DNA from: a virus
IMG/VR virus record: IMGVR_UViG_3300023112_001138
Location: 1 to 64,000 of that record
Strand: one strand, 5' to 3'
Length of the DNA: 64,000 nt
This document shows positions 1 to 64,000 of the stretch, piece after piece; position 1 is the first letter of the stretch, and each line of letters starts with the position of its first letter. A model generated the notes under the pieces. The model was not told the origin of the DNA, searched no databases, and saw nothing but the letters and a program-made list of their open reading frames with translations. The translations under genes were made by a program, and so were the position numbers.

Positions 1-120
1 CATTGTAGAGATGTATATGGGTTAACAACTGATGAGATGAATTATGTGTGGGATCAATATGAATCCATGATTAAAAAATACCATAGAAGTAATAATTTCG
101 GTGGTAAACTTGATTTATAA
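1..120 (+). CDS. C-terminal fragment of an unidentified protein
   Basis: An open frame enters from the left edge and ends at a TAA at 118-120, giving 39 residues that end in GGKLDL. The fragment is polar with several aromatic residues and shows no motif I recognise. It reads in the same direction as the genes that follow, about 90 nt before the next start. Only the C-terminus is visible, so no function is proposed. Confidence 0.55.
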   Translation, partial: HCRDVYGLTTDEMNYVWDQYESMIKKYHRSNNFGGKLDL

Positions 121-187
121 GTATTTTAATTAATCTATTGATTAACTGAAGGACCCAAATCCACTTTAACTTTTTTACCATATCTTT

Positions 188-195
188 ATATTTAT
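188..195 (+). promoter_or_regulatory. ATATTTAT motif, candidate phage promoter element
   Basis: The octamer ATATTTAT lies 17 nt before the start at 213. The same octamer recurs before many genes of this window at a similar distance. It resembles the Bacteroidota -7 box (TAnnTTTG) and is also the reverse complement of the T4 late core. The promoter role is inferred from position only. Confidence 0.45.
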
Positions 196-212
196 ATAAT
201 AAATTATATATT

Positions 213-1022
213 ATGAGACCAAGAAATGTATTAACAGAAACAAACAATATGAGAAAGTTAATGGGATTACCATTGCTTAATGAGGACACAGGATCAACTG
301 CTGAGGACGTTAAAAAGAAAGTTTTAAATGAATCTACGATAGAATATGAAAATAACCAATGGTTGGTTATAGAAAAAGAAGATGAGGAACAAGAAGAAGA
401 TGAGGAACAAGAAGAAGATGAGGAACAAGAAGAAGATGAGGAACAAGAAGAAGAAGATGAGGATGTGGTTGAAGAACAAGAAGATTTAGGTGATGGTGAA
501 GATGGTATGGGAGAATCTCCATTGGATCAGGTTGTCGCAGAAGGTAGTTTCGCTAAATATAACATTTCTTTAGGGGATAAAGTTGGTTTACTGAGTGAAC
601 AAGAAACTGAAGTACAAACGTTGAATCGGCATGCAAGAGAATTAGATGATATACTGGACATAGAGGAAGAAAATAGAGAATTAGATGATATACTGGACAT
701 ATTGGAATATGAGGTGGAACAAGCAAAAAATAAAAAATCCGCTCGTAAATCAGAGATAAAAGGAATATTAAAAAAAATAAGAGGAAATAGAAAATTAAAA
801 AAAGTAATTAATAAGAAAGGTAAAAAATTAAATCAATTAGCAAACCAACTAGATGATTTAGAAGATACGGAGGCGTTTAAAGAAAAAAGAAAAAAAATTA
901 TTAGGGATATCTTCTTATCATTATATATGGGTATTGGTGCAATTGTGGTAGGATCTAGTGCTGAGGATATAAAAAATAAAATTAAATTTGGTAGGGAGAA
1001 GGTAAATAAACTTTTTAACTAG
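213..1022 (+). CDS. Acidic repeat protein with capsid-targeting-like leader
   Basis: This 269-residue protein of unknown function begins with a 24-residue leader ending in LLNE. It aligns without gaps to the leader of the gene at 3517 (shared ETN at 9-11, MR at 13-14, MGL at 17-19, NE at 23-24). A second LNE|S site lies at residues 38-41. Residues 57-80 are four copies of DEEQEE, followed by more acidic sequence. Residues 142-163 hold a repeated RELDDILDI block. The C-terminal third is Lys-rich and predicted helical, with one short hydrophobic segment near residues 230-247. By analogy with T4 internal proteins I infer packaging into the prohead and cleavage after E24 and perhaps E40. The start is supported by the leader match. 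Confidence 0.75.
   Translation: MRPRNVLTETNNMRKLMGLPLLNEDTGSTAEDVKKKVLNESTIEYENNQWLVIEKEDEEQEEDEEQEEDEEQEEDEEQEEEDEDVVEEQEDLGDGEDGMGESPLDQVVAEGSFAKYNISLGDKVGLLSEQETEVQTLNRHARELDDILDIEEENRELDDILDILEYEVEQAKNKKSARKSEIKGILKKIRGNRKLKKVINKKGKKLNQLANQLDDLEDTEAFKEKRKKIIRDIFLSLYMGIGAIVVGSSAEDIKNKIKFGREKVNKLFN
381..452 (+). repeat. 18-bp tandem repeat, four copies
   Basis: Four exact in-frame copies of GATGAGGAACAAGAAGAA encode DEEQEE repeats. Copy number probably varies by slippage. Confidence 0.9.
636..700 (+). repeat. 26-bp direct repeat with 39-nt period
   Basis: Copies at 636-661 and 675-700 are identical and in frame (13-codon period). They duplicate the RELDDILDI block of the acidic leader protein. 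Confidence 0.85.
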
Positions 1023-1035
1023 AAAAATAACCAAC

Positions 1036-1239
1036 ATGAAAATCAAAGAACATTTAAAGGAACATAACCTATCTTACTTTGGTCATATGAAAGTAGCCTT
1101 ATGGTTTGCGTGGACATTTACACAAGTTGTAATGGCGGCATTATGTCATGGGATAATCCCATCGACATATAAAACATATTGCAGTGACAAAGTTAAAGAA
1201 GTATATAAAAAAATAACCCAAGATAAAGAAAATGATTAA
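1036..1239 (+). CDS. Small membrane protein, DUF6356-like
   Basis: This 67-residue protein has one strongly hydrophobic stretch (about residues 19-43) containing the HGIIPSTY pattern, then a basic C-terminal tail. The pattern of a histidine and His-x-x-Pro after a membrane segment resembles the small DUF6356 family found widely in bacterial genomes; the family's function is unknown. The assignment is from memory of the motif and is moderate. It follows the acidic leader protein by 13 nt and probably shares its transcript. It has no capsid-type leader, so it probably acts in the host envelope. Confidence 0.6.
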   Translation: MKIKEHLKEHNLSYFGHMKVALWFAWTFTQVVMAALCHGIIPSTYKTYCSDKVKEVYKKITQDKEND

Positions 1240-1256
1240 AACTTTTAATCATTTTA
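1232..1256 (+). terminator. AT-rich inverted repeat, weak terminator candidate
   Basis: ATGATTAAAA (1232-1241) and TTTTAATCAT (1243-1252) are perfect inverted repeats that overlap the stop codon of the upstream gene and are followed by TTT. The stem is almost all A-T, so termination would be weak. Confidence 0.35.
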
Positions 1257-1258
1257 AT

Positions 1259-1266
1259 ATATTTAT
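1259..1266 (+). promoter_or_regulatory. ATATTTAT motif, candidate phage promoter element
   Basis: The octamer lies 18 nt before the start at 1285 and directly after the inverted repeat at 1232-1252, so one transcript may end and the next begin here. Confidence 0.45.
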
Positions 1267-1284
1267 ATAATAAATTTACTATAC

Positions 1285-2157
1285 ATGAAAAAAATCATAA
1301 AATTAACCGAAAACCAGCTTAATAAAATTGTTAAGAGGGTATTATCCGAATCATATGAAGGTGGAGCAATACAACAACAAGATAAACCTTGTGATATATG
1401 GTGTAAAATAAAATTGGCAAAAACAGGATCAAATGGTGATGTTGTTAAAATGATACAACATTTATTATCACATGGTGGGTATAATAACAAGTACCTTGGT
1501 GGTGGTATGGAAGGTGGATGTGGAAAAGAATGGCAAAAATGTGATGGTAAATATAGAAAACACACCAAAGATGCGGTATTAGAATTTCAGAGAGATAATA
1601 ATTTAAAACCTGACGGTGTTGTTGGGTATGATACATTATCTAAAATATGTGAAGTATTAAAAGTAGCAAATAGTGCCGATAATAGTAAACAGATATTATG
1701 TACTAAACAGTGTAATTGTGATGATAAACAAAGTCAAAAAGATAATCCACCATTATCAGGTGACCCTGTTCGTAAGCGACCTAGAATTGGTGATGAGTTT
1801 CCACCAGAAAAATTCGTTGATGATGGTAACTGGTGGGATGTTATAACTGACCCTTTAGAAGATATATGGGATTGGATAATTACACCAGCTCCTGGTGATG
1901 GAAATAGTGAAGGGAAAAATTGTGATAAAGTGAATGATTGTGTAAAATACGCAATGGGTAAAGATATTAAAAATTGGGAATTCTTTCTTGCTTGTATAGG
2001 TAAAAAAATTAAAAACCCAATCACCGATCAACCATCCAAAGAAAATTGTAAAGGTTGCCCTTCATGGACTAATCGAATGCCTGGTCCGGGACAGAAACCA
2101 ATGACTCCATTCATTGAATCGTGTGTTAGGAGGGGTTGTACTAAAATGGCGTTTTAA
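1285..2157 (+). CDS. Peptidoglycan-binding-domain protein with capsid-targeting-like leader
   Basis: This 290-residue protein starts with a basic leader containing LTENQLNKIV and ending at LSE|S (residues 20-23), a gp21-type site. Residues 48-122 match a PG_binding_1 domain: GDVVKMIQHLL at the start, then the T-K-D-A-V-x-x-F-Q and D-G-V-V-G-x-x-T-L signature. The rest is unrecognised. It is unusually Cys-rich (about 16 Cys), consistent with disulfides and a role outside the cytoplasm. There is no signal peptide, so delivery with the virion is a natural reading. I infer a packaged, ejected protein that binds host cell wall. A catalytic domain is not evident. Confidence 0.75.
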   Translation: MKKIIKLTENQLNKIVKRVLSESYEGGAIQQQDKPCDIWCKIKLAKTGSNGDVVKMIQHLLSHGGYNNKYLGGGMEGGCGKEWQKCDGKYRKHTKDAVLEFQRDNNLKPDGVVGYDTLSKICEVLKVANSADNSKQILCTKQCNCDDKQSQKDNPPLSGDPVRKRPRIGDEFPPEKFVDDGNWWDVITDPLEDIWDWIITPAPGDGNSEGKNCDKVNDCVKYAMGKDIKNWEFFLACIGKKIKNPITDQPSKENCKGCPSWTNRMPGPGQKPMTPFIESCVRRGCTKMAF

Positions 2158-2164
2158 TAATAGT

Positions 2165-2230
2165 GGTAATCTGAGGGGTTGGCAACATAGAAATACGTTA
2201 TTTGTTTAGATATTACTCAGTTACCTTTTT
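2165..2230 (+). ncRNA. Structured RNA or terminator with branched fold
   Basis: A 10-bp stem with one bulged base pairs 2165-2175 with 2216-2225 and is followed by TTTTT at 2226-2230. Inside lie two small hairpins, GTT-GGC-AAC (2178-2186) and AAATA-CGT-TATTT (2191-2203), giving a branched 61-nt fold. It follows the peptidoglycan-binding gene by 7 nt. It may be an intrinsic terminator with a decorated loop or a small RNA. It is not a tRNA: it lacks the canonical arms. Folding was done by eye. Confidence 0.45.
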
Positions 2231-2241
2231 ACTACATAGTA

Positions 2242-2400
2242 ATGTTAAAATTTAAAGAAGGGAATTTAGTTAAGTGGTGCGATTCCACATATTTTATAGT
2301 TGAGGTAAGAAATGATAAAGCAATATTAAAACAAAATTTTAGTATCGGAACAACATTGATACACCCAATATCTTTAAAAGAACTTTCATTAATAAAATAA
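2242..2400 (+). CDS. Small hypothetical protein, 52 residues
   Basis: An ATG-to-TAA frame encodes MLKFKEGNLVKW followed by a mixed beta-like sequence ending LSLIK. The opening pattern (KFKEGNLVKW) resembles small SH3-like beta-barrel proteins, but this is weak. It fills the space between a structured RNA and the next motif. Its function is unknown. Confidence 0.55.
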   Translation: MLKFKEGNLVKWCDSTYFIVEVRNDKAILKQNFSIGTTLIHPISLKELSLIK

Positions 2401-2417
2401 TTTTTTAATAAATCGTT

Positions 2418-2425
2418 ATATTTAT
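2418..2425 (+). promoter_or_regulatory. ATATTTAT motif, candidate phage promoter element
   Basis: The octamer lies 18 nt before the start at 2444. Confidence 0.45.
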
Positions 2426-2443
2426 ATAAAAAACAATGTACTA

Positions 2444-2842
2444 ATGGGAAGATTAGATAAATTAAAACGACAAGCGATACAAGAGTCAAACAAAAGAAAT
2501 CTTGGTATTATTAATGAAGATCAAATGGGTGGTAATATAGATGATCTAGAGGATGATATAGTTTCTTTAGAGGATGATATGGATTCTATAGTTATACCTG
2601 TGGAAGATGAATTTGTGGGGTTAGAGGATACTGTGGAGGTTGAAGTGGATCCCTATGAAATACCTGTAGAGATGCTATTTAATGGTATTGATACTGGTGA
2701 TGTAAGTCAAGTAGAATCTGGAATATCTCAGATAGATATGCCATTAGAAAAAGAATCTGCGATATTAAGATTCGCTAAATTGATCGATGCGGATTCATAT
2801 GATTTACATAGGGTTGCAGATAAATTAGATTTAGAATTATAA
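2444..2842 (+). CDS. Acidic protein with MGRLDKLKRQ leader
   Basis: This 132-residue protein begins MGRLDKLKRQ and reaches IINE|D at residues 22-26. The first 25 residues are nearly the same as in the next gene (2847), although the remainders differ, so the leader behaves as a separate module. The body is strongly acidic (runs of LEDD and VED) with a helical C-terminus. I recognise no domain. By analogy with T4 internal proteins the basic leader would be removed at INE after packaging. It is followed by its partial paralogue after 4 nt. Confidence 0.7.
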   Translation: MGRLDKLKRQAIQESNKRNLGIINEDQMGGNIDDLEDDIVSLEDDMDSIVIPVEDEFVGLEDTVEVEVDPYEIPVEMLFNGIDTGDVSQVESGISQIDMPLEKESAILRFAKLIDADSYDLHRVADKLDLEL

Positions 2843-2846
2843 TATT

Positions 2847-3002
2847 ATGGGAAGATTAGATAAGTTAAAACGACAATCAATGAGAGAAGCCAATAAAAGG
2901 AATTTGGGTATCATCAAAGAAGAGGGTGATAAAGATATCACTGTTGGTAAAAGTGATATGGATAAACACCTAAGAAGTGATAAAGGAATAGGTGGACTAT
3001 AA
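2847..3002 (+). CDS. Small leader-sharing protein, 51 residues
   Basis: The frame starts MGRLDKLKRQ and has NKRNLGIIKE|E at residues 17-26, matching the upstream protein at about 20 of 25 leader positions. Only about 25 residues of charged cargo remain, ending GIGGL. It looks like a duplicated leader that carries a different or reduced payload. In T4 terms it would be a packaged peptide. The start is fixed by the leader match. Confidence 0.65.
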   Translation: MGRLDKLKRQSMREANKRNLGIIKEEGDKDITVGKSDMDKHLRSDKGIGGL

Positions 3003-3013
3003 AAATTAAAAAT

Positions 3014-3073
3014 ATGCACGATAGATATTATGATCAAGATATTTATGATCAATATGACAAAGAAAGTAAATAA
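3014..3073 (+). CDS. Possible 19-residue peptide rich in Tyr and Asp
   Basis: A short ATG-to-TAA frame encodes MHDRYYDQDIYDQYDKESK, with a repeated YDQ(D)IYDQ pattern. It sits between two leader genes with no room for other coding sequence. It may be real or fortuitous. Confidence 0.25.
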   Translation: MHDRYYDQDIYDQYDKESK

Positions 3074-3079
3074 AAAATT

Positions 3080-3391
3080 ATGAAAATCAAGAAAAACGGT
3101 AAAACAGTTAACTTATCAGAAACAGAAGTTAAAAAAATTGTTACCAAACATAAGATAAATAAATTTCTTAACGAGCAATACAAAAAATCTATGAGGGATA
3201 AAGTTCATGATTTATGTCAGCAATATGAAAATTTTGTTAAACATAACGTTGGTGATATTAGTAAGATAAATGATTCTAAGTTAGAGAGTATTTTTAGTAA
3301 AGTTAAAACCGCAATGTTATCTAACGTTGAGGAGGTACAAAAAGAAATTGCAAGAGAAATAGATGAACCAAGAAATGAAAAAAGTAATTAA
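3080..3391 (+). CDS. Helical protein with long capsid-targeting-like leader
   Basis: This 103-residue protein has the leader KKNGKTVNLSETEVKKIV then reaches FLNE|Q at residues 29-33. The KKNGK...L(T/S)E..VKKI element recurs at the C-terminus of the protein at 3517-4755. The body is polar and helical with few aromatic residues. I recognise no domain. I infer a small internal head protein. It starts 6 nt after the tiny frame at 3014-3073. Confidence 0.65.
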   Translation: MKIKKNGKTVNLSETEVKKIVTKHKINKFLNEQYKKSMRDKVHDLCQQYENFVKHNVGDISKINDSKLESIFSKVKTAMLSNVEEVQKEIAREIDEPRNEKSN

Positions 3392-3414
3392 GTTAATAAG
3401 TTTACTTAATTTTA
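3386..3414 (+). terminator. 8-bp inverted repeat with T tract, weak terminator candidate
   Basis: AATTAAGT (3386-3393) pairs with ACTTAATT (3404-3411), overlaps the stop of the preceding gene and is followed by TTT. The stem is A-T-rich, so its strength is doubtful. Confidence 0.35.
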
Positions 3415-3516
3415 ATATATTTATTAAATAAAAATAAATCGATAACAAAAAAATAGGTATCACACACAGTAATAAAATGTAAAAACAGCTGGTGGGGTAG
3501 ATTAAAATAAAATACT

Positions 3517-4755
3517 ATGGAACATAAAAAAAGAATAAACGAAACGAATTTTATGCGGAGAATGATGGGGTTACAACCTATCAACGAAGGAATTGGTGTA
3601 GATGCTGTTGATCAAGAGCAAATGCAACTAGTAAGTAATGTAATGACACCGGATGGGGCTACTGTTGCTGGTATTAGTACAGTAGCATTTAAAGATTCTG
3701 ATGAAGGTAGAGAATGGATGTCAGGAGACAAAAAAGAATTATCTGGAGAAAGATTAAAAAATGCTACTCAGCAAACTTTAGACACTGATAAAAAAATAGG
3801 TGGTTGGAAAATTAAAGATCAGGGTGATGCGATAACTATTGAAGATAAAAGGGGTGTATTTTTCAGGGTAGATACAGTTACGAAGGGGAACCCTAACTGG
3901 GCATATGTTGCCACACCTTCATCAAATTACGATGGATATGATAATAAGGACGAAGATTTCATTGATGGTATCGGTCAATCATTTCAAACATATGAGGAAT
4001 ATGCAACTTGGATAAGAGAAATATTATCTAAATATTCACCTAGTGTTGTGGGAACTACAAAACCTAAAATAGGTAAATTTGTGTGTAAAAGAGATTTAGA
4101 TTTCAATTGGTTTTTTGATGAGTTAAAAATTGGTGAAGATTATCTAAAAAAAGGTGATTGTGGTGTAGCAGTTGAGGTGGCTCAAGATCATATAAACGAG
4201 TATGAAGGTTCTGAAGTAATAAAAGTTGATGGTAAATATGGTACCGATACTATTAGTCAAGTTAAAGTGGTACAAGCTGAATTAGACGATGTTAAAGCTG
4301 ATGGTTATTACGGACAAAAAACATACGAAGCAATAGTTAAAGCACTTTGGGATGATATGGAAAGAATAACCCCAAAACCACCTAAAATGATTGACACTGA
4401 TATTGACACTGATATTGACACTGATATTGACACTGATATTGACACTGATATTGACACTGATATTGAATCAGATTTTGATTTTGATAGAGATGTTAAAGGA
4501 GGCGGTGCTATCCCCAATATAGATATAGAAGATTTTGAAGCGGTTGAAGATGAGTTTGAGAAAAAAGCTAAGGCTAAGGCAGAAAAACGAAGTAAAAAAG
4601 GTAAACGAAAACTTAATAGAATAAATAAAAGAAGTTCTAAACTTAAGAAAAGGTATAATTTTGAAGAACAAAAAACTTTTAAAGTTAAAAAGAATGGTAA
4701 AGTAATTACATTAACTGAAAGTGATGTTAAAAAAATTATTAACCTAAAAAAATAA
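3517..4755 (+). CDS. Peptidoglycan-binding-like protein with leader elements at both ends
   Basis: This 412-residue protein has a 24-residue leader of the 213-type ending INE|G (residues 22-25). Residues about 208-280 resemble a peptidoglycan-binding repeat (GDCGVAVEVAQ, VDGKYGTDTI, ADGYYGQKTYEAI). Residues 292-315 are six IDTD repeats, then a Lys-rich segment follows. The last 30 residues repeat a leader-like element (KKNGKVITLTESDVKKII) preceded by FEEQ|K. A leader-like element at the C-terminus is unusual and might allow processing or core attachment from both ends. An intrinsic terminator follows. No catalytic domain was seen. Confidence 0.72.
   Translation: MEHKKRINETNFMRRMMGLQPINEGIGVDAVDQEQMQLVSNVMTPDGATVAGISTVAFKDSDEGREWMSGDKKELSGERLKNATQQTLDTDKKIGGWKIKDQGDAITIEDKRGVFFRVDTVTKGNPNWAYVATPSSNYDGYDNKDEDFIDGIGQSFQTYEEYATWIREILSKYSPSVVGTTKPKIGKFVCKRDLDFNWFFDELKIGEDYLKKGDCGVAVEVAQDHINEYEGSEVIKVDGKYGTDTISQVKVVQAELDDVKADGYYGQKTYEAIVKALWDDMERITPKPPKMIDTDIDTDIDTDIDTDIDTDIDTDIESDFDFDRDVKGGGAIPNIDIEDFEAVEDEFEKKAKAKAEKRSKKGKRKLNRINKRSSKLKKRYNFEEQKTFKVKKNGKVITLTESDVKKIINLKK
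4390..4461 (+). repeat. 12-bp tandem repeat, six copies
   Basis: Six copies of ATTGACACTGAT encode an IDTD spacer and are followed by a degenerate seventh copy. Confidence 0.9.
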
Positions 4756-4767
4756 TTTCAATAAATT

Positions 4768-4792
4768 AACCCTTTTTAGTAAGGGTTTTTTT
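4768..4792 (+). terminator. Intrinsic terminator
   Basis: An AACCCTT...AAGGGTT hairpin is followed by a run of T, 12 nt after the stop at 4755. Confidence 0.75.
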
Positions 4793-4889
4793 ATGCCCTA
4801 ATATTTTAAAAGTGGTGCGATGTAAATACCCCTAAAAATTTATACCCGTAACTATTTTCTTTTTAGTATTTATGGATATTTATCATTAA

Positions 4890-7800
4890 ATGAGTAAATC
4901 CGAAACCGTTAAAAATAAATTTGTTGATTATGTCGTAAGGGATATGATGAATGATATTACAATAGAAGAAGAGTTTATTCGGTTTGGAATGTCCTACAAC
5001 GGAACCCCGGAAGGTATATTCTACGATTACGAAGAATGGTTTGATTCGGGTGATCGATTTGATTATATGAATTATGAGGAAAGTTTTATTTCTGATTTAT
5101 CAATATTAATCCGAATACACCTAGCCAATGCTTATGGAATACCTTGGGAAGATAGTAAAACTGATGTTAGTGTTTCACCTATATTATTAAAGTTATATAA
5201 TATAATATTAAAAAAAGTGCATCACCTTTGGGGTCGCAACAAACGGTTAAATGAATCCAAAAAACATGCGGCAGATTCTATATTTATGAAAATAGATAAC
5301 CCTAAACAACATAAATTCTTTAATAGAATAGCAGATAAGGTTGTTGAATTGGTGGAAGTAAGAGAAAAGGAAGGATGGGGAAAATCTATATTTTTAACTG
5401 ATTTACTGGATCCTAGGTTTCCTGGTCAAGGGACTAGTTTACCCCGACGGGAAGGGGGTTATTCTGACTATCAAACATTCGTCTCAGATATGACACCAAC
5501 GATGCCCGATTTTTTTCCTATGTTAGAAAATTATTGGTCCATAGATGATGTATCTGTAAATATTTTTATTATAGTTAAATTTATATACCCTAAGTTATGG
5601 AATAATTTTTACAAAGGTGAAGATCGCCCAGAAGAGTCCACTGATTATGGGGAAAGGGCATTAGATTATGGGGAAAATAAGGAAGAGGTAAATGAATCCA
5701 CAAGTAAAGAACAAAAATTAATCGATGTAGTAACTAAAGACTTATTGAAAAATACTAGACTGTCAAAAAGTTATTCGTTTAACATTTCCCACAACAAAGG
5801 GGTTAGGACAGTTAAGTTACCTAATGGACTTTCGGACTGGAATTCTTATGATCTACAAACAACAGATGATGCACCCTATACGATAGGTCAATATATGGTA
5901 GATACATATGGATTAACTACCGATGAAATTAAGGGGGTATGGTTAAAATATAGAAATAAATTAATAAATACGTTAGAAGATAATGACCCAAACCCATCTA
6001 TTGTTATGGGTGAATCTGAATCTAAAAATAATCTTGAAAAATTAATTAATAAACTCTATAAAGAAATATGGGGTTATCTTATTACCAATAAAAATGAGGT
6101 ACATTTAGACTTACCTTATTTTAAAGATTTAAAGTCTGATGCCCAAATCACTTATGACCCTTATCGTCAAGATATTGGAAATTTTAATAGTAATTTTATA
6201 CGTGGGGAGTTAGAAAGATTTGTCGCGTATCACCTCTATAAAACTATGGATATTGGGGAGAAGTTACAATTCCGAAATTATGACCCCATGGTTAAACCCA
6301 TTGCAGAAAAACTAATTAAAAGTTTATATAAAGAAGTGGTTGATAAAGGTTTTGTGAAATCTAATCAGGTGGAAGAAAAAAAATACAATTTAAGTGAAAC
6401 TATAATGGATGATATTCCTTTAGAACAATTTAAAAAAGATAATCCGGAAGTAGTAGAAATTTTAAATAGGTTTCCCGAACCACTCCAAAGAGAATTAGCG
6501 GTAGAAAGAAAAAACCCAAAAGAATTTGTGGAAGAACATGGTAATTGGTATGTTAGAGATAAAGACCAACCCCTTAAAACTATGGAAATAAAAAACATCT
6601 TAGATGATGAAGAAACCAAAGGTATTGTTAGTAGAACCCCACAAGAAGTTGTAGATGCCATTAATACCCAATGGGGAACTAATTTTGTTGGTGGTGAGGT
6701 TTATGATCCAAATCCTGATAGATATTTTAAGTATGCTGATTTACCTGCCGAAACTGCCGATCCCTCAGTAATGGTAAATTATGATATTATCTATGGTGTT
6801 GGTAGATTGGTGGCGGCATTAATACGAGGAGATAAAACTATTAAGGTATGGGATATTGTAGATAAGAAAGAAAATTTAAACGAATCAGTAGATTGGTCAG
6901 ATAAAAAAGGTAATAAATACCATAGAAATGGTATGGTTAATAGAATTGTCGATGATTTCCTAAAAATGACTGAGATAATGGATGAGTCTATTAAATTTCA
7001 TATGAAACAACACATTATTAATAACCTACGTAGACATAGGGACCCTTACCTTATCTATGTTTATGATGAAAATGGGTTAAGTAAAGAAAGTAAAGATTTA
7101 CTTTATGAGGGACTTACTAATGGTGTGCAGTGGTACATGGAGCAAACCGGGTTAATAAATTATCACAACACATATGATAATACTCGACCACCTGAAGATA
7201 TAGAATTACTTAAAATGGTTGTAGATACTTTATACCCTATTATAGTAAAAGGGATAGTGGACTATAATGAAGATGAGGAATGGACAATGGATACATTATA
7301 TGATAGTAAATTTTTGGGGGAATCTACTGATAAACAAGTGCAATATGTAAATTATATAATAAAACATTTAATGGACAATACTAAGTGGTGGGATGCTTCT
7401 TTTAGTGTGCTACTTTTAAATAATGACACACCTATTACCACCTATATAAATTATGGAGATTTTGTATTGGTTAAACCGACACAGGTGGTAGATATATTGA
7501 AAGGGTTCGGGGTGACCGAACAAGAAGAGAAGAGGATTTGGACCACTTATAGTCGGTGGGTATTAGAAAAAGTTATGAGAGAAGGTAATATAGATTGGCC
7601 CAATAAAGAAACACATAAAAAGAGATACCCGTTTTTAGTCGAATCCACAGATATTACTACTAAGTTTGTAGAAAAAATACCGGATATAATCAGGGAGTCA
7701 TCAGTACCTAAATACTTAGATAAAATATTCAATAGTGTTGTTAAAGAAATTAGATTTGATGTTGATAAGTATGGGGCAGTTGTTATCCCATTTATTAGTA

Positions 7801-9197
7801 AGGAAAGGTATAGTAGTTCTACCGGAGGATTAGAAACCCAAGAATATACATTATCCAGACATGATAGGAATACAGAATTACGAGATGGGGGGATATTACA
7901 TAGTGAATTTAAATCTTATTTTCATAAAATTTATGGGTTATCAGAAGACGAATCTAATGAGTTATTTAGGTTAGTTAAACAATATATTAAAGATGAATTA
8001 TATTATAAATCTGTTTTAGATCAAATTTTACAATCAGTGCAAGATGACTATATTCAAGGGTATGGAACCACTATAGAGGTTACCCCTGAAATATCATTCG
8101 ATTTAAAAAAATATAGTGACTTCAAAGAATACGTATATTGGTGGCATAGTATAGTTGACCCCGATGATTATGGAGATGGTTCTGCAGATATTACTGATAA
8201 CATGGTTAAAAAGTTATATGATGATGTATGGGATACATTAAAAAATACTATTACTTTAAATGAAGGGTGGCCAGCAGATCCCGAATTAGATGAAGAAGGA
8301 AACGAAAAATGGGGTAGAATGTTTCCCGATAAGTTTTATCTAAAAATATTTAAGATGATAGATAAAGATCCGGAATTTTTTATGTCGGATACATTACTAA
8401 ACTTAGGTTTCGAAGGAGAGGAAGAGTACGACATACTTTATAATTATTTTGTTAACTATTCTGATAGAAAAGATTATTACATAGATTTTACAATTGATCC
8501 AGACGATATCGCTTCGTTTTTTGATGATAGTGATTATGATTTGGAGAAAATGGTTAAGGGTTTATTAGAAGGTGACTGGGATTATCATGGGTGGTATAAT
8601 GAATCCTTTCCATTTGATGATTATATGTTGGATTATATAGATGATAGAAGTTGGGGAGAAATTGCAAAAATATTAGAGGTAGATAATATTACAGATGCAA
8701 AAGAATTGATGAGTGGGGATATTGGAAGTGAACATTTAGAATCCCATTATGAATTAATGGAAATGAGAATCGATGATGTTCAGAGTATAATCGCTCAGTC
8801 CACGACCGAAGCACAAGCAGATGCGGATATCTCTTATTTACATGACGATATAATGGATGAAGTAAATGACTGGTTTAAACATGGGGAATTTAATTTTGGT
8901 GAAGGGGAGTTTGTAGGTAGAATAGAAGTAGGTGATGTAATGAGTGGAGAAAAAGGCTTATCACAATTAGAAGCTGATTTAACACAGGGTTACCCCACTT
9001 TTACGGAGTTAGTTCATGATGTACTCTCTGAGGAATTAAATGACTGGGGTTATACTGACGATTATATATTTGTAGGAAGTGAAAAACCCTACATTAATAC
9101 TGACAAACATTTTAGATATGGTGGTGCGGGAACTATAAATAACCAACATTTTAATGATATGTTAGTGGAAAGATTAAGTTGGGAATACTCGGAATAG
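4890..9197 (+). CDS. Modular protein with regularly spaced gp21-type sites, candidate internal polyprotein
   Basis: This 1435-residue protein is built of divergent repeated modules. Recurring features are a helix of the type YGL(T/S)xxExxxxWxxY and a KLYxxxW helix just before short linkers. The linkers contain gp21-type sites: LNE|S at 120-123, VNE|S at 268-271, MGE|S near 375, LSE|T near 503, LNE|S near 665, LGE|S near 811, LVE|S near 918 and LNE|G near 1125. Spacing is about 105-205 residues. The same SEDES...-type helix occurs in the metalloprotease gene at 11148. It is highly acidic and has no recognised catalytic domain. One segment (about 505-660) looks different and resembles a ParB-like or toxin-like fold only weakly. 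I infer a polyprotein cut in the prohead into many internal proteins. It begins with a non-leader MSKSETVKNK, after an ATATTTAT motif 6 nt upstream. Confidence 0.75.
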   Translation: MSKSETVKNKFVDYVVRDMMNDITIEEEFIRFGMSYNGTPEGIFYDYEEWFDSGDRFDYMNYEESFISDLSILIRIHLANAYGIPWEDSKTDVSVSPILLKLYNIILKKVHHLWGRNKRLNESKKHAADSIFMKIDNPKQHKFFNRIADKVVELVEVREKEGWGKSIFLTDLLDPRFPGQGTSLPRREGGYSDYQTFVSDMTPTMPDFFPMLENYWSIDDVSVNIFIIVKFIYPKLWNNFYKGEDRPEESTDYGERALDYGENKEEVNESTSKEQKLIDVVTKDLLKNTRLSKSYSFNISHNKGVRTVKLPNGLSDWNSYDLQTTDDAPYTIGQYMVDTYGLTTDEIKGVWLKYRNKLINTLEDNDPNPSIVMGESESKNNLEKLINKLYKEIWGYLITNKNEVHLDLPYFKDLKSDAQITYDPYRQDIGNFNSNFIRGELERFVAYHLYKTMDIGEKLQFRNYDPMVKPIAEKLIKSLYKEVVDKGFVKSNQVEEKKYNLSETIMDDIPLEQFKKDNPEVVEILNRFPEPLQRELAVERKNPKEFVEEHGNWYVRDKDQPLKTMEIKNILDDEETKGIVSRTPQEVVDAINTQWGTNFVGGEVYDPNPDRYFKYADLPAETADPSVMVNYDIIYGVGRLVAALIRGDKTIKVWDIVDKKENLNESVDWSDKKGNKYHRNGMVNRIVDDFLKMTEIMDESIKFHMKQHIINNLRRHRDPYLIYVYDENGLSKESKDLLYEGLTNGVQWYMEQTGLINYHNTYDNTRPPEDIELLKMVVDTLYPIIVKGIVDYNEDEEWTMDTLYDSKFLGESTDKQVQYVNYIIKHLMDNTKWWDASFSVLLLNNDTPITTYINYGDFVLVKPTQVVDILKGFGVTEQEEKRIWTTYSRWVLEKVMREGNIDWPNKETHKKRYPFLVESTDITTKFVEKIPDIIRESSVPKYLDKIFNSVVKEIRFDVDKYGAVVIPFISKERYSSSTGGLETQEYTLSRHDRNTELRDGGILHSEFKSYFHKIYGLSEDESNELFRLVKQYIKDELYYKSVLDQILQSVQDDYIQGYGTTIEVTPEISFDLKKYSDFKEYVYWWHSIVDPDDYGDGSADITDNMVKKLYDDVWDTLKNTITLNEGWPADPELDEEGNEKWGRMFPDKFYLKIFKMIDKDPEFFMSDTLLNLGFEGEEEYDILYNYFVNYSDRKDYYIDFTIDPDDIASFFDDSDYDLEKMVKGLLEGDWDYHGWYNESFPFDDYMLDYIDDRSWGEIAKILEVDNITDAKELMSGDIGSEHLESHYELMEMRIDDVQSIIAQSTTEAQADADISYLHDDIMDEVNDWFKHGEFNFGEGEFVGRIEVGDVMSGEKGLSQLEADLTQGYPTFTELVHDVLSEELNDWGYTDDYIFVGSEKPYINTDKHFRYGGAGTINNQHFNDMLVERLSWEYSE

Positions 9198-9199
9198 AT

Positions 9200-9207
9200 A
9201 TATTTAT
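9200..9207 (+). promoter_or_regulatory. ATATTTAT motif very close to a start codon
   Basis: The octamer overlaps the region just after the upstream stop and ends only 5 nt before ATG at 9213. If it is a promoter, the transcript would be leaderless or nearly so. Confidence 0.35.
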
Positions 9208-9212
9208 AAATA

Positions 9213-9857
9213 ATGAGACATAGAGATAGGACAAACAATATTTTAAAATCTAATCTTCTTATACAAATGAGGGGTAGATTAATTACTGAAGCACCACCTT
9301 GGCATGATACTATGGGTGATCCTGTAGTTGCAAAAAAAGCACAACATGGTTATTTAGAAGGTGATGATGAAGAGTTAATAGGTAAAGAAGTTTGGTTTCA
9401 CACCAATCGACATAATATAAAATATAATAAGAATGGTGCATTTGGGATATATGGTAGATCCCCTAGAGGTAGAAAAGATGTTAAGGGTGGGGCATTAGGA
9501 TACACAAACGATATTTTATTGGGTGGTGTTATTAATTTTGATATTAGTCCGGGATATCATAATGTAATGAGGACAACAAGAGATGCTGGGGATATGGAAA
9601 AACGATCTCAAGTTGTTGGTGTTGGGGGAGTGGTTCAATCACTACCTAAAGATCCTGTAGATTTAAAGGGTGTAGGTGAGGAGATAAAGTATAATCCTTT
9701 TATCTCAGATTATTTTTATACTGCTGGTGGGGGAGAAAAAGTATTGGGGGCTGAATTTGTTTATGGTGAATATAGACCCGATGGTAGTTATTCTTTACAT
9801 GCCATTAATCCCGTAATAGAACCATTTAATTTAGGTGAATATAACCCCATAAGTTAA
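9213..9857 (+). CDS. Unknown protein with LITE|A leader
   Basis: This 214-residue protein has an N-terminal basic segment with the sequence MRGRLITE|A at residues 19-27, a close match to T4 gp21 sites. The body is Gly-rich and predicted mainly beta (EVWFHTNRHNI, GRSPRGRKDVKGG, GVGGVVQSLP). I recognise no family. It could be a toxin-like or capsid-internal effector but nothing shows this directly. It follows the large modular protein by 15 nt. Confidence 0.65.
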   Translation: MRHRDRTNNILKSNLLIQMRGRLITEAPPWHDTMGDPVVAKKAQHGYLEGDDEELIGKEVWFHTNRHNIKYNKNGAFGIYGRSPRGRKDVKGGALGYTNDILLGGVINFDISPGYHNVMRTTRDAGDMEKRSQVVGVGGVVQSLPKDPVDLKGVGEEIKYNPFISDYFYTAGGGEKVLGAEFVYGEYRPDGSYSLHAINPVIEPFNLGEYNPIS

Positions 9858-9895
9858 CAAATTTTAGTTAGTCGTTAATTTTGGTGGATTTATCT

Positions 9896-9903
9896 ATATT
9901 TAT
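9896..9903 (+). promoter_or_regulatory. ATATTTAT motif, candidate phage promoter element
   Basis: The octamer lies 30 nt before the small gene at 9934, a longer gap than usual. Confidence 0.35.
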
Positions 9904-9933
9904 TAATAAATAACACTATATAAATTTTTTATA

Positions 9934-10053
9934 ATGAAAATTAGAAGAGGTTCTATTAGATTAACTGAACAAGACTTGTTAAACTTAGTTAAAAAATTAA
10001 ATGTTAAAGTAACACCCCAACAAAGTGAGTTAGTCTTGGAATCAAAAAAGTAA
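9934..10053 (+). CDS. Small leader-type peptide, 39 residues
   Basis: The frame reads MKIRRGSIRLTEQDLLNLV and ends LVLESKK. It contains the LTExxLxxLV pattern found in the class A leaders of the window and almost nothing else. It may be a packaged peptide, or a leader that has lost its cargo. No function is known. Confidence 0.5.
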   Translation: MKIRRGSIRLTEQDLLNLVKKLNVKVTPQQSELVLESKK

Positions 10054-10130
10054 TAGTTTCGTATATGTAATAAAGTTATATATCATGTTTAATATATATT
10101 AAATAATGTTATTAGTTTGCAATATTCCTT

Positions 10131-10138
10131 ATATTTAT
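10131..10138 (+). promoter_or_regulatory. ATATTTAT motif very close to a start codon
   Basis: The octamer ends 6 nt before ATG at 10145, which supports this start rather than an in-frame ATG at 10106 that lies upstream of the motif. Confidence 0.35.
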
Positions 10139-10144
10139 AAACAT

Positions 10145-10669
10145 ATGGAAATTATCATTAGAAAAATACTTAAAGAAGAAACCCAAAAACCTAAACTTAA
10201 TGATATCATATTAAAAGATTTATTAAAATCTTTTAATAAAAATACAATGCTACGAGATAATATCAGTGGAGATATTAATGGTATGTTATTAAAAGATGTT
10301 GATTTTTATCAATATGAAAGATTACTAGATATGGTAAATAGCGTATTACTACCACATATTGATAAAACTTATGATTTAAACATTGGAAAAGATAATGATC
10401 TTTTACAACCAATTTATTTAAAGTGGATAAGGGAAATGTATGGTGATGGAAGTTATCCACTACCTGGAGATTTGATAGAAATGGTAGAGATGGCGGGGGA
10501 TGACTTAAACCCAATCCCTACTGGAACTAAAGGGGTTGTAACTTCGATTAAGAGTCATAATTTTAATGGTGTAGCCGAAGAACATTTAGATGTCAATTGG
10601 GAAAATAAAAGGTCATTAAGAGTTTTACTCCCACACGACAAAATAAAAATTATTAGTAGAAATATATGA
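10145..10669 (+). CDS. Leader protein with DUF4314-like C-terminal domain
   Basis: This 174-residue protein starts MEIIIRKILKE|E, a compact basic leader shared with the next two genes. The C-terminal part (about residues 110-172) reads GDLIEMVEMAGDD...PIPTGTKGVV...DVNWENKRSL, like the DUF4314 small beta-barrel family of unknown function. The middle resembles the helical modules of the 1435-residue protein (LNDIILKDLL...NTMLRD). It overlaps the next gene by 4 nt (ATGA), so translation is probably coupled. I chose the ATG at 10145 because the leader begins there. Confidence 0.65.
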   Translation: MEIIIRKILKEETQKPKLNDIILKDLLKSFNKNTMLRDNISGDINGMLLKDVDFYQYERLLDMVNSVLLPHIDKTYDLNIGKDNDLLQPIYLKWIREMYGDGSYPLPGDLIEMVEMAGDDLNPIPTGTKGVVTSIKSHNFNGVAEEHLDVNWENKRSLRVLLPHDKIKIISRNI

Positions 10670-11148
10670 GGTTCCTTATTAAAAAAATATTAAGAGAGGG
10701 GTATAGTGAAGGTATTAATGACTATAAAAAAGTACAATCACAAGAACACGAAGAATATTTCACCAACAAAAAAATATTACCTTTAATAATAAAATATTTA
10801 GATAGTATCATTAATATAGATATGATCGTTAAATCGAATGAAAATTCTACAACATATACTGTTTATTTTGATGATGTAGAACCTATCGCTAAACATTATT
10901 GTTATGGGTGTAGTGGTACATTCCATTACCCTACAGGTACACACGATATATACACTATGTCACATGCGGAAGATAATGATCAATTTACTAGTGCAGTAGA
11001 AGGTGCGTTAATAGATATGTTCGGTGGTGAACTAAGTAACATGGAATTTTATAGTTTAATTTATAAATATTTATTCGATATAATAAAAAAATATATGGAT
11101 AATGATATGGTTATCAATTATCCTGAAGAACACGATATGGATTGGTAA
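10666..11148 (+). CDS. Unknown protein with IKKILRE leader
   Basis: This 160-residue protein starts MRFLIKKILRE|G. The body is acidic with a CYGC pair (KHYCYGCSGTFHYP), possibly a metal or disulfide site, and a helical C-terminus (MEFYSLIYKYLFDIIKKYM). It overlaps its neighbours at both ends (ATGA with the upstream gene, TAATG with the downstream gene). I recognise no family. The shared leader suggests the same destination as its neighbours. Confidence 0.65.
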   Translation: MRFLIKKILREGYSEGINDYKKVQSQEHEEYFTNKKILPLIIKYLDSIINIDMIVKSNENSTTYTVYFDDVEPIAKHYCYGCSGTFHYPTGTHDIYTMSHAEDNDQFTSAVEGALIDMFGGELSNMEFYSLIYKYLFDIIKKYMDNDMVINYPEEHDMDW

Positions 11149-12245
11149 TGAAAAGATTAATTAAAAAAATATTAAAGGAGGAAATATCTAATCCTAAACA
11201 AGAGAAATATTACGAGTATATTATTAATAATATAATGAAAGATATCTCAGTAACACCGGAGAAAGTATTTTATACCAGTATGGACACGGCATTAGATAAC
11301 ACTGAATTAAGAGTTTATGTGGAAAATATTATGGACGACTGGAGAGAAATGGATAGAAGAGGGTGGAGAGTAAGTGATGTTGACAATACATCAACGGATT
11401 TCGATGTCGATAGATTTATTTTCGATAAACAAGGGTATAGTAGGAAAGAAGGTTATACTAACCCAATAACTAACATATTACCACATAAACAAATGCCACA
11501 TTCATGGGCAATGGAAGAAGTTACATATGAAGTATTAAAAGAATTAGAAGAAAAGGGTGTAATGGTTCAGTTGGGGGGGTTCGAAGAGTTTGAACAATTT
11601 TTACCAGACTACCTAATAGAAATTGGTACATCACATAATTACAATAATCAAATTTTCAGAATTCCTTTATATTATAATATAATAACCCTTAATTACTATT
11701 TTACTATATCAGGAAAAGAGGCTATTATAAACATGCTATTACATAGATTAAAATATTTTTATGGTTTAAATGATGATGAGTCTAAAAAAATAGTTGGTAA
11801 ACTAATATTAAAAATAGTGGGGGAATTAGAAAACGAGTATTCCTTAAAAATAGAAAAAATAGAGCCAGAGTATTATACCTTTGATGTTGGTAGGGTGGAT
11901 GAGTCTACTATATCTGATTTTATAAGTTTTACCAAGGATGAATTAGGGTTAGATAATGATTTTAGTGTAGAATTAGAAGATGATGGGGATGAATTGGAAA
12001 CCTTAGCGAGTTATGATATAGAAGATAATAAAGTAAAAGTGTTATCTAAAAATAGATCATTACCTGATATTATAAGGTCTATTGCACATGAATTGGTGCA
12101 CCATAAGCAAAATCAAGAAGGGGTATTAACTGGGGATGAAGATGAAGGTGCTGATGGGTCCCCACAAGAGAATGAAGCCAATGCGAGGGCGGGAAAAATA
12201 GTTAGAAGATTCGGAAAGAGATATCCAGAGATTTATGACTTATAA
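11148..12245 (+). CDS. Zinc metalloprotease-like protein with IKKILKE leader
   Basis: This 365-residue protein starts MKRLIKKILKE|E. Residues about 195-235 hold a helical module with FYGLNDDESKKIV, close to modules of the 1435-residue protein. The C-terminal domain has HELVH at 314-318 and ENEANA at 341-346, the layout of a gluzincin-type metalloprotease (two His, then a Glu helix). I infer a Zn peptidase that could act on host or capsid proteins after delivery. The ATG at 11148 overlaps the upstream stop and is preferred to TTG at 11142. The two domains may be separated by cleavage at RVDE|S, near residue 253. Confidence 0.75.
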   Translation: MKRLIKKILKEEISNPKQEKYYEYIINNIMKDISVTPEKVFYTSMDTALDNTELRVYVENIMDDWREMDRRGWRVSDVDNTSTDFDVDRFIFDKQGYSRKEGYTNPITNILPHKQMPHSWAMEEVTYEVLKELEEKGVMVQLGGFEEFEQFLPDYLIEIGTSHNYNNQIFRIPLYYNIITLNYYFTISGKEAIINMLLHRLKYFYGLNDDESKKIVGKLILKIVGELENEYSLKIEKIEPEYYTFDVGRVDESTISDFISFTKDELGLDNDFSVELEDDGDELETLASYDIEDNKVKVLSKNRSLPDIIRSIAHELVHHKQNQEGVLTGDEDEGADGSPQENEANARAGKIVRRFGKRYPEIYDL

Positions 12246-12634
12246 ATTTTATCACCTACCTGTATACCATTATTTTCACAAAAATCTAGATTAACCTCTA
12301 AATTAGAATCTGCAGTTAGATTATTAGAAATGTTTGTAACGTCATTTGGATTAGCGGGTATTATTTCTGATATCTCATCTCCGTTAATGAAAACCATTTC
12401 TAAGGGTATTTCTACGTCCTTCATCCAAAAACCATTATCTACTGAATCAAAAAACATTCCACTATTTTTACCCAAATTATCTCTATACATTAACCCCTGA
12501 GCTCGTTCTTCAACGGATGTTGGAACTTCACAATTAACATTTATTTCCTCACCTTTACCATTAATAATGGTGATGTTACATCTATTTGGGAATGGTATTC
12601 CTAAGTTCTCTAATAATAATTCATTTAATTTCAT
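12233..12634 (-). CDS. DUF192 family protein with short leader
   Basis: This 133-residue protein matches DUF192 (PF02643): ERAQGLMYRDNL near residue 45, GMFFDS, then FWMKDVEIPLEMVFI. The family is a small beta-rich fold of unknown function, often secreted. The N-terminus MKLNELLLE|N resembles the other leaders and has a gp21-type site in place of the usual signal peptide. It lies on the opposite strand to its neighbours and overlaps the 3' end of the metalloprotease gene by 13 nt. Confidence 0.8.
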   Translation of the reverse strand: MKLNELLLENLGIPFPNRCNITIINGKGEEINVNCEVPTSVEERAQGLMYRDNLGKNSGMFFDSVDNGFWMKDVEIPLEMVFINGDEISEIIPANPNDVTNISNNLTADSNLEVNLDFCENNGIQVGDKIYKS

Positions 12635-12638
12635 ACTT

Positions 12639-12646
12639 ATAAATAT
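12639..12646 (-). promoter_or_regulatory. ATATTTAT motif on the minus strand
   Basis: Read on the minus strand, the octamer ends 4 nt before the DUF192 start codon at 12634. The motif keeps its orientation relative to the gene. Confidence 0.35.
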
Positions 12647-12709
12647 TTGACATTTGTATTAAATATAAGTATAATTTAATTATTAATAAAATAAATAAAA
12701 AAATATATT

Positions 12710-12925
12710 ATGCCAAAAAGTAGACATAGAAAAAACCAGAAGAAAAAATCCAGAGCAAGAACAGAAAAAGTGTTATCACAACAGAAAGCATTTCAAAAGA
12801 AAATGGAGGTGGAATTCATGAAGAAAATGGAAGAAGCTCAAAATAAAAATACTGAAATTCATGAGGTTACCGATGGTGACACACCAGATGGGGGTAGTGT
12901 TGCTTTTGATGAAATTAAAAAATAG
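12710..12925 (+). CDS. Small protein with strongly basic N-terminus
   Basis: This 71-residue protein starts MPKSRHRKNQKKKSRARTEK, then a helical, Met- and Glu-rich part and an acidic tail. The basic end could bind nucleic acid or ribosomes. There is no (L/I)xE leader. I recognise no family. Confidence 0.6.
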   Translation: MPKSRHRKNQKKKSRARTEKVLSQQKAFQKKMEVEFMKKMEEAQNKNTEIHEVTDGDTPDGGSVAFDEIKK

Positions 12926-12941
12926 TTTTATATCTTTCATT

Positions 12942-12949
12942 ATATTTAT
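12942..12949 (+). promoter_or_regulatory. ATATTTAT motif, candidate phage promoter element
   Basis: The octamer lies 14 nt before ATG at 12964, with an AAAAGG stretch between them that may serve as a ribosome binding site. Confidence 0.45.
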
Positions 12950-12963
12950 ATGAAAAGGTTTAA

Positions 12964-13902
12964 ATGAAAATTATATTAACAGAGTCACAGTTAAAAGAAT
13001 TATATAAGTCTACTTATAATAGTGCTGCGGCCAAGTCGGTAGAACAGGGGAACGATGAATTAGCTTTAGACTTCCTTCACCACTCAAATGAAATGGGGAT
13101 ACCTGAATTAAATGGTGTTTATCCACCTGACGTAGATAACGATGGAGATACTGATGCTGACGATGCAAAACATTGTACATATTCTGACCATTGTGATTAC
13201 GATATGGATGGTTCTATAGATGACACTGGAGAACCAACAAGAGACTATGATTTTTATGGTGTTGGTACTTCTGATATGGACGCTGATGGTATTCCTGACG
13301 ATGAAGATGATGAATTATCTGTAGATAGGTTTGACATTAGACAAAGGATACAAAGTGAATTAAATACTATGTTAAATGAGGTAGGCGGTTATGATTCTCA
13401 GGATATAATGGGGATTCATGGTGGTAGAGTTCATGGTGAAATAACTAGAATAGTTACCGATACAGTGGGGTTAATAAAACACTTTAGCGAACATTTAGTT
13501 AGTGGTTCCTTATCTAAGAATGATATAATGCTCGGAATTTTTAATTTTTCTGAAAAAGTTCAACATGATATAAAACGATTAAAAGAATTATCAAGTGAAA
13601 TTTATATAGATGACGATTTTAAGTCATTAATGGTAAATTATATACGAGCACTACAAAAAGTTTTAAAATATTTTAAATTATTAAGCAATTTAAGTTCAGG
13701 AATAGTGGGTAGGAAACCACAAATGTTTAGTGCTGGATTAGGTGTGGATATGAGCCATAGTGAGTTATCTTTAAAAATTGCAGAGAAATTATCTAGCTTG
13801 GGTGAACACATAGAATCTTTAGGTGAAATGTTCCAAACAATTATGGGTAGATTTAGTAGTCGAATGCAGGGTAATCACGATGATAGTGAGGATATATTTT
13901 AG
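12964..13902 (+). CDS. Asp-rich calcium-repeat protein with TESQ leader
   Basis: This 312-residue protein starts MKIILTESQLKELY, a class A leader. Residues about 55-115 hold Asp-rich loops (DVDNDGDTDADD, DYDMDGSIDD, SDMDADGIPDDEDD) like thrombospondin type 3 or dockerin calcium loops, which are common in Bacteroidota surface proteins. The rest is helical (residues 120-300) with a possible coiled coil. Ca binding is inferred from the Asp spacing. A second protein with such loops lies at 27123. Confidence 0.72.
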   Translation: MKIILTESQLKELYKSTYNSAAAKSVEQGNDELALDFLHHSNEMGIPELNGVYPPDVDNDGDTDADDAKHCTYSDHCDYDMDGSIDDTGEPTRDYDFYGVGTSDMDADGIPDDEDDELSVDRFDIRQRIQSELNTMLNEVGGYDSQDIMGIHGGRVHGEITRIVTDTVGLIKHFSEHLVSGSLSKNDIMLGIFNFSEKVQHDIKRLKELSSEIYIDDDFKSLMVNYIRALQKVLKYFKLLSNLSSGIVGRKPQMFSAGLGVDMSHSELSLKIAEKLSSLGEHIESLGEMFQTIMGRFSSRMQGNHDDSEDIF

Positions 13903-13954
13903 ATACCCTTTAAAATTAACTACATTAACATTACTTTTATTAAAATAAAGAATT

Positions 13955-14152
13955 ATGAACAACGATCAAAAAGCAGAATTATACCATTCTTATCTATTAA
14001 GACATGATAGATTAGAATCTCAGATAGCAGATATTAAATCTGAGGCAGCAGGAAGAGATTTAAACAAAGAGCAAAAAAATAAGATTAATCTTATAGAATC
14101 TCAGAAGGCAGAAATTGTTACTGAAACTCAGAAACTTTTCGAGTCATACTAG
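13955..14152 (+). CDS. Small coiled-coil protein
   Basis: This 65-residue protein is almost wholly helical and charged (RLESQIADIKSEAAGRDL, QKAEIVTETQKLF). No leader or family is recognised. It lies between two leader genes. Confidence 0.55.
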   Translation: MNNDQKAELYHSYLLRHDRLESQIADIKSEAAGRDLNKEQKNKINLIESQKAEIVTETQKLFESY

Positions 14153-14159
14153 TATTTAT
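14152..14159 (+). promoter_or_regulatory. GTATTTAT variant of the upstream motif
   Basis: The one-base variant overlaps the upstream stop and ends 6 nt before ATG at 14166, supporting that start. Confidence 0.3.
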
Positions 14160-14165
14160 AATAGT

Positions 14166-14960
14166 ATGTCGATAAGAACTACTATTAAAAAAATACTTTT
14201 AGAAAATAATAAACGTTATAATAAATTCGCTTATAACGTAATTAAATATGCGTATAATAATATTCGCATTAATCAGTACAGTGGTAAAGAAGGTGAATTT
14301 AAATCTAAATTTGGGAGTGTTGATAATTGGATTAGAAATATTAAGTTGTATTTTTTTGAGCCGATGGAAAAACAAAAATCTATGTATAGTTTAGATAAGG
14401 CTATTGATTATGGAAACAACCCACTCATTGACGGAATCAAACAAACAGATATAATAAAAATGTTATCAGAATTTATAGTGAATTTTGAGGAGTCTGGTGA
14501 AAAAATAGAAGTGGACGTAATTAGTGGGTTTAATTTTGATGTATACTTGGAAAAAAATTATTTTAAGTGTACTAATGAATTTTTTGAATTTGTATGGGAC
14601 GTTTATTTAAAAGATGCTAGAAATCATTGGAACGAGAGTCCAAAAGATAAGTATTGGGAAGAAATAAAAGATGGTGTCATCGAAAAAATGGAAGATGTGG
14701 AGTGGCAAGAGGAAAACGGTGTTTCATTTGATCAATTAAATAACGAAAAGGAATATTTTATGTCATATTGGCATTACCCAATGGACTCTTTGGGTTGGGA
14801 TAGGGATGATTTATGTGAATTTTATAAAGATATGTTATCTGAAAGGGGAGATGAAAAATTAAGAAAAGTAATCGAGTATCACGATAACCAATTTATAAAT
14901 ACAACTATAATAGACCATAACCTTTATTATGTAATTGACAGGGATAAGTTCCTATTTTAA
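14166..14960 (+). CDS. Unknown acidic helical protein with IKKILLE leader
   Basis: This 264-residue protein starts MSIRTTIKKILLE|N, the same leader type as the genes at 10145-11148. The body is rich in Trp, Tyr and acid residues (e.g. DVYLKDARNHWNESPKDKYW). A WNE|S occurs inside. I recognise no family. The ATG at 14166 is preferred to an upstream start at 14115 because the leader begins here and the upstream frame overlaps another gene. Confidence 0.65.
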   Translation: MSIRTTIKKILLENNKRYNKFAYNVIKYAYNNIRINQYSGKEGEFKSKFGSVDNWIRNIKLYFFEPMEKQKSMYSLDKAIDYGNNPLIDGIKQTDIIKMLSEFIVNFEESGEKIEVDVISGFNFDVYLEKNYFKCTNEFFEFVWDVYLKDARNHWNESPKDKYWEEIKDGVIEKMEDVEWQEENGVSFDQLNNEKEYFMSYWHYPMDSLGWDRDDLCEFYKDMLSERGDEKLRKVIEYHDNQFINTTIIDHNLYYVIDRDKFLF

Positions 14961-15374
14961 CCTTTTTATACGTCTTAATGCGTTTTTTGACTCATTTGTT
15001 ACCTTACTACCCTTACTTAAGTTCTCCTCATAGGGTATAAACCTTAAATTTTTGATGTTTCCTACCTTTTCTGGTGGGATTTTCTCTTTAAAACCCATCG
15101 CAATAGGGTAAATGTGATCTAAATGATGGTTTTTCCATCCTCTTTTGTCAGAATTCTCCAATAAATAGAGTTTTTGTCCTTCTGTAACCTCCCAAACCAT
15201 AGCATAATACAATTTCTTCTCTAAATCCTTAATTTTTTTGATTTTTTGTTTGATTTTAGGGTGTTTTTTGGTAATTTTACGTATTTTATACCTATTTTTA
15301 TCCCTTTTTCGTTGATTTAAGGGTGTTTTAGGGGTATTTTTACCTTTTTTAGTATTTTTGGGTGGAATATTCAT
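14952..15374 (-). CDS. HNH endonuclease
   Basis: This 140-residue protein has a very basic first half and a C-terminal HNH motif: HHLDHIYPI then NIKNLRFIPYEENLSKG. This is the pattern of phage HNH nucleases, often free-standing homing endonucleases. It lies on the minus strand between two plus-strand leader genes and overlaps the upstream gene's 3' end by 9 nt. No split host gene is visible. It is probably a selfish insertion, though a role in packaging cannot be excluded. Confidence 0.8.
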   Translation of the reverse strand: MNIPPKNTKKGKNTPKTPLNQRKRDKNRYKIRKITKKHPKIKQKIKKIKDLEKKLYYAMVWEVTEGQKLYLLENSDKRGWKNHHLDHIYPIAMGFKEKIPPEKVGNIKNLRFIPYEENLSKGSKVTNESKNALRRIKRLK

Positions 15375-15392
15375 ATATTTAAATAAATAACT

Positions 15393-15400
15393 ATATTTAT
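15393..15400 (+). promoter_or_regulatory. ATATTTAT motif very close to a start codon
   Basis: The octamer ends 4 nt before ATG at 15405. A related AT-rich stretch faces the divergent HNH gene. Confidence 0.35.
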
Positions 15401-15404
15401 AAAT

Positions 15405-16244
15405 ATGAAGATAATAATTACCGAAAACCAGTTAAAAAAAATACTTTTAAATGAAAATCAATATACAAAAAGTAATGTAACTTTTAATGATATATGGTTT
15501 TGTAATAAAGTAGTTAAATGTGATGAAAATCAAGATAGGGATGATAGCCCACTTTATTTAGTACAACAAAGATTAATAGAAGAGTTAAATAAAAATCCGG
15601 AAACAAAAAAATGGGTGATAAAAAAGAACTTCACAGCAGATAAATCTTTTGGTCCAACTACCGCTAAGGCAATTGGGATGTATTATACTAATGGTGAAAG
15701 TGAATTTGAGTGTCCAGTTAATATCGGACCAAAATTATTAAAAAAGTTAGGTTTTGAACCACCAGAAGAATTAACAGAAGATGAAAAAATATTGGCAGTT
15801 ACATTAACTATGGAAATGTCTAGTTACAATGAAAATGAAATTAAAGCAATATCTAATGTAATTGCAAATAGATCATATATACGTAATAAATCTGTGGTAG
15901 ATATAGTTAAATCTTGTAATAAGAAAAACATTTGTCAATTCTCTGGGTGGAATGATTATAAAGGTGAGGATGTCGACACTGTTATATGTAAAGAAAGATC
16001 GTATGAGGATGATTCTTGGGAAACTGCGGTAAAGTATGCGAAGTTATTGTTGTCGGGTGCAAACTTTTCAGATAATACTAATGGTGCAACACATTATTAT
16101 AACCCTAACAATCCAGACGTTAAAAAAAACCCACCTAATTGGGGTGAAGGATTTGATACTTGGGTACCACATATTAAATTAATTCATTCATATGGTAGGG
16201 ATACTACAACTAATTGGGCAAAAAATCCAGTTATAAGAAAATAA
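15405..16244 (+). CDS. SleB-like cell-wall hydrolase with capsid-targeting-like leader
   Basis: This 279-residue protein starts MKIIITENQLKKILLNE|N. A peptidoglycan-binding-like segment (residues about 45-120) precedes a SleB/Hydrolase_2 domain (about 125-275) with VTLTMEMSSY (likely catalytic Glu), IKAISNVIANRS, and ATHYYNPNNPD...PPNWGEGF. The family cleaves the peptidoglycan glycan strand (lytic or amidase activity). No signal peptide is present, but the leader suggests packing inside the capsid. I infer a virion-borne lysin used at entry; lysis from within is the alternative. Confidence 0.82.
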   Translation: MKIIITENQLKKILLNENQYTKSNVTFNDIWFCNKVVKCDENQDRDDSPLYLVQQRLIEELNKNPETKKWVIKKNFTADKSFGPTTAKAIGMYYTNGESEFECPVNIGPKLLKKLGFEPPEELTEDEKILAVTLTMEMSSYNENEIKAISNVIANRSYIRNKSVVDIVKSCNKKNICQFSGWNDYKGEDVDTVICKERSYEDDSWETAVKYAKLLLSGANFSDNTNGATHYYNPNNPDVKKNPPNWGEGFDTWVPHIKLIHSYGRDTTTNWAKNPVIRK

Positions 16245-16248
16245 TAAA

Positions 16249-16506
16249 ATGGAAAGGGAATTAGATTACGCCTATAAGATATTCGTTTTTGAACAAATAC
16301 ACAATGCAACTGCAAGTGTAAAAAAAAGATGGATAATATACGATAGTATTTTAGGTGTCTTAAATGATATGAGGGAAATGGAATTAATAGATGAAATAAA
16401 ATATAGAATAACTGACAATGAAAATGATGTAAAAGTGTTCAAGTCTTCTCTAAAGAAGATAAAAAATAAAAATGATACTTTAAATTTGTTAATTAATTCA
16501 ATTTAG
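16249..16506 (+). CDS. Small helical hypothetical protein
   Basis: This 85-residue protein is helical and basic (AYKIFVFEQIHNATASVKKRW) without leader or recognised domain. It follows the hydrolase by 4 nt and may be its partner or regulator; this is only a guess from position. Confidence 0.6.
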   Translation: MERELDYAYKIFVFEQIHNATASVKKRWIIYDSILGVLNDMREMELIDEIKYRITDNENDVKVFKSSLKKIKNKNDTLNLLINSI

Positions 16507-16509
16507 TAT

Positions 16510-16517
16510 ATATTTAT
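16510..16517 (+). promoter_or_regulatory. ATATTTAT motif, candidate phage promoter element
   Basis: The octamer lies 17 nt before ATG at 16535. Confidence 0.45.
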
Positions 16518-16534
16518 AAATAAAAGTTAAGAGT

Positions 16535-18160
16535 ATGAAATATATAATTAGTGAAAACCAATATAAGATATTATTAAAAGAAGATAGGGTTACATTTTTA
16601 AAGACAAATAATGTAATTACAAAAGATGACCTTAAAAAATACCTTAAAGGTGAAAAAGAAGTATCCCAAGATCACCCAGAAGGTGGGATGAAGAAAAGAA
16701 TTAAGCTTGAACCTATTCAAGGTCATGATGGTATCGATATAGGTTATATCGTAACAAACAAAAAAGGTAAGGTGAGTATTAAAGTCACAGAGGAGGTTTT
16801 TGATAACATGGTTGACTCTGACCCAACAAATAATAAATCATTTGTCCAGTGGATGCTAGGGGTGTTTAGTCGACACCTTAAAGATGGTGATACTGATCAA
16901 GCAGTTAGATTTTTATCTGAAGATTTACCTGAAGCTAATGAATATCTTGAAGTTTTTGAAAGGGTTAGAAAGAAAAAAGTATTTAAAACTGGTGCACCTA
17001 ATAGACCTAACGCACCCGATAATGTTACCGACATAAATCAATATAAAGATTTGGCACATCTCTACTCCATTGTTAGCCCATTTATCGGCGCTGATGAAGA
17101 AGATGAGGATGATGGAGTAAGCCCTATATGGAAAAAAATGAAAAAGTATATTGATCTTGGACATGCTAGGTTAGCGTATAGAGATAATGACGTATTAGTT
17201 TATATTCCAGATACTATAGAATCTAGTTGTGACCCATTAGGTAATTTAGCTTCATGGTGTACGAGAAGAGAAGGGAATTCTTATTTTAAATCTTACCGAG
17301 AAGGGAATAAAAAACCAGATGGTAGTAATTCAGATTTATATGTAGTTATACCTAAAGAAGTTTTTGAAGGTGATGACGTTGGTGGGAGGTTTCCATTACA
17401 ATTCCATTTTGAAACTGGACAATTACATGATAAAAACAATTCATCTATAGAAAATGATTTTAATAATTTAATGAGTAATTATAGTGGGGCAAAGGAATTC
17501 TTTAAAAGAGAGTTAGGGGTATTAGCAACTGGAGATATTGAGCAAGGATCTGGATTAATGGATAGTAGGTATTTAAAGTACCTTAATAAGTTCGGTGGTA
17601 AAGCAAAAGATGTAATGACTGATGCTACATATAAAAAAGGTGTAGAATCTATTAGAAAATTAGCATCAGAACAAACAGGACAACTTCAAAATAATAAGTA
17701 TTTAAAGTGGTTAATGGAAAATACTGATGGTGTGCAAATAACGGATTATTTGGATCCTAGTGTGGAGGTATTAGATTTTAGTAATATGGAATTAACAGAG
17801 CTTCCAGACATCTCGAACTTCGTCAAGGTAACTAGACTTTCAGCTAATCAGTGTGGGTTAGTTAAATTACCACCTGTTAATTATTTACCTAAAAGTATTG
17901 AGGTTTTAACTATGACAGGAAATCAAATTAAAGAGGTTCCACTGAAAGATTATGGGACATTAACTAATTGTTTTGTAATGAATTTTGGTGACAACCCAGT
18001 TACAAAAATAAATGTGGAGGTACTGGAGAAATTGGTTAGGGAGGCGTTAGCTAGATTTGTATTAGCAAGTGTTAACTTAGATAATCTTTCACCTGAAAAT
18101 CTTGCACAATATAGGAGGTTTGAGGAAGATCCCGATAGTATAGGATATTTAGTGGCGTAA
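16535..18160 (+). CDS. Leader protein with WCT-type domain and leucine-rich repeats
   Basis: This 541-residue protein starts MKYIISENQYKILLKE|D. Residues about 235-320 carry the phage WCT pattern (ASWCTRREGNSYFKSYREG, DLYVVIP, FPLQFHFETGQLHD), seen in several large-phage proteins of unknown role. Residues about 410-490 are leucine-rich repeats (LDFSNMELTELPDI, LSANQCGLVKLPP, LTMTGNQIKEVP). LRRs bind proteins, so this may be an injected effector that binds a host target. The target is unknown. Confidence 0.72.
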   Translation: MKYIISENQYKILLKEDRVTFLKTNNVITKDDLKKYLKGEKEVSQDHPEGGMKKRIKLEPIQGHDGIDIGYIVTNKKGKVSIKVTEEVFDNMVDSDPTNNKSFVQWMLGVFSRHLKDGDTDQAVRFLSEDLPEANEYLEVFERVRKKKVFKTGAPNRPNAPDNVTDINQYKDLAHLYSIVSPFIGADEEDEDDGVSPIWKKMKKYIDLGHARLAYRDNDVLVYIPDTIESSCDPLGNLASWCTRREGNSYFKSYREGNKKPDGSNSDLYVVIPKEVFEGDDVGGRFPLQFHFETGQLHDKNNSSIENDFNNLMSNYSGAKEFFKRELGVLATGDIEQGSGLMDSRYLKYLNKFGGKAKDVMTDATYKKGVESIRKLASEQTGQLQNNKYLKWLMENTDGVQITDYLDPSVEVLDFSNMELTELPDISNFVKVTRLSANQCGLVKLPPVNYLPKSIEVLTMTGNQIKEVPLKDYGTLTNCFVMNFGDNPVTKINVEVLEKLVREALARFVLASVNLDNLSPENLAQYRRFEEDPDSIGYLVA

Positions 18161-18185
18161 ATAAAATTTTTTTATTAATAACACT

Positions 18186-18193
18186 ATATTTAT
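18186..18193 (+). promoter_or_regulatory. ATATTTAT motif, candidate phage promoter element
   Basis: The octamer lies 38 nt before ATG at 18232; the long gap lowers confidence. Confidence 0.3.
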
Positions 18194-18231
18194 AATATAA
18201 AATAACATACTTTATAAAAAACATTAATAAT

Positions 18232-18396
18232 ATGTCAAAAAGAAAGAAAAAAGTGGTTAGGTTAACAGAAACAGAAATGGTTAGCTTAATTGAAAACATC
18301 GTTAACGAAGTAAAAAGAGAAAAGAAAAGAGAAATTACAGAATCTAGAAATAGAAAACCTGTAAGTAGAAAACCAGTATCTAGAAGAAGAAGATAA
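18232..18396 (+). CDS. Very basic 54-residue peptide with LTE leader
   Basis: The frame starts MSKRKKKVVRLTETEMVSLI and reaches IVNE|V at residues 23-27, then ITE|S near 38-41. It ends with two RKPVS copies and four Arg. The sequence between and after the cleavage sites would release Arg-rich peptides. Such peptides could neutralise packaged DNA, as small basic internal peptides do in other phages. It is a direct parallel to T4 internal peptides in composition only. Confidence 0.62.
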   Translation: MSKRKKKVVRLTETEMVSLIENIVNEVKREKKREITESRNRKPVSRKPVSRRRR

Positions 18397-18415
18397 TCCA
18401 AAGTTAAAAAAACGT

Positions 18416-19798
18416 ATGTCTAAAAATTTATCAGAAGAAAGAATTAGGATGAGAAAACTTATGGGGTTTACCTATGAGGATAATTCTCATGATGTATTGG
18501 CGGAACAGAATATTGGTAAATCTATAATTTCTGAACAGGGGGAAAAAGAAGAAGTTGGAGGAGAAGATTGTGTCACTATTAGTCATGTAGGGAGATTCCC
18601 AGTGGATGGTATTGCAGGGTCCGGTGCATTTACAACGTTTATGGATAAAATAGAGACCACTATTAAAGGTAATGCTAAATTAGCGGATAAAATTACAAAA
18701 GGTTTTGTATATGTAACAGATTTTAGTCTTATTGGTGGCGCAAGTAATCATTATGAGGGTCATTCTGTGACACCTGAAAAAAATAATGACCGTAAAAGTG
18801 ATTATAGTGGACAAGATTATACTGAAGATAATAAGTCATCTCACTTTAAGAAAAATAAAGAATTATCAGTAAATCGAGCTAAAGGTTTGGCAGATGAATT
18901 AAACGGGGAGGATGGATTAAAACGTATTAATGTTCAATTCGATGAGGGTATTTTAGATAATGCTAAAAATAACGCACAAGGATATATTATAGATACAGGG
19001 GGAATTAATGATAAACCTAATAAATCAAGCTGGACAATTAATGGTGTAACATACCAACCCGGTCAAGTAGTTGAAGTTAGTATGACTATTTGTTACCAAT
19101 CAGAAAAACAGGAGGAAAATCCTGAAACAGGAACCACAGAAACGGTAATAACCAAAGAACAGGTAACAGTACTAAAAAAGTGTTTTAATGGTGCCACAAT
19201 TAAAGTAATTTATGACCCAAAAGATCTGAAGAAAAGAGGGCTTCCAGACCATAGTTGTAATAAAGCAGTTTATGATATATGGGCAAATGGTTATAAGATA
19301 AAAAGAACACCAACGTTAGATTACGCTAGTTTAAATAATAAAGGGTATTTAGATGATGCTGAGAAAGAAGGGCGGAAAAGGATAAATACGTTTACTTTAG
19401 AGATAGATGGGGTAAATAGTGAGTTCTTTAATGAGGATATTATAGGTAAACATAGTGGAAGATTAGTGATTACGGCAGCATGTAGGAAGACAAAAGCAGG
19501 GAAATGGAGATCAAAAACGTGGAAGTTAAATGGAAAGAAAATGGATCCAAGTGACTGTCATTATGGCGTAGGGAAAATAATAGTAGATACCGCTGAAGGA
19601 ACCGACTCTAAAGTAGTGGTAACACCTAGTATGTGGGGAGTAGAGAAAAATGTTGCAGAATTTCCAGCTTGTGAAAATATAATTACTGAGTTAATGACTG
19701 ATAAACCTAAAGTTATAGAAAAAATAAAAACTTGGTGGAAAAAAATAAATAGTAAATCGGATAAGGAAGAAACAAAAAAAGAAGTAACAAGATTCTAA
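18416..19798 (+). CDS. Unknown protein with MRKLMGF-type leader
   Basis: This 460-residue protein begins with LSEERIRMRKLMGF, related to the class B leaders at 213 and 3517. Candidate cut sites follow at LAE|Q and ISE|Q (within residues 28-41). The body is beta-rich (residues about 60-430), with a NKELSVNRAKGLADEL helix (about 146-161) resembling the OmpA-like motif that binds peptidoglycan. Seven or more Cys suggest disulfides. It ends 4 nt into the convergent gene at 19795. I cannot assign a function. Confidence 0.65.
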   Translation: MSKNLSEERIRMRKLMGFTYEDNSHDVLAEQNIGKSIISEQGEKEEVGGEDCVTISHVGRFPVDGIAGSGAFTTFMDKIETTIKGNAKLADKITKGFVYVTDFSLIGGASNHYEGHSVTPEKNNDRKSDYSGQDYTEDNKSSHFKKNKELSVNRAKGLADELNGEDGLKRINVQFDEGILDNAKNNAQGYIIDTGGINDKPNKSSWTINGVTYQPGQVVEVSMTICYQSEKQEENPETGTTETVITKEQVTVLKKCFNGATIKVIYDPKDLKKRGLPDHSCNKAVYDIWANGYKIKRTPTLDYASLNNKGYLDDAEKEGRKRINTFTLEIDGVNSEFFNEDIIGKHSGRLVITAACRKTKAGKWRSKTWKLNGKKMDPSDCHYGVGKIIVDTAEGTDSKVVVTPSMWGVEKNVAEFPACENIITELMTDKPKVIEKIKTWWKKINSKSDKEETKKEVTRF

Positions 19799-20409
19799 TC
19801 AACTTTATTATATAACATTTTAATTATTTCTTTATCCAATTCCGAATATTCAGTTACGGTAGAATACCCTTGATAAAAAATACTATTATCGTACTGGTAT
19901 GTGTCATTCCCTAACCCTAAACATTGTGTTATTTCTTCGCGTAGTATATGTTTTTGTCTAATAGGGTTTTTTACTCTACCAATATCTACAAATGCCTCAC
20001 CCCCATAAATATTATTATGTCTACCACAATATATAACACCAAAACCTTGAGTATTACCCTTTGTATGTTCATCAAATTCCATATTAATTTTAGAGAATTC
20101 TTTTCGTGTCCCTAAAAATAGTAATAGATTAGATTCATCATTATTAGTAGTTATCGATATATTGATAGGGCTAATAATGTCATTTAGTTCAGATACAACC
20201 TTTTCTAATTCTTCAATTAAATAATCTATTTTTTCTCCCTTAACAAATATTTTAACGTCTTTTTTGAATTTTTTATGTGATTTGGCACTGGAAGAGTATT
20301 CTCCATAATGAACTATCGTATCATAATAATTTATTATAGTTAGAGAATCTATTTGTGAAACCCCATTTAAAGAGGTTAATACGATTAATAATGTGATTAA
20401 GTTTTTCAT
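19795..20409 (-). CDS. Secreted DUF2927-like protein
   Basis: This 204-residue protein has a Bacteroidota-type signal peptide (MKNLITLLIVLTSLNGVSQ, residues 1-19, cut near SQ|I). The C-terminal part (LREEITQCLGLGNDTYQYDNSIFYQGYS) fits DUF2927, a putative zincin-like family where the His of HExxH is often replaced; here it is REEITQ. Function unknown; location periplasm or surface. The ATG at 20409 is preferred to 20457 because the signal peptide begins there. It is convergent with and overlaps the upstream plus-strand gene by 4 nt. Confidence 0.7.
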   Translation of the reverse strand: MKNLITLLIVLTSLNGVSQIDSLTIINYYDTIVHYGEYSSSAKSHKKFKKDVKIFVKGEKIDYLIEELEKVVSELNDIISPINISITTNNDESNLLLFLGTRKEFSKINMEFDEHTKGNTQGFGVIYCGRHNNIYGGEAFVDIGRVKNPIRQKHILREEITQCLGLGNDTYQYDNSIFYQGYSTVTEYSELDKEIIKMLYNKVD

Positions 20410-20476
20410 AGTTGTTTGATTTAATACAAATATACGAAAAAAATTTGACTTTACCAAATATTATGCGTAATAATCT

Positions 20477-22954
20477 CTATTCTACTACTTTTACCTCTAC
20501 CTTTTCCTTAACTTTACTATAAGAAATCATAATAGTTTGACCTTCCTTAACATTACCTTTTAATATTTCTTCCGATACAGGGTCTTCAACATACTTTTGT
20601 ATTGCTCTATTAAGTGGTCTTGCACCATATTCTTCATCATAACCCACTTTCGCTAGAAAATCTTTTATGGATTTGGTTAGTTTAAGTTTGTAACCTATTT
20701 CTACCATTCTTTCTTGTAGTTTAGCAATCTCTAGTTTTACTATTTGAGCTATTTCTTCTTGATTAAGTGAATTAAATATAACAACATCATCTAACCTATT
20801 TAAAAATTCTGGTGGAAAATGTTTTTTAAGTTCTTTCTTTAATACATTTTTTCTATTTTCATCTGAATCACCTTCTAACATTTTAGTTGTGAAACCTAAT
20901 CCAGTACCAAAATCTTGGAGTTTCTTTGCCCCCACATTTGATGTCATTATTATCACACAATTTTTAAAGTTAACTTTCCTACCTAAACTATCTGTTAATT
21001 GCCCATCATCCAAAAGTTGTAACAATACATTATATACATCTCTATTGGCTTTCTCGATTTCATCAAATAATAATATTGAGTAGGGCTTTCTTCTAACCTT
21101 TTCGGTTAATTGACCACCCTCATCGTGTCCTACATATCCTGGAGGTGCGCCAATTAATCTTGAAACTGTATGTTTTTCTTGATATTCCGACATATCAATT
21201 CTTATTAGTGATTCCTCATTACCGAACATATACTCCGCCAATTTTTTTGCTAAATGTGTTTTCCCAGTACCGGTCGGTCCTAAAAACATAAATGTCCCAA
21301 TAGGTTTCTTTGGGTTTCTAATACCTACCCTATTTCTTCTTAAAGATTGGGATATTTTAACAATGGCACTGTCTTGTCCAATTACACTACCTTTCATATC
21401 ACTTTCCATATTTAATAACCTCTTCCCTTCATCTTCACTTAATCTACTTAATGGTATCCCTGTCATAATGGAAACCACATCACTAATATCTTCTGGTGTT
21501 ATAATGGTTCTTTTTTTATTTAATTTATCTTTCCAAACCTCTTTCTCCTCTTCAAGTTTTTCAGTTACTTGTCTTTCTTTATCCCTAAGTTTTGCAGCCT
21601 CCTCATATTTTTGATTCCTAACCACATCATTTTTTTCTTCTTTTATGTTAGTAATTTCACCTTCTAATTTATTGATAACTTCAGGGGGTTTTGCGTTAAC
21701 TTGTGATCTAGCACCAGCTTCATCCATAAGATCAATTGCTTTATCAGGAAATTCTCTGTCAGTAATATATCTATCTGATAGTTTAACACATTGTACAATT
21801 GATTCTTCTAAATAAGTTGCCTTGTGATATTCTTCATAAGAATCTTTTATTCTATTTAATATTGTAATCGTATCTTCTACTGATGGTGGGTCAACTATCA
21901 CTTGTTGGAATCTTCTGGTGAGTGCACCATCCTTTTCAATGTGTTCCCTAAAATCATCTAATGTGGTTGCACCAATTATTTGTAAATCACCTCTAGATAG
22001 TGCTGGTTTAAATACATTTGCTGCATCCATTGATCCTGAAGCATTTCCTGCACCAACCATATTATGTAACTCATCAATGAATAATATAATATCATCAGTG
22101 TTCATTAATTCATCAACAACACCCTTAATTCGTTCTTCAAATTGACCCCTATATTTGGTTCCTGCAACTAATGAAGTTAAATCTAAAGAAATAATTCTTT
22201 TATCTAATAGTGTTCTTGGGGCATCTCCCTCATATATTTTTAAAGCTAAACCTTCAATGATTGTTGTTTTACCGACACCTGGGGGTCCAATTATAACAGG
22301 GTTATTCTTCTTTTTTCTTGAAAGTATTTGTGCAACTCTTTGTATTACATCATCTCTACCGATAACTGGGTCAATATTTCCTTCTGATGCTTTTTTTGTT
22401 ATATCATCAGAAAAATTATCTAGTATAGGTGTATTAGAAGTTGTTTTTCCTCTCTTCTTGGATGGTCTATTAAATATTTCTTCTGGGTCATTAGCAGATT
22501 CAAAAGCATTATCCATATTATCGATTAATGATTTTTTAATTGTATTTTTGTAGTTTTTATAGTTTACCCCCATAGAGTTTAAAATTTTTGTAACATTATT
22601 TTTTTCTTTTAGTGTGGATAATAAAATATGGGTGGTGTCTAAATAAGATTCTTTTAATTTATCACATTCATTTTCTGATCCCTTCATTATCTTTTCTGTA
22701 TGTGCGTTCATTGGAATGTGTTTGATTATCGTTCTACCATCATCTTTCTTTTTTACTATACCCTTCTCTAACTTTCTATGTAAATCATCAATATCTATGC
22801 CCATCTCTAAAAGAAATTTTATTGATTCATTGTTAAAATCGTTTATTAACGCAATGATAATATGTTCTATCTTTATTTCGCAATCATTATAAAGTTTGGC
22901 TTCATCGATTGACTTGTTTATTATTTTTTTTACTTTCGGTAATACTTTTCTCAT
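20477..22954 (-). CDS. clpC: ClpC-type AAA+ protein-unfolding ATPase
   Basis: This 825-residue protein is a full-length Hsp100/Clp ATPase. An N domain (about residues 1-145) is followed by AAA1 with Walker A GPPGVGKTT (about 222-230) and Walker B ILFIDELHN. A UVR-like middle segment (YEEAAKLRDKER, about 430) points to ClpC rather than ClpB. AAA2 has Walker A GPTGTGKTH (about 557) and a C-terminal sensor region (EYGARPLNRAIQKYV). It feeds substrates to a ClpP-type peptidase. Whether an IGF/LGF-type ClpP loop is present I could not settle. No ClpP lies in the window, so it would use host ClpP or act alone. It has an ATATTTAT motif 20 nt upstream. Confidence 0.9.
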   Translation of the reverse strand: MRKVLPKVKKIINKSIDEAKLYNDCEIKIEHIIIALINDFNNESIKFLLEMGIDIDDLHRKLEKGIVKKKDDGRTIIKHIPMNAHTEKIMKGSENECDKLKESYLDTTHILLSTLKEKNNVTKILNSMGVNYKNYKNTIKKSLIDNMDNAFESANDPEEIFNRPSKKRGKTTSNTPILDNFSDDITKKASEGNIDPVIGRDDVIQRVAQILSRKKKNNPVIIGPPGVGKTTIIEGLALKIYEGDAPRTLLDKRIISLDLTSLVAGTKYRGQFEERIKGVVDELMNTDDIILFIDELHNMVGAGNASGSMDAANVFKPALSRGDLQIIGATTLDDFREHIEKDGALTRRFQQVIVDPPSVEDTITILNRIKDSYEEYHKATYLEESIVQCVKLSDRYITDREFPDKAIDLMDEAGARSQVNAKPPEVINKLEGEITNIKEEKNDVVRNQKYEEAAKLRDKERQVTEKLEEEKEVWKDKLNKKRTIITPEDISDVVSIMTGIPLSRLSEDEGKRLLNMESDMKGSVIGQDSAIVKISQSLRRNRVGIRNPKKPIGTFMFLGPTGTGKTHLAKKLAEYMFGNEESLIRIDMSEYQEKHTVSRLIGAPPGYVGHDEGGQLTEKVRRKPYSILLFDEIEKANRDVYNVLLQLLDDGQLTDSLGRKVNFKNCVIIMTSNVGAKKLQDFGTGLGFTTKMLEGDSDENRKNVLKKELKKHFPPEFLNRLDDVVIFNSLNQEEIAQIVKLEIAKLQERMVEIGYKLKLTKSIKDFLAKVGYDEEYGARPLNRAIQKYVEDPVSEEILKGNVKEGQTIMISYSKVKEKVEVKVVE

Positions 22955-22974
22955 GACTAAATTTGTTTTTTTAA

Positions 22975-22982
22975 ATAAATAT
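22975..22982 (-). promoter_or_regulatory. ATATTTAT motif on the minus strand
   Basis: On the minus strand the octamer lies 20 nt before the ClpC start at 22954. Confidence 0.4.
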
Positions 22983-23022
22983 TATTATGTTTGTTAATAA
23001 ATTCATATATAAAATATAAATA

Positions 23023-23946
23023 ATGAAAGACAAATATAAACTTTATTTAGGAGAAACAAAAGAAATAATTTCTAAAATGGTGGAAAAGAACGAATTAGTG
23101 GATATGATATTCACTTCACCACCCTATTATTCGTTCAGAAAAAATTATAGTGGTAACGGAGATGGATCTGTCGGATCCATACATGTGGACGAGTATGCAG
23201 ATTGGCTTTTAGAATTTACAGAAAAGTTTTTACAAGTATTAAAACCTAATGGTAGTTTTTTCCTAAATATTAACGACAAAATCGAAAATGGTGTTGTTCA
23301 CCCAGTATTAGATGAATTAAAATATAAGATGAGTAAACAAGGTTGGTACTTGGTTGCAAAACCTTATATATGGTTTAAAAAACAATCTATGCCCACTAAT
23401 TGTAAATACAGAGCAATTGATAGGTATGAGTATGTGTTCCATTTTTCAAACTCTACTAAACCAAAATTTAGAGCAACTAATTGTAGGACACCTCATTCTG
23501 AAGTTACAAAAAGAAGAATGAAGCGACCAGTACCAACAATCAATTCTAGAGATGGGGTTTATGAACACACAAAAATTAAATTAAATTCTGATGGGGCATT
23601 ACCACATAATGTTGTTATTACACCCGCAGAATCTAACCCCAGTGTATTACACCCAGCTCCTTTTCATGTGGATTTAGCTGAATGGTTTATTAAGGTAGGG
23701 TCAGATATCAACGACATTGTTTTAGATCCGTTTGCTGGGTCTTCAACCACAGGTGTGGCAGCAATTAAAAATGAAAGAAAATACGTTGGTATTGACTTAG
23801 TAGATTTTAATATTAACTTTGGGGAAAATAGAATAAAACATTTGTTAAAAACTGGAGATTGTTATATACCTAAAAATAAATTAACAACTTATGGTATTGA
23901 TGTAAACTATTATAAGGTAAAAGGTAAAAACATCAATAACCCATAA
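23023..23946 (+). CDS. Site-specific DNA methyltransferase (adenine or cytosine N-type, beta class)
   Basis: This 307-residue protein has catalytic motif IV TSPPY (residues 31-35) near the N-terminus and SAM-binding motif I DPFAGSSTT (235-243) near the C-terminus, the order of beta-class N4/N6 amino-methyltransferases. TSPPY rather than DPPY slightly favours N4-cytosine. No partner endonuclease is seen, so it is probably an orphan enzyme protecting phage DNA from host restriction or marking it for regulation. It diverges from clpC. Confidence 0.88.
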   Translation: MKDKYKLYLGETKEIISKMVEKNELVDMIFTSPPYYSFRKNYSGNGDGSVGSIHVDEYADWLLEFTEKFLQVLKPNGSFFLNINDKIENGVVHPVLDELKYKMSKQGWYLVAKPYIWFKKQSMPTNCKYRAIDRYEYVFHFSNSTKPKFRATNCRTPHSEVTKRRMKRPVPTINSRDGVYEHTKIKLNSDGALPHNVVITPAESNPSVLHPAPFHVDLAEWFIKVGSDINDIVLDPFAGSSTTGVAAIKNERKYVGIDLVDFNINFGENRIKHLLKTGDCYIPKNKLTTYGIDVNYYKVKGKNINNP

Positions 23947-23960
23947 TGTCATTTTGACAT
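23946..23960. other. Short inverted repeat after the methyltransferase
   Basis: ATGTCA and TGACAT flank TTT immediately around the methyltransferase stop. It could be an operator half-site pair for the following hsp20 gene or chance. No T tract follows, so it is not a clear terminator. Confidence 0.25.
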
Positions 23961-24037
23961 AAAAACTAATATGGTATATGTTTTGACAATGGATTATTAA
24001 ATTTCAAATAATAATAAAAAAATAAATTAAATTAAAA

Positions 24038-24508
24038 ATGCGAAGAGATTTTAACGAAATAATAAAAGATTTGTTTACACATGACGATTACTTATGGAGT
24101 AACTCCACAATAACACCCTTTTTAAATAGGATCACTGAAAATAATCCTTTACGTAAGGATAGAGATTATGCTCAAAACCTACCACCTACCAACATTTATG
24201 AAGATGAGTGGTCGTATAGGTATGAGTTATCAACACCAGGGTTTATAAAAAACAATTTATCTGTGGAACTAGATAATAGTGTTCTTACAATAAGAGGTGA
24301 ACGAAAAAACACTAATAAAAAAGAAACTGGTGAATATATTGCTAAAGAATACCACTCCAATAAATTTTATAGGTCATTTAATTTACCTGAAAATATTGTT
24401 GCAGATGAGATACACGCAAAGGTAGATAATGGAATTACTACTTTATTTATACCAAAAGAAAAACCAACAAAGACCAAAAATTTAACAAAAACTATAGAGA
24501 TATCTTAG
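24038..24508 (+). CDS. Small heat shock protein Hsp20
   Basis: This 156-residue protein has an alpha-crystallin domain over about residues 48-145: YRYELSTPGFIKNNLSVELD, LTIRGERK, the YHSNKFYRSFNLPENI stretch and the DNGITTLFIPK end. These chaperones hold unfolding proteins and are common in T4-like phages, where they may help assembly. Together with clpC nearby it forms a proteostasis pair. A good terminator follows. Confidence 0.9.
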   Translation: MRRDFNEIIKDLFTHDDYLWSNSTITPFLNRITENNPLRKDRDYAQNLPPTNIYEDEWSYRYELSTPGFIKNNLSVELDNSVLTIRGERKNTNKKETGEYIAKEYHSNKFYRSFNLPENIVADEIHAKVDNGITTLFIPKEKPTKTKNLTKTIEIS

Positions 24509-24538
24509 CGTATCTAATATATTTAAAATAATATTTAA

Positions 24539-24566
24539 GCCATACCTTTACAGGTGTGGCTTTTTT
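24539..24566 (+). terminator. Intrinsic terminator after hsp20
   Basis: GCCATACC pairs with GGTGTGGC (one G-T pair) and is followed by six T. It closes the methyltransferase-hsp20 transcript. Confidence 0.8.
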
Positions 24567-24569
24567 ATT

Positions 24570-24577
24570 ATATTTAT
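24570..24577 (+). promoter_or_regulatory. ATATTTAT motif after a terminator
   Basis: The octamer lies directly after the hsp20 terminator and 51 nt before ATG at 24629, consistent with a new transcript. Confidence 0.3.
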
Positions 24578-24628
24578 TTTAACAAAAATTTGATTTTTAA
24601 ATAAAAAAAATATATAATTATATAAGTT

Positions 24629-24871
24629 ATGATACCATCAGCACCAAAGTTTAAAAAAATAGTATTACTAATAAAAAATGAAAATAGTAGTGATCCAGAT
24701 ATAAAACCCACAATTAGGGTTGAGCATAGTGATTGTGCAATGATCATAACTGGAGATTATGTTATTATAACAGAAGATGAGACTGGTAACAATATTGATA
24801 CACCTTCAACAGTAAAGGGGAAAATATATGTATTAAAAGAAATAGACTCATATAAACTTTTTAAAAATTAA
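24629..24871 (+). CDS. Small hypothetical protein, 80 residues
   Basis: A mostly beta protein (PKFKKIVLLIKNENSS, AMIITGDYVIITEDE, GKIYVLKEIDSYKLF). I recognise no family and see no leader. It is 3 nt upstream of the KTSC-like gene and probably co-translated. Confidence 0.6.
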   Translation: MIPSAPKFKKIVLLIKNENSSDPDIKPTIRVEHSDCAMIITGDYVIITEDETGNNIDTPSTVKGKIYVLKEIDSYKLFKN

Positions 24872-24874
24872 ATT

Positions 24875-25168
24875 ATGGTTTTAAATAAACACGAAGAGAA
24901 TGGAGCAATCGAAAACTTGTACGATTCAAGTAATATACTAGCTTCAAAGTACGATATCAGAGGTAAGAAGTTGGCAATAATTTTTAATAGTGGTAGACAA
25001 TATTTGTATCATGATGTATCAAGAAATGATTATGATGTATTTGAGGGTGCTGAAAGTCAAGGAAAAATTTTACATTCAACGATTAAAAAATATAAAGTAG
25101 AGAAAGTAGTGGACATTGTTGACACTACTTTAATTATCGAGCAGATACAAACACTGAAAAATTCATAA
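24875..25168 (+). CDS. KTSC-domain-like protein
   Basis: This 97-residue protein has the pattern of KTSC domains: KLAIIFNSGRQYLYHDVSRNDY followed by a small-residue turn (AESQGKILHSTI) and a KY. The family is a short beta-rich domain of unknown function, frequent in phages and sometimes fused to RNA-ligase or tRNA-synthetase-like proteins. The match is from memory of the motif. Confidence 0.6.
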   Translation: MVLNKHEENGAIENLYDSSNILASKYDIRGKKLAIIFNSGRQYLYHDVSRNDYDVFEGAESQGKILHSTIKKYKVEKVVDIVDTTLIIEQIQTLKNS

Positions 25169-25336
25169 ATGGAATCAAATAAAAATCAGAGATTATTATC
25201 TAAACTATATGAATGTCAAGAAATAATTCTTGCATTGAGTGGTGACACTATTAGTGAACAACATATTTTAATGTCTGAAATAATAAAAGAATTAGAATGT
25301 GATATAATAGAAGATATTGGCTATATAGGGATTTAA
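25169..25336 (+). CDS. Small helical protein, 55 residues
   Basis: The ATG overlaps the region after the KTSC-like stop. The product is helical and acidic (LLSKLYECQEIILALSGDT, EIIKELECDIIEDIGYIGI). The function is unknown. Confidence 0.5.
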   Translation: MESNKNQRLLSKLYECQEIILALSGDTISEQHILMSEIIKELECDIIEDIGYIGI

Positions 25337-25349
25337 AAAATAAATTAAA

Positions 25350-25754
25350 ATGAAAAATAATATAACAATAATATTAACACTACTATCTTTAAACCTAATA
25401 GGTCAGATAAACTATGATGTATATAGGGTAGTTGCTCACAGCAATGAAATGTATGTGCATTCAATTTCAAACACAATTAAAGTACCCCAAGAACATGCTA
25501 TATTTGTTCCAAATGTATTCTCACCTAATAATGACGGAATAAATGATTATTTCCGGGTGATGGGTAAAGGTTTAGATCATATTACAATCGAAATATATAA
25601 TAGATGGAGTCAACAAGTATTCGAAGCACCTCACTTAACAGAGATTTGGGATGGGACATACCGAGGTAAACAATGCCCCATCGGAACATATGTATACCAA
25701 CTTAAAATAGATAAAAAAATATCCCATTCAGGGACAGTAACATTAATAAGATGA
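25350..25754 (+). CDS. Secreted stand-alone T9SS type B (gliding-motility) C-terminal domain
   Basis: This 134-residue protein has a signal peptide (MKNNITIILTLLSLNLIGQ) and then a nearly complete CHU_C / gliding-motility-associated C-terminal domain: PNVFSPNNDGINDYFRVMG, ITIEIYNRWSQQVFE, WDGTYRGKQCPIGTYVYQL, GTVTLIR. In Bacteroidota this domain is the C-terminal signal of large adhesins exported by the type IX secretion system (type B). Here it is about the whole protein, with no large passenger. It would reach the T9SS of the host. It might compete for the machinery (as a decoy), mark the surface or block receptors. This is inference. It overlaps the next small gene by 4 nt. Confidence 0.85.
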   Translation: MKNNITIILTLLSLNLIGQINYDVYRVVAHSNEMYVHSISNTIKVPQEHAIFVPNVFSPNNDGINDYFRVMGKGLDHITIEIYNRWSQQVFEAPHLTEIWDGTYRGKQCPIGTYVYQLKIDKKISHSGTVTLIR

Positions 25755-25843
25755 AAGAAGTAGTAATATTTAGTTGGGTATTTGCAGGTGTTATATGTGT
25801 TTATGCGTATTATGTTAAACATAAGAAAAACCAAAACAATTAA
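25751..25843 (+). CDS. Tiny single-pass membrane peptide, 30 residues
   Basis: ATGA overlap with the upstream gene. The product is one transmembrane helix (VVIFSWVFAGVICVYAYYV) then a basic tail. The overlap suggests coupled translation with the T9SS-domain protein. Confidence 0.5.
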   Translation: MKEVVIFSWVFAGVICVYAYYVKHKKNQNN

Positions 25844-25918
25844 ATCACCATTAAATAATTAATTTCCCCAATAACTTTAATTTAATAATTAATGTGAGTA
25901 TTTATTATAAAAATACTT

Positions 25919-26710
25919 ATGCGAATTAAAAGATTAAAAGAACAAGAGGTAAGTGATATAATCGCCAAAGAAAATATTGACTTATCATCCTTTAAAGTAA
26001 AAAAAACATTAAACCCAAAAGTATTCGACAAGGATAAAAAAATGCATAGTGATGTTCGATCTAGGTTACTGATGATTGCTGATGATTTTTTTGAAACTTT
26101 GGATATCGGTTGGGTTGATCTGGATGATGTTATATTAACTGGTAGTTTAGCTAATTATAATTGGTCAAAATTTTCAGATGTTGATCTACATATATTACTA
26201 CAATTTGAAGATGTGGATGAAAATGTGGATTTGGTTAGGGAATATTTTAACTCAAAAAAGAATTTATGGAATGAAAAACATTCTATTACCATAAAAGGTT
26301 ATGATGTGGAATTATATTTACAAGATACTCATGAATCACATGTTTCTAGTGGTGTGTATTCTGTAATGTGGGATGGATGGGTTGTTAAACCAGAAAGAGG
26401 TGATAAGAAAATAGATGCGAAAAAAGTAAGTGAAAAAGTTAATAGTATTGTTGATGCAATTAAACATGTTTATGAGATGTATAAAGATGGGGAGTATGAT
26501 AAAGTAATTAGAAGTATAAAAACACTTAAAGAGAAATTAAAGAAAATGCGACAAGCCGGATTGGATCGTGAAGGTGAATATTCTTTTGAGAATATTGCAT
26601 TTAAAGTTCTTAGAAGAAGTGAGTATCTAGATAAATTAACTACAATAGAAACTAGGGCGTATGATAATTCATTAACATTGGATGAATCTATAAAGCTTAT
26701 AAAGTATTAA
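25919..26710 (+). CDS. Nucleotidyltransferase-fold protein with short leader
   Basis: This 263-residue protein starts MRIKRLKEQE, a short basic segment. Residues about 75-100 carry the NTase signature LTGSLANYNWSKFSDVDLHI (GS...SDxD), with a probable third Asp or Glu at VELYL (about 141-145). The C-terminal part is helical. This fold transfers nucleotides to RNA, protein or small molecules. A leader and nearby head genes suggest it may be packaged and modify a host target after entry, as T4 Alt does by ADP-ribosylation. Substrate unknown. Confidence 0.72.
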   Translation: MRIKRLKEQEVSDIIAKENIDLSSFKVKKTLNPKVFDKDKKMHSDVRSRLLMIADDFFETLDIGWVDLDDVILTGSLANYNWSKFSDVDLHILLQFEDVDENVDLVREYFNSKKNLWNEKHSITIKGYDVELYLQDTHESHVSSGVYSVMWDGWVVKPERGDKKIDAKKVSEKVNSIVDAIKHVYEMYKDGEYDKVIRSIKTLKEKLKKMRQAGLDREGEYSFENIAFKVLRRSEYLDKLTTIETRAYDNSLTLDESIKLIKY

Positions 26711-26746
26711 TATATAACTATTTTATGTTTTTTTATTAAAAATGCA

Positions 26747-26754
26747 ATATTTAT
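26747..26754 (+). promoter_or_regulatory. ATATTTAT motif, candidate phage promoter element
   Basis: The octamer lies 15 nt before ATG at 26770. Confidence 0.45.
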
Positions 26755-26769
26755 TAATAAAATAAAAGA

Positions 26770-27090
26770 ATGGGAACATATTTAACGGGAACATATTCAG
26801 TAATTCATACTAGTGGTACTACAGATTTTAATAATTTCGTATATAGTGCGGTGTATTTTAATACTACAGGGCCATTTACAATAAATGGTACCAACGTAGT
26901 TGGGTCAATAGGTGAAACATTAGATATTGTTGTAGATGAAAATACTACAATATTATCTACAGATTTTCTTTTGTTAGGAAATCCAATTGCACCACAAACA
27001 AAAGTTCAAACTGGTTTAATATCTGGTGATTCACATAACGAAGTGTGGCAATTTGTAAATATAAAAACTGGATTACCAACAAACGGATAA
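26770..27090 (+). CDS. Small beta-rich protein, possible head decoration or fibre tip
   Basis: This 106-residue protein is rich in Thr, Gly, Asn and Val (YLTGTYSVIHTSGTTDF, FTINGTNVVGSIG), with an all-beta look and few charges. No leader. Such composition is typical of structural phage proteins. Placement before the acidic leader protein at 27123 suggests a virion role. No family recognised. Confidence 0.55.
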   Translation: MGTYLTGTYSVIHTSGTTDFNNFVYSAVYFNTTGPFTINGTNVVGSIGETLDIVVDENTTILSTDFLLLGNPIAPQTKVQTGLISGDSHNEVWQFVNIKTGLPTNG

Positions 27091-27122
27091 AAATTAAAAT
27101 TAAAAATATAAAAAATAAAAAA

Positions 27123-29018
27123 ATGAGAAAATTTACAAACCCAAAAACTCTAAAAGGTCAAGATAAAATCAATAGGATTACTGATCTAATGAGTAGAATG
27201 ACAACACTAAATGAAAGTACTTCACTTTCAGAAATAGATTTCATAAAAAAGGGACCAAATGGAATTGTTTATGGTATTATTAGAGAAAATCATAACTACT
27301 TTATTAAAACAACTGAAAAAACATCTGGAACATTAATTGCAGAAGATTTTGAATACGTTGGTGGTGCTAAAAATAAATACATTGAAAGGTATAATACATA
27401 TACTGAAGCATTAAAACAATTAAATATGAAATTTGATATGTTGAATGAGTCATATGGTATTGAAGTGGGATCAAATCTTTTTGAATCCGATGGTCATGAG
27501 ATTCAGGTATCCAACGCTAGTGGGGTAGTAGTTAAAGAGACTAAGGTTTCTGACCCCGATAATGATGATGATGGTAAATTAGAGTTAATAAATGATGAAG
27601 AGGAAGATGTTGAAGAACAAAAGCAAGTAATTAGGGTAAAAACACCAAAAGCGCCAGTAGAAGATACAGTAGAGGTAGATGAATTTGCGATGGATGATAT
27701 GGAAACTGCTGAAGGTGGTGGAGAAGACCCATTCGCTGCTGAAGATGGTGGAGAAGGAATGGATGATGAAGGAATGGATGATGAAGGAATGGATGATGAA
27801 GATGGGGACGAAACAACCAAAAAGATACAAAAACTTACTGGAAAAGTCACACAACTAATGAGAGATATGGATGACCCTGATTCGGAGTTAGATAAATACG
27901 TCATTAACTCAGTTATTTCAGCAATTGATTTTGAAGAAATGGATGAGGAAGATGTTGAAGATGTTATTGCTAAGATTGAGGGTGAAGATGAAGAAGCTGG
28001 AGAAGGTGATGAATTTGATACGGAAGAGGTTGATGTTGATTTAGATGTAGAAGAAGTTCCTGAAGGTGAACCGTCAGAAGATCAAATTACTGAAGATTCT
28101 GAAGGTAGGGAAACTTTTGACTATGGTGAGGATGAAGGTCACGACCATAAAGAAGAAGAAGATTTAAAAGAGAAAGAAGAAATGTCACCACAAGATAGGA
28201 TTAGTGAAATAAAAAAACATCTTGAAGCCCTTGAGTCTGATATGTCTTATGATGAAGACCATGAAGATAGAGAAGAAGAAGGTACCGAATTTAACGAATC
28301 AAGGTCATTTTCCAAAAAACAATTAATGGAAACATTTTTAAGAAAAAATGTTAAAAATTCACTAAAAAAAGTTTTAAAAGAAAACCACTCAATGTGTGAA
28401 GAATGTTTGGGGGAAGGTTGTGAGTCTTGTATGGGAGAACATCATAATTTGTCAGATACTAATTATGGTAAATATAATAGAAATGAATATATGTTAGAAG
28501 ATGACGATATGGATATGTTGGCTGGGGATGATGTACATGAAGATATAGATTATATGGATACTGAAATGTTAGGACAAGATGTTTTATACCGAACCGGAGA
28601 AGAACCTAAATTTGATAGGGATGGTGATGGTATATCTAATGAGTATGATGTAGATAGTAACGATGATGGTAGTATAGATTACGGAATGGGTAATAAAATG
28701 TATGATTGGCCAGAACGCACTTTTGGTAGAAAGGGTGATAGGGATTCTGACGGTATCCCAAATACAAACGATGACAATCCTGGAACACCTAGTTGGGAAG
28801 ATGACGGAGATGATTTTATAGAAATAGATTTTGAATCGTTGATGGGAAATGCTCCGGTTAAAGAACCGGGTGTCGCACCACCAACAACTACACCAAGTAC
28901 CACACCAGGTAAACCAAGATGGAAAAAAATTAGGAAACCTGAACCAGGTACACAGGGAAAACCTAAAGCAGAAGTAGCAAGAAGAAAAGCTACTATACGA
29001 AAAGGAAGAATGTATTAA
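27123..29018 (+). CDS. Acidic multi-site internal protein with zinc and calcium motifs
   Basis: This 631-residue protein has a leader ending TLNE|S (residues 28-32). It then has acidic low-complexity regions and three GMDDE repeats. A second leader-like helix follows an FNE|S (about 395) and runs to VLKE|N (about 419). Next comes MCEECLGEGCESCMGEH (about 423-439), a CxxC...CxxC zinc motif like the DnaJ cysteine repeat. Asp-rich thrombospondin type 3-like loops (DRDGDGISNEYD, DRDSDGIPNTNDD) span about 498-555. The Pro/Arg/Lys-rich tail may bind DNA. It looks like a fusion of several packaged modules. The ATG at 27123 is preferred to 27045, which overlaps the previous gene. Confidence 0.72.
   Translation: MRKFTNPKTLKGQDKINRITDLMSRMTTLNESTSLSEIDFIKKGPNGIVYGIIRENHNYFIKTTEKTSGTLIAEDFEYVGGAKNKYIERYNTYTEALKQLNMKFDMLNESYGIEVGSNLFESDGHEIQVSNASGVVVKETKVSDPDNDDDGKLELINDEEEDVEEQKQVIRVKTPKAPVEDTVEVDEFAMDDMETAEGGGEDPFAAEDGGEGMDDEGMDDEGMDDEDGDETTKKIQKLTGKVTQLMRDMDDPDSELDKYVINSVISAIDFEEMDEEDVEDVIAKIEGEDEEAGEGDEFDTEEVDVDLDVEEVPEGEPSEDQITEDSEGRETFDYGEDEGHDHKEEEDLKEKEEMSPQDRISEIKKHLEALESDMSYDEDHEDREEEGTEFNESRSFSKKQLMETFLRKNVKNSLKKVLKENHSMCEECLGEGCESCMGEHHNLSDTNYGKYNRNEYMLEDDDMDMLAGDDVHEDIDYMDTEMLGQDVLYRTGEEPKFDRDGDGISNEYDVDSNDDGSIDYGMGNKMYDWPERTFGRKGDRDSDGIPNTNDDNPGTPSWEDDGDDFIEIDFESLMGNAPVKEPGVAPPTTTPSTTPGKPRWKKIRKPEPGTQGKPKAEVARRKATIRKGRMY
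27756..27800 (+). repeat. 15-bp tandem repeat, three copies
   Basis: GGAATGGATGATGAA occurs three times in frame, encoding GMDDE. Confidence 0.9.
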
Positions 29019-29020
29019 AA

Positions 29021-29419
29021 ATGAAATTAGTATATATAAATAAAATAGGTCAAAACTGGAAAGGAAACTACATTTATGAGTTTCTTTTTTCAGATATAAT
29101 AAAAGATATTGACGGAGAGGGATGGGATTCGTACCCATCTTCAGGTAACCCTGAACCACCAGAAGTAAAATTTATTAAAGAGACTGGGGTGTTAAATACT
29201 ACATTAAAACTGGATTTGGTTCAAGAATCCGATTCATTTGCAATGTGGGACGCAGTTGATGGTGTTGTTTCTATGGCTTGGGAAAATATGGAAGGATATG
29301 ATGAATATCCAGAAAAAAGATTATTCTTTTCTTTCGGGGAGGATATTAAATCAGTAAACGATAAACTATATGAAAAAGATATAGTATTAAACTATAATAA
29401 AGAATTAATAAACACATAA
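29021..29419 (+). CDS. Conserved-looking hypothetical protein, 132 residues
   Basis: An alpha/beta protein with many aromatic residues (GNYIYEFLFSDII, GEGWDSYPSSG, FAMWDAVDGVVSMAWE, LFFSFGEDIKS). It starts 2 nt after the acidic internal protein and ends 1 nt before the next gene, so it sits in the same operon. No leader and no family recognised. Confidence 0.65.
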   Translation: MKLVYINKIGQNWKGNYIYEFLFSDIIKDIDGEGWDSYPSSGNPEPPEVKFIKETGVLNTTLKLDLVQESDSFAMWDAVDGVVSMAWENMEGYDEYPEKRLFFSFGEDIKSVNDKLYEKDIVLNYNKELINT

Positions 29420-29420
29420 A

Positions 29421-29939
29421 ATGAAAAAGAAAGTTAAGATATTTGGTAAGGAAATTAAGCGGGCAACCAGACGTAAATTAATGGAGAATGTTATGGAAAA
29501 CTGGGAAATGAAGGACACTTACAGTAAAAAGAAATATAAACAAACCCCTAGAGAAGGTGGTATTGAGAATGTATTTGGTCAATATGCTGAAGATATGGAT
29601 CCTGCGGTAATTAGATACATGAGAAAAAATCCCGATGCGATTCTAAGAAGAATGGCTAAGTTGTATCCAGAAATTTATATGAGACACCTACCAGAACAAT
29701 CACCAGTTATGGATGATTGGGAATTTGAAGAAAAAGGGGTAGACATAGTAGATGAAACATACTATGGTTTTGAAAACTCTGGAGATATACCTAGTAATTT
29801 CAAACCAGAACAAGATGACACAGTAAAAGTGGGTCCAAATGCAGTTAAAACAGAAAGTAAGATTAAAACTGTAACAGTTAATGAAATTAAAAAAATGTTA
29901 GGTAGAAAATCAAAAAAGAAGAATAAATTTAGAAGATAA
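29421..29939 (+). CDS. Hypothetical head-cluster protein with basic ends
   Basis: This 172-residue protein has a basic start (KKKVKIFGKEIKRATRRKLME) without a clear (L/I)xE site. The middle is charged, with a MDPAVIRYMRKNPDAILRRM helix. The C-terminus has TVNEIKKML followed by a Lys/Arg tail, resembling a leader element placed at the C-terminus as in the gene at 3517. It is tightly packed between neighbours, in the operon leading to the head genes. Confidence 0.62.
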   Translation: MKKKVKIFGKEIKRATRRKLMENVMENWEMKDTYSKKKYKQTPREGGIENVFGQYAEDMDPAVIRYMRKNPDAILRRMAKLYPEIYMRHLPEQSPVMDDWEFEEKGVDIVDETYYGFENSGDIPSNFKPEQDDTVKVGPNAVKTESKIKTVTVNEIKKMLGRKSKKKNKFRR

Positions 29940-29940
29940 A

Positions 29941-30663
29941 ATGAAAAAAAAGGATATTATAAAAAGTTTAATATCTGAAAAGTTTGCATCCAAAGCACAA
30001 CAAGCTTATCTTTATGCAAATGAGCCCGATATTGCAGATGAATTTGCTTCTACAATGACCGATGAAGATTACGATGAATTACCCCAAAAAGTTAAGAAAA
30101 AAAAGAAAGGGAGTAAAAAATCTAAAAAAGAATCCATCAATCCCAGAATGAAAAAAAATGATTTACTGGAATATATAAAAAATTCATCAGTTAAAAAAAA
30201 AAGTAAGATAGTTGAGTCTCGGTATGATTTTCCTTACCTAAGAGAGGTAGACCCACAAGAACGAAGGGATATAATGAAATACTTTGAGATGATCCGACAA
30301 AGTGGGATTGTTAATATGTTTCAATCACCCCCAATACTTAATTGGGCAAAAGACGATCTACATAGATTTTTATATGGAGAAAGAAATGATCCAGAATCTA
30401 TTGAGAGGAGTATTGAGGAAGAAGAATATGATAATGAAGATGGGGAAAATGATACTACTATCTCCATATTAAAGGAAAGGTTAGTAACTATAAACTATTT
30501 ATTAGATAATAAACAAAAGATTAGAGATATATTAATCCGAGCTGCATTTAACAGAATAGATAATACCAATGGTAACCATGAAATGAGAAATGTACAACAT
30601 ATATTCGAAAAGATGGCTAAAGAATCTTGGCAGTTTTGGGTTGGTATACAAAGTATAAAATAA
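29941..30663 (+). CDS. Unknown protein with SLISE leader
   Basis: This 240-residue protein starts MKKKDIIKSLISE|K, a leader with a gp21-type site at residues 11-13. A Lys-rich patch lies at about 54-66 and a second basic helix at about 72-95. Residues 100-240 are helical, with an acidic insert. No family recognised. It starts 1 nt after the previous stop. Confidence 0.65.
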   Translation: MKKKDIIKSLISEKFASKAQQAYLYANEPDIADEFASTMTDEDYDELPQKVKKKKKGSKKSKKESINPRMKKNDLLEYIKNSSVKKKSKIVESRYDFPYLREVDPQERRDIMKYFEMIRQSGIVNMFQSPPILNWAKDDLHRFLYGERNDPESIERSIEEEEYDNEDGENDTTISILKERLVTINYLLDNKQKIRDILIRAAFNRIDNTNGNHEMRNVQHIFEKMAKESWQFWVGIQSIK

Positions 30664-30673
30664 AACAATAACT

Positions 30674-32086
30674 ATGAGAAAGAAAATAAATAGAATAAAC
30701 GAAATTACTAAACTAATAGTAAAGAAACATTTAAGAGAAGCAATAGAATACGACCCATCTCATAGAGAAAGAATGGATCAAAGTATTGAACAAAGTTTAG
30801 GTCAAGACACTCACCCATTTGGTGGTAGTCCTTCATTACCAGGTACTGGAACATCTCAAAAATATTCAGAAAAACTTGCTAGTAAAAGATTTAAAGATAT
30901 TGTTAATATGGTTAAAAGATATCATGGGGTAGAAAATATTGATATGGGGATGATGAGACAAATGATGCAAATTATGCAACAAGTTGGGGAAATTGAACAA
31001 TCAAAAAAAGCACAATTAGAGCAGTTGGCAATTGATATAGTAAGTGAGGAGTTTGATATACCGGAAGATATGTTAAGACCAAATCTAGTTCCACCCGGAT
31101 CAGAATTAAATTTAGATGATGATAATGAGGAAGAAGGAGAAGAGGGTGAAGAAGAAGAATTCAAACCTAAAAGTGCTGAAAGAATGAAAGAATTAGATTC
31201 TGAAGTTGCTAAAAGAAATTCACTTAATGCTATGATGCAAGGGGCAGCAAAGAAAGGTCACTATATATTCCATCAAGTTGCTGATGAATTAGATAAGATA
31301 GACCCTCGTTTAATGGGTCTTTATGGTAAATTAATGTCATTGGCAGATTACCAATATTGGTTAGTTCCAGAAAGTGCTATGGGTAGTGCTATTGGTGGAA
31401 CAGAAAAAATTAAATGGGAAAAACCAAAAAAACCTGAAGATGAAGAAGAAGAAGAAACAGGTATAAAGGAAGAGGAAGAACCTATAATAGAAGCTAAAGC
31501 GTGGATATTCCCTCTTTTAGTACATGAATTAATCAAAGGGGTTATGGAGTTAGCTGCAATGGATTGGGGGAGAAAACATATGGATTCCGATGAACTGAAA
31601 CATGTTATTGGTAGAGCTGATACTATTAGTGGTGAAATATGGGGAATGAGATTGGGTCCAGGAATGTGGGAGAAATTTCTTGAATGTATTAATGATGAGG
31701 ATTATAAGATAAAACATTGGTTATTCCAACAACTATCTCAGTTACCTGCAGATAAATTTCATAGTTTTATGAAAGAAATACTATCCTCTACTCATGAATG
31801 TGAAAAAGTAATTGACCACCTAAGAGAACTACATCAAGAAGATGAAAATGATAGCTTAGAAGATATTGTAACAGGCGATGAAAATACTTTCGATGCGGGA
31901 TTAGATGATTTATTAGATGATGTGGGTATTGCACCTTCACCACAAGAAGATACTCCCGAAGATACGGCAACACCAGAAGATGTCGATTATTCTGAAATGT
32001 CAAAATCTGAAATCCAGAAGTTAATAGATGATGCTTTAGATGCGGGTGATATTGATATGATGGATAAGTTATACAAGTATTTGTAA
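30674..32086 (+). CDS. Large acidic protein with HLRE|A leader
   Basis: This 470-residue protein begins with basic KINRINEITKLIVKKHLRE|A (site at residues 20-23), similar to T4 sites where Ala follows Glu. The body is helical with two acidic low-complexity stretches (about 155-165 and 255-275), then a compact region with WIFPLLVHELIKGVMELAAMDWG. The C-terminus (SKSEIQKLIDDALDAGDIDMMDKLYKYL) resembles a short helical repeat. The unusual size and position just upstream of terminase suggest a head-internal role. No family recognised. Confidence 0.68.
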   Translation: MRKKINRINEITKLIVKKHLREAIEYDPSHRERMDQSIEQSLGQDTHPFGGSPSLPGTGTSQKYSEKLASKRFKDIVNMVKRYHGVENIDMGMMRQMMQIMQQVGEIEQSKKAQLEQLAIDIVSEEFDIPEDMLRPNLVPPGSELNLDDDNEEEGEEGEEEEFKPKSAERMKELDSEVAKRNSLNAMMQGAAKKGHYIFHQVADELDKIDPRLMGLYGKLMSLADYQYWLVPESAMGSAIGGTEKIKWEKPKKPEDEEEEETGIKEEEEPIIEAKAWIFPLLVHELIKGVMELAAMDWGRKHMDSDELKHVIGRADTISGEIWGMRLGPGMWEKFLECINDEDYKIKHWLFQQLSQLPADKFHSFMKEILSSTHECEKVIDHLRELHQEDENDSLEDIVTGDENTFDAGLDDLLDDVGIAPSPQEDTPEDTATPEDVDYSEMSKSEIQKLIDDALDAGDIDMMDKLYKYL

Positions 32087-32127
32087 ATTTTTAATACTAA
32101 AATAAAAAAACTGTAAAGATAATATTA

Positions 32128-32153
32128 GAATCCCATCAAGGTGGGATTTTTTT
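32128..32153 (+). terminator. Intrinsic terminator
   Basis: AATCCCA(TC) pairs with (GG)TGGGATT and is followed by a T run, 41 nt after the stop at 32086. It closes the operon 27123-32086. Confidence 0.78.
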
Positions 32154-32164
32154 ATATACATAAG

Positions 32165-32172
32165 ATATTTAT
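32165..32172 (+). promoter_or_regulatory. ATATTTAT motif, candidate phage promoter element
   Basis: The octamer lies between the terminator and a GTG start at 32202 (29-nt gap, containing AAAGG). Confidence 0.35.
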
Positions 32173-32201
32173 ATAAAAAATAGATAGGATACCCCAAAGG
32201 T

Positions 32202-33323
32202 GTGAAATTAACATTTAAAAATATAATTACAGAAGATATTAGGAAATCCCCTAAACTAGAGAATGCCATTTTTAAATTTCTTAAAAGGAAGGACGTTTGG
32301 CGAGGGAGAACAGAAGACGAAGATAAAAGTAGTTTGCAAGCTTCTGATGATGTAGAAAAAACATTTGGTTTGGATGAATGGGATGCTAAGTTTTTTACAT
32401 TTAAATGGTTAGTTAATAATGGTTACGACACTCTAGATAGTGATGGTGAGATTGATTATTGGGTTAAAAGTACTGATGACAAATATCAATTTTTAAAAGA
32501 TACTGGATGGTGGGGTAAATTTTATAAACCATATAAATTTATAGATGTAGTAGAGAAGGGTGAAGGTAATCAAAAATTTATCCTTGTAGATTCTTATTAT
32601 GAATTTAAACCATTATTTGATAATGAATGGATAAGTGATGCAATTTTTGGTGGCGATTATGTTGAGATATTTGGGTGGTATAACTACCCGCTAGAAGAAA
32701 TGTGGGATAGCCTTGATGATAAAGGGTTACAATCTATAATAGAAGTTCTCCCTTCATATACATCCGAAGATGATTTATTTCATAACGCCCCTGAATCGTT
32801 TTTAGATGTAGTTGACCCAGATACCGGTAGTATCCCAATGGATAGAAGAACAATAAATTTTATTAAAGATGGGGATACCTCTTCATTACTTTATGATTTG
32901 ATTAATGAGTTAGATGAATTTGATGAATTAAAAAGTGATATGGTAAATCTTTATAATGTAGCATATAATGATGCTGCACATTCAGAATTATTCAAGGGTG
33001 CAATGTCAGAGTTGGAAAGTTTTTTCGGGGGCAACCCAAAATGGGTGCAGGTTCCGGGTCCAGATAAAAATAATGAGTTAAATATGTTAGAAATCCCCAT
33101 CAAACAAGAAGATTATGACAATTTATATAAAGAATGGTTGGACACCTTTTCAGATTTCCCAGAACATTCTTATTCAGAGTATATAGAATCGTGGGGAGAG
33201 GTATTAAGAGAAAGTGGGGATGAGCTGAGATTTCCTGACTTACAATATTTTTATCCAGACCATAATATAGTGAATGATTATTTTAATGATTCATTACGAG
33301 ATAATTTATATGGTGGTAACTAA
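32202..33323 (+). CDS. Unknown acidic protein with IITE|D leader, GTG start
   Basis: This 373-residue protein starts with GTG and reads MKLTFKNIITE|D. AAAGG precedes the start by one base, an SD-like site that is too close for optimal use. The body is acidic and rich in aromatic residues (FFTFKWLVNNGYDTLDS, WWGKFYKPYKFID, EIFGWYNYPLEEMW). It resembles in composition the modules of the 1435-residue protein. No family recognised. Confidence 0.65.
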   Translation: MKLTFKNIITEDIRKSPKLENAIFKFLKRKDVWRGRTEDEDKSSLQASDDVEKTFGLDEWDAKFFTFKWLVNNGYDTLDSDGEIDYWVKSTDDKYQFLKDTGWWGKFYKPYKFIDVVEKGEGNQKFILVDSYYEFKPLFDNEWISDAIFGGDYVEIFGWYNYPLEEMWDSLDDKGLQSIIEVLPSYTSEDDLFHNAPESFLDVVDPDTGSIPMDRRTINFIKDGDTSSLLYDLINELDEFDELKSDMVNLYNVAYNDAAHSELFKGAMSELESFFGGNPKWVQVPGPDKNNELNMLEIPIKQEDYDNLYKEWLDTFSDFPEHSYSEYIESWGEVLRESGDELRFPDLQYFYPDHNIVNDYFNDSLRDNLYGGN

Positions 33324-33330
33324 TATTTAT
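33323..33330 (+). promoter_or_regulatory. ATATTTAT motif very close to a start codon
   Basis: The octamer overlaps the upstream stop and ends 4 nt before ATG at 33335. Confidence 0.35.
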
Positions 33331-33334
33331 TAAT

Positions 33335-34180
33335 ATGAAGATTATAATAACAGAGTCACAACATAGGAGAATAGTAAAGGAAGAAACCAAACAGATGGAA
33401 TTGGCCAATAAAGTAAAACAAGGGTTGTCAAGTGCAGACCTAAAAACAACTATGTATGAAATCACTACCTTATATTCATATAGTGAAGAAGAAATTATTA
33501 ATAATTCAGTGTTAATGGAGTTAGTTAAAGAGAAAATGTTAAAAGAAATAAAGGATAATTACTATATATCTAAAGATTTAAGAGATAAGTATGGAAACTA
33601 TTTTGGTTTGGTTGGGCAAAGCGCAGCTAAAGAAATCGTTCAAGGTGGGTCAAACCCTTATTCTAAGTTTTTGCAATTAGATGCGGTTTTAAAAACTATA
33701 CCCCGTGGTTATTCTATAACAGAATCAAGTATAGAGATAGTAAAAGAAATGAGAGATGGGTTAACTTATGATGCGATACAATATCTTTTTGATAACTTTG
33801 AAGTCGCTGGTGCAATTAAAAGGGCATCAATTATGAAAGATAGGTCGGGTAATTATGATGAAATATACCCCTACGTTAAAGAATGGGCGATTAAACATGG
33901 TATAACCTTATTTGAGAAACATAGGGGATTAACATTTATAAAGAAAGATGGTATGATGCAGTCTTTGGTTAACTACCTAAAGGATGTTAACCCCAAAACG
34001 AAGTCGGGATTTTTGGATTATATTAACTCCAGGGGGAGATCAACAGGTCAACATGCGTATTTTTGGAAAGCAGCCCAAGAATCTGGAATTATTACCCCTG
34101 TTAGAAATGGTAGACAGATTACCTATCAGTTAGGTCCCAATTATGAAGCTTGGAAAAACGATAATTTAGTTGCATTTTAA
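33335..34180 (+). CDS. Leader protein with winged-helix-like end, upstream of terminase
   Basis: This 281-residue protein starts MKIIITESQHRRIVKE|E, a class A leader. The rest is helical. Its C-terminus (RSTGQHAYFWKAAQESGIITPVRNGRQITYQLG) looks like a winged-helix DNA-binding end, and similar segments occur in other large-phage head-region proteins. It directly precedes the terminase large subunit, where a small terminase subunit might be expected, but the leader argues for an internal protein. No firm assignment. Confidence 0.65.
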   Translation: MKIIITESQHRRIVKEETKQMELANKVKQGLSSADLKTTMYEITTLYSYSEEEIINNSVLMELVKEKMLKEIKDNYYISKDLRDKYGNYFGLVGQSAAKEIVQGGSNPYSKFLQLDAVLKTIPRGYSITESSIEIVKEMRDGLTYDAIQYLFDNFEVAGAIKRASIMKDRSGNYDEIYPYVKEWAIKHGITLFEKHRGLTFIKKDGMMQSLVNYLKDVNPKTKSGFLDYINSRGRSTGQHAYFWKAAQESGIITPVRNGRQITYQLGPNYEAWKNDNLVAF

Positions 34181-34199
34181 TAGTTTTATTCACATTTTT

Positions 34200-34207
34200 A
34201 TATTTAT
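34200..34207 (+). promoter_or_regulatory. ATATTTAT motif, candidate phage promoter element
   Basis: The octamer lies 15 nt before the terminase start. Confidence 0.5.
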
Positions 34208-34222
34208 TAGTAAACTAACCTT

Positions 34223-36019
34223 ATGGATAGAGCAGAAAAATTAAAAATATACGCACGTTGTTTAGGTGACCCTACATATGCAATTGAAACGTTTTTGAAA
34301 ACATATGATTTAACACAAAAAGGATTTGTTCCCTTTAAGTTATATATTAAACAAAAAAAAATAATAGAATCATATGAAAACCACAATAGAAATATTGTTA
34401 CTAAACCTCGTCAGGCAGGTGTATCTACTACTACTGCTGCATATATCGCAGTAAAAATTGCTTTCGGTGACCCTAATAACCCTTGGAAAGTATTGGTATT
34501 AGCAAATAAACAAACTTTAGCCCAAGAATTTCTTAAAAAAATAAAAGATTTTTTAGATCAAATGCCTGCATGGGTATGGGGAGTAAAAGAAGGTGACTCA
34601 TATTTAGATATTGAAGCTAAGGGACATATAAAAACAAAGGGCACAAAATGTGAGGTTAAAGCTTTGGCAACATCTAAAGATGCTCTTAGGGGGTATACCC
34701 CTACATTCTTAATAATGGATGAAGCTGCGTTTATCGATAATGGTGCTGAGGTATTTGGTGCTGCATTAACCTCTTTGGGTACTGGTGGTAAGGTAACGTT
34801 AATATCAACACCTAATGGGCAAGATGCGTTATATTATAGAACGTATGACGGTGCAAAGAAAGGGGACAATAATTTTAAAATTATTGAAATGAGGTGGCAT
34901 GAAGATATAAGATATAATAGAAATTTAAGGTGGTTAAGGGGTGAGGAAGAAATAATTGTTTGTGAAAGTATCGGTAGAGAAAAATTAAGATGGGAATATA
35001 GTGGTAACACATATGAAACTGATAGTATCCACATAGATGATTACACTATAATGGTTAAAGATGGATGGAAAGCATCCTCCCCATGGTATGAAGAAATGTG
35101 TAGGGATATGAATGGGGATAAAAAACAAATAGCCCAAGAATTAGATGTGTCATTTGTTAGTTCTGGTGGTAACGTTATAGATGATGAATATATCGAATAC
35201 CAAAACGATAATTATGTTAAAGAACCAAAATATATGGCAGAAATGGAAAAATCTATGTGGATATGGAAAGAACCAGAAGAGGGTCATAAATATATTATGG
35301 GTGTGGATGTATCTAGAGGAGATGGAAAAGATAGTTCCACTATAGTAATATTAGATTTTGATGGTTTAGAACAGGTTGCAGAATTTCAATATAAACTACC
35401 ACCTGATTTATTAGCGGAAATAGTTTATAAGTATGGTAATCTTTATCAAGCATATACTGTTGTAGATATAACTGGTGGTATGGGGGTTTCTACAGTAATG
35501 AAACTTCTAGAAATGGGTTATAAATATCTTCATTATGATGACCCTAAAAGTAGAAGCTTAAGTGAAAAATACGCAAAAAGTGTATATAAACAAGGTGATA
35601 AGGTTCCAGGTTATAATGTAGGGAACACAAGGTTACAAATGGTTAGTGATTTAGAAGAGCATGTAAGAGAAAGTAAAACAATTATTAGATCAGTTAGATT
35701 GATTTCTGAATTAAAGACTTTTGTGTATAGAAATGGTAGGCCAGATCATATGGATGGGTATCATGATGATATAATTATGGCATTGGCAATGCCAATATTT
35801 ATTGTACAAACAACATTTAAAAAATTAAAAGCCATAGAAAAACAAACAAAAGCAATGTTAGATAGTTGGGTTACTGTGTCTAGTGGTAATGAAACAGATA
35901 AAATAGATAAACCCCACGTTAACCCTTTTTATACTAACACCCCAACGTATCACCCAAAAGAGGCATCTAACGGAAATAATGATAAAGGTGAATTTAATTG
36001 GTTATTTGGGATTAGATAA
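34223..36019 (+). CDS. Terminase large subunit, T4 gp17-like
   Basis: This 598-residue protein (T4 gp17 is 610) has an ATPase half with Walker A-like KPRQAGVSTT (about residues 62-71) and Walker B FLIMDEAA (about 169-176). A nuclease half carries IMGVDVSRGDGKDSS (about 356), VVDITGGMG and HDDIIMALAM (about 515). It cuts concatemeric DNA and drives it through the portal. It has its own upstream motif and directly precedes the portal gene, the T4 order. Confidence 0.95.
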   Translation: MDRAEKLKIYARCLGDPTYAIETFLKTYDLTQKGFVPFKLYIKQKKIIESYENHNRNIVTKPRQAGVSTTTAAYIAVKIAFGDPNNPWKVLVLANKQTLAQEFLKKIKDFLDQMPAWVWGVKEGDSYLDIEAKGHIKTKGTKCEVKALATSKDALRGYTPTFLIMDEAAFIDNGAEVFGAALTSLGTGGKVTLISTPNGQDALYYRTYDGAKKGDNNFKIIEMRWHEDIRYNRNLRWLRGEEEIIVCESIGREKLRWEYSGNTYETDSIHIDDYTIMVKDGWKASSPWYEEMCRDMNGDKKQIAQELDVSFVSSGGNVIDDEYIEYQNDNYVKEPKYMAEMEKSMWIWKEPEEGHKYIMGVDVSRGDGKDSSTIVILDFDGLEQVAEFQYKLPPDLLAEIVYKYGNLYQAYTVVDITGGMGVSTVMKLLEMGYKYLHYDDPKSRSLSEKYAKSVYKQGDKVPGYNVGNTRLQMVSDLEEHVRESKTIIRSVRLISELKTFVYRNGRPDHMDGYHDDIIMALAMPIFIVQTTFKKLKAIEKQTKAMLDSWVTVSSGNETDKIDKPHVNPFYTNTPTYHPKEASNGNNDKGEFNWLFGIR

Positions 36020-36035
36020 TATTTATTTTTAATAG

Positions 36036-36043
36036 ATATTTAT
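36036..36043 (+). promoter_or_regulatory. ATATTTAT motif, candidate phage promoter element
   Basis: One of two copies (the other at 36019-36026) between terminase and portal; 29 nt before ATG at 36073. Confidence 0.4.
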
Positions 36044-36072
36044 TATAATGGTAAAACAATATATAAGATAAG

Positions 36073-38010
36073 ATGGCAAAAAAAACAATATTTCAACAGT
36101 TAGGAGACTTATTTGGTCCTGAGATAAGTCAGAAACAAAGTAAATCCAGATATTCATTAGGTAATGAAGAATTACTTAAAACACAATCTAAAGAAGAATA
36201 CGATCATAAAAAGTTGCAAATGCAACAAAATAAATATCTTTCTGATATGTGGTCTAAGGTTGATAATGAGATATATCAGCACTCGATATATTATGAAACT
36301 ACACGATTAGCTTCATATGCAGATTTTGAAGGGATGGAATTTTTCCCAGAGATAGCAGCGGCATTAGACATTTTTATGGAAGAATCTACAACTCAAAACG
36401 GGGAAGGTAGAATTTTAAACATATTTTCAGAAAGTAAAAGAGTTAAAAGAATATTACAAGACCTATTTTTTAATAGGTTAGATATACACACAAATTTACC
36501 TATGTGGGTAAGAAACACATGTAAATACGGTGACAATTTTTTATTTTTAAATATAGATGGTGAAGAAGGTATAACCAACGTAAAACAATTACCCAATATA
36601 GAAGTAAGTAGAAAAGAGAATGATGGGTTCGGTGAAAATTCTAGTCTTGAAACTGAGGATAAATTTAACCCAGTTAAATTTGTATGGAGTAATAAGGATA
36701 TAGAATTTAATGCTTGGCAAATAGCACATTTTAGATTATTGGGTGATGATAGGAGATTACCTTATGGTACGTCAGTATTAGAAAAAGCGAGAAGAATTTG
36801 GAAACAATTACTTCTATCTGAAGATGCAATGTTAATATATAGAGTAACTAGGGCACCAGAAAGAAGGATATTTAAAATATTTGTTGGTAATATCGATGAG
36901 GCAGATGTTCCAGCATATATTAATAAAATTGCAGATAACTTTAAAAGAAGTCCAGTTATAGATCAAAAAACAGGTCAAATAGATACTAGATATAATCAAA
37001 TGGCTCAAGATCAGGATTATTTTATACCTGTTAGAGACCCTAACGCCCCTAGCCCCATAGATACTCTTCCTGGTGCAACTAACTTATCAGAAATTGCAGA
37101 TATACAATACCTACAGAAAAAATTGTTTACAGCTCTTAGAGTACCTAAACCATTTTTGGGTTTCGAGGAGGTGACTGGTGAAGGTAAAAATTTAGCACTA
37201 CAAGATATTAGATTTTCAAGGACAATAAATAGAGTACAACAATCGATAATACAAGAATTAAATAAAATCGCAATTATTCATTTATATGTTTTAGGATTAG
37301 AAGATGAATTAGAAAACTTTACGTTGTCACTTAACAACCCTTCTACTCAAGCGGATATGTTAAAAACTGAACAAACTCAATTGAAGGTAACTCTTTATAA
37401 GGATGCAGTATCAGATGCAGGTAACGGTTTTGGTGCGTATTCTATGACTAGAGCTAAAAGAGATATTTTAGGGATGAGTGAAGAAGAAATAAGAAATGAT
37501 TTAGAACAACAAAGAATGGAAAAAGCTGCATCTGCAGAAATGGAACAAACTTCTACTATAATTAAGAAGACTGGTATATTTGATAGGGTAGATACTTTAT
37601 ATGGTGAATTCGGTACAACACCAACTAACGCAGCTGGTGAAGAAGGTGGTGATGACATGTCCGGTGGAGATGAATCATTCGGTGGTGGGTCAGACTTTGG
37701 TGGTGGCGGGTCAGACTTTGGTGCTGAAATGGAAGGTGGTGCAACCGCAGAAGCGGGAGCTGAAGCTGGTGCAGCAGAAGCACCGGTAGAATCTACAAAT
37801 AAGAAAGGTGATTTAATAGTAGAGGAAAATAAATCCAAACTAACTAATAAAACCAAAAAATATCAAAACATTTATTTAAAAAGATTAATTGAGAGTATAG
37901 ATAACGATCAAAACATAATTAATGTGGATAATGGTGTAGAAAGCATAAATTCTAAGATCGAACAAATGTCAAAAGAGATAGATGGTTTAATACGAGACGA
38001 AGAAAAATAG
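36073..38010 (+). CDS. Portal protein, T4 gp20-like, with Gly-rich C-terminal extension
   Basis: This 645-residue protein (T4 gp20 is 524) forms the vertex channel for DNA. Visible family features: FFPEIAAALDIFMEEST, LRVPKPFLGFEE, and AIIHLYVLG after a helical stretch. After the conserved portion is a Gly/Ser/Glu-rich segment (about 525-575) with VE|S, then a charged helical tail of about 60 residues. The extension is atypical. It could be a flexible arm in the head interior or a site for protease trimming. Confidence 0.92.
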   Translation: MAKKTIFQQLGDLFGPEISQKQSKSRYSLGNEELLKTQSKEEYDHKKLQMQQNKYLSDMWSKVDNEIYQHSIYYETTRLASYADFEGMEFFPEIAAALDIFMEESTTQNGEGRILNIFSESKRVKRILQDLFFNRLDIHTNLPMWVRNTCKYGDNFLFLNIDGEEGITNVKQLPNIEVSRKENDGFGENSSLETEDKFNPVKFVWSNKDIEFNAWQIAHFRLLGDDRRLPYGTSVLEKARRIWKQLLLSEDAMLIYRVTRAPERRIFKIFVGNIDEADVPAYINKIADNFKRSPVIDQKTGQIDTRYNQMAQDQDYFIPVRDPNAPSPIDTLPGATNLSEIADIQYLQKKLFTALRVPKPFLGFEEVTGEGKNLALQDIRFSRTINRVQQSIIQELNKIAIIHLYVLGLEDELENFTLSLNNPSTQADMLKTEQTQLKVTLYKDAVSDAGNGFGAYSMTRAKRDILGMSEEEIRNDLEQQRMEKAASAEMEQTSTIIKKTGIFDRVDTLYGEFGTTPTNAAGEEGGDDMSGGDESFGGGSDFGGGGSDFGAEMEGGATAEAGAEAGAAEAPVESTNKKGDLIVEENKSKLTNKTKKYQNIYLKRLIESIDNDQNIINVDNGVESINSKIEQMSKEIDGLIRDEEK

Positions 38011-38029
38011 ACCTTTTTATAAAATCTTA

Positions 38030-38037
38030 ATATTTAT
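38030..38037 (+). promoter_or_regulatory. ATATTTAT motif, candidate phage promoter element
   Basis: The octamer lies 13 nt before ATG at 38051. Confidence 0.45.
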
Positions 38038-38050
38038 TAATAAAAAAAGT

Positions 38051-38824
38051 ATGAATAACTTTGGAAAAATAAAAGATACCTTTAACTTAATTCTAACAGA
38101 ATCTATCATTAAAAAAGATAGTGAAGGTAAAAAATTATTTATTAGTTACTTGAAAGAACTAAAAGAAAACAAATCATTAAAATCACAATTTTTACTATAT
38201 AAGAATTTAAGTGATAAAAAATTTATTAATGAGTCTGATGCCAAATACTATATTAAAGAAAATATCGAACTATTAAAAAAATTAGATAAAAAAGAAATTA
38301 ATAGTGGGTCAAAAAAATTAGTATCTTTATTAGAGGGTAAAGAATTAGTTAAAGAAAATATAGAATTATATAACCATATTAATGTATTAGTAGAAACTAA
38401 AAAAACAGCTTCCTCTATAGATAAAATTCAAGAGTCAATTAATTTCATCACAAGAAAGATGATGGAAGTAGATGAAGAAGAAGTTGAACAATATGAATCT
38501 CTAAATTTACCACCTAGTGTATTAACTAAATTGGCAATTAATAGATTTAATTTAAAATATTCAGATATTACAGAAAGTGAAAAAAAAATAATCAAATCAG
38601 TTTTAAACGGCACAGATGAAAACAAAGAAGATGTGTACGTAAACCTTAAAAAAGAATGTATTGATTTAATCGATAGTAAATTAAATGAAAATACTGATTT
38701 GGATATGAAAGATAAGTTACTCAGAGTAAAAGACAAACTATTGAGTATGGCTTATAATCCAGATGAATATGTTGGTGACATCGATAAGGTTTACCAACTT
38801 AAACAATCAGTGGCCACTGATTAG
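38051..38824 (+). CDS. Prohead core-like helical protein with LTE|S site
   Basis: This 257-residue protein is almost wholly helical and charged. It has ILTE|S at residues 14-18, an exact gp21-type site. It lies between portal and protease, where T4 has the core proteins gp67 and gp68, and is probably their functional equivalent in the prohead core. Sequence homology to gp67/68 is not visible to me. Confidence 0.7.
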   Translation: MNNFGKIKDTFNLILTESIIKKDSEGKKLFISYLKELKENKSLKSQFLLYKNLSDKKFINESDAKYYIKENIELLKKLDKKEINSGSKKLVSLLEGKELVKENIELYNHINVLVETKKTASSIDKIQESINFITRKMMEVDEEEVEQYESLNLPPSVLTKLAINRFNLKYSDITESEKKIIKSVLNGTDENKEDVYVNLKKECIDLIDSKLNENTDLDMKDKLLRVKDKLLSMAYNPDEYVGDIDKVYQLKQSVATD

Positions 38825-38854
38825 AACCAATAACAATTATATAAAAACGTGATT

Positions 38855-39256
38855 ATGAAACAATTAATTTTAATGTTTGCGCTATTTGTTTGTTCTTTTG
38901 CAGGTTTTTCTCAAGAAAAGGGATCAACTCAATTAAGTACTTTATCAATATCTTCAACAGAAAATGTTATTAATGTTTCCTCTCCTAGTATTACTCATTT
39001 TTTCTTTGAAAATGTGGGAATTACTTTAGGTATGGCAAACTTTGATGATATCAATGTTGGTGCGAGGTATTATGTTAAAGATAACAATTTTGCATTCGCT
39101 GGTTATGGTACCAGTTCAGAATCTTTTGATTTAGGTCTAGGTAAGACCTATAAATGGAAAGATCATGTAAACATAGAACCAAGATTAACCCTTTCGGATG
39201 TTTTAAACGATGAAAGAAATCTAGGTCTAAGTATACATTTAAACTTAGTATTTTAA
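38855..39256 (+). CDS. Small secreted beta-barrel-like outer-membrane protein
   Basis: This 133-residue protein has a signal peptide MKQLILMFALFVCSFAGFSQ and then alternating hydrophobic strands (YYVKDNNFAFAGYGTSS, HVNIEPRLTLSDVL, LGLSIHLNLVF) ending in an aromatic, typical of outer-membrane barrels or porin-like proteins. A Bacteroidota type signal peptide end (SQ|E) supports the host. Its presence inside the head cassette is odd. It may alter the host surface (superinfection exclusion) and share late expression. ATG at 38855 is preferred to GTG at 38849. Confidence 0.68.
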   Translation: MKQLILMFALFVCSFAGFSQEKGSTQLSTLSISSTENVINVSSPSITHFFFENVGITLGMANFDDINVGARYYVKDNNFAFAGYGTSSESFDLGLGKTYKWKDHVNIEPRLTLSDVLNDERNLGLSIHLNLVF

Positions 39257-39284
39257 CCAATAACAAAAATTAAAAAACAAAATT

Positions 39285-39509
39285 ATGGAAAAGATATTTG
39301 GAAGTATCAAAACATTTTTCTCTGGAGTTACGGATCTCTTAATGACATTCTTAACTGTAGGTATCTTAGTACAAGTACTCTTCGGTGAAGCAGTATTTGG
39401 AATGGATGTAGTAGGTAATGTTACCGCTCTAATTGAATCTTTAGGAAACTCAGGATTCGTTGGACTGTTAGCAGTTGTCTTACTAGTGAAATTGTTAGAT
39501 AAAAAATAG
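39285..39509 (+). CDS. Small membrane protein in the head cassette
   Basis: This 74-residue protein has two hydrophobic segments (LLMTFLTVGILVQVLFGEAVF and FVGLLAVVLLVKLL) separated by GMDVVGNVTALIESLG. Similar small membrane proteins occur in marine T4-like phages between portal and protease genes, as far as I recall. Possible roles are a holin-like protein or prohead assembly on the membrane. A terminator follows. Confidence 0.6.
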   Translation: MEKIFGSIKTFFSGVTDLLMTFLTVGILVQVLFGEAVFGMDVVGNVTALIESLGNSGFVGLLAVVLLVKLLDKK

Positions 39510-39537
39510 GTATATTTCAAAATAAACCAATGAGATT

Positions 39538-39564
39538 AAACCCACCCAATAAGGTGGGTTTTTT
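39538..39564 (+). terminator. Intrinsic terminator
   Basis: AAACCCACC and GGTGGGTTT form a strong stem with a T run. It splits the head cassette into two transcripts, before a new promoter-like sequence. Confidence 0.8.
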
Positions 39565-39569
39565 CGTGG

Positions 39570-39598
39570 TTGACAAACCTATATATATTTAGTATATT
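39570..39598 (+). promoter_or_regulatory. Sigma70-like promoter candidate
   Basis: TTGACA (39570-39575) is 17 nt upstream of TATATT (39593-39598), a near-perfect textbook layout directly after a terminator and 35 nt before a gene. Bacteroidota housekeeping promoters differ (TTTG / TAnnTTTG), so use by the host is uncertain. Confidence 0.4.
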
Positions 39599-39633
39599 TT
39601 AATCATAAATAACATAAAAATAAAATATTATGA

Positions 39634-40074
39634 ATGAAAAAAAGAGGAAAAGAAATAACTTTAGATGTAGATTCAAGTTATAAAGTAAGATTAGGTACGG
39701 TTGACAATAAAAACCCAAAGAGTATATACATTAGTTTATGTGCTTGGGGTGAGCCAATGAAAGAAACAGAAAATATAAATTATAATAGCGTAATAAGTAA
39801 TTTAAGAAAACAAATAAAACATAATATAAATTCTACTATAGATGTAAATGACTTTCACACCGATAAATATATTGTAGATTTAGATATGAGATCTTCAGGT
39901 ATAAGTGATGGTAAAAGAAGTTTTATGTCATGTGAAATAACACTATTTCAAAAAAACAATATATCAGTTACTAAACCAAAGATGATAAACACCGCAACTG
40001 ACATCGTAAAAAATGTGATAGGTAGTTGTTTAGAAAAGCAAGAACATTTTACTTTTTATAAAACTAAAAAATAA
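39634..40074 (+). CDS. Hypothetical protein in head cassette
   Basis: This 146-residue protein is alpha/beta with basic ends (KEITLDVDSSYKVRLGTVDNK, KSIYISLCAWGEPM, YIVDLDMRSSGISDGK). It lies between portal and protease genes. I have no firm family. It may be conserved in marine T4-like phages. ATG at 39634 is the only start in this frame. Confidence 0.62.
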   Translation: MKKRGKEITLDVDSSYKVRLGTVDNKNPKSIYISLCAWGEPMKETENINYNSVISNLRKQIKHNINSTIDVNDFHTDKYIVDLDMRSSGISDGKRSFMSCEITLFQKNNISVTKPKMINTATDIVKNVIGSCLEKQEHFTFYKTKK

Positions 40075-40093
40075 AGTTTTTCTTAACATAGAT

Positions 40094-40101
40094 ATATTTA
40101 T
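40094..40101 (+). promoter_or_regulatory. ATATTTAT motif, candidate phage promoter element
   Basis: The octamer lies 17 nt before the prohead protease start. Confidence 0.5.
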
Positions 40102-40118
40102 TAGTAAAGTATGTCACT

Positions 40119-40811
40119 ATGTTAGAAATATTAAAGAGTAATGAAGTAAATAAAAAAGGTATTCTTGTAGAATACGATTCAGGATACATCTCTCCAAAAG
40201 ATAATAAACATTTTATTAATGAGGTAAATAAATTAACCAAGGGTGGAACAATAGTTGAAACTCCTTTGGTTGTTTATGCTGTAATGCAGAAATATGGTGT
40301 TGAGAATAAGAACGAAAGGATATACCCTGAAAATATTTTAAGAAGAGAAGCAGAAAACTACCTTAAACTAATTAACGAAAGAAGAGCAATGGGTGAGGCA
40401 GATCACCCGGAGAGTTCAATAGTATCGATAAGTAGGATTTCACATAATGTCACAGAATTATGGTGGGAGGGAAATGTCCTAATGGGGAAATTAGAAATTA
40501 TAATGTCACCAGGATTTGTCAACCAAGGGATTATTTCTTGTGAAGGAGATTTAGTTGCTAATTTACTACGTAATAATTTAAAGATGGGTGTATCTTCTAG
40601 AGGTGTAGGTTCCCTGGAGAAGGAGCATGGTAAAAATATAGTTCAAGATGACTTTGAATTAATATGTTGGGATGTGGTAACATCACCGTCAACTCCCGGT
40701 TCTTGGATATATAATAGAGAACCAAGTAAGGAAGAACAAATGGCAGAATCTAAAGATAATTCTGATAAGAATTTACTTATTGGTTCTTTAGATGATTTTT
40801 TATGTGACTAA
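40119..40811 (+). CDS. Prohead maturation protease, T4 gp21-like (peptidase S77)
   Basis: This 230-residue protein (T4 gp21 is 212) shows the family core: RIYPENILRREAENYL, EADHPE with catalytic His at 96, HNVTELWWEGN, and GVSSRGVGS with the catalytic Ser at 159 or 160. In T4 the enzyme cuts core and shell proteins after (L/I)-x-E. The N- and C-terminal tails here may be self-cleaved. It should recognise the LNE|S, LTE|S and related sites found through the window. That specificity is extrapolated from T4. Confidence 0.9.
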   Translation: MLEILKSNEVNKKGILVEYDSGYISPKDNKHFINEVNKLTKGGTIVETPLVVYAVMQKYGVENKNERIYPENILRREAENYLKLINERRAMGEADHPESSIVSISRISHNVTELWWEGNVLMGKLEIIMSPGFVNQGIISCEGDLVANLLRNNLKMGVSSRGVGSLEKEHGKNIVQDDFELICWDVVTSPSTPGSWIYNREPSKEEQMAESKDNSDKNLLIGSLDDFLCD

Positions 40812-40846
40812 AATACCACAAAAATCATACTTTTCTAATTTTCTAT

Positions 40847-40854
40847 ATATTTAT
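40847..40854 (+). promoter_or_regulatory. ATATTTAT motif, candidate phage promoter element
   Basis: The octamer lies 68 nt before the scaffold start, giving a longer untranslated leader for the scaffold-capsid transcript. Confidence 0.4.
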
Positions 40855-40922
40855 TAAAAAACATGGTACATTAGTGCCAAAATAAAATATTCTAATAATA
40901 TAAAATAAACAAAAAGAATTAA

Positions 40923-42251
40923 ATGGCTACAAAAAGAAAATCAATCATCGAAGAGGCTTTGCTAGAAGCTAAGTCTTTAGAGGATGCCTTAAAAGCCAAT
41001 ACGAAAGAAATACTTGCCACTCATATGAAGCAAGAAATTGAGAGTATCGTAGAGTCGTCTCTGAAAGAAGAAGACGAAGAATTTGAAATCGATATAGAAG
41101 GGTCCGATGAAAATGAGGATGGAATGTCAGTTGACGATGTTGTAACTGGAGATGATTCTGAAGAACTAATTAATTTAGATGCATTTACTGCAGATGAAGA
41201 AGGTGACGCAGAATTGGAATTAGATCTTGATCTTGATTTACCTGATGACGGTGAAGAGTCAGATATTGATGTTTTGGAATTACCTATGGATTTATTAGGT
41301 GGTGATGAAATAGATTTAACTGGTGCACCCGATGATGAAGTACTTAAAGTTTTCAAAGCAATGAGCGATGATGACGAAGTAGAAGTAATCAAAGATGAAT
41401 GTGGAATTCACTTAACAGATAACGAAACAGGTGCTGAGTATTACATTAAGGAAAGTATGGAAGAACTGGATGGAATGGCAGAAGGTTGTGATGACTCTTT
41501 GGAAGAAGGTTGTGAAGAATTGGAAGAAGAAACCATTTATGAAATAGAAATGGATGATCAAGGATACGATGATAAAGAAGATGAATCTTTAGGTATGAGG
41601 ACCGGTAAGGAACTTGAAGAAGAAGAATCATATTCAGATCGTAGAGAAGATTCTTACGGAAAATGGGGGGATCGTGACGATGAATCTTTGGAAGAAGATC
41701 ATACACTTGCTAGGACTAAAGGATACCAAAGAAAAGGTGGACATAGAAATAGGCAAGAAGAATCTCGTAAACCACGTAAACCAATCTCTGAAAGGAGAAA
41801 TTCACGTAAACCAATCTCTGAAAGGAGAAAAACACCTAAGAATGTAAGCAAAGTAGCTGACTCTAAAATAATGAAAGAATACAAAGAACTTAAGAGTAAA
41901 AATGAAGAATACAAAGGAGCTCTTAACGTATTCAAAGATAAACTTAATGAAGTTGCTTTATTCAATACAAATTTAGCATACGTAAATAGATTGTTTACTG
42001 AACACTCTACCACTAAAAAAGAAAAAATGAGCATCTTAAAGAGGTTCGATGAAGCTGATAGTGTTAAAGGTTCTAAATCTATTTATAAAACTATTAAATC
42101 AGAATTGGATCGTAAATCACCAATTACTGAATCAGTAGAGAAGAAAGTAAACAGAACTGTTAAGTCATCGGCTTCAGATTTAAACGAATCTACAGCATAT
42201 GTAGATCCACAAATCGTAGCGATTAAAGATTTAATGAAAAGGATATCATAA
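40923..42251 (+). CDS. Prohead scaffold, T4 gp22-like by position and composition
   Basis: This 442-residue protein (T4 gp22 is 269) lies between protease and capsid, the gp22 position. It starts with a helix (SIIEEALLEAKSLEDALKAN), has a long acidic region (about 45-230), a basic region with a duplicated RKPISERR (about 283-303), then a helical C-terminus. LNE|S occurs at 420-423, close to the end. T4 scaffold is degraded at such sites. The length and very acidic domain exceed T4. The gene leads into the capsid gene after 32 nt. Confidence 0.82.
   Translation: MATKRKSIIEEALLEAKSLEDALKANTKEILATHMKQEIESIVESSLKEEDEEFEIDIEGSDENEDGMSVDDVVTGDDSEELINLDAFTADEEGDAELELDLDLDLPDDGEESDIDVLELPMDLLGGDEIDLTGAPDDEVLKVFKAMSDDDEVEVIKDECGIHLTDNETGAEYYIKESMEELDGMAEGCDDSLEEGCEELEEETIYEIEMDDQGYDDKEDESLGMRTGKELEEEESYSDRREDSYGKWGDRDDESLEEDHTLARTKGYQRKGGHRNRQEESRKPRKPISERRNSRKPISERRKTPKNVSKVADSKIMKEYKELKSKNEEYKGALNVFKDKLNEVALFNTNLAYVNRLFTEHSTTKKEKMSILKRFDEADSVKGSKSIYKTIKSELDRKSPITESVEKKVNRTVKSSASDLNESTAYVDPQIVAIKDLMKRIS
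41777..41830 (+). repeat. 27-bp direct repeat in scaffold gene
   Basis: Two near-identical copies encode RKPISERRNS and RKPISERRKT within the basic region. Confidence 0.75.
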
Positions 42252-42283
42252 TAATAATAATATAAATTAAAACTCAAAAAAAA

Positions 42284-44035
42284 ATGGGACATTTATTAAA
42301 CTCAGGTGAAGTCGGAAATATCGGACTTGAACACTTGAAACAAATAAGATCTAAAACTATTTCGAAGTGGAACAAAATTGGTTTCCTAGAAGGTTTAAAA
42401 GGTCACGTAAGAGAGAACATTGCTCAGTTATATGAAAACCAAGCATCGGCTCTTTTAAACGAATCTACGAGTTCAAACTCATCAGGTTCATTCGAAACAG
42501 TTGTTTTTCCAATTGTAAGGAGAGTATTCTCTAAATTATTGGCTAATGACATCGTTTCAGTACAAGCTATGAATATGCCGATTGGTAAATTATTCTTCTT
42601 TGTACCGAAAACAACTGGTAGGAATCATGCAGCCTTAAACGGACCAGCATTGTCAAATCAGGAATGTGTATTTTCAGCTTGTGGTGGTAACACACTATCA
42701 GTATTTCAAGAAAAGAATCTTTATGATATCTTTTATAATGATGGATTATTTGATGCGTCTAAAGGACAATCAACACTATTTTCGGATGGTGGAATTGATC
42801 CAGTTATCTTAAGTGCAAACGGAGAATCCGTTTCAACAATATTTGCTGATCAACCTTTAGCGGCTGATGGTAGTATGAGAAATTTAACTTTCTGTATTAC
42901 TGGATTTACTGGTACAGGTGCTGGTAGAATGGTTGGTGCAGATGGTAATGAAATGGATACTGAGGCTTTCTTAGCTTCATTACACATAGTAAATGGTTCT
43001 GACCCAATTATGGCTGGTGACGGTAGTGGTAATGTAGTTATTGCAGCCAATGCTAACGTACCATTTAGATTAGTAGCACAAAAATATGGAAAAGGTATTG
43101 TCGATTACGGTGATATTTGTACTCCAGCAGGTTGTTTACTAGTTGAAGTGGATCTTACAACACCAGCTTGTGTTAGTTGTAGTGCTAATACCTTCGATGG
43201 TTACATTGGTGGTAGTGACGCAACAACATCAGCGGCAACATTCAGTGTAAACTGGATGACATATGCATCTTTAGAATATGCAACTGAAATGGGTGAGGTA
43301 TCATTCGAACTTGATGAAGTTGTTGTTTCTGTAACAGAGAGAAAGTTGAGAGCAACTTGGTCTCCTGAACTAGCACAAGATGTTAGTGCATTCCATAACA
43401 TTGATGCTGAAGCTGAATTAACGGCTTTATTATCTGAACAAGTAGCAGCTGAAATCGACAGAGAGATTCTTAGAGATTTAAGAGTAGGTGCAGCTTGGCA
43501 ATTGAGATGGGATTACAATGGTTGGAAACGAACTGCTAGTGGTGGTTTCAACGCTTACACTCAAAAAGAGTGGAATCAAACGTTGATTACTAAAATTAAT
43601 CAGTTATCAGCTCAAATTCATAAATCAACTCTAAGGGGTGGTGCTAACTTCGTAGTAGTATCTTCTGAGATATCAGCTATTTTTGATGACTTAGAATACT
43701 TCCACGTATCAAATGCGGCTCCAGAGCAAGATCAATACAACATGGGTATTGAGAAAGTAGGTTCATTAGGAGGACGTTACACAGTGTATCGTGACCCTTA
43801 CGCACCAGCTAACTCAATAATTGTTGGACATAAAGGAAAATCGTTATTGGATACTGGGTACATTTATGCACCTTACGTACCATTACAATTGACTCCAACG
43901 TTACAAAACCCATTCAACTTCGCACCAACGAAGGGGATAATGACAAGATACGCTAAGAAAATGGTTAATAACCGTTTCTACGGAGCGTTGACTGTTGATG
44001 GTGTTGTTACATTTGACATCAATGAGTTGAGATAG
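42284..44035 (+). CDS. Major capsid protein, T4 gp23-like
   Basis: This 583-residue protein (T4 gp23 is 521) has the gp23 fold signature: FPIVRRVFSKLLANDIVSVQAM, MPIGKLFFF, and the C-terminal PYVPLQLTPTLQNPFNFAPTKGIMTRYAKKMV. LLNE|S at residues 58-61 corresponds in position to the T4 gp23 maturation site LTE|A at residue 65. This site is the best internal calibration for the leader sites in the window. A terminator follows. A large insert around residues 200-310 (Cys and Gly-rich) has no T4 counterpart that I see. Confidence 0.95.
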   Translation: MGHLLNSGEVGNIGLEHLKQIRSKTISKWNKIGFLEGLKGHVRENIAQLYENQASALLNESTSSNSSGSFETVVFPIVRRVFSKLLANDIVSVQAMNMPIGKLFFFVPKTTGRNHAALNGPALSNQECVFSACGGNTLSVFQEKNLYDIFYNDGLFDASKGQSTLFSDGGIDPVILSANGESVSTIFADQPLAADGSMRNLTFCITGFTGTGAGRMVGADGNEMDTEAFLASLHIVNGSDPIMAGDGSGNVVIAANANVPFRLVAQKYGKGIVDYGDICTPAGCLLVEVDLTTPACVSCSANTFDGYIGGSDATTSAATFSVNWMTYASLEYATEMGEVSFELDEVVVSVTERKLRATWSPELAQDVSAFHNIDAEAELTALLSEQVAAEIDREILRDLRVGAAWQLRWDYNGWKRTASGGFNAYTQKEWNQTLITKINQLSAQIHKSTLRGGANFVVVSSEISAIFDDLEYFHVSNAAPEQDQYNMGIEKVGSLGGRYTVYRDPYAPANSIIVGHKGKSLLDTGYIYAPYVPLQLTPTLQNPFNFAPTKGIMTRYAKKMVNNRFYGALTVDGVVTFDINELR

Positions 44036-44060
44036 TCTTAGTTAGATTATAAGTAACTTT

Positions 44061-44093
44061 AAAAGGGGTGGATTTATTTCTACCCCTTTTTTT
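44061..44093 (+). terminator. Intrinsic terminator after the capsid gene
   Basis: AAAAGGGGT (44061-44069) pairs with ACCCCTTTT (44082-44090), then T run. Closes the capsid transcript. Confidence 0.8.
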
Positions 44094-44103
44094 GTTTTAT
44101 AAG

Positions 44104-44111
44104 ATATTTAT
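44104..44111 (+). promoter_or_regulatory. ATATTTAT motif, candidate phage promoter element
   Basis: The octamer lies 18 nt before ATG at 44130. Confidence 0.45.
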
Positions 44112-44129
44112 TATTAAATTAGAACCAAT

Positions 44130-44942
44130 ATGAGGATTAAGAAAAAAGATGTGTTATTAGAAGCTCAATTAATAGATACTACTTCCGAATTTACCCCACA
44201 AGAAAAAAGATTGTTAAAAACATTAAAAAAGAAGTTTGGTAAGGGGGGTTATGACTCTGATTATGACAGATTTGTTGGTGCAGCATTTTTAATTGAGGAC
44301 ATGGGGATTCCTTATGATCAAGCATATGACTTATCTTTAACTCATTGGTGGCATGGAGATAAATTATATCAAGAAGTTGATCCAATCTATAAAAAAGAAG
44401 ATAGAGGGTGGCTTTATAGAAAATTAATACATCAGCTATTATCACCATATATAGAAGGTAGGGGTGAAACAATTGGCGATGCCACCATAACATGGGAAGA
44501 TCCTAACCATATAATTTCACAAAAAGATTTATTTACTGTTAAAGAAAGTGTTACATTATGGTCCGGAACTTTGGGGTTTACTTTATACATCCCTTTTAGG
44601 GGGAATATTTTGGGGATACCATCAAGTGACGTGATTCACGGCGTGAGGCACCGTTACGATATCTCAGATAAAAATACTCTGATGGTGTATATTAAATTTA
44701 TACCATACGATGAAAAAGGTCACCCTAAAATGGGTACACATGTTAAGTTTGATGTAAAATATGTTGTTGGGGATTCCACGATGAGGCATGAAAATAATAA
44801 TGAAAAAAATATGATGAGTTTTGATATTCCTATTCCCTCCCCATTAGATAAAGATAATATGTATAAAATTTTTACTGACTCTTTAAAGGATGTATTGGAG
44901 AAAATAGAAAGTATGACTTTTACTTTAAACCCACCTGAATAA
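44130..44942 (+). CDS. Unknown protein with VLLE|A leader
   Basis: This 270-residue protein starts MRIKKKDVLLE|A. A helical N-terminal domain (QEKRLLKTLKKKFGKGGYDSDYDRFVGAAFLIEDM, WWHGDKLYQE) is followed by a beta-rich C-terminal domain. No family recognised. It is the last plus-strand gene and the only leader gene after the capsid. It ends 5 nt before the stop of the convergent minus-strand gene. Confidence 0.65.
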   Translation: MRIKKKDVLLEAQLIDTTSEFTPQEKRLLKTLKKKFGKGGYDSDYDRFVGAAFLIEDMGIPYDQAYDLSLTHWWHGDKLYQEVDPIYKKEDRGWLYRKLIHQLLSPYIEGRGETIGDATITWEDPNHIISQKDLFTVKESVTLWSGTLGFTLYIPFRGNILGIPSSDVIHGVRHRYDISDKNTLMVYIKFIPYDEKGHPKMGTHVKFDVKYVVGDSTMRHENNNEKNMMSFDIPIPSPLDKDNMYKIFTDSLKDVLEKIESMTFTLNPPE

Positions 44943-44947
44943 CCAAC

Positions 44948-46378
44948 TTAATGTAATTGATCCACTTGGTTAACTATATTAAATTTAATGGCGTCTGTGA
45001 GTGTTTTAACTTGTAAATTAGAGGTTAACTTGATATCTATATGGTATTCGTTAGGTATCATCCAAGAAGTGTCTAAAACGAAGTAATTTTTAAGATAAGC
45101 CCTATTAATATCTTCCCACTCAATAACGTTAACTTGTGTGTTCCCTTCCCTCACCCATAACCTATATTGTAAACCATCAATAACTTCACTTTGATTAATG
45201 GTGAATGGTATTCTTGCTGAAACTAATATTTTTCTTTTGTCTCCTCTTTTAATCTTTTCGTCCCTTTTAACACCACTTAATGATATTGCGTATTCTATTG
45301 GTAGTGATTCATTATCACCGATATTGTAATAATCAGTGTCATCCTTAATTTCAAACTCTAATGATACATTTGGTCGATTAACCCCCCCTATATTAATATC
45401 ACCCCAAGTATCCATAAATAAACAACCATCCTCTTGCGTTATTGGAACAAATACTTCAGCATAATAAATACCTGTGGTTACATGTACTGTTTGTGCGGTT
45501 GTTATTGATGAAAATACGTTACCAGATTCATCATAAATGGTAACACTAGGATTATTATCGAGATTAGTTGGTTCACCACCTAAATTACTATAAAGGTATA
45601 ACTTATTTGTTTTACCCCTATAAAAGTTTTTTCTATCATCTATAACCGTATCGTTATAAGTAGTTTCTAAAAATGGTTCGTAATACGTTTGGGTATGTCT
45701 ACTGAAAAACCCAACGAATTGTGCGGGATTTTTAATAAGTATTTCTAAATCTCTCTCAAATGCGATACCATAACCATAATTTGTTGTCCCACCAGTAATT
45801 AAACTATTAACCTCATCGGACATATCCATTTCAATATTTTCATTACCTTTATCAAAATGTTGTGTGGTTATCGTAATTGCTGATGGTGACCCCGAATAAA
45901 CACCTCCACTATCCCAAGGAGTTGTTGTTGTCGCATTTAACCAATTACTAGCACCTTCAACAAAAGTTATGTTATCTGAAGATTCAACTACACCCCTATC
46001 TTTATCTCCCGATTTAAATATTCTTTGGTAATCGTATCCACATCCCTCATCCCATGATTTATTAACTCTAAATAATACCAGATCAAATGAGAAAGTTCTT
46101 CGTTTACTATCTAATAATTCTTGTGCTTGTAGATCCGCATCAAAAAAAGAACTATTACACATTTTAAGTGTGTGAACCACATTAGATAAATCACCTAGCT
46201 CACCATTATTATATTGTGTTTGTAATGTATCAATATCGAAATATAATAAATGTCTAGTATAATTAGTGGCCGATTCACTTCCACCATAATATAATTCAGT
46301 GATAGGGTTTCTACCAGTATTAATAATAGTATCCTTAATTAATGTGTTGTTTTTATCTATGTATGTTCTAGTTACCAT
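44948..46378 (-). CDS. Probable tail or baseplate structural protein
   Basis: This 476-residue protein is beta-rich with many Thr, Asn, Tyr and Gly, features of DNRLRE-like or fibre-type virion proteins (RHLLYFDIDTLQTQY, FVEGASNWLNATTTTPWDSGGVYSG). The C-terminal third looks like an immunoglobulin-like or carbohydrate-binding domain (KRKILVSARIPFTINQSEVIDG). It is the last gene of a minus-strand operon with the baseplate hub. Exact function unknown. An ATATTTAT motif lies 8 nt upstream. Confidence 0.6.
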   Translation of the reverse strand: MVTRTYIDKNNTLIKDTIINTGRNPITELYYGGSESATNYTRHLLYFDIDTLQTQYNNGELGDLSNVVHTLKMCNSSFFDADLQAQELLDSKRRTFSFDLVLFRVNKSWDEGCGYDYQRIFKSGDKDRGVVESSDNITFVEGASNWLNATTTTPWDSGGVYSGSPSAITITTQHFDKGNENIEMDMSDEVNSLITGGTTNYGYGIAFERDLEILIKNPAQFVGFFSRHTQTYYEPFLETTYNDTVIDDRKNFYRGKTNKLYLYSNLGGEPTNLDNNPSVTIYDESGNVFSSITTAQTVHVTTGIYYAEVFVPITQEDGCLFMDTWGDINIGGVNRPNVSLEFEIKDDTDYYNIGDNESLPIEYAISLSGVKRDEKIKRGDKRKILVSARIPFTINQSEVIDGLQYRLWVREGNTQVNVIEWEDINRAYLKNYFVLDTSWMIPNEYHIDIKLTSNLQVKTLTDAIKFNIVNQVDQLH

Positions 46379-46386
46379 TTTTATAT

Positions 46387-46394
46387 ATAAATAT
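46387..46394 (-). promoter_or_regulatory. ATATTTAT motif on the minus strand
   Basis: On the minus strand the octamer lies 8 nt before the start at 46378, keeping orientation relative to the gene. Confidence 0.35.
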
Positions 46395-46395
46395 A

Positions 46396-47733
46396 CTAAT
46401 TACTGTTAATGTTTTTATTTAATATACTATCTAAGTCAAAATTTAAAACATTTATCTTATTAGGTAAATCTGTGGAAGGCATACCATGATAATTATGTAT
46501 ATGTAATGATACATATCTTTTCATTAATTCTAAAAATTCTACTAGTTTATCCCCATACACTAAGGGGTGAGCTTCATTATTTATTTTTTCTTGAACTTCA
46601 TCAGTAATTAAACTTTCTGGATTAGTTAAATCAAACGTATGGTTACCATCGTGACTTATTAAATTAATTTTACTAGCTACCACATTCAATACACTAGATT
46701 TTTTATCTTTATCTGGTATTAATTTAATAACTTTAATGGTTTTTTTAACTTCTTTTTTTGCGCCTTTAAAAAATGCGACTTGATTTAAAACTCCTTCGTC
46801 ACCCCCATAATTCTTCAACACTTCATTAGCGTTAGATTTTAGTTTCCATTTTCCAGTTTTATATGGTAATATCCAAGCATAAGCAGCAATTAACGCTGCC
46901 TCTCTATTGGGGAAGGTGGTGGGTGTCATTGATGCAATATTCACCTTTGTTGTTATATCTGTAACCTTTATTTCTACAATAGTATCCCCAACATTTAAAA
47001 TATATTCGTTAGGTGTTAAATCCCCAGCTAATGTATTTGGGTCAGTTCCTTGTGTTTGTGTATTAATTTTAACATTTATTAATGTTTTTGCATCATCATA
47101 TACGTAATTAGTTATTACTTTTTCCTCTGTTGTCCTTTTTAATTGTTCACCACCATATTTAAGTTGTATATACCCAAGATCTTTATTATTAAATTCATTT
47201 CTTTCGGGCGTATCTATAAATTTACCAGCTCTTATCCATATTTCACCATTCTCATTTTGTTCCCCCTTATCTTTAAAAATTATATCAGCATTATTTCTAC
47301 CTTGTAAACTTATGTCTAATTTATCTGGATATGACCCCTTAAAATCCTTACCTACGGGATTACTTAATTTTAGTTGCCCGTCTGCCATTAATGACCTAGC
47401 ACTTTTTTTAGGGTCAAAATTTAATTTAGTTATTTCAGATACAACAGGTCCAATCCAGAATCTTTGGGTTTGGTATTCTGCATACTTTGCAATGTGTCTA
47501 CTCTCGTATTGGAAAAGGAAAACTATCTCACCTTCTTTTGGTAATATATTTAAGTATTTTGGTAGTAGGGGTACACAATATGGTAAATTTGCATCGGACA
47601 CATCTTTATCTATCCCTTCTATTCTACATTGTATTCTTCCAGTTCTTTTCGAGTCTACCGCACTAATAACCTCACCAACCCTTATCATTGGTATAGTTTT
47701 ATTATCTCTACTATCTTTATATCTATCTCCCAT
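46396..47733 (-). CDS. Baseplate hub protein with gp5/VgrG-type OB domain
   Basis: This 445-residue protein opens with an OB-fold typical of gp5-type hub proteins: MIRVGEVISAVDSKRTGRIQ...LPYCVPLLPKYLNILPKEGEIVFLF. A mixed central part follows (Asn/Gly, DIIFKDKGEQNENGEIWIRAG). Residues about 330-400 are charged. It ends with a short helix. No lysozyme domain is seen, unlike T4 gp5; the SleB-like protein at 15405 could supply that activity. Hub assignment is from the OB fold and context. Confidence 0.72.
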   Translation of the reverse strand: MGDRYKDSRDNKTIPMIRVGEVISAVDSKRTGRIQCRIEGIDKDVSDANLPYCVPLLPKYLNILPKEGEIVFLFQYESRHIAKYAEYQTQRFWIGPVVSEITKLNFDPKKSARSLMADGQLKLSNPVGKDFKGSYPDKLDISLQGRNNADIIFKDKGEQNENGEIWIRAGKFIDTPERNEFNNKDLGYIQLKYGGEQLKRTTEEKVITNYVYDDAKTLINVKINTQTQGTDPNTLAGDLTPNEYILNVGDTIVEIKVTDITTKVNIASMTPTTFPNREAALIAAYAWILPYKTGKWKLKSNANEVLKNYGGDEGVLNQVAFFKGAKKEVKKTIKVIKLIPDKDKKSSVLNVVASKINLISHDGNHTFDLTNPESLITDEVQEKINNEAHPLVYGDKLVEFLELMKRYVSLHIHNYHGMPSTDLPNKINVLNFDLDSILNKNINSN

Positions 47734-47931
47734 TTATTCTATACCTTTATGTCGTTTGTTTAATATTGTATTCCCTAAATAATATTCTTTTTCTATATCC
47801 ATTAAATTTTCTAAAAGGGTATCTATTTTATTTTTAAGGGCAATATGACCATGTTTTAAAGATTCTAATTCTTCTTTTATTTTTTTATTAGATTTATTAC
47901 CCCAATCCATATGCTCTACTTTAATATCCAT
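47734..47931 (-). CDS. Small coiled-coil protein
   Basis: This 65-residue protein is one long helix (KIKEELESLKHGHIALKNKIDTLLENLMDIEK). It lies tightly between baseplate genes; its first base overlaps the last base of the upstream gene's stop codon (at 47931). It is probably a small structural or chaperone protein. Confidence 0.6.
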   Translation of the reverse strand: MDIKVEHMDWGNKSNKKIKEELESLKHGHIALKNKIDTLLENLMDIEKEYYLGNTILNKRHKGIE

Positions 47932-48335
47932 TACCTTATAATACCGTAACCTTTTATTGTCGCAAAAGGTGGTGTATCATTAACACCGATTCCTATTGGT
48001 GGTGATTGACCTGGAACACCTGCATAAACAGTAACTTGAAGCGCATTGGGTGGGATCACTATATCTACTTTTGCGTTGGCAATTAATTCATTTAATATTG
48101 CTTCTACCCTAATTCTTTCCATCCTTAAATCTTCTTCTGATGGTACATTAGGAACACCCGCTTGAGTTTTTCTAGTTTTAATCTCATTATACACTCTCGA
48201 TGGACTAATACCAGTTTTATTAATTGGGACACCCTTCCGTATAATTTCTTTATTTATAGGTATAGGTGGCGTGTATAGTGTCATTAACCCCTTAAAAAAT
48301 CCAAGTACTGTTTTTATACTTTGTATTGCTGCCAT
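47931..48335 (-). CDS. Small baseplate-region protein
   Basis: This 134-residue protein has a helical N-terminus (IQSIKTVLGFFKGLMTLYTPP), then helices and a Gly/Pro-rich C-terminus (TVYAGVPGQSPPIGIGVNDTPP). No family recognised. Operonic with the hub. Confidence 0.6.
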   Translation of the reverse strand: MAAIQSIKTVLGFFKGLMTLYTPPIPINKEIIRKGVPINKTGISPSRVYNEIKTRKTQAGVPNVPSEEDLRMERIRVEAILNELIANAKVDIVIPPNALQVTVYAGVPGQSPPIGIGVNDTPPFATIKGYGIIR

Positions 48336-48347
48336 AATTTCATATTT

Positions 48348-49985
48348 TTAATCACAAAATTTACCATCTTTAGTTTCACCCTTTTTAGAATTACCTAAAC
48401 CACCTGCTGGGACTGGTAAATTAACTTTATTTAGTGCGGTTCCTACTTTACCCGCAGCATCTTTTACGTTACCCATCGCTTTAGTTATTTTATCTTTAGT
48501 TTCCTCCCTTATATTAACATTAACTAATAAACTTTCCAAGGTTAACTTCTGAATTTTTAATTTCTCTTGTATAATCCATTTTAATGCACATATTATTATA
48601 GGTTTTAAATTTTTTAAAATAAAAGGGATCAAAAGTTCATATATTAGTTTTCTTAATAGTTCACCTAATATGTTACCGATAATACACGCATTAAACTTTA
48701 AAAATTCCCCAGTAGAGGCGTATCTACTTTTATTTTCAACTAAGTACCCCATCATAATTATAGGTACGTTAACCTTGGGTGATAGTGTTAATTTAGTTGT
48801 CACAATAGATAAACTATTTAAAAAATTACCAATAAAATCTCTTCTTGCCTTATCTACATCTCCAGAATTAACATTATTAGCGCTTTGTTCTGACATACTC
48901 CTCATAGACTTATCTATTTCTCCGGCCTTTTCAGAATTACTCATATTAGGGTCACTTAATTTTTCATTTAATTCTGTTAATGATTCTATACTAACTGATG
49001 CCGTTTTTTTACTACAACATTCAGTAAATGGTCTAACACCCTTTTTATTGTTTCTTACTGCCTCCTTTATATTTTTTAGTTCCGGGGTAGAGAATTCAAA
49101 AAATGAATCATCTACCACCACGTCTGCATCGTCAAGACCGTTATCTATCATTTTTTCCAAACCTTTCTCAAACTCAATTTTTTTAGTAACACACGCAGTG
49201 GACATGTCTACGTTACTAGTTATTGATCCATATAGTAAATCTATGGTTGCAGGAATAACTTTCGATATATCAAAGGGTGGGAACTGACTAGTTATATATT
49301 CATTAGTAAATGTGGTTAAAGACTTTCCACTATATGAGGGGTTAATTTTAATATTAAAAACATTATTTCTGGGGTCTTCGTTTTGTTGGGCTCCGGGGCT
49401 ATTGGTAGAAACATTTGCGGCTTGTTCAATAAATGTAACATCTACTATTGGGTTGTTACTTTTTGGGTCTTCCCATGTGGAAGATGTACCAGCATTTTGG
49501 ATTCTGTCATATAGAAATCTGTTCATATCATCTCCACCATCATATAAAAATTGACCCGCTATTGAGCTTGGTGCGGTTTTAAACATACAATCTCTATCTA
49601 TTTGTTCTAATTCTACATTAAACCCAACATCAAATAACCAACTAGGTATTTTAGGATTTATCTTACAAGTGTAACATTTTTTTATTGCTTCTTTTATAAT
49701 GTCCCCCAATCTTTCTAGTAGAGGTTGTAAATTATTAACTAACCAATCAACAATCAATGCTCTTATCTCATCTATTTTTAAATTACCTAAAACGGCCATA
49801 ATATCCCTAAGAAAATTAATAACCGCAAAATTTACATTAATAGATGGTAATGATGTATCAATATTTAAAAAAGGTGGTCCAGCACAAAAAGATTTGATGC
49901 CTTTTATTTGATCCAGAACTTCTTGTTTTGCTTTACGAATATCTTCTATAGTATCGCATATTCTATTTTGTTCTCCGTCACCCAT
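48348..49985 (-). CDS. Large tail or baseplate-associated protein
   Basis: This 545-residue protein starts MGDGEQNRICDTIEDIRKA and has Cys-rich patches, long helices and hydrophobic amphipathic segments (FLRDIMAVLGN, IIGNILGELLRKLIYELLIPFILKNLKPIIICALKWII) in the last third. This could be a membrane-active or hub-associated protein such as a gp29/gp27-like piece. I cannot assign a T4 homologue. The last 50 residues are Gly/Lys-rich. Confidence 0.55.
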   Translation of the reverse strand: MGDGEQNRICDTIEDIRKAKQEVLDQIKGIKSFCAGPPFLNIDTSLPSINVNFAVINFLRDIMAVLGNLKIDEIRALIVDWLVNNLQPLLERLGDIIKEAIKKCYTCKINPKIPSWLFDVGFNVELEQIDRDCMFKTAPSSIAGQFLYDGGDDMNRFLYDRIQNAGTSSTWEDPKSNNPIVDVTFIEQAANVSTNSPGAQQNEDPRNNVFNIKINPSYSGKSLTTFTNEYITSQFPPFDISKVIPATIDLLYGSITSNVDMSTACVTKKIEFEKGLEKMIDNGLDDADVVVDDSFFEFSTPELKNIKEAVRNNKKGVRPFTECCSKKTASVSIESLTELNEKLSDPNMSNSEKAGEIDKSMRSMSEQSANNVNSGDVDKARRDFIGNFLNSLSIVTTKLTLSPKVNVPIIMMGYLVENKSRYASTGEFLKFNACIIGNILGELLRKLIYELLIPFILKNLKPIIICALKWIIQEKLKIQKLTLESLLVNVNIREETKDKITKAMGNVKDAAGKVGTALNKVNLPVPAGGLGNSKKGETKDGKFCD

Positions 49986-50369
49986 TTAATCTAAATCATA
50001 TTCTATATTATCTCTTGATTGTTTTTCATTAAATAACTCTCTTAATGCGTCTTTGTCTTTATCTGAAAATGATTTATCACTAACATTTTCATCGTTAGAT
50101 GACCTATTATCTGATACTATTTGACTTTGTAACTTTGCTAGTGATAATTTCTTATCAATAGTAGAATCAATTAATTTTAATGTATCATTATTAACCTTCC
50201 CAATCATAGATTCATCGTTAACGTCATCTATATCTACTCTATTTTTTCTTTCATTTAATTCTTTACGAGCACTATTCATCATATTACTACAATCATTATA
50301 AATTTCTTGCATAAATTCACGCAAACTATCCTTATCTAAATGTATCTTAGTTTTTTTTGGTCTCGCCAT
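49986..50369 (-). CDS. Hypothetical protein upstream of tail genes
   Basis: This 127-residue protein has a basic start (MARPKKTKIHLDKDSLREF) and is charged and helical, with an acidic C-terminus. Its size and composition resemble small terminase or regulatory subunits but nothing is specific. It has a good SD (AAAGGA) and a motif upstream, rare features here. It starts the minus-strand tail operon. Confidence 0.6.
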   Translation of the reverse strand: MARPKKTKIHLDKDSLREFMQEIYNDCSNMMNSARKELNERKNRVDIDDVNDESMIGKVNNDTLKLIDSTIDKKLSLAKLQSQIVSDNRSSNDENVSDKSFSDKDKDALRELFNEKQSRDNIEYDLD

Positions 50370-50384
50370 AGGTTCCTTTTTACT

Positions 50385-50392
50385 ATAAATAT
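50385..50392 (-). promoter_or_regulatory. ATATTTAT motif on the minus strand
   Basis: On the minus strand the octamer lies 15 nt before the start at 50369, with AAAAAGGA between them acting as RBS. Confidence 0.5.
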
Positions 50393-50407
50393 CAAAGATT
50401 AATATTT

Positions 50408-51148
50408 TTATAAAGATCCTTGATCTATCTTAATATTCTTTAACGCAGTATATATTTTTTTAAATCTCCTCATTGATACCCTAATATCTTTAGTAGATAA
50501 CCCAGATATCTCCCTTATATAGGACAATATTAAATTTTTGTTATATTTATTCCCACTTTCTACCTGCTCAAATATAGTTTCCCAGTCTTCTAACACTACA
50601 ATTAATGCATTACCTACACGCTTTTCATTTTCAGTAATTTTTAACCCAGATAATTCTTCTTTAATGTTAGAGGATATTTCTAATATGAAAACATCTAGCG
50701 GTGTTTTATCTTCATCTTCTAAGTTATATATATAATCATCCATCTTCTCCACTGTTGAGTACATGTCTTCGTATGATAAATCAGATTTCATCTTTTTATC
50801 GGATTTTAATAATTGACCCAATAGATAATTTTTACAAATGGTACCAAAATAGGAGTATGCTTTTTTATTTTTAGATGGTTGAAACTTTTCCATCTTTGTG
50901 GCTAAAAAAGAAAGGGTGTCGGAATGAATATCTTCATAAGTGTAATCTTTCCTATATAATTTATACCGCCTAATGATTGACTCAATCATCTTATTTAGTG
51001 GTGCCTTTAAAAATGTATTATATATTTTATTTCTTTCTTCGTAATCGTCAGAGGTTAAAAATTCAACAACAGCTTTTTCTTGTTCAGGGCCAAAGTATAA
51101 ATTAGTTGTCCTTTTTCTACCCCTCTTGTTGGTGGGTTTTTCGGACAT
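50408..51148 (-). CDS. Late-transcription sigma-like factor, T4 gp55-like
   Basis: This 246-residue protein (T4 gp55 is 185) is helical with a sigma70 region 2-like pattern: YFGPEQEKAVVEFL, LYRKDYTYEDIHSDTLSFLATKMEKFQPSKNKKAYSYFGTICKNYLLGQLL. This is the layout of gp55-like factors in marine T4-like phages. It would direct host RNA polymerase to late promoters. In this window the candidate target is the ATATTTAT motif upstream of many late genes. No gp33-type coactivator was recognised. Confidence 0.8.
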   Translation of the reverse strand: MSEKPTNKRGRKRTTNLYFGPEQEKAVVEFLTSDDYEERNKIYNTFLKAPLNKMIESIIRRYKLYRKDYTYEDIHSDTLSFLATKMEKFQPSKNKKAYSYFGTICKNYLLGQLLKSDKKMKSDLSYEDMYSTVEKMDDYIYNLEDEDKTPLDVFILEISSNIKEELSGLKITENEKRVGNALIVVLEDWETIFEQVESGNKYNKNLILSYIREISGLSTKDIRVSMRRFKKIYTALKNIKIDQGSL

Positions 51149-51945
51149 TAATTTGTTTCTAATTCATATGTTATTTCTCTATCTTCAGTGAAAAAATATT
51201 CTTTTTTAGCTTTATTAACCCAAAACTTACTTTCCATTACATCTACAGTGTTTTTATAGTGATCAAACAATGAATCTTTTCTATTGTTAGTATGTTTATA
51301 CCCTAGTTTTGGTATTACCATAATTGGTATGGATAAGTAACTCATTCTTAATAGGAATTCATATGTAAACGTTAACTTCATATGTGTTTTAATACCACCA
51401 TGTTCCTCATATAATGATTTATTAACAATCATTCCATCGAAATTAAAATTCTGAATCCTCTGGAGTGTGTTATTATCTAATAACCCCATTTCTTCACTTA
51501 CATTTTTACCCCATATAGTTTCATTTGTAAAAGAAATAAATTGACCATTTTCATCACATTCAAATACTATAGGTAGGAAAACGCCAACTTCAGGGTATGC
51601 ATTTACATACTCTACCCCATTTTTGATCCATATTTGGGACATTTCATCATCATACTCTAAAAATGTAAAATACTCAGTATCGCATTTACTAACACCAAAA
51701 TTCATTTGTGATGGAAACCCATAGTCTCCATTTGTATTCTCAACCACCCTAGTTATTTCTTTTATCTCACCGTAATCAAACTTATCAAGTAGTGTTTTAA
51801 GTTTTTTATCTTTAGACCTAACTATTAATAATTCTTTAGGTTTAACTGATTGTGTTGCGATACTAGTTATTGCTCTTTTTAATAAAGTTTCTGTATTTTC
51901 TTGTACCTCATGTATTGGTAATATTACTGTAATATTATTGGACAT
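51148..51945 (-). CDS. Family 2-like glycosyltransferase
   Basis: This 265-residue protein has a GT-A fold start (ITVILPIHEVQENTETLLKRAITSIATQSVKPKELLIV), then YDD at about residue 98 (EYDDEMSQIW) as a divergent DxD. It would transfer a sugar from a nucleotide donor to an unknown acceptor. Its start is joined to the end of the next minus-strand gene. It adjoins the gp55-like gene, overlapping by 1 nt. Confidence 0.8.
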   Translation of the reverse strand: MSNNITVILPIHEVQENTETLLKRAITSIATQSVKPKELLIVRSKDKKLKTLLDKFDYGEIKEITRVVENTNGDYGFPSQMNFGVSKCDTEYFTFLEYDDEMSQIWIKNGVEYVNAYPEVGVFLPIVFECDENGQFISFTNETIWGKNVSEEMGLLDNNTLQRIQNFNFDGMIVNKSLYEEHGGIKTHMKLTFTYEFLLRMSYLSIPIMVIPKLGYKHTNNRKDSLFDHYKNTVDVMESKFWVNKAKKEYFFTEDREITYELETN

Positions 51946-51957
51946 ATTTAATTATTT

Positions 51958-53103
51958 TTATTTTTTGTTATTTTCAATTTGTAATTCAGGGGTAGTATTT
52001 AATTTCTCCTGTTCTTTTTCCCCAATGGTTTGCAACTCAACTATCCTTCTACCAAAAATTCTATTATATACTTCTTTAATAGAATTTTTCATCTCATCTT
52101 CAGTATATTTAGATTTATATTCTTCCATTGATTCTAATAAATTAGTAGGGATAGCATCCTCTAAATATAATCCAACTACGGTTGCAATTATATCTGGTAT
52201 TGCATTTAAATTTGCTGTCCATATACCATTATCATTTAAATTTAAATTACCATTTTCATCCACAGCTCCCATCCATTCAGGAACCATTCTAGGTATCTTA
52301 CCAACAACAGGTGTTCCACATTTCATAGATTCTATTGGGAATGTACCAAAACTAGATAATTCGTCAACCCACACACTTAAAAAGGATTTGGATAATTCCT
52401 TAGCGAATTCTTCTCTAGGTAATCCAGACATATCTCTAAATGTGATGAACTGATATTGTGGGTATTTTTGATAAAATATTTTAACTATTTTTAACACTTC
52501 TCTTTTATCTCTAGCTGATAATGCAACTGTAGGTATCTTTGGTTTTTCATTCTCTTTGAAATACTCTGGAATTGCCACAGGAACGATTTCAGTAGATAAA
52601 TTCCTAAATATCGATTCTATATAATTTTTAAGATTTTCATTTGTGGTTATAACCTCATTAATACCAAAATTTTGCCAATTCTCACCAATTTCTAACATCT
52701 CAAACACATATTCATATGATTGTAGAAAAACTAATCGTTTACAAGGAAATTTAGATGTTTGTTTCATAACACTAGCGAATGCTTCAGGTATAACAACAAA
52801 ATCTGATGGTCCAACTTGCAATGTTTGCGATTCGATAGAAACGTGTGGTAAATTGGCGTATTCTTCACCTAACCACTCAGCAATACCAATCCCAGTTTCA
52901 TCTTCTCTAAGTTTATAATCATTTTTATCATGTAGAATTTGGGCATTAAATCCTAATTCTCTTAATACCTTAACATGTTCATATATAGTTGCAACACCAG
53001 CAGTGGGGTTACCTTTCGTATCAAGGGTAAAAAAATAAATACCGAAGTCCTTATCGGTTATTTTTTTTATTGATTCATTTATTGCGTTAATTTGTTCACT
53101 CAT
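51958..53103 (-). CDS. Glycosyltransferase, GT-B-like
   Basis: This 381-residue protein fits a family 1/4 GT-B transferase. Near residues 250-265 is SSFGTFPIESMKCGTPVVGKIPRMVPEW, the classic donor-binding E-x7-E type signature. The N-terminal domain contains TLDTKGNPTAGVATIYEHVK. Substrates are unknown. It lies next to the GT2 gene. Confidence 0.85.
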   Translation of the reverse strand: MSEQINAINESIKKITDKDFGIYFFTLDTKGNPTAGVATIYEHVKVLRELGFNAQILHDKNDYKLREDETGIGIAEWLGEEYANLPHVSIESQTLQVGPSDFVVIPEAFASVMKQTSKFPCKRLVFLQSYEYVFEMLEIGENWQNFGINEVITTNENLKNYIESIFRNLSTEIVPVAIPEYFKENEKPKIPTVALSARDKREVLKIVKIFYQKYPQYQFITFRDMSGLPREEFAKELSKSFLSVWVDELSSFGTFPIESMKCGTPVVGKIPRMVPEWMGAVDENGNLNLNDNGIWTANLNAIPDIIATVVGLYLEDAIPTNLLESMEEYKSKYTEDEMKNSIKEVYNRIFGRRIVELQTIGEKEQEKLNTTPELQIENNKK

Positions 53104-53115
53104 ATTTTTATTTTT

Positions 53116-53421
53116 TTATAATTCTTTTATTATTCCTTTCATTAGTAATGTATTAAAAGATAATTTAAAGGGTATCGGTAACGAATTTAATGCCATAATC
53201 CCCATTTTATCATCTATTATTTCACCACAACCTAATAATGTCCCCACAAGATCTCGATACATTTCGTATTTTGCAACATCTATTTGTAAGGTATTTTGTA
53301 TGATATTTTCCGATGATTCAACAACTGTAACAGGTTCATTATCTACTTTAACTGCTTCTGACATCGCATCAATGTCTAAGTAAAATTCTTTTCCCCCAAT
53401 TTCTAATAAAATATTATCCAT
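53116..53421 (-). CDS. Small phage protein of unknown role
   Basis: This 101-residue protein starts MDNILLEIGGKEFYLDIDAMSEAVKV. It is alpha/beta, without known motifs. The ATG at 53421 is chosen over an upstream start at 53502, which would overlap the next gene and add a basic hydrophobic stretch. Similar small proteins near phoH occur in T4-like phages, from memory only. Confidence 0.6.
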   Translation of the reverse strand: MDNILLEIGGKEFYLDIDAMSEAVKVDNEPVTVVESSENIIQNTLQIDVAKYEMYRDLVGTLLGCGEIIDDKMGIMALNSLPIPFKLSFNTLLMKGIIKEL

Positions 53422-53482
53422 ATGCTTTTTTAAAAAATGTAAAATAAGTATCCCCTTAAGTAAACACTTAAAAATTATTAAT

Positions 53483-54112
53483 TTATATATCCTCAAATTC
53501 AACAGTTTCCGTACTTAGTACCTTTTCTAAAGTATTTCTATCGTCTAATAGCTCTTTTAAATCGACTAATGTGTAATCAGAATCTATATTTTTATTATAT
53601 TCGTTTATTACCTTTATTGATATCTTACCCGATGGTTTAATTTTTAACGTTTCAGGGTTGGCGGTTATTAATATATCAACATGATCCCATTTTTTATCAT
53701 AATCTCTAACAAATATTATATTATTTATTTTAGAGGATAATTTAGATAAAAAGAATAAAGTTGCTGGTTTGCTATTATTTAACTCTTTGCTAATAACAAT
53801 TGGTGTATGACCTAAATCTTCAATTATATTATGTAGTTGGTTTAGATGTTCCACACTATTTAATTTAACTTCACCTGCGTGACCGAAAATCTCTAACGCA
53901 GCGTCTACATACATAAACTCATTAAGTTCCTTTGTACCACCTGAAAATTCAAAATAGTCTAATAAATCTAAAGTTTTTATATCTCTTTCTGGTAATTCTT
54001 CTGTTTCTTCTTCCGATTCATCTATATCCACTGGGTAATATTTATCATAAACTGACTCAAACTTTGTTATGAAATCTCTTATAACACCATCTATTGTAAT
54101 ACCTACTTTCAT
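53483..54112 (-). CDS. HAD-like protein with altered nucleophile position
   Basis: This 209-residue protein begins MKVGITIDGVIRDF, which aligns with the HAD motif DxDGV(L/I)xDF of 5'-nucleotidase-type enzymes but has Thr (GITIDG) where the first Asp (GIDIDG) is expected. The remainder fits a Rossmann-like HAD (PIVISKE, NIIFVRDYDKKWDHVDILITANPETL). Such phage proteins may process nucleotides; the loss of the nucleophile suggests a non-catalytic role. Overlaps the small gene upstream (54109-54258) by 4 nt. Confidence 0.65.
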   Translation of the reverse strand: MKVGITIDGVIRDFITKFESVYDKYYPVDIDESEEETEELPERDIKTLDLLDYFEFSGGTKELNEFMYVDAALEIFGHAGEVKLNSVEHLNQLHNIIEDLGHTPIVISKELNNSKPATLFFLSKLSSKINNIIFVRDYDKKWDHVDILITANPETLKIKPSGKISIKVINEYNKNIDSDYTLVDLKELLDDRNTLEKVLSTETVEFEDI

Positions 54113-54258
54113 ACCTTTTCTATTTTATAAATTTTGAATATCTCTTTCTTAGGTAATTGTTTAACTTTAGAAAAATATTCTATAGCTAATTCCAATGAAC
54201 TCTGTTTAGTGGTGTTTATTACTTCACCAGACATATTTTTTAATACATATTTATACAT
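54109..54258 (-). CDS. Small basic protein, 49 residues
   Basis: This short frame starts at ATG (54258) with MYKYVLKNMSGEVINTTKQ and ends KIYKIEKV at a TGA. It overlaps the start of the HAD-like gene (ATGA) and begins 4 nt after the PhoH stop. It is therefore probably a real, coupled small gene. Function unknown. Confidence 0.6.
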   Translation of the reverse strand: MYKYVLKNMSGEVINTTKQSSLELAIEYFSKVKQLPKKEIFKIYKIEKV

Positions 54259-54262
54259 AAAT

Positions 54263-55018
54263 TTACCCTTCTAACTCTTCAAAAACCTTTTCGATTATTT
54301 TGATTACTGGGTTTCTAACTACATCGTCAGGGTTTCTAAGTGAAACACAACCAAAACCATCTATACCTTCAAACTTATCAATTACAACTTCTAATGAACT
54401 ATTCTTAGGGTTCTTAATATCTTTTTGTTTAATATCACCAAGAATAACCATCTTGGAGTTATCACCTATCCTCGTCATAAGGGTTCTCATATTCTGTATA
54501 GATATGTTTTGTGCCTCATCAATAATGATAATAGTATTATCTATACTTCTTCCCCTAACAAATGCTAGTGGTTGTATCTGTATTAACCCCAACTCACGTA
54601 ATTTATTAGTTAACGACTCACCAATAATCTTTTCAAAGTTATCAATAAATGATATCATATAAGGATCCAACTTATCTTTCAAATCACCTGGTAAAAAACC
54701 TAATTCTTCACCTGGTAACTGTATAACAGATTTAACCAATAAAATCTTTTTATATTTAGGTTTTGTTTTAATTAGTTTAAGTGCTTCAGCACAGGCCAAA
54801 AACGTCTTTCCAGTACCTGGAAGTCCCGAAACTATAGTGATTTCATTATTTTTAATAGACTCTATTACTAACTTTTGGTTTTCATTCTTACATTTAATAT
54901 TTACAGACATCGACTTTAGGAATTTATCCTCCTCAGCGTTTTTCTTATAAACAAAATTTTGTACTTCCTCTAATTCTTCTTCTGAGAGTTTACCTCGTCT
55001 TCTACTTGTTTTTGACAT
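54263..55018 (-). CDS. phoH: PhoH-like ATPase
   Basis: This 251-residue protein has Walker A GLPGTGKTF (about residues 65-73), the LVKSVIQLPGEELGFLPGDLKDKLDPYM stretch and Walker B IIIIDEAQN (about 165), all typical of PhoH. The gene is frequent in marine phages. The molecular role is uncertain (RNA or phosphate-stress related ATPase). It precedes the HAD-like gene in a short minus-strand operon. Confidence 0.92.
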   Translation of the reverse strand: MSKTSRRRGKLSEEELEEVQNFVYKKNAEEDKFLKSMSVNIKCKNENQKLVIESIKNNEITIVSGLPGTGKTFLACAEALKLIKTKPKYKKILLVKSVIQLPGEELGFLPGDLKDKLDPYMISFIDNFEKIIGESLTNKLRELGLIQIQPLAFVRGRSIDNTIIIIDEAQNISIQNMRTLMTRIGDNSKMVILGDIKQKDIKNPKNSSLEVVIDKFEGIDGFGCVSLRNPDDVVRNPVIKIIEKVFEELEG

Positions 55019-55055
55019 ATATTAATAATAGCGTATTAATTAAATATTGTGAATG

Positions 55056-55988
55056 TTATTTTCTAATATTATCATAATTAGATTCGAACCATTCTATTGT
55101 TTCTTTCAAACCATCATATAAAGGGGTAAATTTAAAGTTAGGTAAGTAATGTTTAATTTTACTATTATCACTTGGTTTTCTAAATTGACCGTCTGGTTTA
55201 TTTTTATCGTATATAACTTCCCCTTTGAAATCCATTAACTCAACAATAACCCCTACTACTTCTTTTATTGATATTTCTTCTGATGTTGATAATATAATTG
55301 GTTCATCTTCATTATAATTATCTAATACCCATTCTGTTAATTTAGCCACATCTTTATTATAGATAAATTCTCTTAATGGTTTACCACTTCCCCATATCAT
55401 TAGTGGTGTGTTGGTTTCTCTAGCGATATAACATTTATGAATTAATGAGGGTACGACATGTCCGTTTTCTATATCAAAGTTATCATTAATACCATATATA
55501 TTTGTTGGGATAACTGATTTATAGTTTAAACCATATTGTTCTCTATAAGCCCTGATTTGAACATCAGCCATTCTTTTAGCGTAGGCGTAAGCGTCATTTG
55601 AAAAGTGTGGTGGACCTAAATGTATTTTATCTTCCGTAAGTGGATATTCTACATTATCTGGAAAAACACATGTTGATAAAAAACAAACTAGATTTTCTAT
55701 CCCGTATTTTCTTGCGGATTCAATAACATTAGTATTGATCATAATATTGTCATAAAAAAATTCACCTTTATAATTCATATTACCACCTAACCCACCTACT
55801 TTGGCGGCACAATGAATAACCGACCCCCAATCTGTAGAATTAATATTATTAACATAGTTATTAAAAATATTTTTTGTTTCACCAATATTTCTAAGATCAC
55901 AATCTGAAGAACTAAAATAACTATATTTTTCTCCCCTAAATTGTGACCCAACTAAACCGTTGCCCCCAGTTACTAATATTTTACGCAT
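55056..55988 (-). CDS. fcl: GDP-L-fucose synthase
   Basis: This 310-residue short-chain reductase/epimerase has the nucleotide-binding glycines GGNGLVGSQF (residues 8-17), STCVFPD and the YAYAKRMADVQ motif (Y-x3-K, about 133-141), as in GDP-4-keto-6-deoxymannose epimerase/reductase. It makes GDP-L-fucose from the product of the next gene. Its start overlaps the 3' end of gmd by 8 nt. Confidence 0.88.
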   Translation of the reverse strand: MRKILVTGGNGLVGSQFRGEKYSYFSSSDCDLRNIGETKNIFNNYVNNINSTDWGSVIHCAAKVGGLGGNMNYKGEFFYDNIMINTNVIESARKYGIENLVCFLSTCVFPDNVEYPLTEDKIHLGPPHFSNDAYAYAKRMADVQIRAYREQYGLNYKSVIPTNIYGINDNFDIENGHVVPSLIHKCYIARETNTPLMIWGSGKPLREFIYNKDVAKLTEWVLDNYNEDEPIILSTSEEISIKEVVGVIVELMDFKGEVIYDKNKPDGQFRKPSDNSKIKHYLPNFKFTPLYDGLKETIEWFESNYDNIRK

Positions 55989-57015
55989 ATATAATATCTT
56001 TTTCTTTATAGTATTCTAACCAATACTCAATCATTTCATCTAACATAGTTTCAAATGTATATTTAGGTTGCCAATCCAGTTCACTTCTTAATTTAGTGGA
56101 ATCGCCCTTTAAATCGGTTAATTCTTCTGGTCTCATATGTTTACCTGAAATGGCAACATAATTTATATAGTTTAAATCTAATTTTTTAAAAACATATTCA
56201 CAAAGTTCTCTAACTGAGTGTGAAACACCAGTGGAACAAACATAATCATCTGGATTATCTGTCTGTAACATTAACCACATAGCTTCAATATAATCTTTAG
56301 CGTGTCCCCAATCTCTAGTTGCATCTAAATTACCTAAATGTAAGTTATTTTGTAAACCTAATTTTATTTTAACTGCCGCCTTAACTACTTTATTGGTTAC
56401 AAAATTAGTTCCACGTCTTGGTGATTCGTGATTGAACAATATCCCATTCCATATTTTCATATTATAAGAATTTCTATAATTCCTACAAATATTATATGAA
56501 AATACCTTAGCACACCCATAAGGTGAAACTGGTGTCATCGGTGTGGTTTCTCTTTGATACCCATCAGCATCGATATTGTTACCAAACATTTCTGATGAAC
56601 TTGCTTGATATATTTTTGAATGTGGAGATACCATTCTAACTGACTCTAATAAATTAAGTGTTCCCAATCCTGTTACATTGGCAGTGTATATTGGTTGATC
56701 GAAACTAACTTTTACGTGAGATTGAGCAGCTAAATTATATATCTCATCTGGTTGTACCATTTGTAATACCCTCACTAGTGATGCCATATCTGTAAGATCG
56801 GCATATTCTAAATTAATTTTACCTGATGAACGAAGGTGTTCTATTCTTGTTGATTGTGTTTCTGATACAGAGTTTCTTTTTACTGTACCCCATACTTCGT
56901 AATTTTTTTCTAATAAAAACTCTGCAAGGTATGAACCATCTTGTCCGTTAATTCCAGTGATGAGACATTTACGACCCTTATAAACACCATTTTCTTTTTT
57001 CACTTCTTTTCCCAT
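55981..57015 (-). CDS. gmd: GDP-mannose 4,6-dehydratase
   Basis: This 344-residue enzyme has GINGQDGSYLAEFLLEK (about 18-36), the SSSEMFG motif, YGCAKVFSYN (Y-x3-K) and NHESPRRGTNFVTNKV, all characteristic of GMD. It converts GDP-mannose to GDP-4-keto-6-deoxymannose, the first step to GDP-fucose. It overlaps fcl by 8 nt, so the pair makes GDP-fucose together. Donor mannose would come from the host. Confidence 0.93.
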   Translation of the reverse strand: MGKEVKKENGVYKGRKCLITGINGQDGSYLAEFLLEKNYEVWGTVKRNSVSETQSTRIEHLRSSGKINLEYADLTDMASLVRVLQMVQPDEIYNLAAQSHVKVSFDQPIYTANVTGLGTLNLLESVRMVSPHSKIYQASSSEMFGNNIDADGYQRETTPMTPVSPYGCAKVFSYNICRNYRNSYNMKIWNGILFNHESPRRGTNFVTNKVVKAAVKIKLGLQNNLHLGNLDATRDWGHAKDYIEAMWLMLQTDNPDDYVCSTGVSHSVRELCEYVFKKLDLNYINYVAISGKHMRPEELTDLKGDSTKLRSELDWQPKYTFETMLDEMIEYWLEYYKEKDIIYA

Positions 57016-57050
57016 TTGTATTTATATTGTTTATTTATATTTACTTGTAA

Positions 57051-58298
57051 TTATAATTTAATTGCTTCTAAATTCAAACTCATTAATGTTCCATTTTTTT
57101 TATCCATATGTGGGAGATAGGCTTGGCTATAATCATCTATTTCTCTATGTGATGTTTTTCGCCAATCCCATTCTTTTACTTTATAAAATCCAACATCCAA
57201 CAATGATTTAGTTAGATTTTCTTTAGTAAAAATCATTCCATGATAATCATATTTATTTCTTTGTCCACCTACTAATAATCCAGTTATTAAAGATAAATCA
57301 TGGGTTTTATTATAATGTTCAATTATTTTATCTAAATCGGGCACTGCCAACCTTAAAATACCGCCAGGTCTTAATTTTTTAAACCATGTTTTTAAAACGT
57401 CTTTATATTCATATCTACCAAAATGTTCTAAAATGTGACTTCCATAGATTATATCATAAGAATCATCTTCAATGGAAGAAAGATGTTTAACGTCTTCTAT
57501 TTTATCTACCCTTTCTTTATTATCAATATCTATATTTTCCCATCCCTCCATATATCTTTTACCGCACCCCACATGTAATTTTTTAATTTTACTAATAGGT
57601 GGATTAATGATTAAACTTTTTTCTTGGGTTTTTGTCATGGGAGGATGGTGATGTTTAGACACATGAAACCCTGTTGTAATATCTAAGACTGGAAAATTTT
57701 CCTTATTATAATTTTTATCAATAAAAATCAAATTTACATTAGGGATATGAGCAATTAATTCATATCCTCGTTCATTTGCTAATTTAGTTAATGCTAACCC
57801 ACTAGCTCCGTAAAATTGTGTATTATCCCATTCATGTTCCGGATTATAAGGAACAGTTGTAGATTTTTCCCAATTGGAATTATATTCTACAATAACTACT
57901 TTGGGTTTAAATCGTAAATTATCCCATATCCAATAATCACACCCATCTAAATCTAAGGACAAAATATCAAAGTCTATGGGGGTATTAGTCTTTATTAAAA
58001 TTTCATCTAAAGTATCACCTTTTTCTAATGATACCATTTTATTAATACAGGATATATTATTATATGGTTTCATATTCTTAAGTAGTGTAGAATATTTTTC
58101 TTTATCACCCTCTATTAACGTAGCTGACCACCCTTTGGTAATGAGATTATATACATTACTATATTTTATTCCGTCCCAAGCACCTAATTCTACTGAATGC
58201 CCATTTTTTATATTTAAAGTATTAAATATTGCTTCTATGATGCCATCCTCTCCTCTTTGACTCCATACTTTCTTTTTATATTCATTTAAGTTTTCCAT
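57051..58298 (-). CDS. Fusion of two methyltransferase-like domains
   Basis: This 415-residue protein has an N-terminal domain (about 10-215) with SVELGAWDGIKYSNVYNLITKGWSATLIEG, a FkbM-like or related Rossmann methyltransferase. A C-terminal class I domain (about 235-340) has KLHVGCGKRYMEGWENIDID, DIIYGSHILEHF and LKTWFKKLRPGGILRLAVPD (type 11). Methylated sugars or lipids are likely substrates. The ATG at 58298 is preferred over TTG at 58304. The domains are separated by KSLIINPPISKI. Confidence 0.8.
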   Translation of the reverse strand: MENLNEYKKKVWSQRGEDGIIEAIFNTLNIKNGHSVELGAWDGIKYSNVYNLITKGWSATLIEGDKEKYSTLLKNMKPYNNISCINKMVSLEKGDTLDEILIKTNTPIDFDILSLDLDGCDYWIWDNLRFKPKVVIVEYNSNWEKSTTVPYNPEHEWDNTQFYGASGLALTKLANERGYELIAHIPNVNLIFIDKNYNKENFPVLDITTGFHVSKHHHPPMTKTQEKSLIINPPISKIKKLHVGCGKRYMEGWENIDIDNKERVDKIEDVKHLSSIEDDSYDIIYGSHILEHFGRYEYKDVLKTWFKKLRPGGILRLAVPDLDKIIEHYNKTHDLSLITGLLVGGQRNKYDYHGMIFTKENLTKSLLDVGFYKVKEWDWRKTSHREIDDYSQAYLPHMDKKNGTLMSLNLEAIKL

Positions 58299-58307
58299 AA
58301 TCAATTT

Positions 58308-59177
58308 TTATATTTTTTTATATTTAGGTGTAATTAAAGTAGGATAAAAATTAGGGTGCCATCCATGCCAATGTAGACCTAATCGAGGGTGAATCATTTT
58401 TTTACCTTGACCAGCTCTTTTATGATAAAATATTTTTTCACTAAAAAAAGAAAATAATCCAATCATAAAACTAAAGCTACCACTAGAAATAATTACATAT
58501 TTACAAGTACTACCAAAAAGTATTGTATCTATTTTATTTTCAACAAAAGGAATAATTTTATATTTTTTAATTAATCCTTGACAAATTTTATGTTCTATGT
58601 TATCTGAAGACATATAAATATTACTATATTCATCATTTAAAGAATCTATAATACCTTCATAAAAAGCCTGATCTGGTAATACAATATTTCTTAATGGGTG
58701 ACTATCTGGATACATATGGTTTGCTCGTATATGAATAAACATATCATTATTATTTTTATATCTATCTTTATATTTATTACGGGAAATAATATTATCACAT
58801 AATTCATTTTCACTATTTGCAAAATAGTGGGTAATATGTTTAACAATACCACTATCTTGACACCAACATGGTGGATTAAAAATATATTTAGTAGATTTAT
58901 CTATAGATAAATCACCATCTAAAAACTGTTTTATTTGAGTATCAGTTATTTGTTGGCTATTTTTTATTGGGTGTATATTTTCATCTTTAAATTCTACCCC
59001 TAATTCTAAAAAATCATCGGTTTTCCACTGATAGTGGGGTGGTAAATCATAGTGTTTTGGAATTTTTTCGTACTCACTTCCTGTGTTATATTTAATAGAT
59101 AACAAATAAGTTATCATATTACGAAAGAACACATTAGCAAATAATCCTCCTTGATTGTTATTTTTACATGAAAACAT
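58308..59177 (-). CDS. GT11-like putative fucosyltransferase
   Basis: This 289-residue protein has MFIHIRANHMYPDSH (about 148), like the HxR donor motif of GT11/GT37 alpha-fucosyltransferases, and SSGSFSFMIGLFSFFS near 230, matching the SNSSFSWWgA segment. With gmd and fcl next to it, a role in adding fucose is plausible. Homology is judged by eye and is not strong; polysaccharide pyruvyl or other GT-B families remain possible. Confidence 0.6.
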   Translation of the reverse strand: MFSCKNNNQGGLFANVFFRNMITYLLSIKYNTGSEYEKIPKHYDLPPHYQWKTDDFLELGVEFKDENIHPIKNSQQITDTQIKQFLDGDLSIDKSTKYIFNPPCWCQDSGIVKHITHYFANSENELCDNIISRNKYKDRYKNNNDMFIHIRANHMYPDSHPLRNIVLPDQAFYEGIIDSLNDEYSNIYMSSDNIEHKICQGLIKKYKIIPFVENKIDTILFGSTCKYVIISSGSFSFMIGLFSFFSEKIFYHKRAGQGKKMIHPRLGLHWHGWHPNFYPTLITPKYKKI

Positions 59178-59183
59178 ATATTT

Positions 59184-59825
59184 TTATATTTTTTTATTTA
59201 AGAATTTAAAATCAAAAAGCTCAATCTCTTTTGAATACCTATTTTGAATCTCGTCAATTAATTTTTTATCATAATAATAAGAATAATGGTTGTGGGTAGT
59301 TTTATTTATATGAATTAAATTTTTATTAAAATTAAATTTTTTATTTAGGTTATCATATTCTTCTTTTAAATCTTTTAAATCTATTATTTTATCTATTATA
59401 ATATTCCCTTCTAAATCACAGAGATATTTTTCTGCACCCCACGTTGGTCTTATAAGAGGAGATTTTAAATCATTAAGAAATAAGTCGCGATTAAATTTAT
59501 CATTATTTTTCCATAAATGTAAGGATAATAGGCGCTCATAGGTATTTCTAACGATAGAAATTTTATAATATTCATTAAATTTTTTAGGGTATAATTTTCT
59601 CATTTCTAAAGCAGTTGCATGCTTATAATTAAGTGCAAACGAATCCATTTTACTAAATTTATTATAGATATCACCACCTTCTTTTAAATTAACCATAGTA
59701 TTAAGACCCTTTCTATTAAAAGTACTTATTTTATCTACCGAAAAATCTTTCCACATTACTTCTAAAGAAGATCCTCCTGTTTTGGGAATATGAATAAATA
59801 TTATTTTTTTAGTATCAGATATCAT
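59184..59825 (-). CDS. Sulfotransferase family protein
   Basis: This 213-residue protein has FIHIPKTGGSS (PAPS 5'-phosphosulfate loop, about 11-21), SIVRNTYERLLS (3'-phosphate site, about 90-101) and a C-terminal YYDKKLIDEIQNRYSKEIELF pattern, as in carbohydrate sulfotransferases (Sulfotransfer_2-like). It would transfer sulfate from PAPS to a sugar. Its start overlaps the stop of the next minus-strand gene by 4 nt. Confidence 0.85.
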   Translation of the reverse strand: MISDTKKIIFIHIPKTGGSSLEVMWKDFSVDKISTFNRKGLNTMVNLKEGGDIYNKFSKMDSFALNYKHATALEMRKLYPKKFNEYYKISIVRNTYERLLSLHLWKNNDKFNRDLFLNDLKSPLIRPTWGAEKYLCDLEGNIIIDKIIDLKDLKEEYDNLNKKFNFNKNLIHINKTTHNHYSYYYDKKLIDEIQNRYSKEIELFDFKFLNKKI

Positions 59826-60379
59826 TTTTCTATTGTTATAATTAACCTATCATCTACTATAAAGTTATTAGTTATATTAAGTGTTTTAAAACATTCATAA
59901 ATATTAGTGGTGGATATGTTACCCCAGTCCTCATATTTAGTTGTACCAAATAATCTAAAATCATCAATAATTATTATACCATGAGATGATTTATAATGCT
60001 TATCTATATGTTTACATTCTTTTATAATGGGAACCTCATAGATTCCTTTACTTGTTATACCACCAGACCAATGACCATCTAACCAAAATACAGTGTTATC
60101 AGGTATTTCACTAATTACTTTATCTAAGAGTGTTGCACTATCACCTAATATAAATTCTACATTATTTAAATAACTTAATTTTTTTCTAGTTTTTTTATAT
60201 ATTAACTCAGACACCTCGACAGTATAAATTTTTTTAAATAAAGAATACATCTCCATAACTGTTTCTCCTTGATATGTTCCCGTTTCTACAAAATAAGGAT
60301 ATTTAATATTTTCTAATTTATAATTTTTATTATTAATTATTTTTCTAATCTGATTATATTGTAGGTGAGTTAATTTCAT
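59822..60379 (-). CDS. SAM-dependent methyltransferase-like protein
   Basis: This 185-residue protein has FVETGTYQGETVMEMYSLF (motif I, about 30-48), TVEVSEL, ILGDSATLL and NTVFWLDGHWSGG. This is a class I methyltransferase pattern often found in glycan clusters of phages and bacteria. Substrate unknown. Overlaps the sulfotransferase start. Confidence 0.75.
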   Translation of the reverse strand: MKLTHLQYNQIRKIINNKNYKLENIKYPYFVETGTYQGETVMEMYSLFKKIYTVEVSELIYKKTRKKLSYLNNVEFILGDSATLLDKVISEIPDNTVFWLDGHWSGGITSKGIYEVPIIKECKHIDKHYKSSHGIIIIDDFRLFGTTKYEDWGNISTTNIYECFKTLNITNNFIVDDRLIITIEK

Positions 60380-60380
60380 T

Positions 60381-61148
60381 TCATCTATTCGTTAATACTA
60401 CAACTGGTTGTAATATCGCAGCTTTTCCAGTATCTTTTTCTAATGCATGATGTGAGAATCCGGAGGAATAAAGAATATCAAAATCCTCTATAAGTTTTCC
60501 CCATCTTTTTTTACCATAAATCCTGTGAGCATTCCATATTATTTTATCTCTCCCAATAGGTACAGATAAAAATAATTTCCCACCCTTCTTTAAAATATTT
60601 TTTTTAACATTTTTCATCGCTTTTAAATCCCCATCTGGGTCAATATTGTCACCATATCTCCCTAATCCGTCATGTTCAAATGAAGAAATAGAAAATACCA
60701 TATCAAACTTTGTTGGGTTTTTATCATATTCTGACACAGTTAATAATTTAAGTCTGTTATCGTTAGTAGTGATAGTATTATATTCTATAGTGGTAGGGTA
60801 TCCTCCATACGCTATACAAACAGATTCATACCATGGTTCTACTGACCCTAAAATGGCTACCGTTTTATTTTTAATGGGGTATTTGGATAAACAATCATAT
60901 AAAAATTTATCTGTTTCCCCATAATAATTAACTTGTTTTTTTAACGCTTTTTTTATAAGGGCATCAATCTCTTCTTTATCATAATAATTATTTTTTTTAT
61001 CATTAAGATAATCACTATTAATAAACCAATCTAATTTAGGTATAGTATTATTCATGGTAAATTTATTTTTATCATCTATCGACAAGTTCACCCAATTAAG
61101 TGGTACTTTTCTAAAATTATTAATTTTATCAGAAGGATTACTATTCAT
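60381..61148 (-). CDS. DUF268-like protein
   Basis: This 255-residue protein has NKTVAILGSVEPWYESVCIAYGGYPTTIEYNT and FDMVFSISSFEHDGLGRYGD, the hallmark of DUF268, a Rossmann-like family of putative methyltransferases in glycan clusters. The family's function is not established. Directly upstream of the class I methyltransferase. Confidence 0.8.
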   Translation of the reverse strand: MNSNPSDKINNFRKVPLNWVNLSIDDKNKFTMNNTIPKLDWFINSDYLNDKKNNYYDKEEIDALIKKALKKQVNYYGETDKFLYDCLSKYPIKNKTVAILGSVEPWYESVCIAYGGYPTTIEYNTITTNDNRLKLLTVSEYDKNPTKFDMVFSISSFEHDGLGRYGDNIDPDGDLKAMKNVKKNILKKGGKLFLSVPIGRDKIIWNAHRIYGKKRWGKLIEDFDILYSSGFSHHALEKDTGKAAILQPVVVLTNR

Positions 61149-61208
61149 AATTTAACACTATTGTAGGTATATTAATATTTTTAATGTCTATTATTTTCAT
61201 AAGTTATA

Positions 61209-61901
61209 TTATATATTATAAATACTCTTTAAGTTATTTTTTTCTTCATTACCAATGGATTTTCTGGTGTTAGTTGACACCCACCAGTTAGGTAAAATTT
61301 TACCCCTTTTAAATATGTGTATGTAATCGGTTACTGTTGGAGTTGTGCAACATACCCCCCATTCATCATTAATCTTTAGTGTTTCCCAGTCCCATAAATT
61401 ATTACATTCTGGTAAGTATTTTAAAAAGTAATCCTTATCCCAAAGTGACATAGTTATAGATAAAAAATGATTTTCACCTTTTAAAGTTTCGTTAACACTA
61501 AAATTTTTATGGAACTCAATTATTTTATGTTTTCTATTGTTATTATCTGGTGTTAATCCTATCCTACCAATCTTATCATTCTTTATTTTTTCAATTAAAA
61601 AATCTAATATTTCATAATTAAAACTTTTAACTATTGGTTTATCATCCACCTCAATTATAAAATATTTTTCCTCTTTTTTAGAAAAATATTCATATAATTG
61701 TTGACATACTTTATCCACACCTTGATCTTCACCTAAACTTTCAAACCTGCAAAATAATGGTTTTACTTTAGGGTTAGAATAACCTAATACACAAACATCA
61801 CTTTTAGGGTGATATTTTTTATAAAAAGTATCCGCCATTTGTATAGTTGAGTTTACTAATTTATCAGATGTTAAAATGTAAGTCACAATATTTTGTCCCA
61901 T
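61209..61901 (-). CDS. Putative glycosyltransferase
   Basis: This 230-residue protein has a GT-A look: VTYILTSDKLVNSTIQMADTFYKKYHPKSDVCVLGY, then IIEVDDKPIV (a DD metal site, about residue 81) and NNLWDWETLKINDEWG. This pattern is seen in large-phage and giant-virus glycosyltransferases. Donor and acceptor unknown. A 60-base gap separates it from the DUF268 gene. Confidence 0.65.
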   Translation of the reverse strand: MGQNIVTYILTSDKLVNSTIQMADTFYKKYHPKSDVCVLGYSNPKVKPLFCRFESLGEDQGVDKVCQQLYEYFSKKEEKYFIIEVDDKPIVKSFNYEILDFLIEKIKNDKIGRIGLTPDNNNRKHKIIEFHKNFSVNETLKGENHFLSITMSLWDKDYFLKYLPECNNLWDWETLKINDEWGVCCTTPTVTDYIHIFKRGKILPNWWVSTNTRKSIGNEEKNNLKSIYNI

Positions 61902-61903
61902 AA

Positions 61904-62623
61904 TTAATTTAAAAGTTCTTTATAGTAATTTTTAGCTTGTTGGGTGGTTGGTTGTCCCCATCTAGTATTACCAACTATTAAAGAATCAAATCCACTACCA
62001 ATATCTAATAATGTAATGTTATTTTTAAATTTATGAATATCACTAATTAAACCAGGAGATTGCAAACCAACACTAAATAATATTATACAATCATCAGTTA
62101 TCGCATTTTTTATTTCTTCATAAATTTTATCCTTTTCATCATAAGCGTTTACTAATGGTATTGTAATGTAATCATCTATTTTTAGATAATTACAAATACC
62201 CTTTAATCTTTCTGGGCCAACATATATTTTTTTTCTTTTAGAGTTCGTAATACTTCTATAAAATTCTAATAAAGATTTATCACCTAATTTATTTTTTTGT
62301 ATCATTAACACTTCAAATGGTGAAATAAAATTAGGTTTTATGTTATTTTCATTATTAAAATGATTAAAAAACTTAAAGTTAGGGAAATCATGCGGGTTTT
62401 TTGGTGGATTGCTAGAATACCAATCAGATATGTAAGCACCAATAGATGATAGATATTTATACCCCTCTATATTATCATTACCTAAATCTTTACTGTATTT
62501 ATGTCCGTCAATATTTTCACCTTCTTTAAATTGCATAGAAATTATTTCCCCATCACCAATTTTAAGAAATACAAAATTGTCGTTATTACTAATTTTATCC
62601 GTAAAAAGTTCTATACTCATCAT
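61904..62623 (-). CDS. GT-D-type (DUF1792-like) glycosyltransferase
   Basis: This 239-residue protein has FVFLKIGDGEIISM near residue 17, matching the F-x-R-F/K-x-GDGE signature of GT-D enzymes, then LFSVGLQSPGLI and LDIGSGFDSLIVGN. GT-D enzymes glycosylate Ser/Thr-rich adhesins or other proteins. It begins with two in-frame ATG. It overlaps the next minus-strand gene by 4 nt. Confidence 0.7.
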   Translation of the reverse strand: MMSIELFTDKISNNDNFVFLKIGDGEIISMQFKEGENIDGHKYSKDLGNDNIEGYKYLSSIGAYISDWYSSNPPKNPHDFPNFKFFNHFNNENNIKPNFISPFEVLMIQKNKLGDKSLLEFYRSITNSKRKKIYVGPERLKGICNYLKIDDYITIPLVNAYDEKDKIYEEIKNAITDDCIILFSVGLQSPGLISDIHKFKNNITLLDIGSGFDSLIVGNTRWGQPTTQQAKNYYKELLN

Positions 62624-63303
62624 CTATTTGCACTTTTATAAACACCTGTCATTGATCCTTGTTTAACTAATCCGGGTTCTAACCAGTAACAATTAGTATT
62701 TAATTTATTAAAAAAATAATTTAATTCGAAATCAAAAGGTAAAACAATTTCTTTTATTTCTTCATAAAGTTTTTTAGCAAATTCTTTTTTTACAACATAC
62801 CCATCCACACATCTAGTTTTGGCTGGTGTTTTTTTATATATATTATTTTTTATTTTAATAGTTTTTGATAGGTTTGATTTATCTAAATTAAAAATATTAA
62901 ATGACGAACCAAAAAATATAACATCAAAATCTTCAGGGGTTTGTTTTATTAAATTTTCTAATCTACCATTAAAATCATTATTAAAAATAACATCATCCTC
63001 AATAATAATTGAGTAATCTTCTTTTGATTCTGATATTTTTTTTAATGCATCTAAATGGGATAAAGAATTACAAATTTCACTTAATTTTAGTTCTCTAAAT
63101 CCTATATTATTTATGTATAACCCTTTAGTTCTTTTTTCCCATAATTCTGGGTTTACCTTATAAAATTTATTTATCAAATTGGTGCTAATGGTTTCTCTTT
63201 CGTATTGTTCAATAAAACGATATTCTAAATTAAAACTATTTAATTTATTTATTAGATATTCCTTTCTATCTGTTAATTTTTTATAGTGTATAATATAGAT
63301 CAT
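62620..63303 (-). CDS. GT25-type glycosyltransferase
   Basis: This 227-residue protein has MIYIIHYKKLTDRKEYL at the start and SIIIEDDVIFN near residue 98, plus C-terminal SMTGVYKS, consistent with GT25 (LPS galactosyltransferase-like; DD at about 101-102 as metal site). Acceptor unknown. Overlaps the GT-D gene by 4 nt. Confidence 0.82.
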   Translation of the reverse strand: MIYIIHYKKLTDRKEYLINKLNSFNLEYRFIEQYERETISTNLINKFYKVNPELWEKRTKGLYINNIGFRELKLSEICNSLSHLDALKKISESKEDYSIIIEDDVIFNNDFNGRLENLIKQTPEDFDVIFFGSSFNIFNLDKSNLSKTIKIKNNIYKKTPAKTRCVDGYVVKKEFAKKLYEEIKEIVLPFDFELNYFFNKLNTNCYWLEPGLVKQGSMTGVYKSANR

Positions 63304-63308
63304 TTTAT

Positions 63309-63932
63309 TTAATTTATGTTATATAATAATAAAGATTTATCGGTATAGTTAGGGTAGTCTTCTGCGCAATTTTCAATAATAATATCTATAGGGTTAGTTA
63401 ACTTATATGGTTCTATTTCTAGATTTATTGGTCTCCATCCACCATCAGGTATATTTGCATTTAAAACAGATTTTCTCCAGTCATGACCCAAATTTTTATC
63501 TGTAAAGGAAGTTGTTAAAAGATATTTAACATTGCTATTTTTTACATTTTCTATAAATTTTAATATGTTATCATTACTTAAATGAACCAAACAATCTCTA
63601 ACTAATAATAAATCCACATCAGGTATTTTATCTGTTATGATATTTATAACTTTAAAATCAAAATTGTAGAGACTTTTGTTTTTTTCTATGATTTCAGGGA
63701 CAATATCTCCACCAATATATTCTATATTAGATAAATCCATTTCTTTCACCCAATTAAAATCACCACATGGCGCATCTAACATTGTTTTTATATTATATTT
63801 TTTTAAAAGATTTTGTAATCCTATTCTTAAATCTTTTGTGGTATCTAATTCTGATCCAGCCCCACTAACACTTTCTTTAGATGACCAAGCATTATTTTTA
63901 AATTTACTATGAAATATATTTGTTAAACTCAT
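63309..63932 (-). CDS. Class I SAM-dependent methyltransferase
   Basis: This 207-residue protein has TMLDAPCGDFNWVKEM (motif I, about 49-64), YIGGDIVPEIIEKN and DLLLVRDCLVHLSNDNI. It is a class I methyltransferase, likely acting on a sugar. The ATG follows directly on the upstream stop (TAGATG). Confidence 0.82.
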   Translation of the reverse strand: MSLTNIFHSKFKNNAWSSKESVSGAGSELDTTKDLRIGLQNLLKKYNIKTMLDAPCGDFNWVKEMDLSNIEYIGGDIVPEIIEKNKSLYNFDFKVINIITDKIPDVDLLLVRDCLVHLSNDNILKFIENVKNSNVKYLLTTSFTDKNLGHDWRKSVLNANIPDGGWRPINLEIEPYKLTNPIDIIIENCAEDYPNYTDKSLLLYNIN

Positions 63933-64000
63933 CTAACCCTTTATTAGTTTTTCCCAATATGGAAATTTTAATTTTTCCATATTTTTATTTTCTTTAAAAT
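63933..64000 (-). CDS. C-terminal fragment of an unidentified protein
   Basis: A minus-strand frame enters from the right edge and ends at TAG (63933-63935), with visible end NMEKLKFPYWEKLIKG. It abuts the methyltransferase start without a gap, so it belongs to the glycan operon. Too short to identify. Confidence 0.5.
   Translation of the reverse strand, partial: FKENKNMEKLKFPYWEKLIKG

What the first reader, a model, noticed from the sequence alone, without database searches (positions are those of the whole stretch)
25350..25843. Phage-encoded stand-alone T9SS type B sorting domain
The small secreted protein consists of a signal peptide and a near-complete gliding-motility C-terminal domain (PNVFSPNNDGIND...GTVTLIR). 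Host proteins use this domain as an export tag on large adhesins. A free tag could occupy the T9SS, alter motility or surface receptors, or exclude other phages. It overlaps a tiny membrane peptide by 4 nt.
Basis: partly seen in the sequence, partly recalled or inferred. Interest (0 to 1): 0.78.

Follow-up and report, generated by a model that had tools for sequence, protein, structure and literature searches.

The report
Phage-made free secretion tag
A large virus of Bacteroidota bacteria carries a small gene for just the "export tag" that its host normally uses to send big sticky proteins to the cell surface, and at least seven other groups of phages carry similar free tags, perhaps as decoys that block the host's export machine and keep other viruses out.

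Summary
Window 25350-25754 encodes a 134-aa protein: signal peptide, ~30-residue linker and a complete T9SS type B C-terminal domain (PF13585 73 bits, 2-85/86; TIGR04131 65 bits, 3-85/85). It lies in a T4-like phage contig. Full-length homologues (77-100%) occur in three other phage contigs; across the three distinct gene neighbourhoods it is under purifying selection (dN/dS 0.07-0.19), so it is neither an assembly join nor debris. Stand-alone "naked" CTDs recur in at least 8 sequence-distinct phage groups, including 634- and 642-kb phages; about 1 of 300 listed host CTD frames is stand-alone. No PorP/SprF shuttle was found in 12 phage records. The 30-aa membrane peptide is a real but separable gene: other phages keep it with only the last ~15 codons of the CTD gene left, or keep the CTD without it. 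Most likely mechanism (inferred, untested): a cargo-free decoy substrate that titrates the host's limiting type B shuttles and translocon, lowering adhesin display and excluding superinfecting phage. Phage CTD proteins are known; I found no description of free CTDs as a recurring phage gene.

The parts
25350..25754 (+). stand-alone T9SS type B CTD protein, 134 aa
   Evidence: PF13585 and TIGR04131; homologues L002, L003, L004
25350..25406 (+). signal-peptide-like N-terminus, MKNNITIILTLLSLNLIGQ
   Evidence: hydropathy; same kind of N-terminus ending in Q in most other stand-alone groups; heuristic only
25407..25502 (+). linker, residues 20-51; resembles the end of the domain before the CTD in host T9SS proteins
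   Evidence: host alignments starting at focal residue 19-24; low pLDDT; conserved
25503..25751 (+). complete type B CTD, residues 52-134
   Evidence: AlphaFold2 pLDDT above 90
25751..25843 (+). 30-aa single-TM peptide starting in the ATGA stop overlap; conserved but separable from the CTD gene
25836..25862 (+). probable relic of the thyA 3' end (TIKSPLNN*)
   Evidence: 27/28-nt match to the end of thyA in L003
24629..25336 (+). small upstream genes of the likely same operon: 80 aa, KTSC-domain protein (24875-25168), 55 aa
   Evidence: KTSC also near the CTD in L193
24537..24562 (+). terminator-like stem-loop (11 pairs) after the HSP20 gene; possible upstream border of the operon
   Evidence: consensus match only

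Best explanation
The gene makes a cargo-free T9SS type B secretion signal. It is probably exported by Sec to the periplasm of the infected Bacteroidota cell, where the folded CTD is taken as a substrate by the SprA translocon and by the host's PorP/SprF-type shuttles. Those shuttles are scarce and used stoichiometrically, so a highly expressed free CTD would titrate them or occupy the translocon. Display of the host's own type B adhesins (SprB-like), which flavobacterial phages are thought to need for adsorption, would fall, giving superinfection exclusion and/or arrested gliding. Shown here: complete domain, signal-peptide-like N-terminus, no cargo, phage context, purifying selection, recurrence in other phages, no shuttle found in the phages, separable accessory gene. 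Inferred: export, shuttle binding, titration and exclusion.
For: Complete CTD without cargo. Purifying selection in three gene contexts. Stand-alone CTDs in at least 8 phage groups but rare in hosts. No PorP/SprF found in 12 phage records; the same search finds 5 in a Bacteroidota genome, so the phage must borrow the host's. In F. johnsoniae endogenous type B shuttles are barely detectable and overproduced CTD fusions are secreted only with extra shuttle (PMC12618676). Gliding/T9SS components are linked to phage adsorption and resistance (PMC13288928, PMC7345892). Superinfection exclusion was proposed for phage T9SS cargo in Cryophage (PMC7468147).
Against: No expression, secretion or binding data. 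Host and its shuttles unknown; [quoted passage not shown] The mature protein (~115 aa) is shorter than the 150-235 aa reported for efficient type B secretion, so it may not engage the T9SS as a normal substrate. One near-invariant Gly of the domain is Ser in this copy (NRWSQ).
Confidence: 0.42

Rival explanations
1. It is a true small secreted effector: it rides the host T9SS and is anchored on the surface or the gliding machinery through a host SprF-like shuttle, where the small protein itself masks a receptor or changes adhesion (display, not blockage).
For: Type B CTDs alone direct fused cargo to the gliding machinery or the surface (PMC12618676). The linker is as conserved as the domain, as a functional payload would be. 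Many other phages carry CTDs on larger secreted proteins.
Against: Several stand-alone groups have almost nothing between signal peptide and CTD (L039, L177, L149), so there is no shared payload. Below the reported length for efficient type B secretion.
Confidence: 0.28
2. The CTD protein and the 30-aa membrane peptide form one two-gene module (for example lysis timing or Imm-like exclusion), and the CTD serves only to place or regulate the peptide.
For: 4-nt ATGA overlap; the peptide is conserved next to the CTD in L004.
Against: L003 has the CTD and a different ORF after the ATGA; L216/L217/L218/L222/L220 have the peptide without the CTD; other stand-alone groups lack the peptide.
Confidence: 0.08
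3. It is a non-functional remnant of a longer T9SS-substrate gene captured from a host.
For: The linker looks like the end of a host domain, so internal deletion is likely. Relics of the gene exist in L216 and its near-identical contigs, and L178 is cut short.
Against: dN/dS 0.07-0.19 across 77-84% identical copies in different contexts; the signal peptide is kept; recurrence in at least 8 groups.
Confidence: 0.06
4. It is a virion decoration protein that uses the CTD as a beta-sandwich domain.
For: Ig-like beta-sandwich domains are common on phage virions (general knowledge).
Against: Signal-peptide-like N-terminus; the sequence family is the T9SS signal; no PHROG match; the genes lie far from gp23 or the portal gene in the larger phages.
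Confidence: 0.04

Closest known systems
T9SS type B CTD (TIGR04131 / PF13585), e.g. SprB and other F. johnsoniae adhesins (PMC12618676)
   Same: Complete domain at the extreme C-terminus behind a signal peptide; conserved PNxFSPNNDGIND, IYNRW, WDG, GTVTLIR stretches; same predicted fold class.
   Different: No cargo, phage-encoded, no adjacent PorP/SprF gene, shorter than the reported efficient secretion signal.
Cryophage T9SS type A cargo proteins (PMC7468147)
   Same: Phage-encoded proteins with a T9SS sorting domain; superinfection exclusion proposed.
   Different: Type A domains on enzymes or PA14-domain proteins; here a bare type B domain.
T9SS sorting-domain proteins of gut phages with BACON domains (PMC6949934)
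   Same: Phage genes with T9SS sorting domains.
   Different: Sorting domains near the head section and in one case on a BACON ORF; not described as free domains.
Database entries 'Gliding motility-associated C-terminal domain' of uncultured Caudovirales (BFVD: A0A6J5L8Z9, A0A6J5NJX2, A0A8D9CF28)
   Same: Same domain by structure comparison; one (108 aa) is about as short as the stand-alone groups.
   Different: Only automatic annotation; no function described.
Phage superinfection-exclusion proteins such as T4 Imm/Sp and T5 Llp (own knowledge)
   Same: Small phage proteins that block other phages (works-like, if the model is right).
   Different: They block DNA injection or a single receptor; this would block delivery of receptors to the surface. 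No sequence relation claimed.

Membership tests
T9SS type B CTD (TIGR04131/PF13585) | Profile match above the curated cut-offs | tested here: met
   PF13585 73.4 bits vs 27; TIGR04131 65.3 vs 35
T9SS type B CTD (TIGR04131/PF13585) | Whole domain, ending at the C-terminus of the protein | tested here: met
   profile 3-85/85, protein residues 53-134 of 134
T9SS type B CTD (TIGR04131/PF13585) | Sec signal peptide at the N-terminus | tested here: met
   hydropathy heuristic only; no dedicated predictor available
T9SS type B CTD (TIGR04131/PF13585) | Fold of a T9SS CTD | tested here: inconclusive
   best PDB match PorZ (5m11), and CTD chains of T9SS complexes 8glk_D (TMt 0.73) and 8gl8_D, but many unrelated Ig-like folds score similarly
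T9SS type B CTD (TIGR04131/PF13585) | Attached to a cargo protein | tested here: not met
   only a ~30-residue linker; typical, not strictly defining
T9SS type B CTD (TIGR04131/PF13585) | Cognate PorP/SprF gene nearby (9 of 12 in F. johnsoniae) | tested here: not met
   none in 12 phage records; control genome positive
T9SS type B CTD (TIGR04131/PF13585) | Secreted by a T9SS | not testable with these tools
   bench test only
Phage superinfection-exclusion protein | Blocks a second phage when expressed | not testable with these tools
   bench test only
Two-gene CTD/membrane-peptide module | The two genes always occur together | tested here: not met
   L003 has the CTD without the peptide; L216/L217/L218/L222/L220 have the peptide without the CTD

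The most novel reading that the evidence does not exclude
Free CTDs are a class of phage-encoded inhibitors of a bacterial protein secretion system: substrate-mimic decoys that jam the type IX system of Bacteroidota, acquired repeatedly by phages through internal deletion of T9SS-substrate genes and exchanged as small accessory genes.
Probability: 0.38. Interest if true: 0.85.

Novelty: new variant of a known kind. Interest (0 to 1): 0.62.

Why it matters
T9SS drives gliding, adhesion and enzyme secretion in Bacteroidota and is linked to phage adsorption. A phage-made free secretion signal would be a natural probe or inhibitor of the T9SS and a route to superinfection exclusion specific to this phylum. 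It also makes a question testable: is a type B CTD alone enough to saturate the shuttles? Even if the decoy model fails, the recurrence of bare CTDs in T4-like and huge phages suggests that phages use the host T9SS more widely than the published reports that I found describe.

Tried and rejected
Assembly join with host DNA: rejected (three further contigs, three contexts). Truncated domain: rejected. Obligate CTD/TM-peptide pair: rejected. Phage-encoded shuttle: none found in 12 records. Virion component: unlikely (signal peptide, no PHROG match, distance to capsid genes). Apparent host stand-alones that did not hold: G068 (135 aa) lies beside a PorP/SprF-like gene and downstream of a 1230-aa frame, probably a frameshifted adhesin; G011, G018, G212 and G215 lie at contig ends; G028 (127 aa) seems genuine. 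Plasmid search: no match. The genome-contig scan gave only one host locus. Annotated phage records gave only metagenomic ones, no isolate. Promoter scan not informative in this AT-rich DNA (26 found, 17 expected). A repeated joint (AACCAAAACAAAGATGA) was first taken for a stop/start joint; only 7 of 31 copies have ORFs of 25 aa or more on both sides in that frame, so it may rather be a translation-start leader.

Full report
1. What is there. Window 25350-25754 (+) encodes MKNNITIILTLLSLNLIGQ / INYDVYRVVAHSNEMYVHSISNTIKVPQEHA / IFVPNVFSPNNDGIND...SGTVTLIR, 134 aa. Residues 52-134 are a complete T9SS type B sorting domain: PF13585 73.4 bits (cut-off 27), TIGR04131 65.3 bits (cut-off 35), to the last residue. 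The N-terminus is signal-peptide-like (heuristic). Nothing else is in the protein. A second ORF, 25751-25843, 30 aa with one predicted TM segment, starts in the ATGA stop overlap.

2. It is a phage gene. The window is part of a 74,146-bp virus record with T4-like terminase, gp20 portal, gp21 protease and gp23 capsid genes. The best-ranked terminase matches in annotated phages are those of Flavobacterium phages vB_FspM_immuto, at 27% identity. The same gene stands in a 64-kb contig that matches the window at 99.99% over 16 kb, in a 245,874-bp contig with its own gp23 (84% aa), and in a 44.6-kb contig (77%). The contexts differ: HSP20/KTSC/nucleotidyltransferase-like genes in the window; directly after thymidylate synthase in L003 (PF00303); between small membrane or lipoprotein-like ORFs in L004. 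At the DNA level the stretch shared with L003 begins ~19 nt before the ATG and ends at the ATGA overlap. dN/dS is 0.07-0.19 over the whole gene, with the linker as constrained as the domain; dS is near saturation for some pairs, so the ratios are rough.

3. It is a class, not a singleton. An HMM run over all viral loci fetched (scans) found stand-alone signal peptide + CTD proteins of about 107-134 aa in at least 8 groups: the focal one; L039/L177/L178 (L178 is cut short at 79 aa); L137/L139/L140/L149 with L135/L136; L193; L171; L129; LR756502 (642 kb) and LR745206 (634 kb). All ten such proteins tested hit TIGR04131; three of them (L193, L171, LR745206) score 30-34 bits, just under its 35-bit cut-off, while PF13585 scores are above cut-off for every stand-alone protein tested with it. 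Other phage CTDs sit on secreted proteins of about 170-1670 aa. In hosts, stand-alone frames are rare: after removing contig-edge fragments and one probable frameshift, about 1 of some 300 listed host CTD frames (G028, 127 aa) is stand-alone. Among non-redundant complete viral frames it is 10 of 53 (Fisher p about 3e-8). Caveats: all four scans were started from stand-alone proteins, which may favour such hits; the host counts were made by eye from output lists; and the units are not strictly comparable. The recurrence is solid, the p-value is only indicative.

4. Locus. Stand-alone CTD genes lie beside or within two genes of thyA in L003, L193 and L171, and thyA matches lie in the fetched flanks of L005, L134 and L151, which carry longer CTD proteins. 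A polyA-polymerase-like gene is near the CTD gene in LR756502 and L140. In the window, 25836-25862 matches the end of thyA in L003 (27 of 28 nt), probably a thyA relic. In four near-identical contigs (L216, L217, L218, L222) with T4-like clamp-loader genes, the CTD gene is gone except for its last ~15 codons (IDKTTSQSGTITLIR*), directly before an intact copy of the TM peptide; L220 also has the peptide without a CTD. So the CTD gene is a dispensable accessory gene, and the peptide is a separate gene that recombines at the same joint.

5. Structure and origin. AlphaFold2 on a 50-sequence alignment gives residues 50-134 at pLDDT above 90 and a poorly ordered linker. The best PDB match is PorZ of the T9SS (5m11); 8glk_D and 8gl8_D, short chains in T9SS complexes, follow at E 0.003-0.02; many unrelated Ig-like folds score similarly, so the fold search supports but does not prove the assignment. 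BFVD gives phage proteins annotated as gliding-motility C-terminal domains. Host alignments that start at focal residue ~19-24 show that the linker corresponds to the end of the domain before the CTD in longer host proteins. Origin by internal deletion of a T9SS-substrate gene is the simplest reading (inference).

6. Mechanism (inferred). In F. johnsoniae type B CTDs depend on cognate PorP/SprF shuttles. Endogenous shuttle is barely detectable, overproduced CTD fusions are secreted only when the shuttle is co-expressed, and the authors conclude that shuttles are not recycled (PMC12618676). No PorP/SprF was found in 12 phage records, with a Bacteroidota genome as positive control. A phage that makes free CTD in quantity would compete for a limiting host component. 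Gliding/T9SS proteins are linked to phage adsorption and resistance (PMC13288928, PMC7345892). Superinfection exclusion by reducing receptor delivery is my best guess, at about 0.42. The display rival (0.28) cannot be excluded, because a type B CTD alone sends fused cargo to the gliding machinery or the surface. The published 150-235 aa for efficient type B secretion exceeds the ~115-aa mature protein, which slightly favours a poorly exported decoy over an efficiently displayed effector, but could also mean that the protein does not engage the T9SS at all.

7. Novelty. Phage T9SS-tagged proteins are known: type A cargo in Cryophage (PMC7468147, superinfection exclusion proposed), sorting domains in gut phages with BACON domains (PMC6949934), and database entries. 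I found no description of bare type B CTDs as a recurring phage gene; the paper library is open-access only, so this is not proof of absence. Filed as a new variant of a known kind.

Noticed in passing
G001 (L227-L239) and G002 (L240-L242): AACCAAAACAAAGATGA is among the most repeated 16-17-mers in both phages (15 and 19 copies within 2 mismatches, about 0 expected), clustered right at the ATG of small ORFs: a shared translation leader or a recombination joint for small accessory genes, reminiscent of the modular shuffling described in T4-type phages.
   Followed up: partly
L216:2283-2414 (also L217, L218, L222): Relic of the CTD gene (last ~15 codons) directly before an intact copy of the 30-aa TM peptide, in a T4-like replication gene cluster; this is the only DNA shared with the window or L004.
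   Followed up: yes
L006-L063 and L121-L201, many loci: Viral contigs, some with gp23, often encode larger secreted proteins (about 170-1100 aa) ending in a type B CTD; a widespread class of phage-encoded T9SS substrates.
   Followed up: partly
window 19795-20457 (-) and 38849-39256 (+): Two further proteins with signal-peptide-like N-termini: a DUF2927 protein (PF11150) and a 135-aa unknown between the portal and the prohead protease genes.
   Followed up: no
window 20477-22954 (-): Phage-encoded ClpB/ClpC-type double-AAA chaperone, 825 aa, near a small HSP20 gene (24038-24508).
   Followed up: no
window 51148-63932 (-): Block of minus-strand genes including a GDP-mannose 4,6-dehydratase (PF16363, 344 aa) and, by appearance, other sugar-nucleotide or glycosyl genes.
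   Followed up: no
window 4390-4478: Perfect 12-bp tandem repeat (ATTGACACTGAT, 6.4 copies) inside a 412-aa ORF with a weak peptidoglycan-binding domain match.
   Followed up: no
L129 (IMGVR_UViG_2529292698_000002): A 43.5-kb viral contig with both a stand-alone CTD (133 aa) and a 1006-aa CTD protein; its IMG number suggests an isolate genome (own knowledge of IMG numbering), so a cultured host may exist.
   Followed up: no
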